Shown here: in pieces, positions 1-64,000 of the stretch
Numbering within the stretch: the first letter of the stretch is position 1
Layout of the letters: the number at the start of each line of letters is the position of its first letter
From: Teredinibacter sp. KSP-S5-2
GTDB lineage: Bacteria > Pseudomonadota > Gammaproteobacteria > Pseudomonadales > Cellvibrionaceae
Length of the DNA: 64,000 bases
NCBI RefSeq assembly: GCF_032773895.1
Contig: NZ_CP120416.1
Location: 1,796,001 to 1,860,000, forward strand
Direction of reading: 5' to 3'
Translations under genes and position numbers: made by a program
The notes under the pieces: model-generated
Databases searched by the model: none
What the model saw: only the letters and a program-made list of their open reading frames with translations
Told to the model about the DNA's origin: nothing

Positions 1-453
1 TTATTTTCTTTTTATTGTTTTATGAATAATTTAAGAAAGGATTTTTTTTCACTATTTTGTCACTTCTTGAAAAGTAAATTGCCGGTGAAAATTGAGTGAT
101 AGATATTACTCTATTTTTTTTGTAAATATAAGAGTTTGGTGAAATACAAAAAACTAAAAATAAAAAGTTCACCTATTTGTTGCTCGGTATTCTTTGTTCT
201 AGATGAGAATTCTTATGTGTTTAATTGTGTGCAAGTGATTGCACAAGCGTTAATTAAGGGATTTTAATGAATTGATTTCTAGTTTATCTGTTTGTGCGGG
301 TAATAGGTCTTATATCCGTATATCAAGAGTCATGTATTAGTTTTTGTTAATGCAAGACCTGACTTTTTCCGTATTAGTTTGTGTCAACCCAAAGACAATT
401 GGTCTCGTGGCCGTAATGGAGATGGTTGTCTAAATGTCAAAAAAAGGACGATT
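1..453. other. AT-rich leader upstream of the PKS gene
   Basis: No gene is visible in this stretch, which is rich in A/T runs. It must carry the promoter of the PKS operon, but I cannot single out one convincing -35/-10 pair. The clearest structure is the dyad at 228-245, listed separately. An in-frame TTG at 379 would extend the PKS, but the extension is not PKS-like. Confidence 0.5.
228..245. promoter_or_regulatory. Perfect 7-bp inverted repeat, candidate operator of the PKS operon
   Basis: TGTGCAA and TTGCACA flank a 4-base spacer, giving an 18-bp dyad about 210 bp before the PKS start. Size and symmetry suit a dimeric regulator. There are no terminator-like T residues after it, so a protein-binding site is more likely than a terminator. 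The regulator is unknown. Confidence 0.35.
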
Positions 454-3400
454 ATGAATATCCTAGCCTCAAAAAAACAAGTTGATATTGGTAGTGAAGA
501 GATAGCAATTATTGGTATGGGATGTCGCTTTCCCAATGATATAACCTCACCCGAAGAGTTTTGGCGAAGTTTATTAAACCAAGTGGACGGGATATCGGAT
601 GTGCCTGTGAATAGGTGGGATATTCGCAAATACTACGATGAAGACAAAGAAAAACCTGGGAAAATGTACACAAAACAGGCGGGTTTTTTAAAGCAAAACC
701 TGGAAACTTACGACCCGCTTTTCTTTGGCATTTCTCCCCGTGAAGCCGATGTCATAGACCCCATGCAGCGTCTACTCATGGAAGTTACCTGGGAAACAAT
801 GGAACATGCAGGAATACCGTTAGAGGAATTCCAGAAAGTAAAAACGGGTGTTTTTGTCGGCGGGTTTGCTCAGGATAACAAAGTTATTCAACTGGACTCT
901 GAAAATCAAAAGATTATTAATGCTACCTCTGCGGTTGGAATAACTTTGGCTATGTTATCCAATCGTTTGTCCTACGTGTTCGATTTGACAGGGCCAAGTT
1001 TATCCATCGACACGGCATGTTCCAGCTCAATGGTGGCGACACATTATGCGATTCAAAGTTTAAGAAATGGCGATTGCGAAATGGCATTTGTCGGTGGCGC
1101 GAATGCGATGTTGACACCAGGGTATCCTGTTGCTATGTGTAAAGGTCAATTTTTATCACACCATAGTCGGTGTAAAGCTTTTTCAAATGAAGCTGCGGGT
1201 TATGTTCGTGCTGAAGGTGCCGGGGTACTGTTACTCAAACCACTGAGTAAAGCGTTGGAAGATGGTGACAGAGTTCACGGTGTTATTATTGAGTCGGGCG
1301 TTAACCAGGATGGTGGCCAAACAAATGGCATTTCCCAACCCAATGCAAAAGCGCAGGAAAAACTAATTCGTTATGTTTACGGTAAGGCCAATATCGCTCC
1401 CAGTGATGTGAGTTTTATTGAAGCACATGGGACCGGAACCAAGGCCGGCGATCCGATTGAGATTAAAGCGCTAACAGAATCCATGAAAGAAAGAAGCCTG
1501 GATAACACCTGTTATGTCGGTTCTGTAAAAAGTAATATCGGGCATATGGAAGCGGCCTCGGCCATGGCTGGTATTATGAAGGCGGCTCTGGTTGCAAAAA
1601 CAAAGTCCATTCCGGCGAATTTACATTTTAATACACCAAATGAAGCCATTCCTTTCGATTCTATTCCGCTGCAGGTTCCCACTGAAACGATTCAACTGGA
1701 CAAATCAAAAGTTCATTACATCGGTGTGAACTCTTTTGGCTATGGTGGCACCAATGGTCATGTCATTTTGCGTTCACCCAAGGAAAATGAAGACAGTATT
1801 TTTGTAAAAAAAGAAGGTGAAGTACGATCTCATTGGTTGGTGCCTGTTTCAGCTAAAAGTATGGATGCCTTACAAGCACTGGCAGAACGTTATCACGATT
1901 ACGTGAGCTCCACTCCTGAATTTGTTATGGAGGATTTAATCTACTCGCTAAGTCGGCGGCGGACTCAGCTTGCTGAGCGAACAGTTTTTGTTGTCAAAGA
2001 CAAGCAAGACTTATCACGTAAGTTGCTGGATTATTCAAAAAGTAATTTTAATGAAGATATGGTGGAAGCCAAGGCGCACCAGTCTGGAACGAAATTGTGT
2101 TTTGTTTATACCGGGATGGGGCCCCAGTGGTGGGCAATGGGTAGAGAGCTTTATGCCTCCGAACCGGTGTTCAAAGCGGAAGTTGATAAAATTGAATCCG
2201 TATTTAAAAAGGTAAATGGTTGGTCAATTCTGGATGAGATGATGAAGCCGGAAGACGAATCCAATATGGCATCTACAACCATTGCTCAGCCCGCAAATTT
2301 TGTCATTCAAGCAGCCTTGACCCGGTTGCTAGAGTACTGGGGCGTAACGCCAAATTGTGTTATCGGACACAGTGTCGGTGAGGTTTCCTCGGCTTATATC
2401 TCCGGTGCAATCTCTCTGGAAGATGCTGTATTGGTAAGCTGCATTCGCAGTCAGCAACAACAACGATGTGCCAACATGGGTGGCGGTATGCTCGCCGTCG
2501 GTATGGCAGAAAAAGAAGCATTAGCCCTAATTAAAAATTACCCTAATGTGGCTATTGCGGCAATCAACTCCCTGTCCGCAGTCACCTTGTCGGGGGACAG
2601 CAGTGAACTGGAGTTGATTGCTACAGAGTTAACCCATCAGGAAATCTTTAATCGTTTCCTTCGCGTCGATATTGCCTACCATTCGAGTCAAATGGATCCC
2701 ATCATGGCTGATCTGTTGGCGGAACTCAGTTCACTTAAACCAAATTCAACGCACCTGCCACTATACTCAACCGTGACCGGTGAGTTAATCGATGGAGAGG
2801 CGGTCGATGGAGAATACTGGTGTAAAAATGTCCGAGAACCTGTAAGGTTTGCTCAGGGAATCAAATCAGTTACCGATTCTGGTGACTATCATTTTATTGA
2901 AATAGGGCCGCATCCAGTACTACGAGCATCGATTAAAGAATTTTTGGATCATCACGGTATTACCGGTTCTTCAATTGTTTCCACGTTAAATCGAAAACTT
3001 CCGGAGCTGGACTGCTTTTATCGAACGTTGGCGGGGCTACACGCTAACGGTATCGAAATTTTCTGGGAAAACTATTTCGATCACAATCCCCAGTTTCTTG
3101 ATTTGCCACTTTACCCCTGGCAACGGGAACACTATTGGCACGAAACGGAAACCTCTATGGAGAAGCGTCTCGGGCGTGCGGGTTATGTTTACCTCAACGA
3201 ACAGGTCAGATCTCCTGTTCCAACCTGGAAAATGGAGGTCAATAAATACTTATTGCCCTATCTGGAAGACCATAAAGTTGAAGGTCTGGTGGTATTCCCT
3301 GGAGCAGGTTATATCGATGTTGCTTTGGTCATGCACGATGAACAATATCAGAGTACTGCATGTTCAATCGAAAATTTTGCCATACATAAAATGCTTGCTG

Positions 3401-6400
3401 TTCAGCCTGGACAAGTGCCCGTTATGCGTTCCTCGTTAGATAGAGAAAGCAATGAATTTCGCATCTACAGTTCTGATGAAGGAAGCATATCGGATAACTG
3501 GAATTTACATGTGTCGGGCAGGGTGATCGATGGAAAATTCCACTCGACTTCTCCGGTTGTGAACATTGTTGATATTAAAACAAAGGTTAGCCAAGCGTTA
3601 GATACGCAGAAATTTTATGAAAATATGCAGGCACGAGGTCTGTCCTATGGCCATTATTTTCAACCGATTAAATCCTTGTTTGTAAACTCCGATTGTGTTT
3701 TGGCCGAAATTATTCCTGTTCAGGAACTCGACTCTCAGCCTAAAGACTACTTGCTTCATCCAACGATTCTTGACGCCAGCTTTCAATCACTTATTACCTT
3801 AATAAATAGCAACCAAGCGTTTGTTCCGGTTGGTTTTGAGCGATTGGATTTTTATCGGGCACCTGAAGGGCGTTGTTGGAGTTATGGCGAGATCACCCAT
3901 AGGGCAGGAAATAGCATAACGTGTCGGGTACAGTTATTTAATGAACAGGGAGAAACCCTGGCAGAAATAAAAAATCTCACCTGCCAGAGCATAGGCCAGA
4001 ATAGTCAACAGGATGAAGAACAAAAATGGTTGTACGGCTTTGAATGGCAAGCCAGTGAAATTGATTTTAGCGATCCAAGTTTGAAAAACAATCAACAAAT
4101 ATTGGTCTTGGCAAATGATAATTCGTTGACCGAATCTCTGGTTTCAGAGTTAGAGTATGCCTCGCTGAATTATGCTGTGTTATATCGTGGTGCCAAGTAT
4201 CGGAAAATCGACCTTAATACCATCATAGTGGATCCGCTGAATGTGCAGCAACTTGAGAAAGCGATTGCCGAATTCGATTATATTAAAATTAATACCGTGA
4301 TTGACCTATGGTCTTGTGAGTCTTTTGCTGAGGTCGATGCGACAACCGATTATCTTACTGAACAAAGCATGTCGTTAAGAAATATGTTAGATGTGTTGAA
4401 ATCTCAGACACAAAAAATTAATTGGTTGAAGTTTACCCGTGGCGCGCAATCTATGTCGAGTTCAACTCAGCAGCAAAATATTGCCGTTGCGCCATTGCTT
4501 GGACTTGGGCCTTTGGTTATCAATGAGTTTAACCACATTTTATGCCGAATGATTGACTTTGATTTTGATCACGGAGGCAATGAACCGGACATCATTCTCA
4601 GTGAACTGGCTGACAAATCAAATGAAACGGAAGTGGTTTATCGGGATGGAGCGCGATATCTACGCAAAGTTACCCGTCGTCACGCGGATACCAGCCCATA
4701 TACGATAATTGAATCCTCTACCTCCACACCAGCAGTTGCGCGAGAAGTAAAACGTGACGGTGTTGCCACTCTTGAACTTTATGACCAGCCCAAGCTTTCA
4801 GTGAAGAAAGGACAAGTTGAAATCGCCGTTAAGGCATCATTATTGAATGATAACCAACTCTCTCTGATTAACCAGATGAAAGATGCTGCGTTACCGTTAT
4901 TTTCAGATAAGCAACTTGCCTACGAGTGTGAGGGTGTAGTCGTGGCCGTTGGTGAGAGCAGTCAATTTAAGGTGGGTGACAGGGTCGTCGCAATATCCGG
5001 TGTTGAAGCTGCGCAAACTAATCTTGTCATTTGGCAGAACTATGTCGCGTTAAAACCTGCTGGTATTCATTCATTTAATCCGCTTTGGTCTACCTGTGCT
5101 TTTTATTGTTTAAACAATTTGGGGCAGCTAGGTCAGGGCGACGACATCCTTATCCACAATGCAGATAGCTATTTGGGAATGTACTTAATTGATTTCGCAG
5201 TCAATATGGGGGCAAACGTTCATGTAACGACTGTGGATGAATCAAATAAAAATCTACTGGAAAACAAACATCTTGGTGGCGTCTACGATTTAGATAGTCT
5301 GGAGTATGTGGAGAAGCTGCTCGATAGTACGCACCGGAAAGGTGTGAGGCTTGTGGTCAACTTGGCGTCAGGTTCGCTTAGGCATAACGTATTCAAAGTG
5401 CTCAGCCCATTTGGACGATTTATTGACCTGGATGTTGTGGCAAACAACGCAAACAAAACCATACCTGAGTCCGTACTGGCTAAACAGCTCAATTACCATT
5501 CTGTCAATCTCGGTCAATGGTTGGCTTCACAGCCGGATTCTGTTCATGAATGTCTTACAAGTTCGGTGTCGCTATGTGAAAACAACAATCTGAATGTGCT
5601 TATGCAATCACCGTATGATGCCAGTAACGTGAATGATGCCTACGAATATTTTCAGGATGGCAGAGCACGCGCTGAAGTGGTGCGTATTGAATATTCAGAT
5701 AAACGCATTCCGGTAAATGTCGTTAAGCGCCATACCTGGCTACCGCGAAATGGTAGTTTTATTGTGACGGGCGGTACTCGTGGCTTTGGTTTATCTGTTG
5801 CATTGCGGTTAGCTGAATTGGGTGCTGAGCAATTAATACTGGTCAGTCGCAGTGGTATACCTGGTGATTCTGAAGAAAAAATTATTGATCAGATCGAACA
5901 AACAGGTTGTAAGGTGATTGTCGAGAAAACAGATATTTGTGACCAAGACTCGGTTGCGAATCTTGTCGCCTCATACGATCAAGTGGCTGCACCTATAAAA
6001 GGCATATTCCATTGCGCGGGTGTTCTGGATGATGGCCCGTTACTTAGTATGACTGCTGAACGCTTTAATAAAGTGATCAAACCTAAAGTGAAAGGTGCAT
6101 GGAACCTGCACTATGCGACACAAAGTCTCAAGCATTCTGAGTTGGCACTGTTTGTCATGTTTTCTTCTGTGTCTTCGATGATGGGTAACCAACAGCAGGC
6201 TAACTACGTTGTTGCAAACTCATTTTTTGATAACTTTGCTTTCTACCGACGTGCATTGGGGTTACCGTCTACCGTCATTAATTGGGGTGCACTTTCTGAA
6301 ACCGGTATGGTGGCGAGAGATGCTGGCGTGAAAACCGTATTGGAAGAGCAGGGCATATTTGGTATTGCCAACGACTATGCGTTACAGCAAATGGAAAACG

Positions 6401-6855
6401 CGCTGGAACAGCAGCTTACCCAGGTAGGCATTTTGGATATCAACTGGAATGCGTGGTTTAAGTCCAATCCCAATTCCAAAAACTCACCGCGTTATCAATA
6501 TCTAATTGAAGGGCTGGCTACGGAAGGCGAAGAAGAAGGGCTCAATGAGTTTTTAATCTCATTAAAAGAGCTGTCGATTCAGGAGCGCCAGTCGTCCATT
6601 GAAAATGTCATTAAAGAAAAAATTTCCCAGTTGTTACGCATGCCGATGGATCGGATTGATTCCGGTAGTAGTTTGACTAATTTGGGGGTTGATTCAATTG
6701 TTACTGGTGAACTCAGTGGTAAATTGAAAAAAGATTACGGTTTAAGTGTCAACAGCATGACACTACTGAATAGCCCATCTATCTCGGCTTTATCTTTCGA
6801 GTTGGTTCGAATGAACTTCACTGAAGAAGATGAAATGGAAGCTGAACCCACCTGA
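454..6855 (+). CDS. Single-module reducing type I polyketide synthase (KS-AT-DH-pseudoKR-ER-KR-ACP)
   Basis: This 2133-residue protein builds a reduced polyketide or branched acyl chain on its own ACP. The KS has the active Cys189 (TACSSS), His325 (EAHGTGT) and His364 (NIGH). The AT has Ser640 (GHSVGE) and reads IAYHS where malonyl-specific ATs have HAFHS. The DH has His940 (HKVEGLVVFP) and Asp1107 (LDASFQ). A non-catalytic KR-like stretch lies around 1220-1450. The ER follows, but reads HNADSYLG near 1568 where a glycine-rich NADPH loop is expected. The KR has TGGTRGFG near 1771, an LDD motif (B-type) and Tyr1918 with Asn four residues on. The ACP serine is 2081 (GVDSIV). There is no C-terminal thioesterase; two follow as separate genes. 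ATG 454 is chosen because AAGGA precedes it by about six bases and the KS begins soon after. A single module suggests iterative use. The product is unknown. Confidence 0.93.
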   Translation: MNILASKKQVDIGSEEIAIIGMGCRFPNDITSPEEFWRSLLNQVDGISDVPVNRWDIRKYYDEDKEKPGKMYTKQAGFLKQNLETYDPLFFGISPREADVIDPMQRLLMEVTWETMEHAGIPLEEFQKVKTGVFVGGFAQDNKVIQLDSENQKIINATSAVGITLAMLSNRLSYVFDLTGPSLSIDTACSSSMVATHYAIQSLRNGDCEMAFVGGANAMLTPGYPVAMCKGQFLSHHSRCKAFSNEAAGYVRAEGAGVLLLKPLSKALEDGDRVHGVIIESGVNQDGGQTNGISQPNAKAQEKLIRYVYGKANIAPSDVSFIEAHGTGTKAGDPIEIKALTESMKERSLDNTCYVGSVKSNIGHMEAASAMAGIMKAALVAKTKSIPANLHFNTPNEAIPFDSIPLQVPTETIQLDKSKVHYIGVNSFGYGGTNGHVILRSPKENEDSIFVKKEGEVRSHWLVPVSAKSMDALQALAERYHDYVSSTPEFVMEDLIYSLSRRRTQLAERTVFVVKDKQDLSRKLLDYSKSNFNEDMVEAKAHQSGTKLCFVYTGMGPQWWAMGRELYASEPVFKAEVDKIESVFKKVNGWSILDEMMKPEDESNMASTTIAQPANFVIQAALTRLLEYWGVTPNCVIGHSVGEVSSAYISGAISLEDAVLVSCIRSQQQQRCANMGGGMLAVGMAEKEALALIKNYPNVAIAAINSLSAVTLSGDSSELELIATELTHQEIFNRFLRVDIAYHSSQMDPIMADLLAELSSLKPNSTHLPLYSTVTGELIDGEAVDGEYWCKNVREPVRFAQGIKSVTDSGDYHFIEIGPHPVLRASIKEFLDHHGITGSSIVSTLNRKLPELDCFYRTLAGLHANGIEIFWENYFDHNPQFLDLPLYPWQREHYWHETETSMEKRLGRAGYVYLNEQVRSPVPTWKMEVNKYLLPYLEDHKVEGLVVFPGAGYIDVALVMHDEQYQSTACSIENFAIHKMLAVQPGQVPVMRSSLDRESNEFRIYSSDEGSISDNWNLHVSGRVIDGKFHSTSPVVNIVDIKTKVSQALDTQKFYENMQARGLSYGHYFQPIKSLFVNSDCVLAEIIPVQELDSQPKDYLLHPTILDASFQSLITLINSNQAFVPVGFERLDFYRAPEGRCWSYGEITHRAGNSITCRVQLFNEQGETLAEIKNLTCQSIGQNSQQDEEQKWLYGFEWQASEIDFSDPSLKNNQQILVLANDNSLTESLVSELEYASLNYAVLYRGAKYRKIDLNTIIVDPLNVQQLEKAIAEFDYIKINTVIDLWSCESFAEVDATTDYLTEQSMSLRNMLDVLKSQTQKINWLKFTRGAQSMSSSTQQQNIAVAPLLGLGPLVINEFNHILCRMIDFDFDHGGNEPDIILSELADKSNETEVVYRDGARYLRKVTRRHADTSPYTIIESSTSTPAVAREVKRDGVATLELYDQPKLSVKKGQVEIAVKASLLNDNQLSLINQMKDAALPLFSDKQLAYECEGVVVAVGESSQFKVGDRVVAISGVEAAQTNLVIWQNYVALKPAGIHSFNPLWSTCAFYCLNNLGQLGQGDDILIHNADSYLGMYLIDFAVNMGANVHVTTVDESNKNLLENKHLGGVYDLDSLEYVEKLLDSTHRKGVRLVVNLASGSLRHNVFKVLSPFGRFIDLDVVANNANKTIPESVLAKQLNYHSVNLGQWLASQPDSVHECLTSSVSLCENNNLNVLMQSPYDASNVNDAYEYFQDGRARAEVVRIEYSDKRIPVNVVKRHTWLPRNGSFIVTGGTRGFGLSVALRLAELGAEQLILVSRSGIPGDSEEKIIDQIEQTGCKVIVEKTDICDQDSVANLVASYDQVAAPIKGIFHCAGVLDDGPLLSMTAERFNKVIKPKVKGAWNLHYATQSLKHSELALFVMFSSVSSMMGNQQQANYVVANSFFDNFAFYRRALGLPSTVINWGALSETGMVARDAGVKTVLEEQGIFGIANDYALQQMENALEQQLTQVGILDINWNAWFKSNPNSKNSPRYQYLIEGLATEGEEEGLNEFLISLKELSIQERQSSIENVIKEKISQLLRMPMDRIDSGSSLTNLGVDSIVTGELSGKLKKDYGLSVNSMTLLNSPSISALSFELVRMNFTEEDEMEAEPT

Positions 6856-6887
6856 TTCTTTGATATTTAGCATCTAATGCAGAGCTA

Positions 6888-6920
6888 GGCGTCTACGACA
6901 AATATCGTAGATGCCTGGCT
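6888..6920 (+). terminator. Stem-loop between PKS and thioesterase genes (partial terminator or attenuator)
   Basis: An 11-bp stem with one G-U pair (GGCGTCTACGA with TCGTAGATGCC) closes a short loop and is followed by GGGGGTTTTT. It sits between the PKS stop and the next gene of the same cluster, so it may lower expression of the downstream genes or stabilise the PKS transcript. Confidence 0.5.
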
Positions 6921-6976
6921 TGGGGGTTTTTGATTTTTATATTTAACCGATATTCAAATGAACATAAGAAGGAGCG

Positions 6977-7420
6977 ATGAATATGAACGTGAGTGATATG
7001 AACGGTTTACAATTAATGAAAGCCATGGCGAACAGAGAAATTCCTTTGCCCAATATTGCGAACATTGTTCCCATGCTGGATGGACAAGCCGCCCGAGGAA
7101 AAATGTCAATTCGTGTGCGTGCCAATGAAAATCATCTTAATAGTCAGAATGCCGTCCACGGTGGATTTGCGTCAACGGTACTGGACACCGCGATGGCGTG
7201 TGCGGTGCATACCATGCTTAATTCCAATTCGGGTGTCTGTACGATTGATCTCAGCCTTAAATATGTGAAGCCTATTCCTGTAGATATGGATCTTTACGCG
7301 GAAGGTCAGGTTGATGAAATGACTGCACAAATAGGGTTTGCCAGCGGTCGATTACGTGATGACGACGGTAATATATACGTTACTGCGTCGACATCATGCA
7401 TGTTACTTAAAAGTAATTGA
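6977..7420 (+). CDS. PaaI-type hotdog thioesterase
   Basis: This 147-residue protein has the single hotdog fold of acyl-CoA/acyl-ACP thioesterases. The signature is NAVHGGFASTVLDTAMA near residues 55-72: the HGG turn that opens the thioester site, followed by the Asp (LDTAMA) that serves as catalytic acid or base in the PaaI family. AAGGAG lies three bases before ATG 6977. It sits between the PKS and a second, alpha/beta-type thioesterase, so it probably releases the chain from the PKS ACP or clears misprimed acyl groups. A role on acyl-CoA is equally possible from sequence alone. Confidence 0.85.
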   Translation: MNMNVSDMNGLQLMKAMANREIPLPNIANIVPMLDGQAARGKMSIRVRANENHLNSQNAVHGGFASTVLDTAMACAVHTMLNSNSGVCTIDLSLKYVKPIPVDMDLYAEGQVDEMTAQIGFASGRLRDDDGNIYVTASTSCMLLKSN

Positions 7421-7433
7421 ATGAAGTGATGCT

Positions 7434-8219
7434 ATGTACGATCTAATCGACCCTTATGATGAGTTGCATTCCGAGAGCACAATCGTAGAGACAAATTCGC
7501 CCTGGTTGAAAATATATGAACCGAGAAAAAATGCGAGAGTACGCTTGTATTGTTTCTCGCATATTGGTGGAGGCGCATCAACCTATAAAGACTGGCATCG
7601 TCATTTGACTGATAATATCGAGGTGGCGGCCATTCAACTTCCCGGACGAGAAGATAGAAGCAATGACCGATTGTGTCAGTCAGTTGATGATGTGCTTCTG
7701 AATATTGTGCCGTTTATTTTTCAGGATGCCAGACCGTTCATTTTATTTGGTCATAGTTTTGGCAGTGTTTTGGCGTACTCTCTGCAGCAGGAGCTGGAGA
7801 ATTACGAATTACCTTCATTAGGCTTGATTGTCTCAGCAAAGTCAGCTCCCCACGTTTCCAGACAAAAAAAACGTTCTAGCTTGCCCAGAATTCAACTTAT
7901 TCAAGAGTTAAAACGAATGGGGGGTACACCTGAGTCGATTTTTAACGATTCGGCGTTGTTAGATCGGGCTATGAAAACCATAAGAGCCGATTTCAGTGTG
8001 CTGGAAAGTGCTCAAAACATGGTGAAGCCAATAAAAATCAATAGCCCCATTGCTGCGATCAGTGCTGAACAGGATAGCTTGGTTAGTTTTGAAAGCATTA
8101 GTGCCTGGCGAGACTACACGCAATTATCGTTTGAATTACACAGTGTTAAAGGTGACCACTTTTATATTCATTCACCACCGGAAAGCATTTTTTCGATTGT
8201 GAGTCAGTTTGCGGATTGA
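7434..8219 (+). CDS. Type II thioesterase (alpha/beta hydrolase, PKS/NRPS editing type)
   Basis: This 261-residue protein matches the stand-alone thioesterases that accompany PKS and NRPS systems. It has LYCFSHIGGGASTY near the N-terminus (oxyanion region), the nucleophile Ser108 in GHSFGS, an acidic residue in AEQDS and His242 in GDHFYIHS. These enzymes normally remove aberrant acyl groups from carrier proteins and sometimes release the product. It starts 13 bases after the hotdog thioesterase, with no strong ribosome site, so coupled translation is likely. It is the second thioesterase in the operon, while the PKS has none built in. Confidence 0.88.
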   Translation: MYDLIDPYDELHSESTIVETNSPWLKIYEPRKNARVRLYCFSHIGGGASTYKDWHRHLTDNIEVAAIQLPGREDRSNDRLCQSVDDVLLNIVPFIFQDARPFILFGHSFGSVLAYSLQQELENYELPSLGLIVSAKSAPHVSRQKKRSSLPRIQLIQELKRMGGTPESIFNDSALLDRAMKTIRADFSVLESAQNMVKPIKINSPIAAISAEQDSLVSFESISAWRDYTQLSFELHSVKGDHFYIHSPPESIFSIVSQFAD

Positions 8220-8255
8220 ATACAGCGAGAAAAAACATTATTGAGGATACATTTT

Positions 8256-10175
8256 ATGGAAAAGAATTCGATAATAATTGATAAGCCTGAATCTTCGATG
8301 TTTGATGAGCGTCAGAGTGAAGTTGTTTTACCAGAAGGGTATAGCACAGGATATAAATTCAGAAGATTAATATCTCAAGTGCTGTTTGCTGCAAAATCTG
8401 GATGTATGTACGGAGTAATTTTGTTGATGGAGTTATTTAGAGCGCCTTCTGCTTTGATGAAAGGCGAAATGCGGGGTTATATCTCTGGTTTTTTTCAGCG
8501 TTATCGGCAAGCGACCACTTTTGTGATTGGTGGAGAACGTTTATTTTCCGAGTTGATGTTGGTATCTAAACACCCCATGGAAACCCAACTGAATTTGTTA
8601 AAGCAGATTATCACCGAGAACAGTTGTGCCCAATATGGAAAAGATCATAACTTTAGCGGGATAAAAACTGTTGAACAGTATCGCAATGAAGTTCCGATAA
8701 ATAGCTACGAAAATCTAATGCCGTATATTGAAGCGCATCTTCAGGGTAAAGCGGATTCGCTTATCGCAGGAAGCCCTTGTTATTACGCCACAACCAGCGG
8801 TTCCACCGGTAAACCAAAGTTTATTCCCGTTACCCGTCAAATTGAAAAAGATGCGCATGAAGGCAGTGCGCGGCTCTGGTCTTATTCATTGTATAAGAAT
8901 GAGTCCAAATCCTATTCCGGACAAATTGTTGTGATTGTTTCGCCTGCGGTGGAGGGGTATACCGAAGGGGGCGTGCCCTTTGGTTCAATATCTGGCCAGT
9001 ATATAAAGAACCTCAATGAAAATATTCGTTCAAAATATGCGGTTCCCTATGAACTGTATGAAGTTAAGGATTACGAAACCCGCTACTACTGTATTTTGCT
9101 ATTAGGTATGGCTGCTGAAAATGTCACCATGCTCTCGTCAACTAATCCTTCAACACTTAGCTTGCTTGGCGAGAAAGGTAACCAGCATCGTGATGAATTA
9201 ATTGAAGATATTCGATATGGAAGACTGAATGCCAGGTGGCAGTTGGAACCGCATATTCGACAATTGGTGGAATCACGCTTAACGCCAAATCCTGAGCGGG
9301 CGGATTATCTGCTTTCCTGTATCGAAAAAGACCCGGATTCTTTGTTAAGACCAAAACACTACTGGCGTGACTTGGTTGTCGTGGCGTGTTGGACCGGGGG
9401 GAATTCTCAGGTATTCCTTGACCGTATGCACCAATGGTATGGCCAGGTCAATATCAAAGACCTTGGTTACCTGGCTTCAGAAATTCGTGGCTCTGTGCCT
9501 CTGGATATTAATAAAAGTGAGGGTGTGCTAACCGTTGATGAAAACTTCTTTGAATTTGTTGAAGAGGGAGAGAGCACCTTATACAACGAAAACTATAAAT
9601 TAATCAATCAGCTGGAAGTGGGAAAACGTTATCGATTATTTTTCACAAATCGAGGCGGGCTATATCGCTACGATATTAACGACATTATACAGGTCAAAGG
9701 CTTTTTTAATGGCATACCAAAAATAGATTTTATTCAAAAAGGAAAAGGCGTCACCAGTATTACTGGAGAAAAACTATACGAACAGCAAGTGTTGGATGTC
9801 ATGAATAGGGCGGCGGAAGCGGTGGGCGTCAAAGTGGTGTACTTCCAAATGCAGGCGAGAGTTGAGTTGAGCCGTTACGACCTTTTCTGTGAATTTGAAC
9901 GGCCGGTAGTAAATGAAGATATAACGCTTCGAGAATTTATTGAAACAGTCGAGTTGTTTATGCGGGAAATGAATCTCGAGTATAAAACCAAGAGAGATTC
10001 TTTGCGATTGAGTCCTATGCAGCTACATGTTCTTGGCGAAAATTCATTTGAGTCTTTCAGAAAATGGCGTGTTGAAAATGGTGTGCGTGAGGCTCAAATA
10101 AAAAATGTACCTCTTTCGTCAGATATCAGTTTGGTAGAACCTTTATCAGTAACAAAAATAATTGAAATTAAATAA
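8256..10175 (+). CDS. GH3-family acyl-adenylating enzyme (acyl-acid amido synthetase-like)
   Basis: GH3 enzymes, known best from plants (JAR1, auxin-amido synthetases), adenylate a carboxylic acid and join it to an amino acid. The N-terminal nucleotide loop is seen as TTSGSTGKPKFIPVT near residue 175. The hallmark YRYDINDIIQV lies near 470 and the following ITGEKLYEQQV segment is also typical. Length (639 aa) is near that of plant GH3 proteins. About 90 residues precede the core and include a hydrophobic stretch (about 45-65) that could associate with membrane. ATG 8256 is preferred because TGAGGA lies eight bases before it. In this operon the obvious substrate is the acid released from the PKS. 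The amine partner cannot be read from sequence. Confidence 0.85.
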   Translation: MEKNSIIIDKPESSMFDERQSEVVLPEGYSTGYKFRRLISQVLFAAKSGCMYGVILLMELFRAPSALMKGEMRGYISGFFQRYRQATTFVIGGERLFSELMLVSKHPMETQLNLLKQIITENSCAQYGKDHNFSGIKTVEQYRNEVPINSYENLMPYIEAHLQGKADSLIAGSPCYYATTSGSTGKPKFIPVTRQIEKDAHEGSARLWSYSLYKNESKSYSGQIVVIVSPAVEGYTEGGVPFGSISGQYIKNLNENIRSKYAVPYELYEVKDYETRYYCILLLGMAAENVTMLSSTNPSTLSLLGEKGNQHRDELIEDIRYGRLNARWQLEPHIRQLVESRLTPNPERADYLLSCIEKDPDSLLRPKHYWRDLVVVACWTGGNSQVFLDRMHQWYGQVNIKDLGYLASEIRGSVPLDINKSEGVLTVDENFFEFVEEGESTLYNENYKLINQLEVGKRYRLFFTNRGGLYRYDINDIIQVKGFFNGIPKIDFIQKGKGVTSITGEKLYEQQVLDVMNRAAEAVGVKVVYFQMQARVELSRYDLFCEFERPVVNEDITLREFIETVELFMREMNLEYKTKRDSLRLSPMQLHVLGENSFESFRKWRVENGVREAQIKNVPLSSDISLVEPLSVTKIIEIK

Positions 10176-10185
10176 GGATGTCACA

Positions 10186-11307
10186 ATGAAAAAGGCAATA
10201 AAAATTACTGTTTTCGTTTTTCTGGCGCAGATTTCACTGCTGGTTTCAGCTGGCAATGTATTCGATCAATATAATTTGACGGGAGAGCACCATCGTTTCA
10301 TTCAGCAGGATGAAGATATTTTTTGGGAAGGCGGGCTTATTCATGATTTGGAAACAGATACTCTTGATATCTCCTATCCCAGAATGCCTCATTTTACTAA
10401 GTACAAAATTCGTTACACCAAATGGACACCAATGACATCGAACAATCAGGTTGTGATATATAACCACGGTTTACAAAGTCATTCCGGTTGGTTTAATGAA
10501 ACGGCGGAAAAACTGTCAGCTTTAGGTTATACGGTTTATGCCTTCGATCGTATTGGCACAGGCACCTCCGGTGATGGTAAATCTCTATTGACGGCCGACC
10601 AGACAGATGAGGGAATGACAATGTTAAACCGGGGTGCTGGTCACACCGGTAACTGGAAAGTGTATACCCGAACTATTCACTTGATGAAACAGCTGGCCAA
10701 AGCACAAAATCCGGGAAAATCGATCAACATCTGGGCAAACAGCTATGCGGCGAATATTGTCACCGCGTATATCCTGCAATATGAACCGGAAGATGTTTCC
10801 GCTTACGTTTTCACAAGTCCAGGCCTTTTCTCCATTTTGCCGCTGCCATTTCCTATCGATGATCTAATTAACTCCCAACCTGGCACCTATTTTCCTACCA
10901 CTATCCCGGAGCAAAATGGTGATCAGGGCGCGTATCTCTTTACCTCTATTCCCGAGTATCAAAACGCCATTACACGGGATAGACGTTCGCAAAGAGATTT
11001 TACTAAGGAATTTTATTTTAATATTCTGGGTATACAAAACTACCATTTTGGTAAAGCTGCCCAACCGGGTTCCTATTTGGATAAGACAAAGCGTTTCTAC
11101 CTGGTTGTTAACGGTGATCCAATGATGAGCACGCAAAAAACCATCGATTATGTTTCTCAGCATGCTTCGAATGCAACACTAAAATTATATAACGGTGGTG
11201 CAGATAATCGTCATTTTCTGACTTTTACCGAAGATGCCCAACAGGTGTTGAATGATGTTGATGTGTTTTTAACCGGGCAAACTGTTGCTGGTGCAGAGGT
11301 ATTTTAA
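10186..11307 (+). CDS. Exported alpha/beta hydrolase (lysophospholipase/monoacylglycerol lipase-like)
   Basis: A signal peptide (MKKAIKITVFVFLAQISLLVSA) sends this 373-residue enzyme to the periplasm. The oxyanion segment is YNHGLQSHSGW and an FDRIGTGTS strand follows, as in monoacylglycerol lipase-like proteins. The nucleophile elbow reads WANSYAAN with Ser186, not the usual GxSxG. An Asp in NGDPMMS and a His in NRHFLTF complete a plausible triad. ATG 10186 has AAGGA eight bases upstream; it begins just after the GH3 stop, and its own stop overlaps the next start by one base. It may hydrolyse an ester or amide of the pathway product outside the cytoplasm. This role is inferred only from position. 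Confidence 0.82.
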   Translation: MKKAIKITVFVFLAQISLLVSAGNVFDQYNLTGEHHRFIQQDEDIFWEGGLIHDLETDTLDISYPRMPHFTKYKIRYTKWTPMTSNNQVVIYNHGLQSHSGWFNETAEKLSALGYTVYAFDRIGTGTSGDGKSLLTADQTDEGMTMLNRGAGHTGNWKVYTRTIHLMKQLAKAQNPGKSINIWANSYAANIVTAYILQYEPEDVSAYVFTSPGLFSILPLPFPIDDLINSQPGTYFPTTIPEQNGDQGAYLFTSIPEYQNAITRDRRSQRDFTKEFYFNILGIQNYHFGKAAQPGSYLDKTKRFYLVVNGDPMMSTQKTIDYVSQHASNATLKLYNGGADNRHFLTFTEDAQQVLNDVDVFLTGQTVAGAEVF

Positions 11308-12482
11308 TGAAAATAGTTGGCTTTCGACTGCATGAAACCAGTCTTCCGTTCAACATCGCTTTTAATCATACAACCAAAAGCCGGGCCCATGTTGAAGCGG
11401 TGATTCTTGAGATTCATACGGACGCTGGCGTGATTGGTTATGGTGAAGTTCTTCCCCGGGATTATGTTACCGGGGAAACGAATCAATCCGTAATTGAACA
11501 TGCCGTGCAATCGGTACTACCTGCATTGACGGAGGCCGAGTTTGCAGACTTTTCCGAGATTGCCACCTGGCTGTCTGTTTTTTATCAGCGTTTTCCTGAT
11601 GTGTTAAAGCATGAACAATGTGTTCGAACTCTTTTTGATTTGGCTTTGCTCGATGCTTACGGTAAAACAATTCAACAACCTGTTGCCACCTTGCTAGGTG
11701 GTAACACCGGTCGCGATATTGTATATAGCGGTGTTATTACCGCAGGTAACCCTGACATTGTTTCAAAATACATAACTGCCTATGCAAAACTTGACCTTCG
11801 GCAGTTTAAAGTGAAAGTCGGTGGCGATTGGGGGCAGGATCTACGCAATATTCAAATGCTTAAGGATGCTTGTGGCGAGAATATTGCCATAAGGGTTGAT
11901 GCAAATGAGGCATGGGATTTGGCTACCGCTCAAGTGCGTTTAGCTGCGTTAGCCGAACTGGGTGTCACCAGTTGCGAACAGCCAATGCCGGCAGAAAAAA
12001 AGCATGATTATCCTGCGCTGAAAAAATCCCTGGATTCAGCCATGAATATTTGCATTGACGAGTCTCTTTGTACCATCGAAGACGCGCATTGGTTTGTGGA
12101 TAACGACGGCGCGGATATTTTTAATCTGCGTGTTTCTAAAAACGGTGGGATACTCAATGTTATTTCTCTGGGGTTGATTGCGGAGGAGGCAGGACTGTCC
12201 TGTCAACTCGGATCTCAGGTTGGGGAAACATCCTTATTAACCAGTGCAGGAATCATCGTTGCCAATCACTTGGGTAACTGTGTCTATCATGAAGGTGCAT
12301 TTGGCACAATGCTCTTATCTCATGACCTGACATGCCAACCGCTAATGTTTGGCCGAAGAGGTATTCTTAATACAAATATTATTCAGTCGCAGGGTTTGGG
12401 TGTGGAAGTTGATACAGCGCTCTATGGGAAAATGGTTGAAAAGACCTACTGGGATGATGTAACAATTTCAGAACCCGCTTAA
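11307..12482 (+). CDS. Enolase-superfamily enzyme, MLE subgroup (epimerase/racemase-like)
   Basis: This 391-residue protein has the full set of MLE-subgroup residues: Lys168 and Lys170 in FKVKVGG, metal ligands Asp198 (RVDANEAWD), Glu224 (CEQPMP) and Asp251 (CIDESL), and Lys278 (RVSKNGG). The two opposed lysines allow 1,1-proton transfer at an alpha carbon, as in dipeptide epimerases, N-acylamino acid racemases and o-succinylbenzoate synthases; the chemistry cannot be pinned down further. No men or muconate genes are nearby. The start overlaps the hydrolase stop (TAATG), so the two are translationally coupled. With a GH3 amide-former in the same operon, an N-acyl amino acid is an attractive substrate. 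It is the last gene before a terminator. Confidence 0.85.
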   Translation: MKIVGFRLHETSLPFNIAFNHTTKSRAHVEAVILEIHTDAGVIGYGEVLPRDYVTGETNQSVIEHAVQSVLPALTEAEFADFSEIATWLSVFYQRFPDVLKHEQCVRTLFDLALLDAYGKTIQQPVATLLGGNTGRDIVYSGVITAGNPDIVSKYITAYAKLDLRQFKVKVGGDWGQDLRNIQMLKDACGENIAIRVDANEAWDLATAQVRLAALAELGVTSCEQPMPAEKKHDYPALKKSLDSAMNICIDESLCTIEDAHWFVDNDGADIFNLRVSKNGGILNVISLGLIAEEAGLSCQLGSQVGETSLLTSAGIIVANHLGNCVYHEGAFGTMLLSHDLTCQPLMFGRRGILNTNIIQSQGLGVEVDTALYGKMVEKTYWDDVTISEPA

Positions 12483-12488
12483 CTTATC

Positions 12489-12514
12489 GTTCGGGTTTAT
12501 ATCTAAGCCCGAAC
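12489..12514 (+). terminator. Rho-independent-type terminator closing the PKS operon
   Basis: A 10-bp stem (GTTCGGGTTT with AAGCCCGAAC, one G-U pair) begins seven bases after the enolase-family stop, with a moderately T-rich tract (TCTTTTT) shortly after. Confidence 0.6.
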
Positions 12515-12717
12515 AAATTCATCTTTTTGACGTATAAATCTTTTTTGTGGCCTCGCATTGTTGTTTTGAAACGCAGTTTGTTTTCTATGCTTTTAATAAA
12601 ACGGTGGCACCTTTTTAACTGTATGAAATATCACAATATTGTTACACGCTTTTTTATACTATACGGTCTACAAAGCGATGTTGTGTTATGGCTAAGGCGA
12701 ATTAAAAGGGGAGTAGG

Positions 12718-13389
12718 GTGAGAGTTTTAATAGTTGAGGATGCACGCGCTATTGCTGAGAGCATTTCGGAATACCTGAACTTGTTTGGTTATGTCTGTGA
12801 CTTTGCTTATGATGGGCTGGCCGGGTTACAAATGGCTCGTCAAAATGAATATGATATATATGTTCTGGATATTTCCATGCCAAAGATGAATGGTCTGGAT
12901 CTATGTAAAGAACTAAAGCAAATCAGTGACAGAAACCCTGGTGTAATATTTTTGACCGCCCGGGATACGCTTGAAGATAAGTTGATTGGTTTTTCCTGTG
13001 GTGGGGATGACTATTTAGTCAAACCTTTTCGCCTGGAAGAGCTTAAAGCCCGAATCGAGGCTATATATAACCGTTGTACCGGGCCGGGAACAAAAGTTCT
13101 TACTTTGGAAAACCTTCATGTTAACTTGGATACCTGTGAAGTGCAGAGAAATAACAAAAATATTTCCCTGACCAAGAGTTGCTACAAACTGTTAGTAATA
13201 CTCTTGAAAAATGCTCCAGCGGTTGTGACTCGCGAAACATTAAATCATGAATTATGGGCAGACGAATTTCCAGATAGTGATTCACTTAAGAGTCACATCT
13301 ATCGCTTGCGACAGGAAATCGACAAACCGTTTGATAGTGCCCTGATTCATACTGTTCAGGGCGTGGGATTCAGGATGGCTGTAAAATGA
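12718..13389 (+). CDS. OmpR/PhoB-family response regulator
   Basis: A 223-residue two-domain regulator. The receiver has the acidic pocket (VEDA), phosphoacceptor Asp51 (VLDISMP), a Thr in FLTARD and Lys in VKPF. The C-terminal winged helix has the typical ending HTVQGVGFRM. GTG 12718 is the start, with AAAAGGGGAG upstream. Its 3' end overlaps the kinase start by four bases (ATGA), so the two form a unit. It probably controls the downstream PepSY-MipA, adaptor and RND genes and perhaps the PKS operon, but no binding site could be identified. Confidence 0.92.
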   Translation: MRVLIVEDARAIAESISEYLNLFGYVCDFAYDGLAGLQMARQNEYDIYVLDISMPKMNGLDLCKELKQISDRNPGVIFLTARDTLEDKLIGFSCGGDDYLVKPFRLEELKARIEAIYNRCTGPGTKVLTLENLHVNLDTCEVQRNNKNISLTKSCYKLLVILLKNAPAVVTRETLNHELWADEFPDSDSLKSHIYRLRQEIDKPFDSALIHTVQGVGFRMAVK

Positions 13390-14732
13390 ATATAAGTAAG
13401 AGCCTGCGTTTTCGAATCAATGCTGGTTATGTTATTTTTTGCCTGGTTACTACGGTATGCTATTCGATCTGTGCTCTTACAGTATTAAAAATAAGCGATG
13501 ACGAGCTGTTTAACTGGTACATCGTTCGGCTCGCCGAAGGGTTGTATAACCAACACGATTTACTGCATCAAACCGATTTTTATATAGCAGATAGCGAAAT
13601 GTTTGTCGGTACGGATGCCCAAGTCATCAGAAAAGTTCTGGCGGAACACGATAATCATGAAAACACGATCTCTGATTCAATGTCTCTTGATGACTGGGAT
13701 CATGTGCGGCACGTTTCCCGCGGCGACAGTGGTCGTTATGAGGTTTATGAGCTGACGCTACCAGACAAAAACTACCATATGGTTAAAATTCCGTTACGGG
13801 ATAGCTTTAATAAAAATCAGTTTTTTTACTACATAATTGATGTCAGCGGATATAACACCTATGCCGTTTCCGCTGTTCAGGGAACCTATTTCGGTCTTTC
13901 TGTCTTACTGTTTTTATTCTTTATTATCGCCATTGTCAGCGGTAAAGTCATTTCGGAAAAAGTTATCTCACCGCTTAAACAGCTTGCGGATGAAGTGGCT
14001 AAAGCTGATGTTGGAACCAAATTGAATAGCTATTACCCAGATGAGGTGGGTATTCTGGCTGGTAAGGTTAATCAACTTGTTGCCCGGATCGGTGGTTTTA
14101 TCGATCGGGAAAAAGCTTTTTCAAGAGATGTCAGCCATGAGCTGAGGACGCCCATCACGAGTAGTCAGGTGTCTTTGGAACTGGCAATGCAAATGACCAA
14201 AGAAAGTGATACCAAACTGAGAAGTGTGTTGCAACGTATTGGCGATGCGAATCGGGATATGATTCACTTGATTGAAACCTTTATGTTAATCGGCCGTGAA
14301 AACATCCCCAAAGATTCTGTCACTCAAACCAATTTGTATGATGTGGTGCATGAATCGATAACACGAAACCAGTATTTGATTGGCGTTAAAAAGTTGGATG
14401 TCGTGAGTCATGTGGATGAAAAAATCGAAGTTAAACAACCAAAAAAACTGTTACTGGTTGTGATAGACAATATTTTACGTAATGCCTTTCAATATACTGA
14501 TGAGGGCAATGTCACTATACGAGGCAATAAGGAGTTTATCTCGATTGCGGATACGGGACGGGGTTTTGATCAGTCTGCAATCGATCGCCTGTCCATGCCG
14601 TATGAGACGTTTCACGGCGAAGGGGTTGGTCTTGGGTTGAATATTATTAAACGAATTTGTAAGTTGACCGGTTGGCGTCTTGATGTTCGTAGTGAATGCG
14701 GTGTCGGCAGCCTATTAATTATTCACTTCTAG
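13386..14732 (+). CDS. Membrane sensor histidine kinase
   Basis: A 448-residue kinase with a transmembrane helix near 12-34, a periplasmic region of about 120 residues, a second helix near 160-185, a HAMP linker, the phosphoacceptor His251 (SHELRTP) and the ATPase boxes NAFQYTDEG, DTGRGF and GVGLGLNI. It resembles the QseC/PhoQ-like class, partner of OmpR-type regulators. The periplasmic region does not match a sensor domain I know. The signal may be the transported or synthesised compound, or envelope stress; this is inference from the flanking export genes. Confidence 0.9.
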   Translation: MNISKSLRFRINAGYVIFCLVTTVCYSICALTVLKISDDELFNWYIVRLAEGLYNQHDLLHQTDFYIADSEMFVGTDAQVIRKVLAEHDNHENTISDSMSLDDWDHVRHVSRGDSGRYEVYELTLPDKNYHMVKIPLRDSFNKNQFFYYIIDVSGYNTYAVSAVQGTYFGLSVLLFLFFIIAIVSGKVISEKVISPLKQLADEVAKADVGTKLNSYYPDEVGILAGKVNQLVARIGGFIDREKAFSRDVSHELRTPITSSQVSLELAMQMTKESDTKLRSVLQRIGDANRDMIHLIETFMLIGRENIPKDSVTQTNLYDVVHESITRNQYLIGVKKLDVVSHVDEKIEVKQPKKLLLVVIDNILRNAFQYTDEGNVTIRGNKEFISIADTGRGFDQSAIDRLSMPYETFHGEGVGLGLNIIKRICKLTGWRLDVRSECGVGSLLIIHF

Positions 14733-14981
14733 TTCTTTTTCTTCATTCTTGGCATTAAAGGTTTCTTCTTGTCGGGAAGGGGGCTTCTGTGGTCCTGTCC
14801 CACATTCATTAATCTGCTACATCAGGCACTGCTCGATGAACCTGAATAGAGTCAGGTTGCTATTTTTTAACCACTTTTTGATCCTGCAATATCGACTTTC
14901 TTTTTAGTGTTTTTATTTGTTTTTTATTACCGTTTTGTCACCTCTGTGATAACAAAATAAGAAAAAACTAGGAGCGACATC

Positions 14982-15929
14982 ATGAAATTTTTGATTAGTT
15001 TGATTTTGGCGAACATGTTGTTAATACCGCTGCAATCATTCGCTATGTCATTGGAAGAAGCACAGTCAATAATTGATGCTTTGAATCTTGGTGGTAAAGC
15101 TACTGAGGTAAGAAAATACAAACGTAAAGGCACGCAGGTCTATGAAATTGAGTACGTCCTTAATGGTGAGGAATATGAAGCGATTGTAAAACCTGATGGT
15201 ACGCTAATAGAAAACTATAAAGATGACGGCAGAACAGGCGGCGGGTTGCCCGTGATTTTTGGTCTGGCAGCTTCCCTTGATACACAAATTTATAAGCAAC
15301 AGTCAGAAGAAGCTGAATTAATTCCCCTTATTATTGGTAACTATCAACGTTTTTGGTTTCGTGGCACCCGGTATGGATACTATGCCTGGAAAAACGACTA
15401 TTTTGCCATTTCCCCCATGTTTAAGATCGACCCTGATTCCGGCTATGAAGTGGCCGATGCGGAAGACGGTTCCTTGCTATACGAAGGTTTAGATGATACC
15501 GGGTTTGGTTATGAAGGTGGGGTTCAACTGATGTTGGATGTAAAGGTTGTTGAATTTGAATTGAACCTGTTGACCGATGTCGCGAATGGTCACGGTGCCA
15601 GTTTGGCGGAACTGGAAATATCCAAACCCTATCGAATCAATAATTTCATTGTGATGCCATCTTTAATGCTTACCTATCGTGAAGATAAAGTATCCGATTA
15701 CTATTTCGGCGTGGATGCGGAGGACGCAAGGAGCTACAGACCTGCGTACGAAGCGACAAATAATTTTGATGCAGAGTTCAGCGTGGTTGGGATATGGAGT
15801 CTTAATGCTCACTGGCATATCGTGGGGGAGCTTGGTTACAAATACTATGACTCTCAAATTGAAGATAGCCCGCTTGTTGAGACATCTTCTCAGACTACAG
15901 GCTTTATTGGTATGGGATACAGTTTTTGA
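14982..15929 (+). CDS. PepSY-like domain fused to MipA/OmpV-family outer-membrane beta-barrel
   Basis: A signal peptide ends near SFA. Residues about 22-75 (VRKYKRKGTQVYEIEYVLNG and the following EAIVKPDGT) look like a PepSY repeat. The rest carries the MipA/OmpV pattern: RGTRYGYYAW, a GYE-containing segment, SDYYFGVDAEDA, RPAYEATNNF and SQIEDSPLV, ending in the aromatic GYSF typical of outer-membrane barrels. MipA/OmpV proteins occur beside two-component systems and envelope stress genes. GGAGCGA precedes the start by about seven bases. No TolC homologue is encoded nearby, so this barrel could give the RND pump an outer-membrane partner or be a separate stress protein. Confidence 0.82.
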   Translation: MKFLISLILANMLLIPLQSFAMSLEEAQSIIDALNLGGKATEVRKYKRKGTQVYEIEYVLNGEEYEAIVKPDGTLIENYKDDGRTGGGLPVIFGLAASLDTQIYKQQSEEAELIPLIIGNYQRFWFRGTRYGYYAWKNDYFAISPMFKIDPDSGYEVADAEDGSLLYEGLDDTGFGYEGGVQLMLDVKVVEFELNLLTDVANGHGASLAELEISKPYRINNFIVMPSLMLTYREDKVSDYYFGVDAEDARSYRPAYEATNNFDAEFSVVGIWSLNAHWHIVGELGYKYYDSQIEDSPLVETSSQTTGFIGMGYSF

Positions 15930-15984
15930 TTTCTGGTATGAGACGTGTAATCGACGCGGCGGTAAATGGGTGGGGTATTATCCT

Positions 15985-17109
15985 ATGACGAACAAGAATG
16001 GTTGGATAAGGAGCGCGTGTGTTACCTGGATGCTATTGGTTCTTCACTCAAACTCTACCGCTGCGGAGGTAGAAGTAGAAAAAGTACGGCGTTTTGAGGT
16101 GTATACCGAAACTCAAACACGCGCACAGTATCAACAAACCATAAGTTCCTACGCAGAATTGTTGCCGCACCAGGTTAGTTTGATTAACCCCTTGGTGACC
16201 GCTTTAATTGTACGACTAGCTCCCGAATTTGAAGCAGGGGCGCAAGTAAAAAAAGGGCAGGTATTAGTCGAGTTGGATAAAACCGAGTTTGAGTATCAGC
16301 TTGCTCAGGCAAAACAGGCGGTTGCGCAAGCGAAACTGAATCTCATCGAAGAGCAAACATTAAGTCAGCGTGCGATTGATGAATGGAATTCTCAGCATAC
16401 CAGTAAACCGTCTCCCTATGTTGCGAGATTGCCGCAAGTCGATGTGGCAAAAGCTGAGTTGTCCGCGGCGAAATATCTTGTCTTGCAGGCTCAACACAAC
16501 CTGGATGCAACATCAATTACAGCGCCGTTTGACGGTTGGATTATTCATCGTTTTGCCAGTGTTGGCAATATGGTGAACCCATCTGTGTCGCTCGCAGAAA
16601 TTATTCCCTCAGATAAAGTCATCGCACAGATTCCCCTCACGCCAGAGCAAGTGAACGATGTTATGCGACATCATGTTCCAGATCAGGTTTCAGTTGTTCT
16701 CTATTCTTTGGATTCCAGTAACCCAATGACGGTGAGCTTTACTGGATTAAAGATAGGTTCAATTCAGGATAAAGATACACGTCAGGTGATGTCCGAAGGC
16801 ATTATTCATTTAACGGAAAATATTCTGGGTAAAATCCGCCCTGGAAATTTTTTGCGTGCGGAAATTCAGCTTGATCAACGTGGAAACTATTTCTCGTTAC
16901 CGAAAGATTCCGTGAACAATAAAGGTAAGGTTTTTGTACTCGATGATAGTCGAGTAAAAGAGTTGTCATTTGAACTGGTATTTACCCAGAATGAAACGCT
17001 GATTGTGGATATTCCCAACCAGGATAAAATTGAGTTGATTTCTTCGGGCATAGACAGAATCTGGGATGGCATGCCGGCACAACCCAGAGTGACGTATCAT
17101 GATCAATAA
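15985..17109 (+). CDS. RND periplasmic adaptor (membrane fusion protein, HlyD/AcrA-type)
   Basis: This 374-residue exported protein joins an inner-membrane RND pump to the outer membrane. A short basic N-terminus and hydrophobic segment (VTWMLLVLHS) form the signal peptide. The biotinyl-lipoyl half GAQVKKGQVLVELDKTEF, a coiled-coil hairpin rich in Ala/Gln, and the second half SITAPFDGWI are typical. Reading the frame further upstream to 15679 would overlap the MipA gene and add non-homologous residues, so ATG 15985, placing the signal peptide at the N-terminus, is preferred. Its 3' end overlaps the RND gene by 11 bases. Confidence 0.9.
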   Translation: MTNKNGWIRSACVTWMLLVLHSNSTAAEVEVEKVRRFEVYTETQTRAQYQQTISSYAELLPHQVSLINPLVTALIVRLAPEFEAGAQVKKGQVLVELDKTEFEYQLAQAKQAVAQAKLNLIEEQTLSQRAIDEWNSQHTSKPSPYVARLPQVDVAKAELSAAKYLVLQAQHNLDATSITAPFDGWIIHRFASVGNMVNPSVSLAEIIPSDKVIAQIPLTPEQVNDVMRHHVPDQVSVVLYSLDSSNPMTVSFTGLKIGSIQDKDTRQVMSEGIIHLTENILGKIRPGNFLRAEIQLDQRGNYFSLPKDSVNNKGKVFVLDDSRVKELSFELVFTQNETLIVDIPNQDKIELISSGIDRIWDGMPAQPRVTYHDQ

Positions 17110-20100
17110 CAAAAGCTATCTCGCACAGTTTATTGCACACCCCATTGCCAGTAAAACATTGCTGGTGATCATCTTGGTTATGGGCGTTGTGGGTATGCTT
17201 TTTCTAAGGCAGGAAGTGTTTCCACCATTTGCACCTAACCGGGTTGACATCAGTGTTGCAGTAAGAGGTGCGTCAGCGAAAGAAGTTGAGCTTTTGGTGG
17301 TAAAAAAGATTGAACAACAACTCGCTGATGTGAAGGAAATTCAGCGTATTATCGCCAATGCTTATCAGGATCATGCTTATATTCAATTAGAGTTGATGGC
17401 TGAGGTTAATCCGGATAAGGCCCTGTCACTCATTAAGTCGCAAGTGGATGGTATCAGCACCTTTCCTGAATACGCAGAACCACCTATTTATACCATGCCG
17501 GAAACCACTGGGCCTTTACTGTTGGTGAGTTTATATGGTGATGTGCCGTTTAACGTGCTGTACAACCAGGCATTGGATCTGTCAAAACAGCTTTCTCTTT
17601 TGCCGGGTATCACACTGGCAGAAATTGACGATGCGCCAGAAATGGAAGTGGAAGTCGGACTTACTCCGTTGGCTTTGCAAAAGTATCGTCTAAGCATGAC
17701 CGATATTGCTCAAGCTATTCGTAATACCTCTATTAATTTGTCCGCTGGCAATATCGAAACTGCCAATGGCAAGTTGCTGTTGCGTAGTGAACGCTTGGCA
17801 TTGAATACGCAAGACTTTGAAAATATTGTTATTCGGTCGTATGCAAACGGACGGATACTGACGATAGGTGACATTGCTACTGTTTCTATCAAGCCAGTGG
17901 CCAGCTATTCACCGACCATTTTTAACGGTAAACATGCCTTATCCCTGTCTATTCGTCGAGATGAGCATGTCAGTTTGACCAGGGCGAGTAATCAGATAAG
18001 AAATTATTTAACGCAATATCAACAACAATTAGGCGAGCATTTAACGGTTCAGGTGTGGATGGATGATTCCCGCGAATTTTCATCCCGCGTTGGATTGTTG
18101 TTAGAAAACGGGATTACCGGGTTCTTTATTATCTGTATTTTTATGGGATTGTTTGTTCATTTCCGGGTTGCATTATGGACCGCAATTGGTATTCCCGTTT
18201 CTATGTTAGGTGCCTTGGGCATTATTTATATGAGTGGTGCCGATATTAGTTTGAATGCCATTACGCTATTTGGTTTTTTGATTGCTGCCGGGTTAATCGT
18301 GGATGACGCAATTGTAATCGGCGAAAGCATTCATCAGGAAACCACGCTCTATGGCCATTCAGTCGATAATGTGATTCGGGGAGCTCAGAAGGTTGCAATG
18401 CCGACAACCTTTGGTGCACTCACTTCCATTGTGGCGTTTTTTCCATTGACCCTGACCGAAGGGAAAATGGGCAGTCAAATGGCGGGTATTGGATTAGTGG
18501 TGATATGTTGTTTAATTGCTTCTATTATTGAATCGAAGTTAATTTTACCTAACCATTTATTACATAAAAAACGCAGGAAGCTAAATTTAAGTCGGCTTGA
18601 AAGGTTACGTGGGAAAACCAATTCTTACCTGGTGGCTTTTTCAGAAGGTCCATATCGTCGGTTGCTGGATCGTTGTCTGGCTAAGCCATACAGTGTAATT
18701 GGCATAGCATTAGCACTATTTTTGTTAAGTGGCGTTATTATGTTTTCTGGCGCTATTCGCATGGTTACCTTGCCGAATATTGCGGACTACGAAGTAGAAG
18801 CGTTGTTTAATGTGGATGCCAACTTAACTGCAGAGCAAAAACAAGCGATTGCCCAACGCCTTACGGATTCGTTGCTGCAAACCAATCGAGAAGTAAAAGA
18901 AAAAAATAAACTGGATTACGAACCCATTATTATGCACCGAATGCATATTGACGGGGCGGATATTATTTTCGATGTGGAAATAAGTCATAGAGAAGATGCG
19001 CCTTTTGACGCGCATATTATTGCCAATACCTGGCGAAACAAAGTGCCCTTGATGCCGGAGTTGGAATCCGCAAATATTGCGTCAGGCCCGAATGGTGACG
19101 AACAGGTGGCAATTCAGTTAAGTGGAGATGAGTTGACGGCGTTACTCCTGGCCAAAGACGAAGTTAAAAAGTATTTATCGAGTATTGATGGGGTGGTCGA
19201 CATTCGTGATAACGCATTAAGTAAATCCCATGATATTTTAGTTCATGCAACTGCTGCTGGTGAAGCCTACGGTGTAACGCAAAACTGGTTGGCGAATACC
19301 ATTCGATCCGCTTTTTACGGAGTTGAAGCACAACGTGTTCAACTTGATGAGCAAGAGTGGCGGGTAATGGTGCGCTATGATCAATCCAACAGAAATAGCA
19401 TCGGCGATTTGTCGGCGATGGACGTTGCCTTACCTGACGGGCATTTTATGCCGCTAAATACTATTGCCAAACTGGAACAAACCCAAACTGATACATTAAT
19501 TCAACGTATCGATGCGCAACGTGCAATTACTGTTTACGCCAATACCATTGGTTATGTCGATGCCGAAGGTGTTGCGGAGGCGGTCGTTGAGGATTTTTTA
19601 CCTCAACTCGCTCAGAAATATCCAGGGGTTTCTTATAGTATCGAAGGTGAAGCAAAAGATGCCGCTAAATCTATTTCCAGCTTAATAAGTGCGAGCATAA
19701 TTGCCATTTTTGTTATGTTTGCGCTTATGGCGATTCCGATGAAATCCTATCGTTATCCTTTTGCGATTATTCTGATTCTTCCTTTAGGTTTTATTGGTAC
19801 CGTTGTTGGACACCTTATCGTACCCATCGAATATAGTTTGATATCCATGTTTGGTTTAATCGCACTGATGGGGGTTATGATTAATAACGGACTACTATTA
19901 GTAGATTATTTTCTGCAAAATATGCAAATGGGGTTATCCAAGAAAGAGGCCATAATGGAATGCTGTGTTAGAAGATTACGCCCCATATTTCTGACCGCTG
20001 TTACCACCTTTGCCGGTTTGATGCCTTTGCTTTGGGAGTCTGACCCGGAGGCTTTATGGTTGGTACCCATTGCTGTTTCTCTGGGAATCGGGATTCTATT

Positions 20101-20230
20101 AAGTACGGGTCTAACATTACTGTTATTGCCTTCTATCCTATTACTTATTCCTTTGGTTGAAACTACACCATCTATTAATGACCTTGTTCCTGATAACATG
20201 ACTAAAACAACCGGGGAGCAGGTGTGCTGA
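17099..20230 (+). CDS. RND efflux transporter, inner-membrane pump subunit (HAE1/AcrB family)
   Basis: The 1043-residue length and layout (helix 1, large periplasmic loop, helices 2-6, helix 7, second loop, helices 8-12) match AcrB-type pumps. TM4 has the paired acidic residues of the proton relay (LIVDDAIVIGES). In TM10 the segment is GVMINNGLLLVDYF, so the Lys940 of AcrB is replaced by Asn, as seen in a branch of RND pumps. It overlaps the adaptor gene and belongs to the sensor-export block downstream of the PKS operon, where self-protection or product export is plausible. Substrate is unknown. Confidence 0.93.
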   Translation: MINNKSYLAQFIAHPIASKTLLVIILVMGVVGMLFLRQEVFPPFAPNRVDISVAVRGASAKEVELLVVKKIEQQLADVKEIQRIIANAYQDHAYIQLELMAEVNPDKALSLIKSQVDGISTFPEYAEPPIYTMPETTGPLLLVSLYGDVPFNVLYNQALDLSKQLSLLPGITLAEIDDAPEMEVEVGLTPLALQKYRLSMTDIAQAIRNTSINLSAGNIETANGKLLLRSERLALNTQDFENIVIRSYANGRILTIGDIATVSIKPVASYSPTIFNGKHALSLSIRRDEHVSLTRASNQIRNYLTQYQQQLGEHLTVQVWMDDSREFSSRVGLLLENGITGFFIICIFMGLFVHFRVALWTAIGIPVSMLGALGIIYMSGADISLNAITLFGFLIAAGLIVDDAIVIGESIHQETTLYGHSVDNVIRGAQKVAMPTTFGALTSIVAFFPLTLTEGKMGSQMAGIGLVVICCLIASIIESKLILPNHLLHKKRRKLNLSRLERLRGKTNSYLVAFSEGPYRRLLDRCLAKPYSVIGIALALFLLSGVIMFSGAIRMVTLPNIADYEVEALFNVDANLTAEQKQAIAQRLTDSLLQTNREVKEKNKLDYEPIIMHRMHIDGADIIFDVEISHREDAPFDAHIIANTWRNKVPLMPELESANIASGPNGDEQVAIQLSGDELTALLLAKDEVKKYLSSIDGVVDIRDNALSKSHDILVHATAAGEAYGVTQNWLANTIRSAFYGVEAQRVQLDEQEWRVMVRYDQSNRNSIGDLSAMDVALPDGHFMPLNTIAKLEQTQTDTLIQRIDAQRAITVYANTIGYVDAEGVAEAVVEDFLPQLAQKYPGVSYSIEGEAKDAAKSISSLISASIIAIFVMFALMAIPMKSYRYPFAIILILPLGFIGTVVGHLIVPIEYSLISMFGLIALMGVMINNGLLLVDYFLQNMQMGLSKKEAIMECCVRRLRPIFLTAVTTFAGLMPLLWESDPEALWLVPIAVSLGIGILLSTGLTLLLLPSILLLIPLVETTPSINDLVPDNMTKTTGEQVC

Positions 20231-20364
20231 TTGCTTTAAGTGGACAGGCCTTTCCATTATCGAGGTTTACGTACTCTTTCTAATTTGTTTAAATTGTGAG
20301 CTGGTCTATAGTGTTTTAGCCCGTTCGCTATGCGCATACTTCACAATAACAATAGAGAGATACA

Positions 20365-21456
20365 ATGCAGCGTTACCTAGCTTTAGACGCCTTTAGAGGG
20401 CTAACCATTGCCCTGATGATTTTGGTTATTACACCTGGCTCCTGGTCCCATGTATACCCTCCGTTATTACACGCTGAATGGCATGGCTGGACACCAACGG
20501 ATTTAGTTTTCCCGTTTTTTATGTTTATTATCGGTGTGGCGATGTACTTTTCCTTTAGTAAACAAAACTTTCAGTTGAATACCGTATCGATAATAAAAAT
20601 ACTCAGGCGTTCACTCATTATCTTTTTACTTGGTTTAGCCTTAAATGCCTTTCCTACCTACGAAAGCTTCGACAGCTTACGCATTATGAGTGTATTGGGC
20701 AGAATTGGCTTAGCTTACGCTTTGGCTGCAATATTGGTGCTCTTACTCAAACCAACTGGAATCAGAATCTTATCTATCATTCTATTGGTGGCATATTGGT
20801 TGATATTGCAAAGTGTAGGAGATGGCGCTTATACGCTGGAAACCAATTTGGTTCGGCAAGTGGATTTAATGCTTCTTGGGGAAGGGCATATGTGGCAGGG
20901 CAAAGGCATACCATTTGACCCTGAAGGAATACTCAGTACTTTACCGTCACTCGTCAGTATTTTTATTGGTTTTGAAGTTGGCCGCTTAGTGGCAACAAGT
21001 TCGGAAAAAAGTCAGGTTGTAAAATATTTATTGATATGGGGTGTTGCTGCATTTGCTCTGGGTTACCTATGGAGCATAGTGATGCCGATTAACAAATACC
21101 TATGGACCAGTTCTTACGTGCTGGTTACCTCGGCTGTGGCACTTTGGGTACTGGCATTGTTTATCTGGTTTGTCGATATTCAAGGCTATCACGCATCGGT
21201 TCGACCTTTGGTGGTATATGGCATGAACCCATTGTTTATTTATGTTTTTGCCGCAGTCTGGACGGATTGTTATCGCTTGGTCGACATGTCCCTTCCATCC
21301 GGCGGAACTGGAATGCTGCGTGAATGGCTATTTCAGCATATGAGCCATATATTCACACCGATAAATGCCTCCCTTGTTTATGCATTAATTCATGTTTTCA
21401 TCTTCTGGTTGGTATGTTTGTTTTTATACCGAAAGAATATTGTGATAAAGATATAA
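20365..21456 (+). CDS. HGSNAT/NagX-like multipass membrane acyltransferase-fold protein
   Basis: A 363-residue polytopic protein with about ten helices. The N-terminus RYLALDAFRGLTIALMILV and the following HAEWHGWTPTDLVFPFFMF segment are the hallmark of the heparan-alpha-glucosaminide N-acetyltransferase (HGSNAT)/NagX/DUF5009 family. The conserved His in WHGW is the proposed acetyl carrier in the human enzyme. GAGAG lies before the start. It has no nag or sugar-catabolism neighbours here. The gene ends six bases from an integrase fragment, so its downstream flank was rearranged but its frame is intact. Confidence 0.85.
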   Translation: MQRYLALDAFRGLTIALMILVITPGSWSHVYPPLLHAEWHGWTPTDLVFPFFMFIIGVAMYFSFSKQNFQLNTVSIIKILRRSLIIFLLGLALNAFPTYESFDSLRIMSVLGRIGLAYALAAILVLLLKPTGIRILSIILLVAYWLILQSVGDGAYTLETNLVRQVDLMLLGEGHMWQGKGIPFDPEGILSTLPSLVSIFIGFEVGRLVATSSEKSQVVKYLLIWGVAAFALGYLWSIVMPINKYLWTSSYVLVTSAVALWVLALFIWFVDIQGYHASVRPLVVYGMNPLFIYVFAAVWTDCYRLVDMSLPSGGTGMLREWLFQHMSHIFTPINASLVYALIHVFIFWLVCLFLYRKNIVIKI

Positions 21457-21461
21457 GCAAT

Positions 21462-21647
21462 TTTGTGCAGAGCAAGGTGAGTAAGATAACGGGATACCTC
21501 TGCGGCGCCAACAGAACTCGGGTGGCGCTTTTCGGTATAGGAGATGAACTGCCTAACCCATGTTAGATACGTTTTTTCTGTTTTGTAAGCCATGCCTTTA
21601 ATAGGAATCACCTCACGAACATGTCGTAAAAAATGGGCTACGCTCAT
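21462..21647 (-). pseudogene. intI: Integron integrase intI, N-terminal fragment (relic 1)
   Basis: Read on the minus strand from ATG 21647, about 62 residues match the N-terminal SAM-like domain of integron integrases: HFLRHVREVIPIKG, KTEKTYLTWVRQFI, KRHPSSVG and the AAEVSRYLTHLAL helix. Homology stops abruptly beside the NagX stop codon, so the catalytic domain (Arg...His-x-x-Arg...Tyr) is gone. Orientation is divergent from the cassettes, as in real integrons. The remaining in-frame residues come from the antisense of the NagX gene. Confidence 0.85.
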
Positions 21648-21903
21648 TTTCCAGATTTATTGGGATATCTTCCATGACAGCTCTTGCTTTTAATTTGTGC
21701 GGTCTAAATACACAGTAGTTGAGGGCGTTTTCAACTTTCTTTAGAGTATTGTTTGTCAGAGTTATACGTACATAATGCGCATAACTTGCTAGTTATTTAA
21801 TCAACAATCGTTGAAAGTTTATTAAAATCAAAGAGTTATGTATTTACGTTTTCGAGGGGCGGGAAGTTTTACGCGACAAAAATCTAAGAGGTTTTACACT
21901 TCG

Positions 21904-21932
21904 TGTACGCTTTTTTCAGCATGTGATATAGT
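21904..21932 (+). promoter_or_regulatory. Candidate cassette promoter (Pc-like), copy 1
   Basis: TGTACG, a 17-base spacer and TATAGT point toward the cassettes, about 90 bases before the attI crossover. The same two hexamers with the same spacing occur at 39715-39743, while the spacer has diverged. The -35 is weak, so the call rests mainly on conservation. Confidence 0.45.
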
Positions 21933-21962
21933 TAATTCCTTGATTTTGAAGAAAAAGTATAA

Positions 21963-22025
21963 ATGCAAAAAAGAAATATGTGCACAAAGGGATATACGCA
22001 TCTGATGCGTAGAATAAACTGTTAG
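21963..22025 (+). CDS. 20-codon leader ORF ending across attI, copy 1
   Basis: ATG 21963 opens a 20-residue frame rich in Lys/Arg that ends in MRRINC. Its stop TAG lies inside the attI core, reading TG-TTAG. Copy 2 at 39773 keeps the length, frame and last six residues. In class 1 integrons a short ORF in attI1 (ORF-11) raises translation of cassette genes without their own ribosome site; this could be an analogue. No strong ribosome site is seen, so translation is unproven. Confidence 0.4.
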   Translation: MQKRNMCTKGYTHLMRRINC

Positions 22026-22049
22026 AACTAGTTTTAGTTTGGGGGAGTT

Positions 22050-22382
22050 GTGAAGATATTGGTGGTTTTATTATTTGTATTCTTAACGAATTCTGCGTTC
22101 GCAGGGTATTCTGATGACGTAAATATTGTTGAGATATTTCAGGATGAAAACTTTCAAAATTATATGGCTCTAGGTATTAATGGTGAGGTCCAAAGCAGGC
22201 CGGCAGATTGCGTTAATCCAACTTACCAGTATGCTATCGACTTGACTACAGAGTATGGAAAAAGGATTCAAAGTACATTGCTTATGGCATTTGCTGCCGG
22301 AAAGAAAGTAAGCTTAATAGGTACCGGTCAATGCAATATTAATAATGTAGAGGTTTTAAGGCGAGTCGTGGTTAAGTTCTAA
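22050..22382 (+). CDS. Small exported orphan protein, first cassette of array 1
   Basis: A 110-residue protein starting with GTG after a strong GGGGGAG. The signal peptide ends SAFA. The C-terminal part (LLMAFAAGKKVSLIGTGQCN) resembles the corresponding part of the first cassette protein of array 2 (39879-40205), suggesting one family of periplasmic cassette proteins. I do not recognise a function. Its stop codon overlaps the beginning of an attC site. Confidence 0.75.
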   Translation: MKILVVLLFVFLTNSAFAGYSDDVNIVEIFQDENFQNYMALGINGEVQSRPADCVNPTYQYAIDLTTEYGKRIQSTLLMAFAAGKKVSLIGTGQCNINNVEVLRRVVVKF

Positions 22383-22493
22383 CAAGAGGCTGTTTAGCGA
22401 CCGGTATTTGCTCCGGCCTAAAAGATAGGTCTCCACAAATACCAGAGTAAAAGCTGGTTCTAAAGAGCCGCTGAACAGCCCGACCAGTTATGC
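22377..22493 (+). other. attC recombination site, array 1, site 1
   Basis: TTCTAAC opens and GTTATGC closes a region of about 117 bp. The arms pair well: AACAAGAGGCTGTTTAGCG against GCTGAACAGCC and the following CAGTT, as the folded bottom strand of attC requires. It lies between two orphan genes. Confidence 0.7.
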
Positions 22494-23035
22494 AAAAAAA
22501 TAAACCTATGAGAATCCTTTCTGAACTGTTGAATGAATATCGCATTCAAATAATCGCTCTCGTTGCTGGGTCTGTGTCCATTACGGCTATATATGAGAGG
22601 CTTGTATCGATATTTTATTTACAGTATCTGGAAGTCCCAAATGCAGTGGTAGCGATTCTAATTCTGCTATCTGTTTTAGGAGGCTTTGAAATCAGGAGAA
22701 TGTCAGACCGACTACGTAGCTATGAACATCCCAAGCTAACGGATAATATGGAATATGTACTATGGATGCATAAAGATGTACCTCTAGGTAACGGACAATG
22801 TGCCTCTACGTTGATTGAAGATCAAGACAGCCTTCATTATCAAGATGCTCAGTATTGTTTGGATGAGCTATTTCAAATGGGGTTTCTTAGAGTAATCAAT
22901 AATCCAGATCCTGACGAGGAAGAACGATTATATGCCTTGGCTGAGCCAGGCAGACGTTATCTTGTTGAAACAGGTCTTCTGCATAAAGTCTTTTCGGAAG
23001 ATTCATCGCATAACAAAAATTGTCGGCTTAGCTAA
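22490..23035 (+). CDS. Cassette-borne membrane protein with C-terminal winged-helix-like domain
   Basis: This 181-residue protein has two hydrophobic segments near 18-36 and 42-62. After that comes a soluble part in which EYVLWMHKD, DAQYCLDELFQMGFLRVI and ERLYALAEPGRRYLV look like a winged-helix or MarR-like wing pattern, though without a firm family match. ATG 22490 overlaps the attC end GTTATGC; ATG 22508 is an alternative start. Neither has a clear ribosome site, which is common for cassette genes. Function unknown. Confidence 0.65.
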   Translation: MQKNKPMRILSELLNEYRIQIIALVAGSVSITAIYERLVSIFYLQYLEVPNAVVAILILLSVLGGFEIRRMSDRLRSYEHPKLTDNMEYVLWMHKDVPLGNGQCASTLIEDQDSLHYQDAQYCLDELFQMGFLRVINNPDPDEEERLYALAEPGRRYLVETGLLHKVFSEDSSHNKNCRLS

Positions 23036-23043
23036 ACGTTAAG
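23009..23043 (+). other. Possible degenerate short attC, array 1, site 2
   Basis: GCATAAC and GTTAAG bracket about 35 bases at the boundary between two small genes. Internal pairing is weak, so this may be a deleted attC or chance. Confidence 0.25.
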
Positions 23044-23051
23044 AGGTGTGA

Positions 23052-23372
23052 ATGGAAGAGGCGAAAAAGAAAGCTTACAGGCATTTGGGGCTGACTGGAT
23101 ATACATCAATTAATAATATGCTGTCGAATACAAAGGTCGGGATATTTAACATTTATTCCGATTTTCATAATAAAAATATTCAGGCTTCAAAGGATTTATC
23201 CAGCTGGCTTGAAGTACTAATGCATGAAAATGTTAATGATTTTGAATATATGGATGAAGATGCTTTCTGGAAAGTGCATTCTGATCTTTGTGAAAAATAC
23301 AAAGACTACAGATTTGAATCTGCTAAGGATTTATTTGATGATTGCCTTGATTTCGCAAGTAAAAACTCTTAA
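23052..23372 (+). CDS. Small soluble orphan protein in cassette array 1
   Basis: A 106-residue acidic, probably helical protein without signal peptide or membrane segment. It starts at ATG 23052 with AAGAGGTG upstream. I recognise no family or motif. It lies between two attC-like sites, and its stop falls within the following one. Confidence 0.65.
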   Translation: MEEAKKKAYRHLGLTGYTSINNMLSNTKVGIFNIYSDFHNKNIQASKDLSSWLEVLMHENVNDFEYMDEDAFWKVHSDLCEKYKDYRFESAKDLFDDCLDFASKNS

Positions 23373-23414
23373 CAAGCAAAGGCAGCGGATAAGCTGCTGT
23401 TTAGGGCGTTAGAG
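23367..23414 (+). other. attC recombination site, array 1, site 3
   Basis: TCTTAAC begins and GTTAGAG ends a compact 48-bp site. The arms AACAAGCAAAGGCAGC and GCTGCTGTTTAGGGCGTT are largely complementary around the loop GGATAA. This is the most compact clear attC in the window. Confidence 0.7.
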
Positions 23415-23417
23415 CTA

Positions 23418-23852
23418 ATGAATATTGGAGTAGTAGTGAAAAGTATCTTATTAATAATGTTGCTGTTTCCTTTTTTTGCATGGGCAGAGAATAATGAGTG
23501 CTCAGATATAGTAGGAGAATGGATCGGAGAAAGATATGACCGCGTTATGGAATCACAGAGGACCTTATACTCTAAGTATAGAGCTGATGGGACGTACTCT
23601 TTTTCTTTCGAGTATATTAGTGGCTCTGGTAAGTCGGCTCAAACAGAAAGCGGTGAGTGGTGGTGCATAGGAACAAATCTTTATATATCAAACACTGAGT
23701 TAAATGGAGAATTATTGGAACCTGATATACAGGTATACAATATTCTAGCCCTTACTGCTTCTTATATGAAAATATCTATTCATGACGTCGATTGTGAGCA
23801 GGCTGGGGACGATTGCCATGAAGGTGTTATCTATGAAAACACAAGAATGTAG
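23418..23852 (+). CDS. Exported orphan protein, lipocalin-like in pattern, cassette array 1
   Basis: A 144-residue protein with a signal peptide ending FAWA. The mature part has IVGEWIGERY, RADGTYSFSF and ESGEWWCIG, a repeat of short beta strands like that of small lipocalin-like proteins that start with a G-x-W motif. Four cysteines (in ECSD, WWCIG, VDCEQ and DDCHE) could form disulphides. It begins just after an attC site and ends before another attC-like half site. Function unknown. Confidence 0.68.
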   Translation: MNIGVVVKSILLIMLLFPFFAWAENNECSDIVGEWIGERYDRVMESQRTLYSKYRADGTYSFSFEYISGSGKSAQTESGEWWCIGTNLYISNTELNGELLEPDIQVYNILALTASYMKISIHDVDCEQAGDDCHEGVIYENTRM

Positions 23853-23856
23853 CGAG

Positions 23857-24055
23857 CTCTAACAAGCGTAGGCTGGCCTATATTTTCTCCGTTTCGCCTT
23901 CGGCTACACTACTAAAATGACATGTCGTCCAAATTGAAAGGGAGTTAATTTTAAACTAAGACGTAGTTGGTAAGAATGGGCGAGCGCGTCCGCCTATCAA
24001 TCTGCCCAAATAGCTTATTCCTGCTGCGTGATGGTGAGCTCCAACCTGTTAACCA
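23857..24055 (+). other. attC-like half site and 3' cassette remnant, array 1, site 4
   Basis: CTCTAAC followed by AAGCGTAGGCTGGCC has the form of an attC left arm, but no matching right arm is visible. GTTAACC at 24048-24054 might be the closing core. The roughly 200 bases between the two genes hold no ORF. Confidence 0.3.
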
Positions 24056-24066
24056 TAGGGAGAAAT

Positions 24067-24573
24067 ATGGCCCATACGTTCACGTTAAACTCTGAAGCTA
24101 TTAAAAGAGAGTTCTCCGTATATGTTGTAATTGCTTCCAATGATGTAGAAATAGACTTGTATGTAGGAAAAACTGGAGATAATAGAGAAGGTTGTAACCC
24201 TATTATCTCTCGATGTGGAAACCACTTTTCATACAACAAGATTCACAGCCAGGTAAGAAATAAAATTCCTGATCATGAAAACAAAGAATATACCTATGTT
24301 TTTGATCATTTCGGTGCTTATACCGAAGACGAGCATCAGCGAAAACAGCTTGTCGATCAGATAAACGAAATGGAACGGTTTCTTAATCAAGAAATAAATG
24401 AGCTATCGAAGGAATTTGAACTCTGTGTTTTGCACAATCCTTATAGTGGTAAATATGGGGTTAACGCTAGTGAAAGAAATAAAAGGGCTGCGTTCCGCAC
24501 TCAGGAAAATACGAATCGAATAAATGCTATTGTTAATACGGTACGCGAAATTTTAGTTAACAAGTCTAGGTAG
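24067..24573 (+). CDS. GIY-YIG-like nuclease-fold protein in cassette array 1
   Basis: A 168-residue protein that begins with FSVYVVIAS, then IDLYVGKTGD and an Arg/His-containing SRCGNHFSYNKIH. The order strand-YVGKT-helix with Arg matches the GIY-YIG endonuclease core in outline. The strict GIY and YIG tripeptides are replaced by YVV and YVG. A charged coiled-coil-like region (residues 85-115) follows. ATG 24067 has AGGGAG upstream; an earlier in-frame GTG at 24028 lacks one. A nuclease carried as a cassette could be a defence or addiction gene, but that is inference. Confidence 0.6.
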   Translation: MAHTFTLNSEAIKREFSVYVVIASNDVEIDLYVGKTGDNREGCNPIISRCGNHFSYNKIHSQVRNKIPDHENKEYTYVFDHFGAYTEDEHQRKQLVDQINEMERFLNQEINELSKEFELCVLHNPYSGKYGVNASERNKRAAFRTQENTNRINAIVNTVREILVNKSR

Positions 24574-24660
24574 CCGGCGGTTAGGCTACAGGCCACTTCA
24601 GGGATTCCCCGGCTGTAGTGGCCAAAAATACTTGACCACCACAGCAGTACATCTAACAAG
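24555..24660 (+). other. attC-like cores and a non-coding mini-cassette, array 1
   Basis: AGTTAAC (24555) and a perfect GTTRRRY match GTTAGGC (24580) could be a very short attC. The next perfect RYYYAAC match, ATCTAAC, is at 24651. The 65 bases between have strong self-pairing (GGCCACT with AGTGGCC, and CTACAG with CTGTAG) and no ORF, so they may be an empty or eroded cassette. Confidence 0.3.
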
Positions 24661-25372
24661 CAACAGCGGTAAGGATCAACTCCAAAGGAAGGTTACTATA
24701 TAAATTTAGTTACACTTCTTGCCATGCTTTCATCGCGAATCTAGCAGCGAATAGGTTATCCCAACGCCTAAAATCATTGCTCTGAAAATACAGGAGTTAG
24801 TACAAAAAATGTCCATTTGTGCCTTATGCTCCGTGCCTATTCTTTCTTTCCCAAGTCTCTCGCAGAGGCAGTTTACCGCTTGGGTAGAGGAAACTTCCGT
24901 CTTTCGGTTAGTCGCCTTTCTTTCTGTATGTCTAACTATTTGAATATATTGATCTTTTTCTCCGTTTTTTTTGCTTATTTGGCCGGCGGTTTTTTGTGAA
25001 CGACTCCATCTGGCACTATACTAAACGTTGGTTTAAGCTAGTTTCTTGGCTGCGCGAGGCAGGGATCGCATTCTGTACATTAGGTTGATCTGATGTTTTG
25101 CGGTGTATGCAGTGTGCCGAGATAGATATGTAAGGAGTTCTCGCTTTAACCTCGAATTAGCCCTACGACAGAATTTGTGGGGGTTGCTATAAAGCGAAGA
25201 GGTTGTATCAGGATAATAATTAAAACCACTTCTACAAAATGAAACGCTATGCTTGATCAGTCTTATACTGTCCTTTGTCGTAAAGCCTCAGCATCTGCTG
25301 ATATTGTTTCGTATATGCTTGTGATATTTCAAAGCGGCCTGGGTGTTCTTACCATAGAGGGGAGCGTATAGT
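24661..25372. other. Gene-poor stretch after cassette array 1
   Basis: No convincing gene is seen in about 700 bp. A 60-codon frame at 24817 is rich in Leu/Phe/Ser and has no ribosome site or family match. Part of this stretch is probably eroded cassette DNA. The promoter of the GGDEF-EAL gene should lie in the last 100-200 bases. Confidence 0.4.
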
Positions 25373-27808
25373 TTGGCAGAAGACATTCAAAAGAAAATTG
25401 CCTTCCGCCTGACCCGAGCGAGCTTGGGTATTGCGCTTATGCTCGGGATCTTGGTTGCGTTTATTCAGATTGCTATGGATCTGCGCAATGAGTTCAAGCA
25501 GATTGATAACAATGCTCGGGAGATATTCCTCGTTGTGCAAAACTCTGCGCAACGAGCTGTTCATTTGTTAGACAGTCGCTTAGCTACTGAAGTGGTCAAA
25601 GGGTTAAATAACTACCGTTTCCTCACCTACGCAGCGATCAAAGACGATAATAATCAGATTATGGCCGAGTATGAAATAGCATCGGACAATTATACGTCTT
25701 CGACACAATGGTTTACCCAACTGCTAACAGACAGAATTGCTGAGTACGAATTCCCTTTAGTCAATGATGACAATGTACAAGAGGGAAGTTTGGTATTAAA
25801 TATTAATAGCGATAGGGGATTGGCTCCGTTCTACAACCGCGCAATTACCATTTTTGTTTCTGGTCTGTTACGCAATATGGGCATGGCTATTGTGCTCATT
25901 TTGATTTTCCATTACATGTTAACCCGCCCACTTACCACTATTTCCGCGAGGCTTGCGAGTATCCGTCCAGATCAAACCGAAGGTCGGCGTGTAATGCATT
26001 TGAGCCGTCATCAAAATGATGAGTTGGGGAACATTGTTAACAGTGCCAATGTTTTTATCTCGGCTATTGAAAATTGGCAAGGGGAACTAAGTCAGCGGGA
26101 ACAGCAACTACGGTTGATTTTGGATGCAAGCCCTAATCAGATTTTTGCGATTGATGGCAATGGTGAGTTTATCTTTGTGAATAACATGACAGAAAGATTT
26201 TACCGCTGTTCGGGAGAAAAGCTGATCGGTAAATCGTATATTCATCTGCATAAATCGATTAACCCTGAAGAAGCAAAAAGTTTAAATTTTTGTTTAAAGC
26301 GCCTGCCTAAAATGAAGCAGGGGAGTTTTTCTGTTGAACAGAAATTGACGGACGCCAATGATGAAACTCATACGATGCAAATTAGCTTTATCGCTTTTAA
26401 TATGCATGGAAAAAACTGCATATTGGTTGTCTGTGTCGATATTACCGAGCGGGTGAAAGCGGAAGAGCGTGTTGAGTACCTGGCATTTTTTGACACGCTA
26501 ACCGGCTTGCCAAACCGCAATATGCTGTACGAGTATCTTAAAAAGGATATCTCCCGTGCAAGGCGTTTAAATTTATACGGCGCGTTGATGTTTATTGACC
26601 TGGATGACTTTAAACGCATCAATGACTCAATGGGGCATTCCGCTGGCGATCAATTATTAATTCAGCTTGCTAAAGAAATAGAAAGTAATAAACGAGAATC
26701 AGATACGTTAGCTCGTTTAGGCGGCGACGAGTTTGTCCTCTGTATGCCTGAATTGCATAAAGACCTGGACGTTGCCAAACAACTTGCAGTGGATTTGGCG
26801 GAAAGACTTCTAGCTAATATTCGTAAGCCTATTTCGATCGGCAATAGCGAATTTATTATCAGTGCCAGTATCGGTATTATTTTATACCCGCTGGAAGGTG
26901 ACGATTTGGAAACCTTGCTTTCGTTCGCTGATACCGCGATGTACAAAGCAAAACAACTTGGAAGAAATTGTTATAAAGTGTTTGAAGATTCCATGGCGGA
27001 TGAGGCACAAAGTCTGTTGGCGCTGGAATCTGAGTTGCGCATTGCAATTAAGCAAAAACAATTTGAAGTAAAGTTACAACCCATTCTCGATGCGAAAACA
27101 GGAGATCTGGTGTCTGCCGAAGCTTTAATTCGCTGGAATCACCCGGAGAAAGGCACGGTTTCACCCAATGATTTTATTTCATTCCTCGAACAAAGTGGAA
27201 TGGTTGTGGATGTCGATTACTTTGTTCTGGATCGGGTTTGTCAGTTTATTAAGCAGCAGAAAGCCCAGGGCTTGTTCCCTAAGAATTTACGTATATCGGT
27301 TAACCTGAGTGCAAACACTTTGCATCAGCACGTTTTTGTGTCGAATGTGCAGGCCATTTTAAATAGCCACGATATAAAAGGTACCTCAATCGAATTTGAA
27401 ATTACCGAGCGGGCGGCATTACAGCGGTTGAACGAAGTAATCGATAAGGCGAGGGTACTGCAGCTTCAAGGTATTACTTTTTCTTTGGATGATTTTGGTA
27501 CAGGTTACAGTTCGTTAAGCTATCTAAAAAGATTACCCGTTAATAAAATTAAGATTGATAAGTCTTTTATTAAAGACTGTGTTCACGATCCTCAAGACGA
27601 TGCATTGGTTTCATCTATTATTGCGATCGCCAAACGGCTTAAGCTTGGTGTCGTTGCTGAAGGTGTTGAAACTCAAGAGCAGGTCGAGTGGTTAAACGCA
27701 CACGGGAGTGTGTATTACCAGGGGTACCTGGGTGATAGGCCATTAAGCCTCGATAAGTTTCACAGTAAATATTTGCTTCCGTATAAAAGTATGACTTTGT
27801 CCAGTTAG
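25373..27808 (+). CDS. Membrane-bound PAS-GGDEF-EAL cyclic-di-GMP enzyme
   Basis: An 811-residue signalling protein. A transmembrane helix (about 15-35), an external sensor part, a second helix (about 160-183), a HAMP-like linker, a PAS domain (about 243-365), a GGDEF domain with intact GGDEF near 450, and an EAL domain with EAL, DDFGTGYSS, a Lys in IKIDKSF and AEGVET. Both catalytic signatures are preserved, so it could both make and degrade c-di-GMP, with one activity dominant. TTG 25373 is the likely start, with AGGGGAG nine bases upstream. It is transcribed alone. Confidence 0.93.
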   Translation: MAEDIQKKIAFRLTRASLGIALMLGILVAFIQIAMDLRNEFKQIDNNAREIFLVVQNSAQRAVHLLDSRLATEVVKGLNNYRFLTYAAIKDDNNQIMAEYEIASDNYTSSTQWFTQLLTDRIAEYEFPLVNDDNVQEGSLVLNINSDRGLAPFYNRAITIFVSGLLRNMGMAIVLILIFHYMLTRPLTTISARLASIRPDQTEGRRVMHLSRHQNDELGNIVNSANVFISAIENWQGELSQREQQLRLILDASPNQIFAIDGNGEFIFVNNMTERFYRCSGEKLIGKSYIHLHKSINPEEAKSLNFCLKRLPKMKQGSFSVEQKLTDANDETHTMQISFIAFNMHGKNCILVVCVDITERVKAEERVEYLAFFDTLTGLPNRNMLYEYLKKDISRARRLNLYGALMFIDLDDFKRINDSMGHSAGDQLLIQLAKEIESNKRESDTLARLGGDEFVLCMPELHKDLDVAKQLAVDLAERLLANIRKPISIGNSEFIISASIGIILYPLEGDDLETLLSFADTAMYKAKQLGRNCYKVFEDSMADEAQSLLALESELRIAIKQKQFEVKLQPILDAKTGDLVSAEALIRWNHPEKGTVSPNDFISFLEQSGMVVDVDYFVLDRVCQFIKQQKAQGLFPKNLRISVNLSANTLHQHVFVSNVQAILNSHDIKGTSIEFEITERAALQRLNEVIDKARVLQLQGITFSLDDFGTGYSSLSYLKRLPVNKIKIDKSFIKDCVHDPQDDALVSSIIAIAKRLKLGVVAEGVETQEQVEWLNAHGSVYYQGYLGDRPLSLDKFHSKYLLPYKSMTLSS

Positions 27809-28365
27809 CTTAAGTTAAAAGTACTGCTTTTGTACCTGTTGGACGATCGTTCTAATTCTATTTTTATATTTATTTGAAATATTATTCAGAGAAATATAAT
27901 TCATATTTGATATAAGCCTGTAAACCAAAGCATCGTCAATATTCCAGCATTCTCGTTATAAATAATTAACTTCTGATTTCAAAATCTAATAAATAGCGCT
28001 TATATTGGCACGTATATTTGTTTTATGAGCCCTATTTTGGTTTTGGCTTGCGTGTCATGATTAATCCTCTTAATTTTAAGGTTTTATTCTTCGAAGAAAT
28101 TCACACGCAATTTAATACATTTCCAACAAATGTAGTGAAAGTTTTTGTGAATTGCCGCAACGACATTGAGGGGATGACGAAGTCTTGACAGTTCACCTCT
28201 TACCTGAGAAATCCAGACGAAAGTAGTACTGGTCTAAGTTCTAAAAGTTCTAACCATCATGGCGCACTATTCATTGTTTGTATAAAATGTACTCAGCTTT
28301 AAGGGAGGTGTATTTGGTACTAAGGGGAGGTATTTACACACTTATTTAATAGGAATTAACGCGCT
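27809..28365. other. 557-bp intergenic region before the ThDP enzyme gene
   Basis: AT-rich with no ORF of note. Near the 3' end the motif GGGAGGTGTATT is followed about 25 bases later by GGGGAGGTATTT, a short imperfect direct repeat close to the start of the next gene that could be a regulator site. I cannot support a specific promoter. Confidence 0.3.
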
Positions 28366-30144
28366 ATGCACGAAAATGTACCTGTGTTGCCACTTGTCAG
28401 ACCAGAAGTCGTAGAAGCAACCTACGCAGATATGATTGTCGAGTACTTGAAGCGATTGGGCATTAAATACGTGTTTGGGGTTCCGGGTGGTGCAATTGAA
28501 CCCTTGCTAAATGCGCTAGCTCGATCGGAGCGTAATGGAGGGCCGCAACTGGTTGTTGCACGGCATGAATGTGGCGCGGCGTTTATGGCCGATGGCTATT
28601 ACCGCGAAACGGGAAAAATGGCTGTGGTCTGTGCGACAACGGGGCCGGGAGCAACCAATTTAATTACTGGTGTCAGTTCTGCCATCAGTGATGAAATTCC
28701 GATGCTGGTGATTACCGCACAAACGCCACTACCGAAATTCGGTCGACGCGCACTTCAGGAGTCGAGCTGTACCGCGATTGATACTGTCGGTCTATTTCGT
28801 CACTGTACTCGCTACAGCACCTTGGTTTCGCACCAGGAACAGCTGGAAAGTAAATTAGTATCATCTATTATGTCTGCGCACAGAATTCCAAATGGTCCTG
28901 CGCACATTAGTATTCCTTCGGACATTCTTCGCTCCAAAACCCAAATAAAACCGCATATCCACTCAGATTTATTTGTTCACGACTTTTATGTTTCCGACGA
29001 CCTGGCGATCAAACAACTGTGTGTGAAGCTGGGCAAAGTGGACACCATTGCCATGTATATTGGAAGTGGTGCGGGTAAAGCGATAAAAGAGATTCGGGAA
29101 TTTATCGACTTAACTGGCGCAGCGTTTGTAACTGGGCCTGTTGGTAAATCCTGGGTGGATGAAATGCATCCGCAATATCACGGAGTATACGGGTTTGCCG
29201 GACACGAAAGTGCAAAACAACTGTTCCGAAGCGAAAAAATTGATTTGATTCTGGCGGTTGGTGCAACTTTAAGTGAAATTGGGACAAGCGGTTGGAACGA
29301 TGAGCTGTTAAATACCAAGCTGGTTCATATTGATGCATCGGTAGAACATTTTACTCGCTCACCCATGGCTAACTTGCATGTATTTGGTAACTTAAAAGCG
29401 ATTTTTTCCCAATTGGTAAAAAACGTGAGGGAAGCGCGGAAATGGGGACGTAAATGGAATGCTTTGCCTATGAAGGGCATTGCTAATCGTTTAAATAGTT
29501 TATTACCCATTGAAGATGTAAAAAAATGTTTTAGCCACAGCACCCCGGTTAAACCACAAAGGTTGGTTTCTTATTTAGCATTAAATTTGCCGGAAGATAC
29601 CCGCTTTTTTATTGATGCCGGTAATGCCTGGGCTTGGGCGACACATTATTTTATTCGTTCAAATGACCAAGGTTATTACCGCATCGCTATGGGATATGGT
29701 TCAATGGGTTGGTCAATCGGTGCCTCCATTGGCTCTGCCATGGGGAATCCTTCTGCACCCACTGTATGTTTGGTAGGCGACGGCTCCTATCTGATGAGTG
29801 CTCAGGAAATTACCGTTGCCGCTCAGTATTCTTTGCCTGTGGTGTTTGTTGTGATTAACGATGCCGCCTTGGGAATGGTTAAGCACGGCCAGCGTTTGGG
29901 TGGTCAGGAATCCATTGGTTGGGAATTAAATAAAATTAATTATGCTGCTATGGCAGAGAGTATGGGTGTAACAGGAATTCGCATTGAATCTACGGAAGAA
30001 CTGCTCAACCTGAATATCAAACAGTTATTGAAGAAAAACCGGCCCGCAATTATTGACGTCTGTGTCGACCCCGAAGAAGTTCCGCCAATGGGCGACAGAA
30101 TAAAAGGCTTGGCCGATAACGAATCCGCCACCCCAGGTGGGTAA
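28366..30144 (+). CDS. Thiamine-diphosphate-dependent enzyme, acetolactate synthase-like
   Basis: A 592-residue enzyme with three domains of the POX/ALS family. The N-terminal domain holds catalytic Glu68 (ARHECGAAF) and TTGPGATNLITGV. The C-terminal domain has the ThDP/Mg motif GDGSYLMSAQEI ending in VVIND. It is not the housekeeping IlvB: no ilvN follows, and the N-terminus differs. The next gene is a KAS III-like ketosynthase on the same strand, suggesting a small biosynthetic pair, for example carboligation of a 2-oxo acid with an acyl chain. The substrate cannot be told from sequence. Confidence 0.88.
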   Translation: MHENVPVLPLVRPEVVEATYADMIVEYLKRLGIKYVFGVPGGAIEPLLNALARSERNGGPQLVVARHECGAAFMADGYYRETGKMAVVCATTGPGATNLITGVSSAISDEIPMLVITAQTPLPKFGRRALQESSCTAIDTVGLFRHCTRYSTLVSHQEQLESKLVSSIMSAHRIPNGPAHISIPSDILRSKTQIKPHIHSDLFVHDFYVSDDLAIKQLCVKLGKVDTIAMYIGSGAGKAIKEIREFIDLTGAAFVTGPVGKSWVDEMHPQYHGVYGFAGHESAKQLFRSEKIDLILAVGATLSEIGTSGWNDELLNTKLVHIDASVEHFTRSPMANLHVFGNLKAIFSQLVKNVREARKWGRKWNALPMKGIANRLNSLLPIEDVKKCFSHSTPVKPQRLVSYLALNLPEDTRFFIDAGNAWAWATHYFIRSNDQGYYRIAMGYGSMGWSIGASIGSAMGNPSAPTVCLVGDGSYLMSAQEITVAAQYSLPVVFVVINDAALGMVKHGQRLGGQESIGWELNKINYAAMAESMGVTGIRIESTEELLNLNIKQLLKKNRPAIIDVCVDPEEVPPMGDRIKGLADNESATPGG

Positions 30145-30180
30145 TCTCGACTAAAATTCAAATTGTTGTACATTTCAAAG

Positions 30181-30215
30181 CACAGGCTGTTTTTAACGCC
30201 TGTGTTGTCTTTTCT
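30181..30215 (+). terminator. Stem-loop between the ThDP enzyme and KAS III genes
   Basis: CACAGGC (30181-30187) and GCCTGTG (30198-30204) form a perfect 7-bp stem, followed by the T-rich TTGTCTTTTCTC. It lies only about 30 bases before the KAS III start, so it could attenuate read-through or terminate, giving KAS III its own control. Confidence 0.5.
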
Positions 30216-30234
30216 CTTTAAATTGGAATTAAGT

Positions 30235-31185
30235 ATGTCACGTATAGAAGCTACAGGTAGTTATTTACCATCTAAAATTGTGCCTAACAGTACATTCGTT
30301 GGAGGTAATGCGCTTTTTGATTCAATGGATGAGTACTTTTCGGGTTTCGAAGAACGTCGTCATGCAAACAGTGACGAAACGGCGCTCATGATGGGAGTTG
30401 AAGCAGCGAAAGATGCACTTGAAGGCAGTAAATACAGTGCCAGTGATATTGATTTGATTATCGGTATTATTCAGCCAAGCCGAAACCTTTACGGTGATGA
30501 CCTTAACTTAATGCAACATCAGTTAGAGGCATGGAACGCAAGTGTTTACCCTTTAAATACTGCGTGTGCGACATTTATTTCTGCAGTGAGTATTGCCGAC
30601 TCGTATATTCGAACGGGTAAAGCCAAAGTGGTGCTTGTTGTCACATCAACGGATTGGGTGAATACTGTGCTGGACACAGAAAAACCAAACTATGCTTTTG
30701 CTGGTGATGGTGCCGGGGCGGTGATTCTCGATGGAGAATATAATTCGTTTATTGACCAGAATGAACTGAACAACAGTAAACCTGAAGTGTTTGATGCGTT
30801 GGTGATGAAAAACCCACAATTTACTGGGAAAAAAGAATTTTTCACCGTGTCGCCACCTAAAGGTCGAACCACCGTAAAAGATTTAATTTTATTTCCATCT
30901 TCAGTGGCTAAAACATTAGTGGACAGAAACAAAGATATCGAAATAGATTGTGCCATTATGCATCAGTCTGGTTATAAGATGATGCAAACCTGGGCCGATA
31001 AGTTGGGTATTGAAGAAGATAAAATAAAACATACTATTGGTTTGTATGCCAATATGACGGTGGCAAATATTCCGGTAACTCTTGATTACTGGAGTAAAAA
31101 AGGTGAAATAAAACGAGATGAAGTGCTTTTATTTATGGCGCCTTCAGCTGGTGGATATGCTGCTGCAATGCTGTGGCGCTATTAA
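30235..31185 (+). CDS. KAS III-like 3-oxoacyl-ACP synthase (thiolase fold)
   Basis: A 316-residue condensing enzyme with the KAS III triad: Cys111 (NTACATF), His243 (MHQSGY) and Asn273 (YANMTVANIP). The canonical GNTSAASIP loop is altered to ANMTVANIP and the N-terminus (ATGSYLPSKIVPN) is family-typical. ATG 30235 is used because homology begins right there; the frame's upstream part overlaps the stem-loop. It does not sit with fab genes, so a specialised condensation (signal molecule or secondary metabolite) with the preceding ThDP enzyme is likelier than fatty-acid initiation. Confidence 0.88.
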   Translation: MSRIEATGSYLPSKIVPNSTFVGGNALFDSMDEYFSGFEERRHANSDETALMMGVEAAKDALEGSKYSASDIDLIIGIIQPSRNLYGDDLNLMQHQLEAWNASVYPLNTACATFISAVSIADSYIRTGKAKVVLVVTSTDWVNTVLDTEKPNYAFAGDGAGAVILDGEYNSFIDQNELNNSKPEVFDALVMKNPQFTGKKEFFTVSPPKGRTTVKDLILFPSSVAKTLVDRNKDIEIDCAIMHQSGYKMMQTWADKLGIEEDKIKHTIGLYANMTVANIPVTLDYWSKKGEIKRDEVLLFMAPSAGGYAAAMLWRY

Positions 31186-31247
31186 AAGTATTGGAATAAG
31201 TCGCAGGGATGCGATGTTTCTTTAGCCGGATATCTTCGTTTTGGGGC

Positions 31248-32012
31248 TTAATCGCGATACAGCTTGGCGTGTGGCCCCAATATTTTTTGCAGTTCGCCAG
31301 AGTCCCTCAATCTTTCCAGTGTTTGGTTAAACCGGGTAACGAACTTTTGGTTTTGCGCATTGTTATGGCAAATCAATGAGGCTCCTTCACCTTTAAAAAC
31401 AAATAAGCTTTCATCAAAGTGCGGAATAGGGTAACCGAGTTCTTCTGCTTCAATCATGACATCGGGTGTAAACCCAATGATCGCATCTACTCTGTTGGCC
31501 ATCAGCATCTTCAATCGAATCTCTTCCGACTCAACTTCATCAATGGTTGCTGTTATTCCTTTTAAGAAAATGTCTTTGTCAAAGCCCAACCAGATGGCTA
31601 CTCGTTTATTTTGTAATTGCTTGAATGACGATAACGTGTCGTTACTTTGTCGAGTAAATAAACGCATGCTGATGAAATCAACAGGCTCAGAAGCGAGGAA
31701 CTCACTTTCACTTTTCCCAATTTGAAAGTGATTCATGACAGAGTTCAGTGAGGAGGGGAAAACGCAGTCCGATACTGTGGCAAACATTTTTGCTGTACGC
31801 GAAAGGGGGAGAATTGTCATATCGTAGTTCAGTCCATTCTTCGCCATTGTTTTCCACAGCAGATTGTACTGAGAGCTGTTCCCCTTGGTTAGCCTGGTTT
31901 CGAGATGTACTCCTGCAATCGTAATAACAGGTGTGGGCTCAGCACTTGCTGAGGAGCATAGAACAAACACGGTAAGTGATAATACTAAGCTAGAAAAAAC
32001 AAGCTTCTTCAC
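31248..32012 (-). CDS. Periplasmic solute-binding protein of the amino-acid-binding (SBP_bac_3) type
   Basis: A 254-residue exported protein with signal peptide ending SASA. The fold pattern (ITIAGVHL..., LPLSRTAKMF, SFKQLQNKRVAI, RVDAIIGFTPDVMIE, ending in LRDSGELQKILG) is that of extracellular solute-binding family 3. No permease or ATPase genes accompany it, which is common for stand-alone members of this family in marine Gammaproteobacteria. It lies 111 bases downstream of the TonB-dependent receptor gene on the same strand and may share its transcript. Confidence 0.8.
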   Translation of the reverse strand: MKKLVFSSLVLSLTVFVLCSSASAEPTPVITIAGVHLETRLTKGNSSQYNLLWKTMAKNGLNYDMTILPLSRTAKMFATVSDCVFPSSLNSVMNHFQIGKSESEFLASEPVDFISMRLFTRQSNDTLSSFKQLQNKRVAIWLGFDKDIFLKGITATIDEVESEEIRLKMLMANRVDAIIGFTPDVMIEAEELGYPIPHFDESLFVFKGEGASLICHNNAQNQKFVTRFNQTLERLRDSGELQKILGPHAKLYRD

Positions 32013-32123
32013 AGGTGCTCCAAATTGTCGCTTTTATCGAGATCCCTCGTTGTTATTGCATAGAATTGGAACAAGTCAAAACCTGAATTGATGCATTTGG
32101 CTAATACTACGTTATTGTGCCTA

Positions 32124-34427
32124 TTAAAAGCTGTAACCAAGTGTTGCTCCCCATTCCAGCCGTCTTCCATAGGTTGCCGTTGAGGCCCCCACGGATGCCA
32201 TTTCACTGGCACCGCTGAGATAGTACTTTTCGTCGGTCAGATTATTAACAAATAATGTCAAATTCAGGTGATCAGATTGATCTGCCCAACGAATGAAACC
32301 ATTCAATAGAGTATATCTTGGTTGTGCAACGGATTCTGTGTTGAGAGGATCATTGTATGTCTTGCTTTTGTAACTGCCTTCAATAGCAAACGTGAACTCG
32401 CCGAAGGACTGCGTTAGGAGTTGATATTCGGTTCTTAAATGCGCATTCCATTTGGGGATTTTTTGTAGTTCGTGATTCTTGTTGAGCAAAGTGTTACTTT
32501 TTAACTCGGTATAGCTGGCATCGAGGTAACCGACACCCATATTCAGATCCAGATTATTAAATACTGTGGTATTTAACTCGAGTTCAGCACCATTAATACG
32601 AGCCTTCGCTGCGTTGTCGATGGTCACCGCAATCAGATTATTCGCCCCAACAGTTAAGACGGAAACTTGCAGATTGGTGTAGTCAGTTGTGAATACGGAG
32701 CCCTGTACGTAGGTTTGCGCAAATTGATGTTTAAACCCTAACTCGAATGATTTGGCTTCTTCCGGATCAAATTTGTCAATAATTGGTTCACCGGATTCAT
32801 CGCGAACAGGATTAACCAGTCGCCCATTGTAGCCGCCGCCTTTAAACCCTTCGCTGTAGGAAAAGTACATAGTCGACTTATCTGAGAAATAATAATTTGC
32901 ACTGAGCATTGGCGAGGTATCTGTCCATGAATCGGACGGGTTATCCATCGGCCCAATGATTGCCTGTCCGGAGTTTGCAGTTGATATGTCGATAAAAAAG
33001 TCTTTCTCTTCCTTGGTGTAACGCAGGCCGCCAGTTAGGGCGACTTTTTCATGCAGATTCCAGGTTGCCTGGCCAAAAGCCGCTCGACTTTCCACATCAA
33101 TTTTATTGAAGACCCTAAACGATGCGTCGGCAGCACCGCCGGTGACATCATATAAGCCATCCATAAAAACAACATCCTGAGCATTCTCAATGCCTTCCGA
33201 TAAATAATAGAGTCCAGCTGTCCAGGCTAAAGTGTCATCGAGTTCACCGGACAAGCGCAACTCCTGACTAAACTGGTCTTGCTCATCCTCGGTTACCTGG
33301 TGGCCGTAGTCGAGGGGGGAAGCATCCGCATCGCGGCCGAGATTGCTTTGCATTTCTCGTTTGCTGGTAATGGATGTCAGTATCATCGAATCGGAAAGAG
33401 CGAAGTTTCCGGTAAGAGCTAAACCGGAGATATCCAGGTTGTCGTAATTTGGTCCGGTGCTGTAGTTGTTAAAGCCATCGTCGTTTGCACTTGGGAGCCA
33501 GCGCGAATCCCAGGATGTGCCGAACTGAGGTTCAGCAATAAGTGCGTTAAATGTTTCCCAGTTTTTCCATTCTGAGGGTGGAACCGTGCTGACATCACGG
33601 GAATCCTGAATTTCCACCTGTACTTCAGCGGCCGAGTTTTGCCTTTGTGCAGTGTGGTCTCCGGTCAGAGTGAATTCAAAATCGTCATTGAACTGCCAGT
33701 GAAGTATGCCTTTTGCTGTTGTGCGATTAATATCACCAAAATACTCATCACCCATATTCTGCTTTACGTAACCGTCCCGGTTTTCATCAAGTAACGATAA
33801 GCGACCACTCAAACCACCAAATAAGCCGCCCTCAACACTTAAAGCCAAATCTCGACGATCTTCATTGCCACCGGTAACTTCAATACTTGAGTTAAATTCT
33901 TCTGTTGGTTTGCGAGAAATAACCTGGATTGCACCACCTATGGTGTTTTTTCCAAACAGTGTGCCTTGCGGGCCGCGCAAAATTTCAACTCGCTCAATAT
34001 CGTTTATTTTTAAAACACTTCCGACTGAACGAGCGATATAGACACCATCAAGATAAATCCCCACACCGGGGTCATTGGTTGCCAGAAAGTCGTTTTGGCC
34101 AATACCACGAATAAACACCGCGGCAGCATTGCTTGTACCGGAAATAGGGGGCGATGAACTGAATTCGACATTGGGTGCGAAGTTAGCAACTTGCGATATA
34201 TCTTCAATAGTCGGGCTTTGCAGAATATGCTCATTGAAAACGCTGATTGAAATGGGAACGTCTTGTAACCGTTCTTCCCGTTTTCGGGCTGTGACAATTA
34301 CCTCTTCGGTATTGCCCGATAGGCCCGAGGAATTCGAGCCTTCCTGTGCATTACCTGCGGCTGCATAGGTAAGGCTGCATGCAAATACCAACGTAATGCA
34401 AGGATACAAGCGGTCTACAGTTCTCAT
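32124..34427 (-). CDS. TonB-dependent outer-membrane receptor
   Basis: A 767-residue receptor with a signal peptide ending near GNAQ and a TonB-box-like EEVIVTARKREE. A plug domain follows (VPISISVF, VFIRGIGQNDF, DGVYIARSVGS, VEILRGPQGTLFGKNTIGG). The barrel carries the C-terminal signature FVNNLTDEKYY and ends in GATLGYSF. It belongs to the large IroN/FecA-like group of receptors with plugs that read RGPQGTLFGKNTIGGAI, common in marine Proteobacteria. Substrate cannot be read from sequence. The solute-binding protein gene follows. Confidence 0.92.
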   Translation of the reverse strand: MRTVDRLYPCITLVFACSLTYAAAGNAQEGSNSSGLSGNTEEVIVTARKREERLQDVPISISVFNEHILQSPTIEDISQVANFAPNVEFSSSPPISGTSNAAAVFIRGIGQNDFLATNDPGVGIYLDGVYIARSVGSVLKINDIERVEILRGPQGTLFGKNTIGGAIQVISRKPTEEFNSSIEVTGGNEDRRDLALSVEGGLFGGLSGRLSLLDENRDGYVKQNMGDEYFGDINRTTAKGILHWQFNDDFEFTLTGDHTAQRQNSAAEVQVEIQDSRDVSTVPPSEWKNWETFNALIAEPQFGTSWDSRWLPSANDDGFNNYSTGPNYDNLDISGLALTGNFALSDSMILTSITSKREMQSNLGRDADASPLDYGHQVTEDEQDQFSQELRLSGELDDTLAWTAGLYYLSEGIENAQDVVFMDGLYDVTGGAADASFRVFNKIDVESRAAFGQATWNLHEKVALTGGLRYTKEEKDFFIDISTANSGQAIIGPMDNPSDSWTDTSPMLSANYYFSDKSTMYFSYSEGFKGGGYNGRLVNPVRDESGEPIIDKFDPEEAKSFELGFKHQFAQTYVQGSVFTTDYTNLQVSVLTVGANNLIAVTIDNAAKARINGAELELNTTVFNNLDLNMGVGYLDASYTELKSNTLLNKNHELQKIPKWNAHLRTEYQLLTQSFGEFTFAIEGSYKSKTYNDPLNTESVAQPRYTLLNGFIRWADQSDHLNLTLFVNNLTDEKYYLSGASEMASVGASTATYGRRLEWGATLGYSF

Positions 34428-35290
34428 TGTTCAACCCCAATACATATATAAGGCGGCAGTTTTTAATAATACTTTTTTGTTTACAAGCGTTGTTTTCATA
34501 ACTAATTATTTAAACGCTTATTATTCTTATTGGATATTTATCTAATAGTAGAAGAAAGAACCAGTGGGTGCCATTTTCCGGGGGAAGTCATTTCTACTTG
34601 CATACCAGTCGTGACTTAAACAACCTAAAAATCCACCGCTAAAGCGGTGGGTAAGATGCTTTTAAGCAGATAGAATATAAATTAATGTATTCGTTATTTG
34701 ATTTGTGCTGGCCTGTGCACCAACCAATTTTGCTCGCTTCTGCTAGTGCTGCATTCAATAAGTTCATGCTTCTATAGATAAAGAAGGCAAATTATCTGGT
34801 ATGGGCAGAAGCCAAAAATGGGTAGTGGTTAAATTTTTTGCAATTTATGGTAAAAACATGGCATCTATATCGGGCGAGGGAAGAGGGTTAGTTTTAGTGT
34901 GATGCTTTGTACAAAACGCGCATTAATCATTACGGTTTAAAGGGAGTATGTTCTCAGCGGGAACTGTGGTATTCGGAACTAAAATAAATGTGGAGTATGG
35001 GAAACTCTCCTTATAGTTAAGAGCTGGGTCTTTCCCTTTAGCGTTGTCAGGAATGGCTGGATGTTAAATATTACTTCATTAATTGTTTGCATAAACGAAT
35101 GAATTTAATCAATGTGTGACTCCAAGAATGTTGTCGCTTTGCGTATCATAATTACGGGGTCGAATGAGTGTACAAAGATGTATAGTGATTGGAATATCAG
35201 TAGTAAGTAGAATTATATTTATCAGGTTTTCTGTTTGTTCAGAGTGATTTTTATAATTTTTTGGTTAAAAATGTTTGAAAGGTCGTTGCT
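34428..35290. other. 863-bp intergenic region between divergently transcribed genes
   Basis: No coding region is supported. It includes the upstream region of the receptor gene, the hairpin at 34633-34650 (listed separately) and AT-rich sequence. The 3' part should contain the promoter of the DUF3592-like gene. Confidence 0.4.
34633..34650. repeat. Perfect 7-bp GC-rich hairpin, possible REP/IS200-type end
   Basis: CCACCGC-TAAA-GCGGTGG stands out in AT-rich surroundings and follows AAAAAT. Hairpins of this form mark ends of IS200/IS605 elements and REP-like repeats. No transposase is nearby and only one copy is seen in this window, so it may be a solo remnant. Confidence 0.35.
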
Positions 35291-35746
35291 ATGGAAAAAG
35301 CGTTAATAAGAATAAAAACCATTGAGTTCCTACTAATGATTTTTGCCGTTTTAATTGCTTTCATTAGTATAAGTACATTATGTTGGACTAAAGCGGATGG
35401 GAGGGTTGAGCGAAGTGGTGAAGGGAGGTATAACGGAGGGGCGTTTAATCTCGCTCCAAATGGGAACTTAGGAAGATTTAGTGGTTCTTTTTCTTGGGTT
35501 AAAGCCGAGTACACTTATTCAGTTCATGGTGAAGAGTATCGAGGTAATTTGGTTTGTTTCTGCTTCCCAATTGGTATGAAAGTGCCAGAGTTCTATAGTG
35601 TTGTAAATGTTTATTACTTACCCTCTATTCCATCTGTATCCGTTCTACACAGGGGGCCTCATTTAGTTGGGCCCTTATTTCTATTGTTTATAGGTCTTGG
35701 TTTTCGAGCACTTCGAAAACGAATCCAGTCTATTGTTGGTGCTTAG
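35291..35746 (+). CDS. DUF3592-like membrane protein
   Basis: A 151-residue protein with helices near 12-34 and 122-140 and a central extracytoplasmic beta region. The pattern KAEYTYSVHGEEYRG followed by VNVYYLPSIPSVSVL matches the DUF3592 family (short membrane proteins with a beta core resembling YxYxVxGxxYxG). ATG 35291 follows GGTCGTTGCT, without a strong ribosome site. Function unknown. Confidence 0.68.
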   Translation: MEKALIRIKTIEFLLMIFAVLIAFISISTLCWTKADGRVERSGEGRYNGGAFNLAPNGNLGRFSGSFSWVKAEYTYSVHGEEYRGNLVCFCFPIGMKVPEFYSVVNVYYLPSIPSVSVLHRGPHLVGPLFLLFIGLGFRALRKRIQSIVGA

Positions 35747-35858
35747 TATATTTATTCTATGTGTATCGCCAGGCCGGTATCGATGAGCTTTTGACATTTC
35801 AACTGTATAAAATAGCGGTGTTATACTATATGAAAAATTGTAGTCAGAGGGGCGAGTA

Positions 35859-36185
35859 ATGATTGTTCTTGTTATCGGTTCTGTTTTAATTGTAGTAGGC
35901 GCTGTTTCCATTAGTTTTGTTTCTCTGGCTAAAACACTGGAAGAGCATGATAAAGTCCAATGGCTAAAGTTGGGATCACCCCGTGGAACGTCATTTGTTG
36001 ATTTGGGCAAAACTATTGGTATTTTTAGCTGGGTTCTAAGTCGTGGTTTCGAAGCTTCACCCAGTAAAAAGGTTCAGGAACAAGGTAAATCTGATCTGAC
36101 CAGAGCCCTTTTTGCCAAATACAGTATGCTCGTTGGGGTATTGTGTGTTTTTGTTGGTTTTGCACTTGGGCTGGCCAGTATATAG
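35859..36185 (+). CDS. Small two-helix membrane protein, unknown function
   Basis: A 108-residue protein with hydrophobic helices at about 2-23 and 88-107 and a soluble middle. GAGGGGCGAG precedes ATG 35859, a good ribosome site. I recognise no family. It is in a run of small genes after the TonB receptor, all on the plus strand. Confidence 0.65.
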   Translation: MIVLVIGSVLIVVGAVSISFVSLAKTLEEHDKVQWLKLGSPRGTSFVDLGKTIGIFSWVLSRGFEASPSKKVQEQGKSDLTRALFAKYSMLVGVLCVFVGFALGLASI

Positions 36186-36252
36186 ATATTCATAAAGCGG
36201 GCACTTAATGCTCGAGTTCGATTAGTTTAAGGTTGGCAAGTGAGGTGATCAC

Positions 36253-36570
36253 ATGTCTCTAATAGCGAAAACACCAGAGCCGCCGTACTACGCGGTAATT
36301 TTCACGTCACATCGTACCGAGGGTGACAACGGTTATGGTGATATGGCAAAAAAGATGCTTGAGTTGGCCGCGATGCAACCTGGTTTTTTGGGGGTTGAAT
36401 CTGCGAGGGAAGAATTGGGGTTAACGGTTTCATATTGGTCTAACCTTGAATCCATCAAAAGGTGGAAAGCCAATCTGGAGCATAAAGTGGCTCAAAAGCT
36501 AGGTTATGAAAGATGGTATTCCACATTTAAAGTCAGAGTCGCAAAAGTAGAGCATGATTATGGGGTTTGA
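36253..36570 (+). CDS. Antibiotic-biosynthesis-monooxygenase (ABM) family protein
   Basis: A 105-residue ferredoxin-like alpha/beta protein. YYAVIFTSHRT, then AAMQPGFLGVESARE, VSYWSNLESIKRWKAN and WYSTFKVRVAKVE reproduce the ABM order (strand, helix, G-F-L-G turn, S-Y-W strand, W-K helix). Members include small monooxygenases, haem-degrading enzymes and many of unknown role. Nothing nearby suggests a substrate; it is not part of the PKS locus, which lies 24 kb away. Confidence 0.85.
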   Translation: MSLIAKTPEPPYYAVIFTSHRTEGDNGYGDMAKKMLELAAMQPGFLGVESAREELGLTVSYWSNLESIKRWKANLEHKVAQKLGYERWYSTFKVRVAKVEHDYGV

Positions 36571-36716
36571 TTCGTCTGCTACTTTTCGTTAGTTGTATTC
36601 TAGTATTTGGGGTTCCCCTATCAAGTAAGTCTTTGATCTGAGTGCCGAAAAGTAGTTGCCTATATAAAGTAGCCTCTGCCATGCACTTCATCATTATTCT
36701 ATAATCTACCTTACAG

Positions 36717-37148
36717 ATGGTAGAGGATGTTTTAATGGTTTTCGACTCTAGAGATAAAGGTGAATTACTAACAGGTTCATTAAAAACTGAGTTTAAAACT
36801 GTTTATTATATGGTTCTTCGCTATTGTCGCGACCATCACCAGCAAGATAGAGACCCCGGTAAAGATTTATGCTCTGAGTGTAGCGATTTAATTGAATACG
36901 CCGCCCATCGACTAGACTGCTGCCCGTATGGGCAAGATAAACCGACATGTAATCGCTGTCCCATTCATTGTTATAAGCCAGAACAGAAGCAGCAGATGCG
37001 TCTGGTTATGAAGTATAGCGGTCCAAGAATGCTGCTATCGCATCCTATATTGGCTTTGCGTCACCTGTTTCACGAACACCGATTGGCGGCGGAAAAGCCG
37101 AAAATAAACGCGTCAAATAAGCGTAAAAGAATGCGGGAAAAAGGTTAG
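36717..37148 (+). CDS. YgbA-like (nitrous-oxide-stimulated promoter family) cysteine-rich protein
   Basis: A 143-residue protein with a conserved cysteine array: LCSECSDL, RLDCCPYG, PTCNRCPIHCY. Next comes KQQMRLVMKYSGPRMLLSHP. This matches the YgbA family, named for a nitric-oxide-responsive E. coli gene. The cysteines suggest metal or Fe-S binding. ATG 36717 and the in-frame ATG at 36735 are both possible starts; residues before the second are not conserved-looking. No NO-detoxification genes are adjacent. Confidence 0.82.
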   Translation: MVEDVLMVFDSRDKGELLTGSLKTEFKTVYYMVLRYCRDHHQQDRDPGKDLCSECSDLIEYAAHRLDCCPYGQDKPTCNRCPIHCYKPEQKQQMRLVMKYSGPRMLLSHPILALRHLFHEHRLAAEKPKINASNKRKRMREKG

Positions 37149-37243
37149 TTTTTTTAGCAGCCGCTTAAAACTTTATTACTGCTATAACTTCTACTTTTGG
37201 AGTTCGTTACTAACTTTGTCATTTATGATTTGTAGTGCTTACT

Positions 37244-37711
37244 ATGAATGACTTAAAACACTACTTCTCGTCTATTTCAATTGGCGTGGTAGGCGTCGTA
37301 TTTGTCTACGTTTTCTATGGCTTCTATCTTCAGTTAGAAATTGAAAATCGAAAAGCCAGAATTGATGAAAGGTTGGGCGTGTGGTTGAAGAACGAGCCCA
37401 ATGCTTACTCATATGTCGTTCACGAAGGGTGTATGCTTTTTCGTTCTTACCAAGTAATACATAAAAACGGCGAAGACCTTTTCTTTGATATGAAACTCTA
37501 TTGTGATCCCGAAGAATCACCTGGTTGTGATGCTGGTAAGCGCAATATACTGGGAATTTTTGAAGAGATAAAACGTATATCTGAAAGTGCCGAGATGTTG
37601 GATGTTACCTACAGTGATATCGGCTATCCATCTGAGGTGGATATCGACTGGCGGAGAGATACAATTGATGACGAGTGTTTCATTGCTGTGGAGGATTTTA
37701 GGGAAATATAG
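37244..37711 (+). CDS. Membrane-anchored protein of unknown function
   Basis: A 155-residue protein with one helix near 10-32 and a soluble remainder that has four cysteines (in EGCMLF, YCDPEE, PGCDAG, DECFIA), suggesting disulphides outside the membrane. ATG 37244 is preferred to a GTG three codons earlier. I recognise no family. A terminator follows. Confidence 0.62.
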   Translation: MNDLKHYFSSISIGVVGVVFVYVFYGFYLQLEIENRKARIDERLGVWLKNEPNAYSYVVHEGCMLFRSYQVIHKNGEDLFFDMKLYCDPEESPGCDAGKRNILGIFEEIKRISESAEMLDVTYSDIGYPSEVDIDWRRDTIDDECFIAVEDFREI

Positions 37712-37800
37712 AATAGATAATTGAAAGGATTTTCAATTTAGTTTAAACCAAGCTTGGGTTATATAAGTAAAGGTTAGGCCAAGGTAATCAATTATTTTTA

Positions 37801-37835
37801 GGTCGTGGGAGAGTGTAATATCCCACGGCCTTTTT
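37801..37835 (+). terminator. Rho-independent terminator
   Basis: A 10-bp stem (GGTCGTGGGA with TCCCACGGCC, one G-U pair) and a 10-base loop are followed by TTTTT. It ends the plus-strand run before the convergent minus-strand gene. Confidence 0.8.
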
Positions 37836-37996
37836 ATCTTTGGGTTAAGGAATAAATTTTATTAAACTCTATCATAACTGGTTTATACCGATTTCCATGT
37901 TGCAACTATTCCTATAGTAAAACTATTCGACCGGGTTCGGCATCTAGGTTGAATACTAGCAGGCTAGTTGAAATACCATTTAGTGAAAATCCTATT

Positions 37997-38686
37997 TCAC
38001 TTGGTGCTTATCCAGGTGGCTAGCTTATATCTCACAGAAATTAGCAGTGTACTTATGACAAACAAAAATAGTGGGTTTGGTTCTGGAACATTGACATGGC
38101 GTTCAAATGCGAGTTCATCGAATGATACACCAAGATTGCCATAGTGGCTGGAGATATCCATTCTGACAAAAGATGCGCTCACAGGGGTGAATTCAAAGGT
38201 CTGAGCGAGAGAATCTCCTGAATAATTTAACCCAGTGTCGGCAAAAAAGTTACCGATAAAAATTTCAGATGAAAAACTAGCGTCTGTAGATGCTGTCAAA
38301 CTAAATGTCTTAATTCCCTGACTTCCTGTGGCCCGATTCCAAAGAGCAAGAGATTCGATGGTTACTAATTCTCCAAAACCCAATAATAATGATATATCCG
38401 AGACTCCTTCTGCAAAACCCAGCCCATATTCTGCTACATTTTCGTGAGATATCGGCGGGCGGCCATCTGTATTTGATGATAGGTAAAAATCAAAATCAGT
38501 CACGCCAGAGGTGTAGTTCCACCTCAAGCCGCTTTGATCTATTACATTACTTAAGTTGTATGTATTGTCGTAGATAGGGGCGTTAGAGCTAATCGTTTGA
38601 GCTTGAATAATAACCCCGGCGATTCCCGCTGAAGGTAATAATGCGAGAGCAGATCCAATATATTTAAGCATTTTTTTTATAGACAT
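37997..38686 (-). CDS. PEP-CTERM-like exported protein with discoidin-type fold
   Basis: A 229-residue secreted protein. It starts with MSIKKMLKYIGSALALLPSA (signal peptide) and ends VPEPNPLFLFVISTLLIS followed by a basic tail, the sorting signal form (Pro-Glu-Pro, helix, Arg/Lys) recognised by the exosortase system. The core (YNLSNVIDQSG, SLALWNRATGSQGIKTFSL, FTPVSASFVRMDIS) resembles a coagulation factor 5/8 or discoidin-type carbohydrate-binding domain. The start at 38686 has ACAGGA upstream on the minus strand; an earlier ATG at 38716 is less likely. It is probably an exopolysaccharide-linked surface protein. Confidence 0.75.
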   Translation of the reverse strand: MSIKKMLKYIGSALALLPSAGIAGVIIQAQTISSNAPIYDNTYNLSNVIDQSGLRWNYTSGVTDFDFYLSSNTDGRPPISHENVAEYGLGFAEGVSDISLLLGFGELVTIESLALWNRATGSQGIKTFSLTASTDASFSSEIFIGNFFADTGLNYSGDSLAQTFEFTPVSASFVRMDISSHYGNLGVSFDELAFERHVNVPEPNPLFLFVISTLLISVRYKLATWISTK

Positions 38687-38999
38687 ATAAAACTTCCTGT
38701 AAGTTTTGCTGACCACTTATTTGCAATAAAAGTAAAATCTCCATCCAATGAAGATACTTCGATAGGGGACTGATTTTTTACTGAAAGTGAGAGCGGCGTA
38801 TGTTTGTATCGTTTTCCTTCACTCCTTGAGGAGTTGTTAAAAAATATCAACTTTTTGGGAAAATGGCAAATGGAATATGTATTAAAGTTAAAAGCTGCAG
38901 GTGAAAACATAAGATAAAAGTTGTTCTATTGTCCCATTGTTGGCTGTAGCAATAATATGCGGCGAGACAGTTGCTTTTTGTTTTTGATAATCGTGTTTT
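38687..38999. other. Region between PEP-CTERM gene and intI relic 2
   Basis: About 310 bases with no supported gene. It should include the promoter of the minus-strand PEP-CTERM-like gene. The intI homology of relic 2 begins to fade into this stretch. Confidence 0.35.
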
Positions 39000-39457
39000 A
39001 AATAAGCTGAATACGGCGACAGCGTCAGGTGCTTTGAAGCGGATAGACTCAGAAATTCGTAATCCTAAGCCATACATGAGTTCTGCGATGAGTTTAGTGG
39101 AGTCTTTTGGCCGACAAATTACTTCAAGCGCTTCGCTGTGTGTCAGAGCTATGGGAATTCGGTTGGGTTTTTTGGATAGGTATGGACTATATCAGATAAG
39201 GGTGTTTTTAATACATCGTGATATAAAAAGGCTAAAGCATTGAGATCGGTTTTCTATGTGTTTGGAGAAACATTGCGTTGCAGAGCAAGATATGTAAGAA
39301 AACTAGATTCCTTCGTGTAGTCTACAGAACTCCTGCGGCACTTTCTCATAAAGTAGATAAATCGTCTAAGCCAAGTTGAATACGTCTTTTCTGTTTTGTA
39401 AGCCATGCTTTTAATACGAATGGCGTCACGAGTACATTGAAAAAAGGACTAGGTTCG
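39000..39457 (-). pseudogene. intI: Integron integrase intI, decayed N-terminal half (relic 2)
   Basis: On the minus strand, pieces of IntI can be joined: RDAIRIKSMAYKTEKTYSTW, SSFLTYLALQRNVSPNT, then after an in-frame stop TDLNALAFLYHDVLKTPLSD. After a frameshift comes IALTHSEALEVI, and then KLIAELMYGLGLRISESIRF. The last segment matches the catalytic-Arg region of IntI (LYGxGLR). The start codon equivalent to that of relic 1 is mutated, and everything after this region, including the His/Arg/Tyr box, is missing. This is an integrase without activity. Confidence 0.85.
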
Positions 39458-39714
39458 TTCTCCAAGTTTATTGGGATATCTTCCATGACAATCCTTGTAT
39501 TTAAATTGGTCTGTTTAAATATGTAGTAATTTGAGCCGTTTTCAACTCTCTTGAGGGGCTTGTTCGCTGGAGTTATACGTACCTAATGCGCAAAACTTGC
39601 TAGCTTATTTATCAGTATTCATTGGAAGTCTATTAAAATCAAAGGATTATGTCATTACGTTGTTGAGCGGATAGGTGTTTTACGCGACAAAAATCCAGGT
39701 GGTTTTATACTTTG

Positions 39715-39743
39715 TGTACGGCTTTTTGACCGTATGATATAGT
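39715..39743 (+). promoter_or_regulatory. Candidate cassette promoter (Pc-like), copy 2
   Basis: TGTACG-17-TATAGT, identical hexamers and spacing to copy 1 at 21904-21932, about 90 bases before attI and pointing into the cassettes. Confidence 0.45.
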
Positions 39744-39772
39744 TAATCCCTTGATTTTCAAGAAAAATATAA

Positions 39773-39835
39773 ATGCAGAAAAGAAATATGCACACAAGGG
39801 GGTATCAGCACATGATGCGTAGAATAAACTGTTAA
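39773..39835 (+). CDS. 20-codon leader ORF ending across attI, copy 2
   Basis: ATG 39773 opens a frame of 20 codons ending MRRINC, stop TAA in TG-TTAA at the crossover. Against copy 1 there are seven changed codons but no frameshift or premature stop. The cassette core GTTRR always supplies TAR here, so any inserted cassette would keep the stop. Confidence 0.4.
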   Translation: MQKRNMHTRGYQHMMRRINC

Positions 39836-39878
39836 GCAGCAAGTCGAACATAAAAGCACATAAAGGAAAAATCTAAAA

Positions 39879-40205
39879 ATGATCAAAAAAACACTATCTA
39901 TTCTAGTTTTACTTGGCGTCTCTAGCGGTCTTTACGCAGAAGAGCATCATGATCTTGAAATTAGCATTTGTAGAGCCTTACCTTCTGGAAACATATTGCT
40001 CCGAGGAGTATCTTCTACGGATAATCAGAATAGAGATTTGGTATTTACAGAAAGCAGCAGCTTGAAAGAGGCCGTATTAGATCGCTACCTATCTCTTTGT
40101 ATGGCAGCCTTTGCAACAGGAAAGATTTTACGTGCGGATAATTTAATTTGCACTGGAACATCTTGTAATCCAACTGGAGCAACAAGCTTAAGTTTAAAAA
40201 AGTAA
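39879..40205 (+). CDS. Small exported orphan protein, first cassette of array 2
   Basis: A 108-residue protein with signal peptide ending GLYA. AAAGGAAAA lies before ATG 39879. The C-terminal LSLCMAAFATGKILRADNLI followed by CTGTSCN resembles the C-terminus of the first protein of array 1. Two Cys near the end (CTGTSC) could pair. Function unknown; periplasmic location is expected. Confidence 0.72.
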   Translation: MIKKTLSILVLLGVSSGLYAEEHHDLEISICRALPSGNILLRGVSSTDNQNRDLVFTESSSLKEAVLDRYLSLCMAAFATGKILRADNLICTGTSCNPTGATSLSLKK

Positions 40206-40208
40206 AAT

Positions 40209-40217
40209 ATAGTTAAC
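40209..40217 (+). other. attC-like opening core, array 2, site 1
   Basis: ATAGTTAAC followed by AAGGC is like an attC opening core just after the first cassette gene stop. No closing core is seen before the next gene, so the site may be truncated. Confidence 0.25.
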
Positions 40218-40330
40218 AAGGCAAATCGAAGAGTAAGAGGGCGCGATCAATTAATATAAGTGAACGAAATTTTACGATATTTGGTTTTGTTATTCTTGCT
40301 TCGGTAATTTCAATTACAATATTCGCCATC

Positions 40331-40576
40331 GTGTATAGAGGGGATAAGGTAGAGTCATTCGCTAATGTTGGTGTTCTTGTAGGGACAAGTTTATACCAAG
40401 GAAGAACTGGATCTGATGTTGTAGCTACAGTAGAAATACAGGGTGTTGAAAATGTGTTAATTCACTTGCCGGCTAATATTCCAATTCACAAAGGTCGTAA
40501 AGTCGAGTTAAATTGTACGAAATATGAATCTGGTTCGGTTAATTGTAAATTTATCAAGTATCAGTCTCAGCCTTAA
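40331..40576 (+). CDS. Small membrane-anchored orphan protein, cassette array 2
   Basis: From GTG 40331 the frame gives 81 residues without a membrane segment. The same frame is open upstream to 40217 and there encodes a hydrophobic helix (FTIFGFVILASVISITIFAI) that fits an anchor, but contains no ATG/GTG/TTG. Either translation starts at a rare codon such as ATT 40250 (after AGAGGGCG), or the start was lost when cassettes joined. The soluble part is beta-rich (VVATVEIQGVENVLIHLP). Function unknown. Confidence 0.5.
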   Translation: MYRGDKVESFANVGVLVGTSLYQGRTGSDVVATVEIQGVENVLIHLPANIPIHKGRKVELNCTKYESGSVNCKFIKYQSQP

Positions 40577-40698
40577 CAAGGCCATGTTGCATTGCCTGCA
40601 ATCTGGCTGGAAAAATTTTTCGTGGTTCGTTTTGTGCTTTAACGCTACACTAGTGCAAGTTACTCCACTTTAAATTTGTCGCAAATAGCGGCGTTCAA
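40572..40698 (+). other. Possible attC, array 2, site 2
   Basis: CCTTAAC at the end of one orphan gene and GGCGTTCAAG before the next have the position and rough form of attC cores 120 bases apart. The internal arms pair poorly by eye. Confidence 0.3.
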
Positions 40699-40720
40699 GG
40701 TAAAAGTACAAAATGATACT

Positions 40721-40945
40721 ATGGACTATAAAGAAGTAGAAAATTATTTAAGAGATTATGGAGCAGATGTTGGGGTATATGATTTCAATGGGCTAATTCA
40801 TCTCGTTGCTGCAGCACTTGATAATCTAGAACGCGGACATTTAGAACAAGATCTAGTGGATTGCTCATCAAGTCTTAGTGAAGATAATATTAAATTTTTA
40901 AAAAAATTAATTCGCTATCATGAGCAGTGTTCCGATGATAGTTAG
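40721..40945 (+). CDS. Small acidic orphan protein, cassette array 2
   Basis: A 74-residue protein from ATG 40721 (MDYKEVENYLRDYGADV); a TTG at 40676 would add 15 non-descript residues overlapping the presumed attC. No signal peptide or membrane segment. Acidic, mostly helical. I recognise no family. An attC site follows. Confidence 0.55.
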   Translation: MDYKEVENYLRDYGADVGVYDFNGLIHLVAAALDNLERGHLEQDLVDCSSSLSEDNIKFLKKLIRYHEQCSDDS

Positions 40946-40952
40946 AAAAAAC

Positions 40953-41047
40953 GTAGAACAAGTCAAGGCATTGGGTTCTAAGCACCATTGCTTGAGGCGA
41001 TACACGGCTTCGCTCGCTACGCGGCCTCGACCCGTTGAGCGTTACTT
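40953..41047 (+). other. attC recombination site, array 2, site 3
   Basis: GTAGAAC opens and GTTACTT closes about 95 bp. AACAAGTCAAGGCATTGGG pairs in part with CCCGTTGAGCGTTAC, and the centre (GGCTTCGCTCGCTACGCGGCC) is rich in short palindromes. The next gene starts with the base after the site. Confidence 0.55.
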
Positions 41048-41398
41048 ATGAAAAAGCTTATATATACATTTTCAGTCTTGTCCGTTGGTGTTCTTCTTGG
41101 GGCTTTTATTATGTATAGCCTTATGGAAGAATTTCGAATGGAAACTATTCAAGCAAATAAAGTAGGAGAGATGTCTACAAATCTGTCTTCTTACTTGGAG
41201 TTAATTGAGCTAGAACCAATTGAGAGAAAGTGTAGGCTTTCACAATGGTCACATTTGGTGGCGCAAAATTTATCAGAAATGCATCTTAAAAAAGGTGTTT
41301 TGTACGAGCATTTCGTTTCAGGTGAAGTTCTCGTTGAAGGCTACCAAAGGAACGTACTAAAGAAGTTTGAAGAAAATAGGCCAGTCTTATGCAACTAA
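41048..41398 (+). CDS. Small membrane-anchored orphan protein, cassette array 2
   Basis: A 116-residue protein with an N-terminal helix (IYTFSVLSVGVLLGAFIMYS) that is an anchor or uncleaved signal, followed by a soluble helical domain outside the cytoplasm. Two cysteines (RKCRLS and the C-terminal PVLCN) may pair. It starts right after an attC. Function unknown. Confidence 0.62.
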   Translation: MKKLIYTFSVLSVGVLLGAFIMYSLMEEFRMETIQANKVGEMSTNLSSYLELIELEPIERKCRLSQWSHLVAQNLSEMHLKKGVLYEHFVSGEVLVEGYQRNVLKKFEENRPVLCN

Positions 41399-41412
41399 TT
41401 TGGATTAGCTAG

Positions 41413-41859
41413 GTGAGGGTTGGTTTGAGTCAGAGGCAAAACCAGATAGGGATATTGGATTGTGTTTTATCCATTTTGGTCGGGGTCGTAAGTTATCTTC
41501 CGACCCATTATTGGAGCGGAGTAATGGGGAGCTGGCCGTTGCCAGAATTTCTAAAAGAATTTATGAGTTCCAATGGAAAGCTTGCTGTCGTAGCTGTAGA
41601 TCTGTTCATAATTTCATTACCCGTATTTCTAACTTTTGTTGTTATAACCAATACCTTATGTCGAGTTCTTGGCAAGGTAAATGTTTATTTGTTAGTGGTA
41701 TTTTTGATAGGCTGGTTTGTGCCTGCAATGTTCATCTATTTTCAGGAGCCAATACCCTCCGAGCTAATACGCGAATGGCCGCATGTATTGGTGGTACAGT
41801 TTATGCCAGTTTTTGGGGCTATAGCAGGATATTTGCTTTTGCGTAAGAAAAGTATCTAA
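41413..41859 (+). CDS. Four-helix membrane orphan protein, cassette array 2
   Basis: A 148-residue polytopic protein with helices near 11-28, 51-73, 85-105 and 125-143. The start is GTG 41413, with TTG 41425 as an alternative; neither has a clear ribosome site. It follows the previous gene by 14 bases with no evident attC between, so both may be in one cassette. The overlapping frame at 41460-41846 is a shadow. A good attC follows. Confidence 0.58.
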   Translation: MRVGLSQRQNQIGILDCVLSILVGVVSYLPTHYWSGVMGSWPLPEFLKEFMSSNGKLAVVAVDLFIISLPVFLTFVVITNTLCRVLGKVNVYLLVVFLIGWFVPAMFIYFQEPIPSELIREWPHVLVVQFMPVFGAIAGYLLLRKKSI

Positions 41860-41925
41860 CAAAGCCAGAGGCTATCTTTTTACTGAGCATGGGGCGGACA
41901 CTCGCTAGTGTTGACGGCGTTATGT
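41854..41925 (+). other. attC recombination site, array 2, site 4
   Basis: ATCTAAC is an exact RYYYAAC core and GTTATGT a near GTTRRRY core 72 bases apart. AACAAAGCCAGAGGC and the GACGGCGTT end give the expected arms. The opening core overlaps the stop of the preceding gene. Confidence 0.6.
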
Positions 41926-42212
41926 GGGTAAGACCAGTGCAAAAGGAAGCTATAACTCATAGTCTTTACTTTAAATCGGACGAGTTGCATTCTAATAACT
42001 AAATTGCTTCTCATATCTATGAGGGCTTGAATAAGCTAAAAGAAGGCAGTATTTTGCTGCTAAGAATATATGATGAGAGTACAGAACACTTCAATCTGGA
42101 TAAATAGTTGCTATAGCAGTGATTTAAGGTTTTTGTTTTTAATTTAGAGTCCGTTCTAGAGGTTCTCTCAGATTTGGACTTTTGGGGATTGGTTGATACT
42201 TGGGGGTAATTC
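41926..42212. other. Gene-free end of cassette array 2
   Basis: About 290 bases without a supported gene. The frames here are short and lack ribosome sites. It includes the promoter region of the next membrane-protein gene, which has GGGGGT before its start. Confidence 0.35.
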
Positions 42213-42785
42213 ATGGTTTTTAAGCATTCTTTAGTTGGGTGGTTGTGTTCCCTAATGGGAGGTGCGGTTTTACTGCTTGCGTCATGGATATTAATCCGAA
42301 GTTTATTTGTGTCTGATCCTATTCCCAGTCCTGGTGTTTTTATAAGTATTACTTTTGGTGTTTCAGGATTTTTCTTTTTATGTGCATATTACTCGTTTGT
42401 TGGAAAGCATCGCAAAGTTGATGAGAGGGATAAAAAGATTAACTTTAGCCGAGTTGATAAAGCTTACACTATTTTAAAAGCGAGCCTTATTGGATGTGTT
42501 GTATCGGGAGTCTTAGGGCTAGTTTTTGTAGTTGTGTTTAAGGACTTTGGCTCGGCTGAAAAGCTATTTTCAGCAGTACTGGTAGCCAATGTCGTCAGTT
42601 GGTGTGTGTATCTGGTTGTTTTTGGTTGGTTAACACATCGTTTTTCAGATAGTCCTGGTTCCTGGGTGTTATTTACTGTGTTTTTCACTTTTATTGGAGT
42701 GATTGTTAGCTTTTTGATGATCTCTTCCAGGATTTCACGAACGAAACGAGAACAATTAGATCAGTTGCGTAATTCTGGAAGCTAA
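42213..42785 (+). CDS. Four-helix membrane protein of unknown function
   Basis: A 190-residue polytopic protein with helices near 10-30, 42-62, 88-110 and 118-142, and a fifth near 150-172; the C-terminus is basic and soluble. TGGGGGT lies nine bases before ATG 42213. No family recognised. It lies between array 2 and a transposase fossil and may be the last cassette or an old resident gene. Confidence 0.65.
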   Translation: MVFKHSLVGWLCSLMGGAVLLLASWILIRSLFVSDPIPSPGVFISITFGVSGFFFLCAYYSFVGKHRKVDERDKKINFSRVDKAYTILKASLIGCVVSGVLGLVFVVVFKDFGSAEKLFSAVLVANVVSWCVYLVVFGWLTHRFSDSPGSWVLFTVFFTFIGVIVSFLMISSRISRTKREQLDQLRNSGS

Positions 42786-42821
42786 TATCAGATGTTCCTG
42801 ACGAATTCATAGTTTTAAGAA

Positions 42822-43262
42822 AGAGTTGGTAGTCGAAAGAGTCCTTGGAAGTAGCTTTTCTATAAATAATTTGAACAATTTTCGGTTTTGGAATGCTCAA
42901 TTGTTGGTGGTTTTTCCGACTTGGGAGAACGAGTTCTGTTTTGGTTGTAATAGTCTTTAAATTGATTGAGTTTTCATTGTAAGTGGGGGCTAGTCCAAAG
43001 TAAAGTGTGGTGGAGAAACCCTCTTTGAGTGATGCTGGTGATATGTTCAATAAATGGATGAGAGGTCGAAAAACCAGGAATAGATTTAACTTCCTCTATA
43101 TCCATTATGTTGATATTTGTCCACCAATAACGAAATTCAAAAATTGGGTCGTTATCCGATCTTAAATTCTTTGGTAGTGTTTGTTTATATCGAATTGCAT
43201 AAGCATGCGACAGACTGCGACGCCAATGATTCAATGCGTGAATAGATCCATCACGACCATAA
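42822..43262 (-). pseudogene. Transposase fossil, integrase-core (rve/DDE) family
   Basis: On the minus strand, three frames together give a decayed DDE transposase. VVMDLFT comes first, with IIGVAV after a stop, then SDNDPIFEFRYWWTNINI, FIEHITSITQRGFLHHTLLW, then after a stop KLNQFKDYYNQNRTRSP, and KSYFQGLFRLPTL. The order matches the catalytic core of integrase-type IS transposases (second Asp in DNDP, Glu in the FxE(H/R) helix). It has at least two stops and one frameshift, and the N-terminal part is absent. No inverted ends were found. Confidence 0.78.
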
Positions 43263-43686
43263 CTCAGTAGCTTTCACGTTGCTGATTCACAGCGAAAGAA
43301 ATCGAGGCTCCTTAAACTGTTTTTGACGTGACAGAAAAACGTTAACCAAGAAGGGGCTTGATTATTTTCAGTTGGTTTGCAGTATATTGTCCAATACTCG
43401 TTAAACAACATTTTTATTGATGTTGGATTTCTTTTCATTAAGCGCTTTGTGAAAGCAAAGAATGGTAGTTGGTTTTAAAATATAGGTGCATAGCACGCTG
43501 CTGTGGTTTCAATCTCCAGCCACAGCTTTATATTCTCAGTTTATAGCTTTCTTCATCATCGTCGGAAATATCGATTGTATTTTTCCTGTGGAGTGTAACT
43601 TCTTACTTAATTGTATTCTGAGATTAAAGCTATAGTGCCTTGCTCCTTTTGCAGGGTTGTTTGCTTTTTAGCCAAAAATATTTAGG
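43263..43686. other. Gene-free region before tRNA-Leu
   Basis: About 420 bases, AT-rich, with no supported gene. The 3' end runs into the tRNA promoter. Confidence 0.4.
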
Positions 43687-43714
43687 TTGACCTTATGAAA
43701 AGCGCTGTTATAAT
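43687..43714 (+). promoter_or_regulatory. Promoter of tRNA-Leu
   Basis: TTGACC, a 16-base spacer and a perfect TATAAT, followed by TTCCGCGC, which has a GC-rich discriminator as seen at stable RNA genes. The tRNA begins about 49 bases downstream. Confidence 0.75.
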
Positions 43715-43762
43715 TCCGCGCTCTTTCAAGCAGGACAGCAAACAAAACCTGCATCTGAAGTG

Positions 43763-43848
43763 CCAGAGTGGTGAAATTGGTAGACACAGGGGATTCAAAA
43801 TCCCCCGCCCTTAAAAGCGTGCCGGTTCGAGTCCGGCCTCTGGTACCA
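43763..43848 (+). tRNA. tRNA-Leu (anticodon CAA)
   Basis: The acceptor arms GCCAGAG and CTCTGGT pair with one G-U. The anticodon stem GGGGA/TCCCC has loop TTCAAAA, giving CAA, which reads UUG. A long variable arm and GGTTCGAGTCC T-arm follow, and CCA is encoded. The 86-base length fits a class II tRNA. Confidence 0.95.
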
Positions 43849-43986
43849 TCTTAACTCCTTGTTTTTAAAATCTTTTTTGAAAAACCTCTCAAATCATTCG
43901 ATTTGGAATACGTTTAGTCTGTGTTCGGGACGTTATAAACCGTTTCTGTTAATTAGTGCTCGAATAAAAAAATGTACAAATTTTGA

Positions 43987-44019
43987 GTAGTTGACTAAAA
44001 TACTAGGATATTTGATAAT
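43987..44019 (+). promoter_or_regulatory. iscR promoter overlapped by a type 1 IscR operator
   Basis: TTGACT (43991-43996), 17 bases and GATAAT (44014-44019) form a strong promoter. The stretch 43987-44011 (TAGTTGACTAAAATACTAGG and flanks) matches most positions of the consensus for [2Fe-2S]-IscR type 1 sites, lying across -35 and the spacer. This predicts autorepression when cluster supply is sufficient. Confidence 0.7.
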
Positions 44020-44049
44020 TTCTACTAGCTAACATACCTGGTAATCGAT

Positions 44050-44544
44050 ATGCGTCTAACTACAAAAGGCAGATACGCCGTTACAGCAATGCTCGATTTG
44101 GCTCTTCACCAAGAGTCTGGTCCCATCAGCCTGGCTGATATTTCATCAAGACAGGGAATCTCTCTTTCATATCTCGAACAGCTTTTTGCAAAGCTCCGTA
44201 AACAGGCTCTGGTTAAGAGTGTGCGCGGGCCAGGTGGTGGTTATTTACTCGGCCGTGAAGCGGAGACGATCTCTGTTGCAGAGTTGGTTGATGCGGTTAA
44301 TGAATCAATTGATGCTACCAAATGCTCTGGAGAGCAGGGTTGTCAGGGCGGTGATGTCTGTCTAACTCACTATCTATGGCAGGATCTGAGCGCACAGATT
44401 CATCAGTTTTTAAGCAACATTTCGTTGCAGGAGCTGGTGGACAGAAAGGATATTCAGTCTGTCCGTGAGCGCCAGGATGCGCAGGTTGAAGAGCCTGAAG
44501 CGTCAGAAACCGTTGAATCGGAGATCGAGATCAGCAATATCTAG
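44050..44544 (+). CDS. iscR: Rrf2-family [2Fe-2S] transcription regulator IscR
   Basis: A 164-residue protein. The winged helix begins [19 protein letters not shown]. The cluster ligands Cys92, Cys98 and Cys104 are at the same positions as in E. coli IscR, with His in LTHYLW close after. IscR senses Fe-S supply and controls Fe-S assembly genes. Here it heads the SUF genes, 126 bases before sufB, not the isc operon. The predicted operator just upstream supports autoregulation. Confidence 0.95.
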
Positions 44545-44670
44545 CTGATACCGTTTCAATTGCCTTATTTCTCCACATAAAATGTGGATTTGTGGTAGTG
44601 TGCGCGTCCATGGCTGGGCGTGCAGCTAAGCTATATGCCTGCCTATTCTTGGTTGTATTGAGAAAGATAT

Positions 44671-46107
44671 ATGTCTGAACAAGTTGAGCACCTCATTAAG
44701 CACGAATACTCAGCTGGATTTCATACCGATGTTGAATCTGAAACCCTGCCTCCTGGTCTTAATGAGGATGTGGTTCGTTTTATTTCAAATAAAAAAGGTG
44801 AGCCTGAGTGGTTGACCGAATGGCGTTTAAAAGCCTTCCGAAACTGGCTGGAGATGGAGGAGCCATCGTGGGCCCATGTCAGCTATCCTGATGTCGATTT
44901 CCAGGCAATTTCTTATTATTCCGCACCTAAGAGTATGGATGACAAGCCGAAAAGCCTGGATGAAGTCGACCCTGAGCTAATCGAAACCTATAACAAGCTG
45001 GGTATTCCTTTGCACGAGCAGGAAATGCTCGCGGGAGTCGCCGTTGATGCGGTGTTCGATTCGGTATCTGTTGTCACCACCTTTAGAGAAAAGTTAGAAG
45101 AGGCGGGTGTTATTTTTTGCCCAATAAGTGAGGCAGTGCACAAACATCCTGAGCTAATAAAAAAATACTTGGGTTCTGTTGTTCCGCAAAAAGACAACTT
45201 TTATGCCGCCTTGAACAGTGCGGTATTCTCTGACGGCTCCTTCGTTTATATCCCCAAAGGGGTACGTTGTCCGATGGAGCTGTCGACGTATTTCCGAATT
45301 AATGAACAAAATACCGGACAATTTGAACGCACACTGATAGTCGCTGACGAAGGCAGCTACGTAAGTTATCTGGAGGGCTGTACTGCGCCCATGCGTGACG
45401 AGAATCAGATGCATGCTGCGATTGTGGAACTGATTGCAATGGATGATGCTGAAATCAAGTATTCCACAGTACAAAACTGGTATCCGGGAGATGCTGAGGG
45501 GAAAGGTGGCATATATAACTTCGTAACCAAGCGTGGTATCTGTCATAACCGAGCAAAAATTTCCTGGACTCAAGTTGAAACCGGTTCCGCAGTGACCTGG
45601 AAATATCCAAGCTGTATTTTAAAAGGGGATGATAGTGTTGGTGAGTTTTATTCGGTGGCTTTAACCAATAATTATCAGCAGGCGGATACCGGAACCAAAA
45701 TGATCCACTTGGGTAAAAATACCCGTTCAACCATTATTTCCAAAGGGATATCAGCAGGTAAAAGTCAGAACGCTTATCGTGGTTTGGTGCGGATGAATCC
45801 TGGTGCGGATGGGGCACGTAATTACACTCAATGTGATTCGTTGCTGATTGGTGACAAGTGTGGCGCACACACATTCCCCTATGTTGAAAGTAAAAACCCT
45901 AGCGCTGTGGTTGAGCATGAGGCAACCACCTCAAAAGTGAGTGATGATCAGTTATTCCTATGCCAACAACGTGGTATTGATGCGGAAAAAGCAACATCCA
46001 TGATTGTGAATGGTTTTTGCCGAGAGGTATTTAAGGAATTACCAATGGAGTTTGCCGTTGAAGCGGGTAAGTTGTTGGAAGTCAGCTTGGAAGGCTCTGT
46101 TGGTTAA
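44671..46107 (+). CDS. sufB: SUF Fe-S scaffold subunit SufB
   Basis: A 478-residue protein with the family's features: [20 protein letters not shown], the [19 protein letters not shown] stretch, the [20 protein letters not shown] strand run, and near the C-terminus [18 protein letters not shown] with the conserved cysteine and His. SufB, with SufC and SufD, forms the SufBC2D scaffold that assembles clusters from sulphur delivered by SufS-SufE. It is the first structural gene after iscR. A gap of 170 bases with no ORF separates it from sufC. Confidence 0.97.
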
Positions 46108-46283
46108 TAATCAGCAATTTTGTCGTAGCTTTGGCTCTGCCCGAAGTTTGGCTGTTTTATTTAGTTTGTAGGCTCCCTGGATTATAAAAATATCTACCCA
46201 TAGCTTGCGGTGCTGACACTAGTCATTGAATCGGTGTTTAGTATTCTTGGTGCAAAAATTTAAAATTTGAATGAGTTTTGACG

Positions 46284-47045
46284 ATGCTTAAAATTTCTGA
46301 CCTACATGCCAGTGTGGAAGAAAAACAAATTCTGAAAGGGTTAAATCTGGAAATCAACCCCGGCGAAGTTCACGCGATTATGGGGCCTAACGGAGCGGGA
46401 AAAAGTACATTAGGAAATGTGCTGGCTGGTCGAGAAGGCTATACCGTCGACAGTGGTGCTGTCACTTTTTCCGGTAAAAATTTATTTGACTGGGAAACAG
46501 AAGAGCGAGCACAAAATGGTTTGTTTTTGGCTTTTCAATACCCGGTTGAAATTCCTGGTGTGTCCAATATGGAGTTTATGAAAGCTGCTGTGGATGCAAA
46601 ACGCAAAGCTTTGGGGATGGAAGAGTTTAGTTCTGTTGAATTTCTTAAACTGGCGCGAGAAAAATGTAAGGCAGTGAATTTGGATCAGTCTTTCCTGAAG
46701 CGTGGCGTCAACGAGGGCTTTTCCGGCGGAGAAAAGAAGCGTAACGAAATCATGCAGATGATGTTGTTGGAACCGAAGCTTTGTATTTTGGATGAAACGG
46801 ATTCGGGCTTGGATATTGACGCGCTACAGGTGGTTGCCGATGGGGTGAATACCATGCGCAGTGAAGAACGTAGTTTTATTGTGGTAACTCATTACCAGCG
46901 TTTACTTGATTATATTGTTCCTGACTATGTTCATGTGCTAGCCGATGGGAAAATCGTTAAAAGTGGCGATAAAGATCTTGCACTTAAATTGGAAAAAGAA
47001 GGTTACGGTTGGTTGGCAAAAGAAGCCGGTATAGAGGTGGCATAA
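46284..47045 (+). CDS. sufC: SUF ATPase SufC
   Basis: A 253-residue ABC-type ATPase: Walker A GPNGAGKST, signature GFSGGEKKR, Walker B LCILDETDSGLD and the switch His in VVTHYQR. It drives the SufBCD scaffold cycle. ATG 46284 is the usual SufC start (MLKISDLHA); a TTG two codons earlier is not needed. Its stop is directly followed by the sufD start. Confidence 0.97.
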   Translation: MLKISDLHASVEEKQILKGLNLEINPGEVHAIMGPNGAGKSTLGNVLAGREGYTVDSGAVTFSGKNLFDWETEERAQNGLFLAFQYPVEIPGVSNMEFMKAAVDAKRKALGMEEFSSVEFLKLAREKCKAVNLDQSFLKRGVNEGFSGGEKKRNEIMQMMLLEPKLCILDETDSGLDIDALQVVADGVNTMRSEERSFIVVTHYQRLLDYIVPDYVHVLADGKIVKSGDKDLALKLEKEGYGWLAKEAGIEVA

Positions 47046-48371
47046 ATGGTTGAATTTGTCACATCGGTTGAAAACTTAGCGAGCCAGCAAAAAGCACCTG
47101 CATGGTTAAGCGCATTGCGAGCCGAAGGTGCAAACCAATGGCAAAATACACCTTGGCCAACACGCAAGACTGAGCGTTGGAAGTACACGCCATTGCGCTC
47201 ATTAACAACACAAGCTTTTCAGTGGTCAAGTGTCGATGCGACGAGTGACCTTGATGAATCCCTGTTTGAAATCCCAGAGTTAGACTCGCATACATTAGTG
47301 TTTGTAAATGGCGCTTATTCTGCGGAGCTTTCCGATGATGCTTTGCCTGAGGTGGCGGTTCTGTTTAGCCAGGCTAATGAAACTCAGCAAAGTATTATTC
47401 AAAAGAATCTGGGCAAAATTGTTGATGTGAAGAAACATCAGTTTGCCTCGCTCAACAATGCGTTAGTTACTGAGGGAGTGTTGTTGCACGTCGAGAAAAA
47501 TATCGTTTTTGATAAGCCCATACGCGTTGTCAATGTTAGCTCTGGAGTCGAGACTAACGTGCTCGCCCAGCTCAGATTATTGGTTGTTCTTGAAGATAAT
47601 GCCCAGGCAGCGGTGATCGAGCAATTTATTTCTACTAGTGATAGCAATGCGGTATTTAGTAATACGCTAACGGAATTTCATTTGTCTAGCGGTGCGCAGC
47701 TTACTCACTACCGTTTAAATATGGAGAATGAAAACAATCTCCATACGGGCGGTGTTCATGCAAACTTGTTTGCCAATGCGACCTTGAATGCGTATTTGTT
47801 GGCCCAGGGGTGTGAATTAAATCGAGTCGATTACCAGGTTAACCACCTCGGGCAAGGTGCGCACCTTGAAATGCAGGGTGTGTATATCCCACAAAATAAA
47901 CAGCTAGTGGATTATCACACTGAAATTGAGCATTGTGTTCCAAACTGCACTAGTAATGAGGTTTTTCGAGGTATTATTGCGGACAGCGCTAAAGCGGTTT
48001 TTAACGGACGAATTCATATTCATCCTGATGCGCAGAAAACACTGGCTGAGTTAAGTAATAAAAATCTTTTACTTTCAAATCAGGCCGAAGTGGATACTAA
48101 GCCTGAGCTGGAGATCTACGCGGACGATGTCCGTTGTGCTCACGGCGCTACTGTTAGTCAGATTAATGAAAAAGAAATGTTTTACCTGCAAAGTCGGGGG
48201 GTAAGCCGGCAAGAGGCGCAGGTGATGTTAAGTTTTGGATTTATTAATGAAGTTTTGAGGGAGTTTCCGTCTGAGGAAATTCAGAATTATCTTCGTCCAA
48301 AGCTGGCACGGGTATTTGGCAGGGATGAATCCCTGGTTAGCCATTTATTGCACGACGATCAAGATGACTAA
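47046..48371 (+). CDS. sufD: SUF scaffold subunit SufD
   Basis: A 441-residue homologue of SufB. It has the N-terminal helical part (WKYTPLRSL), the beta-helix core and the conserved C-terminal region with DDVRCAHGATV, where the Cys/His pair contributes to the SufB-SufD interface. It pairs with SufB in the scaffold. It begins immediately at the sufC stop and overlaps sufS by eight bases, showing tight coupling. Confidence 0.96.
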   Translation: MVEFVTSVENLASQQKAPAWLSALRAEGANQWQNTPWPTRKTERWKYTPLRSLTTQAFQWSSVDATSDLDESLFEIPELDSHTLVFVNGAYSAELSDDALPEVAVLFSQANETQQSIIQKNLGKIVDVKKHQFASLNNALVTEGVLLHVEKNIVFDKPIRVVNVSSGVETNVLAQLRLLVVLEDNAQAAVIEQFISTSDSNAVFSNTLTEFHLSSGAQLTHYRLNMENENNLHTGGVHANLFANATLNAYLLAQGCELNRVDYQVNHLGQGAHLEMQGVYIPQNKQLVDYHTEIEHCVPNCTSNEVFRGIIADSAKAVFNGRIHIHPDAQKTLAELSNKNLLLSNQAEVDTKPELEIYADDVRCAHGATVSQINEKEMFYLQSRGVSRQEAQVMLSFGFINEVLREFPSEEIQNYLRPKLARVFGRDESLVSHLLHDDQDD

Positions 48372-49593
48372 AACAGTATTCGATGTATTAAAAATTCGTG
48401 AAGACTTCCCAATTTTAAAGCGGGTGGTTAATGGTATGCCGTTGGTTTATCTGGATAATGCGGCGACAACACAAAAGCCGCAACACGTCATTGATGCGAT
48501 ATGTCATTACTATACGCACATGAATAGCAATGTTCATCGTGGGGCACATACGTTGAGTAATGAAGCCACTGAAGCCTTTGAAGCTGCGCGTCGTGCGGTG
48601 CAAGATTATATTCACGCTGAGTCCAGTGACCAGGTGTTATGGGTTCGTGGAACCACTGAAGGCTTGAATCTTATCGCTTCCAGTTACGGCGGTATGGTGT
48701 TGGAGGCAGGGGATAAAGTGTTAGTGAGTGCGATGGAACACCACTCGAATATTGTTCCCTGGCAAATGGTTGCCCAGCAGAAAGGGGCTAACGTTGAACC
48801 TATACCTGTTGATGCGGAAGGTACCATTGATCTTGATGCATTTAAGTCTTTACTGGACGAGCAGGTAAAAATAGTTTCGGTTGGACATGTGTCCAATGCG
48901 TTGGGAACGATTAACCCTATTGAGGAAATTATCGCACTTGCCCATAAAGTGGGTGCGAAAGTTGTAGTTGATGGTGCGCAATCTGTTGGCCATTGGAATA
49001 TTGATGTTCAGAAACTGAATTGCGATTTTTATGTGTTTTCGGCACATAAAATGTTTGGCCCCACTGGTATTGGTGCGGTATATGGTAAGCGTGAATTGCT
49101 AGAATCTATGCCCCCTTATCAAGGCGGTGGGGAGATGATTGAGCAAGTCAGCTTTGCTGGCACAACCTATAATCAACTTCCCTATAAATTTGAAGCGGGT
49201 ACGCCAAATATTGCAGATGCCATTGGTTTTGCTGCCGCGATTGAGTACTTGAATGGTTTGGATCGTAAAGCCGCTGCAGAGCATGAAGCGGAATTGCTCA
49301 ACTACGCGGTAAGTCTGGGTGAAAAACTTGATGGTTTTAACTTGATTGGTCGGGCAAAAAATAAAACCGGTGTATTGAGCTTTTTGCTGGAAGGCACGCA
49401 TCCTTCTGATGTCGGGATGATTCTTGATCAAAAAGGTATTGCTGTACGTACCGGTCACCATTGCGCGCAACCGATAATGGACCAATATAAAATTCCCGGA
49501 ACTATTCGCGCCAGCTTTAGTTTTTATAATACAAAACAAGAAATTGACGCATTGTTTGCCGGTTTGGAAACCGCAAAAATGTTTTTGCTATAG
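48364..49593 (+). CDS. sufS: Cysteine desulfurase SufS
   Basis: A 409-residue PLP enzyme of the type II desulfurases: YLDNAATTQKP, Lys in SAHKMFGPTG (Schiff base) and the active Cys in RTGHHCAQP. It strips sulphur from cysteine and passes it to SufE, which lies about 2.3 kb downstream. ATG 48364 lies within the sufD stop (ATGACTAA), giving a short overlap. An earlier GTG inside sufD is not used by homologues. Confidence 0.96.
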   Translation: MTKTVFDVLKIREDFPILKRVVNGMPLVYLDNAATTQKPQHVIDAICHYYTHMNSNVHRGAHTLSNEATEAFEAARRAVQDYIHAESSDQVLWVRGTTEGLNLIASSYGGMVLEAGDKVLVSAMEHHSNIVPWQMVAQQKGANVEPIPVDAEGTIDLDAFKSLLDEQVKIVSVGHVSNALGTINPIEEIIALAHKVGAKVVVDGAQSVGHWNIDVQKLNCDFYVFSAHKMFGPTGIGAVYGKRELLESMPPYQGGGEMIEQVSFAGTTYNQLPYKFEAGTPNIADAIGFAAAIEYLNGLDRKAAAEHEAELLNYAVSLGEKLDGFNLIGRAKNKTGVLSFLLEGTHPSDVGMILDQKGIAVRTGHHCAQPIMDQYKIPGTIRASFSFYNTKQEIDALFAGLETAKMFLL

Positions 49594-49603
49594 GACGTTG
49601 CAT

Positions 49604-49960
49604 ATGACAGTTGATTCCTTTGATCCAAGCAAGCAAGTTATCTCTGTTACTGATCAGGCAGTAACGCATCTGTGCGCGCAATTAACGAAAAACCCAGATA
49701 AAGTTTTACGTTTGTCGGTGAAAGAAAGCGGTTGTACAGGTTATATGTATCAGCTGGATTTGGAAGACGGAAACAAAGAAACAGATCTCCATTATCCGTT
49801 GAAAGATGGTGCTGTTTTATATATTGATATTGATGCCGTTAAGGTAGTGCAGGGAACGGAAATTGATTATGTCACTGAAGGTTTAAATCGACAGCTCAAA
49901 TTTCTGAACCCGAATGCAAAAGACTACTGTGGTTGTGGCGAAAGTTTTTCTGTTAATTAA
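49604..49960 (+). CDS. sufA: A-type Fe-S carrier SufA/IscA-like
   Basis: A 118-residue A-type carrier with the three ligand cysteines: ESGCTGY and the C-terminal YCGCGES. It accepts clusters from SufBCD and hands them to targets. ATG 49604 is chosen, as the upstream frame overlaps sufS. GGACG lies before the start. In some gammaproteobacterial SUF operons the A-type gene sits after sufS, as here; IscA or ErpA naming cannot be excluded by sequence alone. Confidence 0.9.
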   Translation: MTVDSFDPSKQVISVTDQAVTHLCAQLTKNPDKVLRLSVKESGCTGYMYQLDLEDGNKETDLHYPLKDGAVLYIDIDAVKVVQGTEIDYVTEGLNRQLKFLNPNAKDYCGCGESFSVN

Positions 49961-50054
49961 ATACATTGTTTGTTGTTTAGCATCAAATGCATTTAGCCAT
50001 ACCCTTATAGGCTAGGCACGAATAAATTCTTTTCCATTGAACGAGATCTACCTT

Positions 50055-50588
50055 ATGGAAAAACGCGTAATTGTGACCACTCGAGATTGCCCTGCACGGT
50101 TAGTTCCGGTTGGGGATCAGGTTACCATTCCTAAAGATACCTTTATTACTCTCACGCAGAGCCTCGGTGGCAACTACACTTTGGTGTACAACGGCAATAT
50201 GGTGCGTGTGGATGGCACAGATGCCGATGCTTTGGGGTTACAGGTTCAAGAGCTGAACTTTGAGCCGCCGGCAGATGGTAGTATTCATGAGGAGCAGGTT
50301 TGGGAAGCTTTGCATACTATCTACGACCCTGAAATTCCAGTAGATATTGTTAATCTGGGTTTGGTCTACGAAGTAAAAGTGAATCAGGAGAACAAGCGCG
50401 TAAAAATCAAGATGACCTTAACTGCCCCTGGCTGTGGTATGGGCCCGGTGTTGGTGGGTGATGTTGAATACCGTGTGGCAAAAGTACCAAATGTAAAATG
50501 TGTTAAGGTGGATTTGGTGTTTGATCCTGCATGGAGTCGGGAGATGATGAGCGAAGAAGCTCAGCTTGAAACGGGAATGTTTTTTTAG
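50055..50588 (+). CDS. sufT: Fe-S maturation protein SufT (MIP18/DUF59 family)
   Basis: A 177-residue protein. The second half is a MIP18/DUF59 domain: IYDPEIPVDIVNLGLVYEV, then KMTLTAPGCGMGPVL, including the conserved cysteine (APGCGM) and ending in the DLVFDPAWSREMMSEEAQLE stretch. The N-terminal half (VIVTTRDCPARLVPVG) is the SufT-specific extension. It helps mature Fe-S proteins under high demand. It starts at ATG 50055, with GAACGAGATCT upstream (weak). It closes the suf block. Confidence 0.93.
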   Translation: MEKRVIVTTRDCPARLVPVGDQVTIPKDTFITLTQSLGGNYTLVYNGNMVRVDGTDADALGLQVQELNFEPPADGSIHEEQVWEALHTIYDPEIPVDIVNLGLVYEVKVNQENKRVKIKMTLTAPGCGMGPVLVGDVEYRVAKVPNVKCVKVDLVFDPAWSREMMSEEAQLETGMFF

Positions 50589-50893
50589 CAGGTTGTCTCT
50601 TTTACCGCTCTGATTGGCGGTTCAGCCTGTCAGAGCTAATCCTGTTATTATCAATTTTAATTCTTGATTAACGCTTTTTCCGTTAATATTTTTATGTTAA
50701 TTTTTTTATTGTCTGATTTAATTGTTCGCGTTAGTTTTTGTCTCTCATAAAACTCGTCCTCAATAAAACGTTTCCCTAAGCCTTCTATCTAAATATTGAC
50801 ATACGGTAAGTTATATTTGCTTCTTGTATATCATCTGAACATCTCTATATGCTCGGTTGATAGTATGTCGTATTTTTGCTTAAGGTTCTTTCG
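50589..50893. other. Intergenic region after sufT
   Basis: 305 bases, AT-rich, no gene. A weak GC hairpin (ACCGC with GCGGT) lies close to the sufT stop and may help terminate the suf transcript. Confidence 0.4.
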
Positions 50894-51769
50894 ATGTATC
50901 AAAGAATTGTCCTCCTCTTAGTTCCTTTTCTATTTTTAACCGGATGTACGTTGTTTTCCCACGGTACAGATGAATCTAAAGAGAAACTGTTTGCTCGACC
51001 TAAAGTCAGCGTCCAACTTTGGCCGTTAAGGCATGAAGTCAAAACTGATATTACATCTACCTTAAAATGGTTGTCGTCGTTAGGGGTTGACGGTGTGGAA
51101 TTTGCCTACGAATTTGGTGAGTATGCTGAAAGACCTGAAGACTTAAAGCGTTTATTGGATTCGCTGAATTTAGAGGTCAGTGCTGCGCATGTTGCCCGGG
51201 ATCACTTGCTTGATTCCCGGATCAATCAAACTTTAGCCTTTTATAAAACCCTAGGAGTTAAAACTCTGATTATCGGATGGGACCCAAGAGCTTGGGATCC
51301 TGAAGGTGTTCAAGAGTTTGTTGCTGAGCTTAACGTTTGGTCGGAGACTCTGAATCAGCAGGGGTTTTCGCTGGGTGTGCATAATCATCAATATGAGTTC
51401 GCACCATACAATGGGAAAACCTTTTGGGATTATATCGCCTTAAATACAGATGAAAGCTTAATCCTTCAATTGGATGTGGGGTGGGCTAAATATGCCGGGG
51501 TTCACCCAGGGGATTATATTCTTCGTTATGGAAATAGAGCCAAGACGGTCCACTATCGTGCGTTGGTGCTTGAGGGGTCTCCCGGAGTTTCTCCATTAAT
51601 TGGTGACGATGGGACGAATTGGCGTGGATTGATTGCCTCCAATCGTGCCGTCGCGACCGAATGGCTGGTGATCGAGCAGGAGGAGCACCCACCGGGAATG
51701 GAGTTGAAGAAAGCCATTGAATTGTCCAAGCGCCAGTTAGACTCTTATATCGATGAGGCGTATCTATAG
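50894..51769 (+). CDS. Lipoprotein of the sugar phosphate isomerase/epimerase (xylose isomerase-like TIM-barrel) family
   Basis: A 291-residue protein. The N-terminus MYQRIVLLLVPFLFLTGC has a lipobox (LTGC) and marks it as a lipoprotein in the envelope. The rest is a xylose-isomerase/AP-endonuclease-2 TIM barrel: SVQLWPLRH, GVDGVEFAYEFGE, SAAHVARDHLL, TLIIGWDPR, GVHNHQYEF, LQLDVGWAKYAG. The metal-ligand-like Glu/His/Asp pattern is largely present. A lipid-anchored member is unusual; most are cytoplasmic. It is unrelated to Fe-S work despite its place between sufT and sufE. Confidence 0.82.
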   Translation: MYQRIVLLLVPFLFLTGCTLFSHGTDESKEKLFARPKVSVQLWPLRHEVKTDITSTLKWLSSLGVDGVEFAYEFGEYAERPEDLKRLLDSLNLEVSAAHVARDHLLDSRINQTLAFYKTLGVKTLIIGWDPRAWDPEGVQEFVAELNVWSETLNQQGFSLGVHNHQYEFAPYNGKTFWDYIALNTDESLILQLDVGWAKYAGVHPGDYILRYGNRAKTVHYRALVLEGSPGVSPLIGDDGTNWRGLIASNRAVATEWLVIEQEEHPPGMELKKAIELSKRQLDSYIDEAYL

Positions 51770-51861
51770 GGGGAGAGTTAATCTTATCCCCACTAAACCT
51801 CGACTCCGCAAAATGGTCAGAATCTGTATAATGCCGCCTTCATTTACACGATAGGCAGATT

Positions 51862-52281
51862 ATGAACCCGTTTGGCTCCAGTATTACTCCAGAAGACATT
51901 ATCGATACCCTGGGCTTTTTTGATTCCTGGGAAGAGCGTTATAAGTACATCATTGACTTGGGTAAAGAGTTAAGTGGGTTGGATGAGGCGAGTAAAACTG
52001 ACGACAACATTGTCCGAGGTTGCCAGAGCCAGGTTTGGTTGGTGTGTAAGCGTGAAGACGGCAAACTGTGGTTCGATGCCGATAGTGATGCCTTCATTGT
52101 TAAAGGTTTACTTGGGGTCGTGCTGAGTGCCTACAACGGCAAAACTGCCCAGGAAATCATCGACTTCGATATTGAAGCGTTTTTTGAAGAGCTAAAATTG
52201 CTCAAGCATTTAAGCCCTACGCGGGGCAATGGTTTACGGGCAATGGTAAAACGCATTGTTGATTTTGCCCAATCTGAGTAA
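51862..52281 (+). CDS. sufE: Sulphur-acceptor SufE
   Basis: A 139-residue protein with the SufE pattern: the N-terminal helix [20 protein letters not shown] and the active loop [10 protein letters not shown] holding the persulphide-carrying cysteine (about 51). The C-terminal half ends [15 protein letters not shown]. It receives sulphur from SufS and gives it to SufB. It is separated from the sufS operon by two genes, and sits six bases before queA, so it is likely expressed with the queA operon. TATAAT lies about 30 bases before the start. Confidence 0.95.
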
Positions 52282-52286
52282 GCGCT

Positions 52287-53357
52287 ATGCATCGCCAAGA
52301 TTTTTACTACGACCTCCCAGAGTCCCTTATTGCCAAACAGCCCACGGCTGAGCGTACAGGTAGCCGCTTGTTTCAGCTGGATGGTGTGAGTGGCGAAATA
52401 AAGCATGGCCACTTCGGTGACATATTAGACTGTGTAAACGAAGGGGATTTACTGGTTTTTAATGACACCAGAGTCATTCCTGCTCGTGTTTTTGGTACTA
52501 AGGCTACTGGAGGGCAACTCGAAGTTCTTGTTGAACGGGTGATCGATCAGCATGAAGTACTTGCTCATATACGTTCCAGTCGTTCACCTAAAGCCGGTAC
52601 TGAAATCTATTTGGAAGGGGACACACCGGTTCAGGTAATCGGTCGCCAGGATGCGTTGTTTCATTTGCGTTTCCCCGAAGGCAGAAGCGCAATAGAAGTG
52701 TTAGAGAATATTGGCCACATGCCATTGCCACCTTATATTGATCGCGAGGATTTGGCTGAAGACCGGGAACGGTATCAAACCGTCTATGCTCGTAAAGATG
52801 GCGCCGTTGCAGCGCCAACCGCTGGTTTGCATTTCGATGAACCCTTGTTGCAAAAGCTGAAAGAGAAGGGCGTCAAGTTGGCTTATGTGACGCTTCATGT
52901 TGGAGCAGGCACCTTTCAACCTGTTCGGGTCGATAACATTTTTGATCATCATATGCACACCGAGGTGATGGATGTGTCTTCCGAGGTGTGTGATATGGTC
53001 AATCAAACCAAAGCACAAGGTAAACGTGTGATTGCAGTGGGAACCACAAGTGTGCGCTGTCTGGAAACTGCTGCGCAATCGGGCAGTATTCAGCCGTTTC
53101 AGGGGGATACCGATATCTTTATCTACCCGAGTTATGAATACCGGGTAGTTGATGCGTTAATCACCAATTTCCATCTGCCGGAATCCACTTTGTTGATGTT
53201 GGTTTCGGCTTTTGCCGGGTACAAAAATACGATGTCGGCATATAAGGTTGCAGTCGAAAACAGCTATCGATTTTTCAGTTATGGCGATGCCATGTTTATT
53301 ACTAAAAATCCTGATGCGAAAAACGAGGTTATTTCTCGTGATGTGCTTCAGGTTTAA
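52287..53357 (+). CDS. queA: S-adenosylmethionine:tRNA ribosyltransferase-isomerase QueA
   Basis: A 356-residue enzyme that moves the ribose of SAM onto preQ1 in tRNA, forming epoxyqueuosine. It begins [15 protein letters not shown] and has [27 protein letters not shown] and [20 protein letters not shown], all conserved. It starts five bases after sufE and precedes tgt, its usual partner. Confidence 0.97.
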
Positions 53358-54488
<1,131 letters not shown>

Positions 54489-54650
54489 GCCGTATTCTTT
54501 GATGCCATGCGGTTGAAATACCGCTTGGCACCCGCATTACTCAAAAAGCCGTTATAATTCGATGCCCGCAATGCCCGGCTGGGGGAAGCCGGATTGCCTT
54601 CAATAACAAAAACACTGATTTACTGCCTATAGGCTCTTTTGGACCTGACA

Positions 54651-56516
54651 ATGAACCGCTATCCGATTTGGAAATACATACTGATCCTCGTGATCGTTAT
54701 TTTTGGCTTCATCTACGCGTTACCCAATATCTATGCACCAGACCCGGCCATTCAGGTATCGGGGCACTCTGCTGCATTGACGATTGACGATGCCGTTCTT
54801 AAGAAAGTTGAACAAGCCCTGGACGAAGCTGGCATCAAACACTTTGGTGGTGAGCTTTCCGAAACCAATGTGACGGTACGTTTGTACTCACAAGATGATC
54901 AATTGGTTGCGCAAAGTAAGGTTCAAGAGTTCTTGAGTGAAGACTATGTTGTGGCTGTGAATCTAGCGCCCACAACACCAGACTGGTTGTTAAGCATCGG
55001 GGCCGAGCCTATGAAGTTAGGTTTGGACTTGGCGGGCGGAGTACACTTTTTGCTGGAAGTGGATACCCAAAAAATATTACAGGACGACCTGAAAAGCATT
55101 GAACGCCTATTCAAAACGGAAGTGCGTAAAGCCAATATTCGTGGCGTGCATATTGATAGAGAAGGAATGGGTTTGCGTATCACGGTGGATAGCGATGAAA
55201 AACGCACTCAAATTACTGAGATCTTGCGAGACAGCGTTCCAGAAATGGACTACGTCAAGTTGGAAGAAGAGGGCAAGTTTATTGCTCTGGCGAATTTCAA
55301 AGGCAGTTACATCAGCGAAAAAGAAGACTACGCAGTCACCCAAAACTTGACCACCCTACGTAACCGGGTAAATGAAATTGGTGTTTCCGAGCCCTTGGTA
55401 CAACGCCAAGGCCGTAACCGTATTGTGGTCGAGCTGCCCGGTATTCAGGATACCGCACGGGCAAAAAGTATCTTGGGTAAAACGGCTAACCTGGAGTTTC
55501 GCCTCGAAGCAACGCCTGAAGCACTTTCGACCCAAAAAGAGTTGTTCTCCTTTAAGAATGAGGATGAACAAGCGCGTTTTGGCGGCGCCTACCTTGAGAA
55601 ACGACCCATAGTGAAAGGTGACAGTGTCACCAACGCGCAGTTGGGATACGACCAGGACACGGGTTTACCGCAAGTAAATATTACACTCGATGGTAACGGT
55701 GGTACCAAAATGCATCGTTCGACCAGAAACAATGTTGGTCGGAGAATGGGGATTTTGTTTATTGAATATAAAACCCGCACCAATGTTTCGACAGACGAAA
55801 ACGGTGAAGAGGTTCGAACCTTTACCCAAATTCCCACTGAAAAAATTATCAGTTTGGCAACAGTTCGAAGTGCCTTGGGTAAAAGTTTCGTTATTACCGG
55901 TTTGGATAGCCCACAAGAAGCCTCTGAACTAGCCCTGTTACTAAGAGCCGGTGCGTTAGCTGCGCCAATGGGCTTTGTGGAAGAGCGGACAGTCGGGCCA
56001 TCTCTAGGGGCGGAAAATATCAAGATGGGCGTGGACTCCGTTAAGATCGGCCTGGGCCTGGTGTTACTGTTTATGTTGGTCTATTACCGCGTATTTGGCT
56101 TTGCTGCCAATATAGCCTTGGTTGCTAACCTGTTTATTTTGGTTGCGATTATGTCTGCGGTTGGCGCAACTCTGACCTTGCCGGGTATTGCCGGTATTGT
56201 CTTGACGGTCGGTATGGCGGTGGATGCCAACGTGCTGATCTTCTCTCGGATACGAGAGGAAATGAAGAATGGTGCACCGAATCAGACGGCTATTAAATCC
56301 GGTTTTGATCGTGCTTTCGTTACCATTCTCGATGCGAATATCACAACCTTGATCGTGGCGGCCATTCTGTTTGCCATAGGAACCGGGCCAATTAAAGGGT
56401 TCGCTGTGACACTTTCTATTGGTATTGTCACTTCTATGTTTACTGCGATTATGGGGTCCAGAGCCATTGTTAATTTGATATACGGTGGCCGTAACGTTAA
56501 GAAACTTTGGATCTAA
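54651..56516 (+). CDS. secD: Protein translocase accessory subunit SecD
   Basis: A 621-residue Sec accessory protein. Helix 1 is near 6-25 (IWKYILILVIVIFGF). The periplasmic P1 domain follows, starting with GLDLAGGVHFLLEVD and with RNRVNEIGVSEPLVQRQG. The C-terminal half has helices 2-6 with TVGMAVDANVLIFSRIREE. SecDF uses proton motive force to pull proteins out of the Sec channel. ATG 54651 is the family start. The upstream region contains TATAAT at 54553-54561 and a GC hairpin, so secDF may have its own promoter. Confidence 0.97.
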   Translation: MNRYPIWKYILILVIVIFGFIYALPNIYAPDPAIQVSGHSAALTIDDAVLKKVEQALDEAGIKHFGGELSETNVTVRLYSQDDQLVAQSKVQEFLSEDYVVAVNLAPTTPDWLLSIGAEPMKLGLDLAGGVHFLLEVDTQKILQDDLKSIERLFKTEVRKANIRGVHIDREGMGLRITVDSDEKRTQITEILRDSVPEMDYVKLEEEGKFIALANFKGSYISEKEDYAVTQNLTTLRNRVNEIGVSEPLVQRQGRNRIVVELPGIQDTARAKSILGKTANLEFRLEATPEALSTQKELFSFKNEDEQARFGGAYLEKRPIVKGDSVTNAQLGYDQDTGLPQVNITLDGNGGTKMHRSTRNNVGRRMGILFIEYKTRTNVSTDENGEEVRTFTQIPTEKIISLATVRSALGKSFVITGLDSPQEASELALLLRAGALAAPMGFVEERTVGPSLGAENIKMGVDSVKIGLGLVLLFMLVYYRVFGFAANIALVANLFILVAIMSAVGATLTLPGIAGIVLTVGMAVDANVLIFSRIREEMKNGAPNQTAIKSGFDRAFVTILDANITTLIVAAILFAIGTGPIKGFAVTLSIGIVTSMFTAIMGSRAIVNLIYGGRNVKKLWI

Positions 56517-56545
56517 CCCGAAAAAGAATTTGAAGAGATATTCTC

Positions 56546-57469
56546 ATGAGCAAAGATAATGTATTTGATTTTATGGGCAAGCGATATATCGCCGCTGTAT
56601 TTTCAATTTTACTGCTAATTGGTTCCGTTGTTTCCCTGGCGATGAACGGTTTAAATTTTGGTTTGGATTTTACTGGTGGAACATTAGTCGAACTCCACTA
56701 TCCCCAAACCGCTAACCTGGAGTCTATTCGTTCGGAAATAAAAGAGGGTGGTTACCCCAATGCGAGCGTAGTCAACTTCGGTTCAGACAAAGACGTGTTA
56801 GTGCGTGTACAGACAGACAACCCTAAGCTTGGTGATGAGATTGCCCAATACCTTGGCGAAAAATCTGGGCAGAATGTTCAGCGTAAGCGTGTGGAGTATG
56901 TTGGGCCTCAAGTGGGTGAGGAGCTGCGTGATATGGGTGGTATCGGTATGCTCATCGCGTTGGTGGTCGTACTCATATATGTTGCTGTTCGTTTCCAGAT
57001 AAAATTTTCCATTGGTGCGGTTGGGGCACTCGCGCACGACGTTGTGATCGTATTGGGCTTTTTCTCCGTACTTCAGTTGGACTTCGATTTGACCGTGCTG
57101 GCTGCGGTGCTGGCTGTTGTCGGTTACTCGCTGAACGATACTATTGTTGTGTCCGACCGGATCCGCGAAAATTTCCGTGTGATGCGTAAGGGGACGGCAA
57201 TTGAAATTATTAATATCTCATTGTCGCAAACGCTTGGTCGGACGTTGATTACCTCATTAACGACGTTGTTAGTGCTTGTAGTCTTGTCAATCTTTGGTGG
57301 CGAAATGATTCATAATTTTGCCTCAGCACTGATAGTCGGTATTGTTATCGGTACTTATTCTTCGATCTACGTGGCAGCGAATGTTCTGCTATTAATGAAG
57401 ATTACCAAGGAAGACCTGATCCAGCCAGAAGTCGAAAAAGAGGGTGCGGATCAAGAAGCTCTAATGTAG
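56546..57469 (+). CDS. secF: Protein translocase accessory subunit SecF
   Basis: A 307-residue partner of SecD with six helices: FDFMGKRYIAAVFSILLL, GLDFTGGTLVELHYPQ, then helices 2-6 with VGYSLNDTIVVSDRIRENF and TTLLVLVVLSIFGGEMIHNF. It starts 30 bases after the secD stop with GAAGAG upstream. SecD and SecF form one complex in the inner membrane. Confidence 0.97.
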   Translation: MSKDNVFDFMGKRYIAAVFSILLLIGSVVSLAMNGLNFGLDFTGGTLVELHYPQTANLESIRSEIKEGGYPNASVVNFGSDKDVLVRVQTDNPKLGDEIAQYLGEKSGQNVQRKRVEYVGPQVGEELRDMGGIGMLIALVVVLIYVAVRFQIKFSIGAVGALAHDVVIVLGFFSVLQLDFDLTVLAAVLAVVGYSLNDTIVVSDRIRENFRVMRKGTAIEIINISLSQTLGRTLITSLTTLLVLVVLSIFGGEMIHNFASALIVGIVIGTYSSIYVAANVLLLMKITKEDLIQPEVEKEGADQEALM

Positions 57470-57526
57470 TATTTAGCGTCATCTAGGTAATATAAGAGAT
57501 GCTATTTTGCAGGATGAGAAAACAAA

Positions 57527-57841
57527 TCAGTGGCTTGAATTGCTGTTAGTGGCATTAGTGGTGTTGGGATTTGCCATGCTCCCGGTACTTGTTTGCTCAT
57601 TCTGGCATGGATACTTGTAGTGATCCTGGAATTGGCTTTGCCAGTACTCATCATACATTCCTTTGTGGGATGTAGGTGGTAACTGGCAAGCTTGCCTACT
57701 TTGAGAGTAGGTGTAATGGTTGGCCAGTTGGTCATACCAGTAGAGCGTAAAGTTTGCTTTATGGCTGCGTTCAGTGAGACCAAAATCACCCATCAACGAA
57801 AATATCTCCTGAATATTTTTCTTCACTCGTTGCGGTAGCAT
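57527..57841 (-). CDS. Small hydrophilic protein of unknown function
   Basis: A 104-residue protein on the minus strand with a strong ribosome site (AAAGGAGAAG, ATG 57841). It begins MLPQRVKKNIQEIFSLMGDF; the middle is Tyr/Gln/His-rich and the tail is Asn/Thr/Ser-rich (low complexity). No signal peptide or membrane segment and no family recognised. It is convergent with secF and divergent from the hybrid kinase. Confidence 0.55.
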   Translation of the reverse strand: MLPQRVKKNIQEIFSLMGDFGLTERSHKANFTLYWYDQLANHYTYSQSRQACQLPPTSHKGMYDEYWQSQFQDHYKYPCQNEQTSTGSMANPNTTNATNSNSSH

Positions 57842-58005
57842 ACTTCTCCTTTCAGGCTTTGTCCGGAGCCCGTCCAATTAAAATCATTGTTAAATTATAG
57901 TCTCGCGCCTTTGTGTCAGATTGAGTTATGATGAATTTGTATAACTAAAGCGGTTGAATGAGCAAATAACTATACCGCTGGATTTACGGAACAGGTTGGT
58001 TGGCT

Positions 58006-60048
58006 ATGGCTTGGATACAAAAACTCTCACGGGCATCGGGTAAGGAATCTGTTGAAGATTTAATGCAACAGAAAAAGCAACTGCTAGTAGCCGTGGATCG
58101 GTATAACCGCATATTCATGGGCAGCCGCGGTTACGGGTTTGTTGATTGGGATTTGTTAAATAAACGAATGCATTGGGACGGGGCATTCTGGGAAAACCTT
58201 GGATACAGCCAACAGGATATGGATCATATTTCAGACTCCAATCATTTTTTGGAGTATGTCCACCCGGATGATAGGGAGATCATGAACAATGCCATTCGTG
58301 GCCAACTAAAAAATCAGCATAACGGTGAAGTCACCTGTCGTATTCGAAGAAAGAAGGGTGGATACATTTGGGCGGAATTTCGCACTAGCGCAGTGAGGGA
58401 TGAAAATGGCTGGGTGAGTTTTATGTCCGGGATTGCCTTTGACGTCACCAAGCTTAAACAAACCGAGCAGGCCTTGCTTATTAGTGAGGCTCGTCATGCA
58501 CGTATTATTAAATCCTCAAATGATGGTATCTGGGAGTGGTCTGCCGATCATGGTGGCTTCCATTTCTCCAACCGTTGCTGGGAACAGTTGGGCTACACCG
58601 AGCATGATGATGTGGTGAATCAGGGAATTGACCGGGTTCAGGCTTGGCGTGCCCGTATGCATGCTGATGACGGTGAAGTGTTTGATAAAGTACTTAGAGA
58701 TCACATCCGTGGCAAGCGTCCGTTTGATATCGAATACCGAATCAAGGGCAAGGATGATGAGTGGCGTTGGATTCGCGCACGTGGGCAGATGACCTATAAC
58801 GAGAAGGGCGAGCCTAAACGGATGTCGGGCACCAATATGGATATCACTCAGCTTAAGAATGCAGAGGAGCGCGTGATCAAAGCAAAGGAAGCGGCGGAAA
58901 AAGCAAACCGGGCGAAGTCGGAGTTTTTGTCCAGTATGAGCCACGAGTTGAGGACTCCATTGAATGCAATCCTGGGTTTTGCGCAGCTTTTTGAATTAGA
59001 CAGCAACCTCAATTCAGACCAGTTGGCGAATGTCGAAGAGATAAAAAAAGCCGGCCATCATTTATTGCAACTCATTAGCGATGTTTTGGATTTGGCGAAA
59101 GTTGAAGCCGGGCGAATGAGTTTCTCCTTGGAGGAAATGACGCCGATACGATTGTTAAAAGAGTGCGTTGTTTACCTTAAGCCGCAGGCCTCTGAGCGGG
59201 ATATATCCATTACGACAGAATATAACGGCCTGGAAGAGCAAACTATCTGTGCCGATTGTGTTCGCTACAAACAGGTATTGCTGAATTTGATCAGTAACGC
59301 GGTGAAATATAACCGTGATGGCGGATCTGTGCATATTACCTGCTCAATCACGAAGGATGACCAATTCCGACTATCCGTAAAAGACACCGGAATCGGTATT
59401 CCCGCTGAATATCAGCATCAACTGTTCCAACCATTTAATCGTTTGAGTGCCGAAAACAGTCATATCGAAGGTACTGGTGTTGGCTTGGTGATTACCAAGC
59501 AATTGGTTGAACACATGGGTGGGCAACTGAGTTTTGCCAGCCAGGAAAACGTTGGCAGTGAGTTTTGGGTTGAGTTTCCAATCCAGTATGAGCAAACAGA
59601 TGTTAGTGCTCGTGAACGTACGGAAGAGCTATGGAATAGTGATGTCAACGAAATTCCAGAGTTAGAGATAACCACTACTAAGAAAATTCTGTATGTTGAA
59701 GATAACCCGCCAAACCAACGGTTAATGCAGCAGATTCTCGCGCGCTACCCTCAGCTTCAACTTGAGGTGGCGGGTGAGTCGCTTAGAGGTATTTATCTGG
59801 CAAGAACCTCGAAACCGGACATGATAATTCTGGATATTAACCTGCCGGGAATGGATGGTTTTGAAACATTGGATGTCTTAAAGAAAGACCCGCAAACAGA
59901 AAATATTCCGGTTATTGCGTTGTCGGCTAATGCCATGGCTCACGATATTAAACGGGGAGAGGAGTCAGGTTTTGAAACCTATCTCACCAAGCCTATTGAG
60001 ATTGGGAAGCTGATTGCGACCTGCAACCAGCTATTACGAGACAAATAG
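58006..60048 (+). CDS. Soluble PAS-PAS hybrid histidine kinase with C-terminal receiver
   Basis: A 680-residue protein with two PAS domains (about 40-150 and 160-285, the second ending in RWIRARGQMTYNEKGEPKRM), phosphoacceptor His313 (SHELRTPLN), ATPase boxes NLISNAVKYN, DTGIGIP and GTGVGLVI, and a receiver with Asp610 (ILDINLPGMDG) and Lys in TKPIE. No membrane segments, so it senses a cytoplasmic cue. ATG 58006 is chosen over a TTG two codons earlier. No response-regulator gene or output partner is adjacent. Confidence 0.92.
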   Translation: MAWIQKLSRASGKESVEDLMQQKKQLLVAVDRYNRIFMGSRGYGFVDWDLLNKRMHWDGAFWENLGYSQQDMDHISDSNHFLEYVHPDDREIMNNAIRGQLKNQHNGEVTCRIRRKKGGYIWAEFRTSAVRDENGWVSFMSGIAFDVTKLKQTEQALLISEARHARIIKSSNDGIWEWSADHGGFHFSNRCWEQLGYTEHDDVVNQGIDRVQAWRARMHADDGEVFDKVLRDHIRGKRPFDIEYRIKGKDDEWRWIRARGQMTYNEKGEPKRMSGTNMDITQLKNAEERVIKAKEAAEKANRAKSEFLSSMSHELRTPLNAILGFAQLFELDSNLNSDQLANVEEIKKAGHHLLQLISDVLDLAKVEAGRMSFSLEEMTPIRLLKECVVYLKPQASERDISITTEYNGLEEQTICADCVRYKQVLLNLISNAVKYNRDGGSVHITCSITKDDQFRLSVKDTGIGIPAEYQHQLFQPFNRLSAENSHIEGTGVGLVITKQLVEHMGGQLSFASQENVGSEFWVEFPIQYEQTDVSARERTEELWNSDVNEIPELEITTTKKILYVEDNPPNQRLMQQILARYPQLQLEVAGESLRGIYLARTSKPDMIILDINLPGMDGFETLDVLKKDPQTENIPVIALSANAMAHDIKRGEESGFETYLTKPIEIGKLIATCNQLLRDK

Positions 60049-60051
60049 CAT

Positions 60052-60852
60052 TTAGGCGTTGCCTAAATGCTTTCCAACGATCTGTAGTAAAGGTTTGAAG
60101 GTTTTTGGTGTGGCGCAGACTAAGTTACCTTTATCCATGTAACCGTTACCGCCTTTAAAGTCCGATAACAGGCCGCCGGATTCTTTTACCAGCAATACGC
60201 CTGCTGCCATGTCCCAGGGTTTTAATCCGATCTCCCAGAAACCATCAAATCGGCCTGCTGCGACGTAGGCCAAGTCCAGCGCGGCAGAACCCGCACGGCG
60301 GATGCCTGCGGTTTGGCCAGCGATTTCTCTCACACAATCCAGATAACCGTCGATATTTTGCAGGGCATAGCCGTTAAAAGGAATGCCTGTACCAATTAGT
60401 GCGCCGTCCATTCCTTTACAACCGGAAACACGGATTCGTCGACCGTTAAGCATGGCACCTTTGCCGCGGCTGGCGGTAAACTCTTCGCGCTTGATTGGGT
60501 CGAGTACGACAGCGTGTTCAATTTGCCCCTTGTACAAGCATGCGAGGGAAACGGAAAACTGGGGGATACCGTGTAAGAAGTTGGTTGTGCCGTCCAGAGG
60601 GTCAATAATCCACTCATAGTCCGCGTCTTTTGGCCCGACGGTGCCGGACTCTTCGCCCAGAAACTTGTGATCAGGGTAGGATTTACTCAAATGGTAAATG
60701 ACTTCTTGCTCAGACTTTCGGTCCACTTCGCTGACATAGTCATTGCGGCCTTTCTCTTCAATGTTAACCATATCCAGGCGTTCAAAAGCCTGTTCGACCA
60801 GTTCACCTGCTTTTCGGGCTGCTTTTAAGGCAATGCTGAGCATTGGTTCCAT
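60052..60852 (-). CDS. suhB: Inositol-1-monophosphatase family protein SuhB
   Basis: A 266-residue metal-dependent phosphatase: GEESGT, the metal-binding DPLDGTTNFLHGIPQFSVSL loop and KPWDMAAGVLLVKESGG. In E. coli SuhB also takes part in rRNA transcription antitermination. It starts at ATG 60852 on the minus strand and is divergent from trmJ, an arrangement common in Gammaproteobacteria. The 175-base spacer between the two carries both promoters. Confidence 0.95.
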   Translation of the reverse strand: MEPMLSIALKAARKAGELVEQAFERLDMVNIEEKGRNDYVSEVDRKSEQEVIYHLSKSYPDHKFLGEESGTVGPKDADYEWIIDPLDGTTNFLHGIPQFSVSLACLYKGQIEHAVVLDPIKREEFTASRGKGAMLNGRRIRVSGCKGMDGALIGTGIPFNGYALQNIDGYLDCVREIAGQTAGIRRAGSAALDLAYVAAGRFDGFWEIGLKPWDMAAGVLLVKESGGLLSDFKGGNGYMDKGNLVCATPKTFKPLLQIVGKHLGNA

Positions 60853-61027
60853 AATTATTTCTACTTCTTGGAGTTAGTGGATAGGAAAGGCGCGCAATTA
60901 TACCAGTATCACGGGCGCTACGGCTATTTGAATGCGAGGTGGACACTGCTAAACTTGGCGCCCCATTATTAGGCCCGATTTGAGATGTTTTCTTGAGTCA
61001 GATGAAGCTAGAGGATACCCCCAACAG

Positions 61028-61816
61028 ATGTCAGATTCCGTTTTTCCCAATATTCGTATCGTCATGGTAAATACCACACATCCCGGCAACATCGGCGCTG
61101 CCGCACGGGCTATGAAGAATATGGGGTTGTCCACACTTGTCCTAGTTGAACCGAAAGAATACCCGGCAGAGAAAGCCGTATGGCGCGCTGCTGGTGCGTT
61201 GGATGTTTTGGATAATGTGCAGGTAGTGTCCACGCTGGATGAAGCCATTGCTGATTGTGGGTTGGTGGTGGGAACCAGCGCGAGAGAACGACGCATTCCC
61301 TGGCCGTTAGTGACGCCAAGAGAATGTGGTGATCGAGTGTGGGCGGAAGCCAAGCATCATGAAGTTGCTATTTTGTTTGGCCGGGAAGACCGGGGCTTAA
61401 CCAATGACGAGCTGCAAAAGTGCCAATATCATGTCCATATACCGGCTAACAGTGAATACAGCTCGCTAAACATTGCCGCTGCAATTCAAGTTATTTGTTA
61501 TGAAATTCGTATGTCATACCTTACGGATAAAGAAGGTAAAGCACCGCATTTTGATGATTGGGATATGCCGCCGGCGAAACAAAAAGATGTAGAGCTCTAT
61601 TTTGAACACCTTGAAGATACGTTAAGTAAATTGGGTTTTTTAGATTTAAAAAACCCACGGCAAACCGTTACACGACTACGTCGTTTGTATAATCGTATTC
61701 GCATGGATCAGATGGAGTTGGGCATTATGCGGGGTATGCTCACTTCCATTCAGAATTATATTTACCATTCGGAGAATAGAATTAGGGAATTAACTGCGCG
61801 CGACGAGCAAAAGTAA
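61028..61816 (+). CDS. trmJ: tRNA (cytidine/uridine-2'-O)-methyltransferase TrmJ
   Basis: A 262-residue SPOUT methyltransferase that modifies tRNA position 32. [34 protein letters not shown] and [15 protein letters not shown] are family motifs. ATG 61028 is preferred because homology begins directly there; the frame is open about 16 codons further upstream. It is four bases before iscS. In many relatives cysE and/or iscR lie between trmJ and iscS; here they are missing. Confidence 0.95.
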
Positions 61817-61820
61817 CAGT

Positions 61821-62960
61821 ATGTTAGAGCCAATATATTTAGATTATGCCGCGACAACACCAGTGGATACCCGTGTTGCCAAAGCGATGATGCAGTGTTT
61901 GACCAAAGACGGTAATTTTGGCAACCCTGCGTCACGGTCACACAGTTTAGGTTGGCGTGCTGAAGAGGCGGTTGAAAATGCACGTCGTCATGTTGCGGAT
62001 TTAATTCACGCGGACCCGAGAGAAATTGTTTGGACCAGTGGTGCGACGGAATCCAATAATCTGGCTATAAAAGGCATTCTAGAAAAAAATCAGGCCAAAG
62101 GTAAACATATTATTACCAGCCAGATTGAGCATAAAGCGGTGTTGGATACGTGTCAGTATATGGTGTCTCAGGGTTATAAGGCCACCTATTTGCAGCCGGA
62201 TTCCGAAGGCTTGATATCACCGGAACAAGTGGCCGACTCGTTGCAGGAAGAAACGGTGCTGGTTTCACTCATGCACGTGAACAATGAAATCGGTGTGATT
62301 AACGATTTAAATTCTATTGGTAAAATCTGTCGGGACAAGTCTGTTTTTTTTCATGTGGATGCAGCACAAAGTGCAGGTAAATTAGATATCGATGTGGTGC
62401 AGGATAATATCGATTTATTGTCTATCTCTGCGCATAAGATGTATGGTCCAAAAGGAATCGGTGCGCTCTATGTAAGGCGACACCCGGATGTAAAACTCGT
62501 TGCTCAAATACACGGTGGTGGTCATGAACGGGGAATGCGCTCCGGTACTTTGGCAACCCACCAAATTGTTGGTTTGGGCGAAGCTGCTCGCATTGCCAGC
62601 CAGGAAAAAGATGCTGACATTCAACGAATTAAAAACCTGGCAGATACATTTATTACCCAGATCACTAAAGTAGAAGGGATGGGGCTAAATGGCAGCCGTG
62701 ATTGCCGTTACCCTGGTATTGTGAATATACATTTCGGCGGGTTTGATGGTGAGACGCTTCTTATGACGTTGCGTGAACTCGCTATTTCTTCTGGTTCTGC
62801 CTGTACTTCCGCCAGTGTAGAACCTTCTTATGTGATTAAGGCCCTGGGGGTGAGTAATGCCCTGGCGGATGCCTCTCTAAGATTTAGCTTTGGTCGGTAT
62901 ACAACAGAAAACGAAGTGCAAAAGGCCATAGAAATTGTGACCAAGGTAATAGGGAAATAG
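61821..62960 (+). CDS. iscS: Cysteine desulfurase IscS
   Basis: A 379-residue group I desulfurase. It begins [16 protein letters not shown]. Schiff-base Lys is in [12 protein letters not shown] and the mobile-loop Cys in [14 protein letters not shown]. The length is slightly shorter than E. coli IscS (404), mainly at the C-terminus, the part that binds IscU. No iscU, iscA, hscBA or fdx follow. It may now serve tRNA thiolation and other sulphur transfer while SUF builds clusters. Confidence 0.95.
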
Positions 62961-63055
62961 CCAATTTTCTAGCATTTATGCTTGATTCTGGTGTTGCCTG
63001 ATTTCTGAACAGTGTTACACTTCCAGCACAAGTATAAATAACAATAATAAGTACT

Positions 63056-63460
63056 ATGAAAAACTATATCAGTATCCCTATATTACTTCTTTCCCTGGCC
63101 GTGCATGCTGAAGATGGTGCTATGTGCCCTCATCATGACAGCCATCAAGTTAAAATGCTTAATGAAAAAATCAGTGCCGCTCCGGATGATTTATCGTTGC
63201 GTTCTGAGCGCGGTCAGCACTATTTGGCAGAAGAGAAATTCGATAAAGCAGCGGCAGACTTTCAATTTGTTCTGACTCATCAGCCAGAATCGTTGCAAGC
63301 TCACTTAGATATGGCTAAGGCATTGGTCGGCATGGATAAAACTGCGGCGGCGCAAAACTATTTGCAGCAGTATATCGAGAAAGCTTCTTCCAACCAACAA
63401 CATGCCAGTCAGTTAGAAGAAGCTCAGGTATTATTGAAAGAGATTACTCAGGTGAAGTAG
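63056..63460 (+). CDS. Exported TPR-like protein
   Basis: A 134-residue protein with signal peptide ending AVHA. Residues 45-115 (SLRSERGQHYLAEEKFDKAA, FQFVLTHQPESLQAHLDMAK) form two TPR-like helical repeats. A Cys-His-rich start of the mature part (MCPHHDSHQ) is notable, perhaps metal-binding. Its 3' end overlaps the convergent deacetylase gene by 17 bases. Function unknown. Confidence 0.75.
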   Translation: MKNYISIPILLLSLAVHAEDGAMCPHHDSHQVKMLNEKISAAPDDLSLRSERGQHYLAEEKFDKAAADFQFVLTHQPESLQAHLDMAKALVGMDKTAAAQNYLQQYIEKASSNQQHASQLEEAQVLLKEITQVK

Positions 63461-64000
63461 TCTGCGTGTCTTGTTGTACTTTCACGTAATCGGCAATATT
63501 GCTTACGGTATCAAACCAGATTTGATTTTTGGGGTCTTGGGCATATTCAATTAATGCCTTTAATGTTTTTTCCCGCGTACTGTATTGCCCACTTAGTCCG
63601 ACATCGTGCCCGGCAAAAATAACCCAGCGATTTTGTTTTTGTGCCTGTTTTATCACAGGGAGTAATTCGCTGAATGGCAAATCATCCATGCGTGAACCGG
63701 CGAGTTGATATATGTCGACGAAGCTGGGATCGTTCAAATATTCTGTTAGCCACAATCTGGAGTTTGAAAAAATATCTGCGGCGACGGGAACATAGCTTTT
63801 TGCATTGACACCTTTGCCAACCGCAGTTTGTCCACATGGATAGGCAAACGTTTTTGGAATAACTCCCAGTTTTTCATGAATTAATTTATTTGAATTCGTG
63901 AGTTCCTGACGAATTTCTTCGATAGTGAAATCTTCAACTTCCACGTCGTTCAAGCGTGTCCAGGCGAAATTGCCGCTGCATGGATGTCGAGTTGTATGGT
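63444..64000 (-). CDS. Polysaccharide deacetylase-like protein, partial (cut by window end)
   Basis: The minus-strand frame is open to the window edge, so the N-terminus lies outside. Visible residues read HPCSGNFAWTRLNDVEVEDF, a His and a Pro-Cys-x-Gly-Asn motif, then KTFAYPCGQTAVGKG, FAGHDVGLSGQYST and TVSNIADYV. These are features of the NodB/carbohydrate esterase 4 fold in chitooligosaccharide or peptidoglycan deacetylase-like proteins. TTG at 63953 is internal to the open frame, not the true start. It overlaps the TPR gene tail to tail. Confidence 0.75.
   Translation of the reverse strand, partial: HTTRHPCSGNFAWTRLNDVEVEDFTIEEIRQELTNSNKLIHEKLGVIPKTFAYPCGQTAVGKGVNAKSYVPVAADIFSNSRLWLTEYLNDPSFVDIYQLAGSRMDDLPFSELLPVIKQAQKQNRWVIFAGHDVGLSGQYSTREKTLKALIEYAQDPKNQIWFDTVSNIADYVKVQQDTQTTSPE

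Follow-up and report, generated by a model that had tools for sequence, protein, structure and literature searches.

Coronatine is formed by conjugation of a polyketide acid with an amino acid, following the same logic as the GH3 enzyme JAR1 of plants. Published accounts hold that in plants GH3 conjugation can render hormones active or inactive (PMC11253546) and that GH3-like proteins are numerous in bacteria (>7500 matches), where OlsH has been given a function (PMC12493201). As described there, OlsH of Singulisphaera acidiphila joins a free fatty acid to ornithine, with neither ACP nor CoA required, and the OlsH/OlsI ornithine-lipid pathway pairs this GH3 enzyme with an alpha/beta hydrolase (PMC12493201). 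In the titles and abstract openings of open-licence PubMed Central articles, no report of a GH3 enzyme with an enolase-family partner was found among the matches listed.

The window, a 64,000-nucleotide stretch of the Teredinibacter sp. KSP-S5-2 genome, carries between positions 454 and 12482 six genes, all on the + strand, for a PKS, two thioesterases, a GH3 enzyme, an alpha/beta hydrolase (ABH) and an MLE-subgroup enzyme. A first-pass annotation made from the sequence alone had named these genes and families, and the profile searches agree with it: Pfam backs all six family names and NCBIfam all except that of the ABH, for which the combined search gave Pfam matches and no NCBIfam match. The locus is longer than these six genes, as the response regulator, histidine kinase, MipA, membrane-fusion protein and RND pump genes that follow (12718-20230) are co-conserved with them. 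Its features are as follows.

454..6855, +, type I PKS, KS-AT-DH-(psiKR)-ER-KR-ACP, 2133 aa (Pfam, NCBIfam, motifs)
6882..6921, +, terminator-like hairpin between the PKS and hotdog thioesterase genes, 17-bp stem, loop of 6, then GGGGGTTTTT
6977..7420, +, hotdog-fold (PaaI-type) thioesterase (PF03061, TIGR00369)
7434..8219, +, type II (alpha/beta) thioesterase (PF00975, 131 bits; GHSFGS and GDHF motifs)
8256..10175, +, GH3 acyl-acid amido synthetase (PF03321; alternative TTG start at 8241)
10186..11307, +, ABH, probably exported (Pfam, fold model, S186-D311-H343)
11307..12482, +, MLE-subgroup enolase-superfamily enzyme, proposed N-acyl-amino-acid racemase/epimerase (Pfam, NCBIfam, model)
12489..12514, +, hairpin of 11 bp just past the MLE stop codon, not among the terminator scan sites
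12718..13389, +, OmpR-type response regulator (Pfam, NCBIfam)
13386..14732, +, sensor histidine kinase
14982..15929, +, MipA/OmpV-family outer-membrane protein (Pfam, NCBIfam)
15679..17109, +, membrane-fusion protein of the RND pump, probably starting past the first GTG
17099..20230, +, RND (AcrB-family) pump

The genes had been described as six tightly packed genes, which is accurate for the five from the hotdog thioesterase through the MLE (gaps of 13, 36, 10 and -1 bases) but not for the PKS, which is set off by 121 bases with the terminator-like hairpin inside. This hairpin has the longest stem listed among 20 terminator-like sites, against 13.1 expected (s.d. 3.2), and because of its position in the PKS-hotdog gap the PKS may be transcribed separately from the five downstream genes. 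Hairpins are also found in the equivalent gap of loci L011, L012 and L060, while the structure there in genome G038 is long and imperfect with no clear T-run. The hairpin at 12489..12514 is a possible transcript end, and a comparable one, with a T-run, is present in L011.

The PKS starts at the ATG at 454, in a reading frame that opens with a TTG at 379. The motifs of its KS (DTACSS, EAHGTGT and KSNIGH), AT (GHSVGE with AYH), DH (HxxxGxxxxP and DxxxQ), KR (LDD and S/Y/N) and ACP (GVDS) domains are intact. The NADPH motif of the ER domain is degenerate, reading HNADSYLGMYL at residue 1565 (about 5146-5187) where the G038 homologue reads HNASGGVGLAA, and it is degenerate also in L011, L012 and L060. 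The earlier label of reducing PKS may thus mean reduction by KR and DH only, and because of the degenerate ER motif the chain is probably partly unsaturated. The HGG......D motif of the hotdog thioesterase is found in all four loci examined.

The GH3 N-terminal domain scores 235.2 bits against a Pfam cut-off of 23.6, and the GH3_M and GH3_C domains are matched as well. The nucleotide-binding motifs TSGSTG, GYLASE and GLYRYxxND, which we take to be the three ATP/AMP-binding motifs of GH3 enzymes, are intact and kept in the near clade defined below, in agreement with the acyl-adenylating family proposed at first pass. The enzyme is a putative ATP-dependent amide former. It also carries an N-terminal extension of about 99 residues with a hydrophobic segment. 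It is not OlsH, an identification that we rejected: its NF052613 score is 84.6 bits where the cut-off is 620, and a split with a support of 100 in the GH3 tree separates the 5 OlsH rows from 44 rows that come from loci or genomes with an MLE. Given a score so far below the cut-off and a position outside the OlsH clade, the amino acid used by the window GH3 cannot be read from OlsH. This tree leaves out L136, L138 and L149 (misread), L015 (stops) and L044, is without L130, and includes 14 of 41 hydroxylase-type rows. Plasmid records gave 13 GH3 matches, all below 60% identity, and the anti-phage library held no match for the GH3, MLE or ABH.

Recurrence of the six-gene block in other genomes, proposed as a check at first pass, was found: the block is present in 4 of 144 genomes of the host's family, the window's own included, and in Pseudoalteromonas arctica the genes from PKS to MLE keep the same order up to the contig end. 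Nine genes are common to the window, G135, G136 and G038, as are the membrane-fusion protein and the RND pump (the pump 62% identical in G135 and G136, 56% in G038). All four family loci have a response regulator on the 3′ side of the MLE, and of the 144 genomes only the four with the cluster hold a histidine kinase at >=44% identity, with 11 candidates scored per genome. The near clade comprises ten loci (the window, G135, G136, G038 (= L054) and L055-L060), of which nine have an ABH between GH3 and MLE, L058 being the exception, and five have a PKS: the window, G135, G136, G038 and L060. No PKS match lies in the 7-8 kb 5′ of GH3 in L055, L057 and L058, three Bdellovibrionota loci with GH3-(ABH)-MLE; L059 has fewer than 500 bases 5′ of GH3 and L056 begins inside it. 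Because of the three Bdellovibrionota loci we rejected the PKS as an essential part; it is in the cluster, as the earlier proposal of a PKS-derived acid had it, but as an optional feeder of GH3-(ABH)-MLE. Two planctomycete loci also unite PKS, GH3, MLE and ABH.

The larger finding beyond the window cluster is the GH3-MLE pair. Across 390 genomes of the host's order, the six top-scoring MLEs (>=427 bits) all adjoin a GH3 gene, against none of 52 weaker enolases (<=198 bits), and 2 of the latter 52 genomes hold a GH3 elsewhere; this survey, in which each genome had at most 3-4 of its candidates scored, was compared by eye. The MLE of G212, at 223 bits, is also GH3-adjacent but is not counted among the six, as its score alone does not place it in the family. 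A GH3 gene lies within 1.2 kb of the MLE in 49 of the 80 named MLE relatives listed, and the remaining 31 have no GH3 match in the surrounding DNA examined. Of the 28 genomes searched among these, 27 hold a GH3 elsewhere, as compared to 49 in a sample of 149 genomes from a phylum to which one of the 28 belongs (Fisher 7e-11, shared genome removed). The 28, mostly planctomycetes by title, come from 29 of the 31 GH3-less loci (L062 and L102 left out), and the sole genome without a GH3 carries L106, with its MLE at a contig end. Together, the order survey and the 49 linked relatives support the earlier proposal that amide formation precedes the MLE step.

The MLE tree (78 of the 80 loci, with L061 and L113 out for in-frame stops, plus 7 others) and the GH3 tree show the same clades, and the adjacency recurs in records titled Pseudomonadota, Nitrospirota, Chloroflexota, Planctomycetota and others, although many loci come from metagenome assemblies and titles may be wrong (L085, 'Bordetella parapertussis'; L062, 'Kuenenia'). 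Directly before GH3, 39 of the 49 GH3-MLE loci have a homologue of the L035 PF04116 protein, which in L091 forms one reading frame with GH3. The L035 protein matches only OlsE (NF052566), the ornithine-lipid hydroxylase, among NCBIfam models, at 177 bits and below the cut-off of 475. GH3-(ABH)-MLE is a general module, to which many loci in other bacteria probably add an OlsE-like hydroxylase. In these bacteria the acid probably comes from ordinary fatty acid synthesis, from a dedicated set of the type II FAS-like kind or from a different type I PKS.

Gene content, intact motifs and co-conservation are observed features of the locus, and from them we infer each chemical step of a pathway, its amino acid, the order of its steps and the direction of transport. 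The PKS would build a malonate-derived, probably partly unsaturated chain that the hotdog thioesterase, the type II thioesterase or both would free as the acid. The presence of thioesterases between PKS and GH3 would be explained by a GH3 that, like OlsH, uses free acid and not ACP or CoA (PMC12493201). The GH3 would adenylate this acid and couple it to an amino acid, and the MLE-family enzyme would then act on the N-acylated amino acid, inverting its alpha carbon through a two-lysine 1,1-proton transfer. The product would reach the envelope by the MipA/RND system, and there the ABH, lipase-like and exported, would hydrolyse or transfer an acyl ester; the two-component system would control the locus. 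To this reading, in which an N-acyl amino acid of polyketide origin is made and exported, we give an even chance.

Beyond the window, we propose tentatively, and at a little short of an even chance, that GH3 and MLE are the core of an undescribed, widespread aminolipid or N-acyl amino acid class, in which N-acylation would come first and conversion of the amino acid to its D (or allo) form second. Three architectures would fall within the class, namely OlsE-like hydroxylase-GH3-MLE, GH3-exported lipase-MLE, and a FAS-like set-GH3 with a separate MLE-ABH, of which the first alone would span nine phyla by record title, and PKSs would have joined it at least twice (Gammaproteobacteria and planctomycetes). 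GH3-MLE adjacency in many bacterial phyla suggests a family of amino-acid lipids that is as yet uncharacterised: it pairs a taxonomically broad subset of GH3 proteins recurrently with an enzyme whose predicted role is stereochemical, and it implies a testable product class, N-acylated amino acids with an inverted alpha carbon.

The ABH has a signal-peptide-like N-terminus, as judged by eye, and a conserved Ser-Asp-His set (S186-D311-H343), in line with the exported hydrolase first proposed, and it is probably exported. Its model (pLDDT 84, built on 13 sequences, with several loops below 50) has the fold of the monoacylglycerol lipases, a match of fold and not of activity, and on this model an acyl ester could be hydrolysed by it or its acyl group transferred; the earlier notion of maturation in the periplasm is a guess. 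A serious contender, if one that we hold to be rather doubtful, is that the product is a structural membrane aminolipid, with the PKS chain N-linked in an ornithine-lipid-like molecule and the ABH adding or trimming a second, ester-linked acyl group as OlsI does. The lipase fold, the hydrophobic N-terminal segment of the GH3 and the OlsE-like homologues in GH3-MLE loci would all suit such a lipid, and a GH3 with an alpha/beta hydrolase is the OlsH/OlsI pair (PMC12493201). However, lipid assembly is expected to be cytoplasmic whereas the near-clade ABH looks exported, and the co-inherited sensor and RND pump suggest export of the product. Moreover, the window ABH has no BLAST match at E 10 to an OlsI stand-in (the gene beside an over-cut-off OlsH), which planctomycete ABHs beside MLEs match weakly.

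The MLE-subgroup enzyme has K168, K170, D198, N200, E224, D251 and K278, together with H21, R51 and Y53, and K168, K170, D198, E224, D251 and K278 are invariant in 42 aligned sequences. On its fold, KxK motif, D-E-D metal ligands and opposing lysine it belongs to the MLE subgroup, and it bears a family signature of its own, H21, PRxYV and K278. Full-length structure matches to its model (pLDDT 94) are listed at Z 40-46, and 2P88, the N-succinyl Arg/Lys racemase of Bacillus cereus, ranks first in both sequence (5e-37) and structure (Z 46.2). The two lysines had been offered as evidence for epimerisation, a claim that is not supported in that form: the two-lysine set is common to the whole MLE subgroup, cycloisomerases and OSBS included, and we rejected it as proof. 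Linkage to GH3 and the nearest structure are better evidence.

It is unlikely, though by no means negligibly so, that the GH3 makes an N-acyl amino acid whose acyl or amino acid part the MLE cyclo-isomerises or dehydrates. Muconate cycloisomerase and OSBS act with the same residues as the racemases of the subgroup, and since chloromuconate cycloisomerase matches the model at Z 45.6, 0.6 below 2P88, the reaction cannot be told from the fold. Among NCBIfam models, that of muconate cycloisomerase scores highest (TIGR02534, 138.8 bits, below the cut-off of 334.95). Dipeptide epimerases bind the free alpha-ammonium group with a DxD at the end of beta-8, and the absence of a DxD from MLE residues 324-342, which led us to reject a dipeptide epimerase, would fit non-epimerising chemistry too; this segment reads HEGAFGT in the near clade and EGAFGT or EGSYD in other groups, and the alignment to 3Q45 is gapped there, making counterparts of the DxD approximate. 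Family-wide R51, Y53 and H21, at positions that line the substrate pocket in the subgroup, point the same way, and one enzyme family is described as having both OSBS and N-succinyl amino acid racemase activities (PMC4215206). Against this, the relative that ranks nearest by both sequence and structure racemises N-acyl amino acids, and the characterised bacterial GH3 yields an N-acyl amino acid (PMC12493201). Moreover, the acyl suppliers vary by lineage while the MLE is kept, an indication that what the MLE substrates have in common is more likely to be their amino acid end.

We consider it improbable that GH3 conjugation is a means of masking or disposal, in which the PKS acid would be active, its amide would serve for storage or self-protection, and the acid would be freed outside by the exported ABH. 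A probably exported hydrolase and a pump in the locus would suit this, as would the plant precedent for inactivation (PMC11253546), but the GH3-ABH-MLE core occurs with no PKS nearby, the monoacylglycerol-lipase-like fold suggests esters and not amides, and a racemase would have no obvious role. A chance neighbourhood of unrelated PKS, GH3 and MLE genes brought together by transfer, to which the patchy distribution within the family might point, is very improbable given the repeated adjacency in records titled as several phyla and the contrast between top-scoring MLEs and weaker enolases in the order.

Under the reading of an exported, polyketide-derived N-acyl amino acid, the locus offers a way to link a PKS product to an amino acid that needs neither an NRPS nor an acyltransferase, and an assignment for the MLE-subgroup family with the signature given above. 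The best NCBIfam matches of its PKS, NF045894 (1193.7 bits) and NF041183 (Pks2; 993.5 bits), fall below their cut-offs of 1740 and 2400, and the window PKS differs from these PKSs in being followed by free thioesterases and a GH3 and in its degenerate ER NADPH motif. The MLE shares the KxK, D, E, D, K set with 2P88 but is 27% identical to it, with the family-invariant R51 in place of D51 and H21 in place of I. The closest solved GH3 relative is JAR1, the plant jasmonoyl-amino acid synthetase (PDB 4EPL, 5ECH; 1.6e-32), whose match covers GH3 residues 95-604 only, leaving the hydrophobic N-terminal segment as an extra in the window GH3. No OlsE-like gene is among the window's six, and the available text of the OlsH/OlsI report describes neither an MLE nor a PKS, with no use of 'racemase' or 'polyketide' in its main text (PMC12493201). 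What the window shares with OlsH is a GH3 with nucleotide-binding motifs, a proposed union of free acyl acid and amino acid, and an alpha/beta hydrolase partner.

The first-pass annotation had described a tightly packed operon of six genes, and a reading of the open reading frames places all six within the following block, with Pfam and NCBIfam confirming the family given to each.

454-12482, forward strand: type I PKS, hotdog thioesterase, type II thioesterase, GH3 enzyme, lipase-like alpha/beta hydrolase (ABH) and MLE-subgroup enolase-superfamily enzyme (MLE)

The packing is indeed tight from the hotdog thioesterase to MLE (gaps of 13, 36, 10 and −1 bases) but not at the PKS, which lies 121 bases off. 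Because this gap holds a 17-bp terminator-like hairpin and the same gap in relatives also contains hairpins, the PKS may be a separate transcript. Among those relatives, L060 (Pseudoalteromonas arctica) and the near-identical pair L011 and L012 have hairpins, and G038 (Exilibacterium) has a longer imperfect structure with no clear T-run, all with energies calculated without a shuffle control.

The PKS domain order is KS, AT, DH, a putative KR-like spacer read from the gap between domains, ER, KR and ACP. The motifs of KS, AT, DH, KR and ACP are intact in an alignment of the window protein with four relatives, in which the Pseudoalteromonas copy, at a contig edge, is without its KS start. The AT has the AYH variant, which usually accompanies malonate, and the ER NADPH motif is intact only in G038, being degenerate in the window, L011/L012 and L060. 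Both thioesterases retain their catalytic motifs in the four loci examined.

The block recurs in other genomes: it is present in 4 of 144 family genomes, the window's own included, in the order PKS, two thioesterases, GH3, ABH and MLE, followed by a response regulator and a histidine kinase. All four also encode MipA, an RND pump and its membrane-fusion protein; G038 has these genes 5' of the PKS, and the window, G135 and G136 have them on the 3' side. With 11 candidates scored per genome, a histidine kinase of at least 44% identity is found only in these four of the 144, the next-best match (G122) being 31% identical. P. arctica has the identical order from PKS to MLE, after which the contig ends. 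Some 9.7 to 3.7 kb ahead of the PKS start is a second, separate set sized and ordered like an efflux system (L002:2730-8740); its proteins have 448, 526 and 1039 residues, and the 1039-residue one shares 21% identity with the RND pump of the cluster. Elsewhere in the window, sampled genes include those for a GGDEF/EAL protein, a TonB receptor, two SufBD proteins, a queuosine-synthesis protein, SecD, a PAS hybrid kinase and a class V aminotransferase, along with these features.

21457-25372: two ORFs of at least 150 residues, between otherwise dense genes
28366-30144: TPP-dependent enzyme with all three TPP domains
38717-42212: no ORFs of at least 150 residues, between otherwise dense genes
43762-43848: tRNA-Leu, the single tRNA of the window

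An alignment of five MLEs was scanned against 84,980 species, and among the best 80 of 402 relatives we found GH3 within 1.2 kb of MLE in 49, directly adjoining it or with one gene between. The gene just 5' of GH3 in 39 of the 49 encodes a homologue of a membrane di-iron protein of L035 (PF04116); the L035 protein, on which the NCBIfam comparison was made, has as its sole match there OlsE, the ornithine-lipid hydroxylase, at 177 bits (cut-off 475). By record title these hydroxylase-type loci, mostly from metagenome assemblies, fall in nine phyla: Pseudomonadota, Nitrospirota, Nitrospinota, Chloroflexota, Acidobacteriota, Poribacteria, Gemmatimonadota, Bacteroidota and Planctomycetota. The remaining ten comprise seven loci of the near clade (the ten that include the window), two planctomycete loci with a PKS, and L111, which sits at a contig edge. 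In a Hydrogenophilales assembly (L091:7362-10004) an OlsE-like di-iron hydroxylase homologue and GH3 are fused in one 880-residue frame that adjoins MLE.

As a control, a profile of 42 MLEs scored six of the 390 order genomes at 427 bits or more, G212 at 223 and 52 at 198 or less. GH3 adjoins MLE, directly or across ABH, in all six; the G212 enolase hit, left out of the count of MLE-family members, is likewise GH3-adjacent. When the lists were compared, GH3 occurred in two of the 52 (G319 and G327), in neither case near the enolase hit, and it is present in 46 of the 390 genomes, the best few candidates per genome having been scored in both the GH3 and MLE searches. No GH3 match was found in the available DNA around MLE in 31 of the 80 relatives, mostly planctomycetes by title and some at contig ends. 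Among 28 such genomes searched, 27 carry GH3 elsewhere, as against 49 of 149 genomes from the phylum of one of them (Fisher, 7e-11, shared genome removed). True OlsH exceeds its cut-off in 6 of 19 of these genomes, and the GH3 is therefore not OlsH in at least 13.

In the MLE tree the window's enzyme falls in a clade of ten (SH-aLRT 98), separate from a hydroxylase-type clade (42 rows, support 100) that takes in L102, L106 and L111 and from a planctomycete-type group (30 rows, support 84). The GH3 tree contains the same three groups (98, 99 and 96), all separate from OlsH (100). Across 52 loci, the pairwise identities of GH3 show a correlation of 0.88 with those of MLE, as would be expected of partners inherited together, and shared descent alone would also yield a correlation.

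The GH3 motifs TSGSTG, GYLASE and GLYRYxxND are kept throughout the near clade, and the nearest solved relatives are JAR1. Nine near-clade GH3 proteins have 49-114 extra residues, counted from motif I, and six of these extensions contain a 19-residue segment with a mean hydropathy of at least 1.6; eight GH3s from other groups reach at most 1.16 within their first 60 residues.

MLE residues K168, K170, D198, N200, E224, D251 and K278 are invariant in 42 sequences, as are H21, R51, Y53 and E307. The structure model, a confident one (pLDDT 94), is nearest to the N-succinyl Arg/Lys racemase 2P88 (Z 46.2, 1.9 Å over 368 residues), with chloromuconate cycloisomerase at Z 45.6. DxD, the mark of dipeptide epimerases, does not occur in residues 324-342, where HEGAFGT is found instead; this speaks against a free dipeptide as substrate and is consistent with an amino group that is capped. 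R51 aligns opposite D51 of 2P88, a difference that may, at a guess, reflect another charge preference. According to a review (PMC4215206), the MLE subgroup includes two N-succinyl amino acid racemase families, and OSBS and racemase activities overlap.

ABH has the fold of monoacylglycerol lipases by structure comparison; across 13 aligned sequences H343 never varies, and at least 90% have S186 and D311. Near-clade ABHs have signal-like N-termini, as judged by eye, and the ABH beside planctomycete MLEs, a relative of the window's (best 4e-19), starts without such a stretch. The genes in a row at L044:1479-7129 (G212) are those for GH3, an alpha/beta hydrolase whose catalytic Ser is replaced by Cys (GHCLGG), a divergent MLE scoring 223 bits and a TPP-dependent enzyme.

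Because loci with a PKS, without one and with a type II system all occur, the acid supplier varies and GH3 and MLE are constant. A type I PKS is found in five near-clade loci; the Bdellovibrionota loci L055, L057 and L058, all with GH3-(ABH)-MLE, have no PKS match in the 7-8 kb of sequence available 5' of GH3, and the L056 and L059 sequences are too short to judge. The association of PKS with GH3, MLE and ABH is found in a second, distant lineage, the planctomycetes L115 and L089, where the type I PKS has a terminal thioesterase (the L089 sequence starts past the KS). Other genes of their clusters (L089:7289-16207 and L115:289-3783) include one resembling NAD-dependent epimerases/dehydratases (by Pfam in L089), one resembling ketopantoate reductase (by Pfam in L115) and one for a ~430-residue protein, which in L089 had no Pfam match. 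In the planctomycete L164 (3654-11768) a type II FAS-like set, by Pfam FabA-like, SDR, FabA-like, two ketosynthases and a membrane-prone alpha/beta hydrolase, precedes GH3; the L165 set (7626-15548), also planctomycete, ends in GH3, its two ketosynthases and hydrolase assigned by Pfam and the rest read from ORFs. MLE is on another contig stretch in both. G038 has a second, distant GH3-MLE pair (L015:626-7625); the genes after it encode an AMP-dependent ligase, a UbiD-type decarboxylase and a protein of 376 residues that has no Pfam match, perhaps another way of supplying acid to this pair.

The first-pass annotation had proposed that a PKS acid is joined in an amide by GH3, epimerised and matured in the periplasm. 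OlsH, a characterised GH3 of bacteria, works on free fatty acids with ATP and requires neither ACP nor CoA (PMC12493201). Since OlsH takes free acids, a PKS feeding an OlsH-like GH3 needs a thioesterase, of which the locus has two; a thioesterase would thus free the PKS acid for GH3, which would form the amide on which MLE would then act. The amide step is probable. An amino acid lipid is indicated because an ornithine-lipid-type hydroxylase adjoins the same GH3 family elsewhere, and the amide is the most likely substrate of MLE because its nearest relative is a racemase of N-acyl amino acids and MLE stays when the acyl supplier changes. We lean slightly towards MLE working as an epimerase; whether ABH acts on an ester outside the cytoplasm is a finely balanced judgement, and the scheme as a whole could equally prove right or wrong. 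The rival reading, a membrane aminolipid as the product, is compatible with the thioesterase, GH3 and MLE steps and differs in where the product ends up.

Among the open-licence papers listed by full-text searches, none ties GH3 to an enolase-family enzyme, and the words 'racemase' and 'polyketide' are absent from the main text of the OlsH paper. N-acyl amino acids made by GH3 enzymes are already known; what appears to be new is the recurrent MLE partner, together with the three architectures and the version fed by a PKS.
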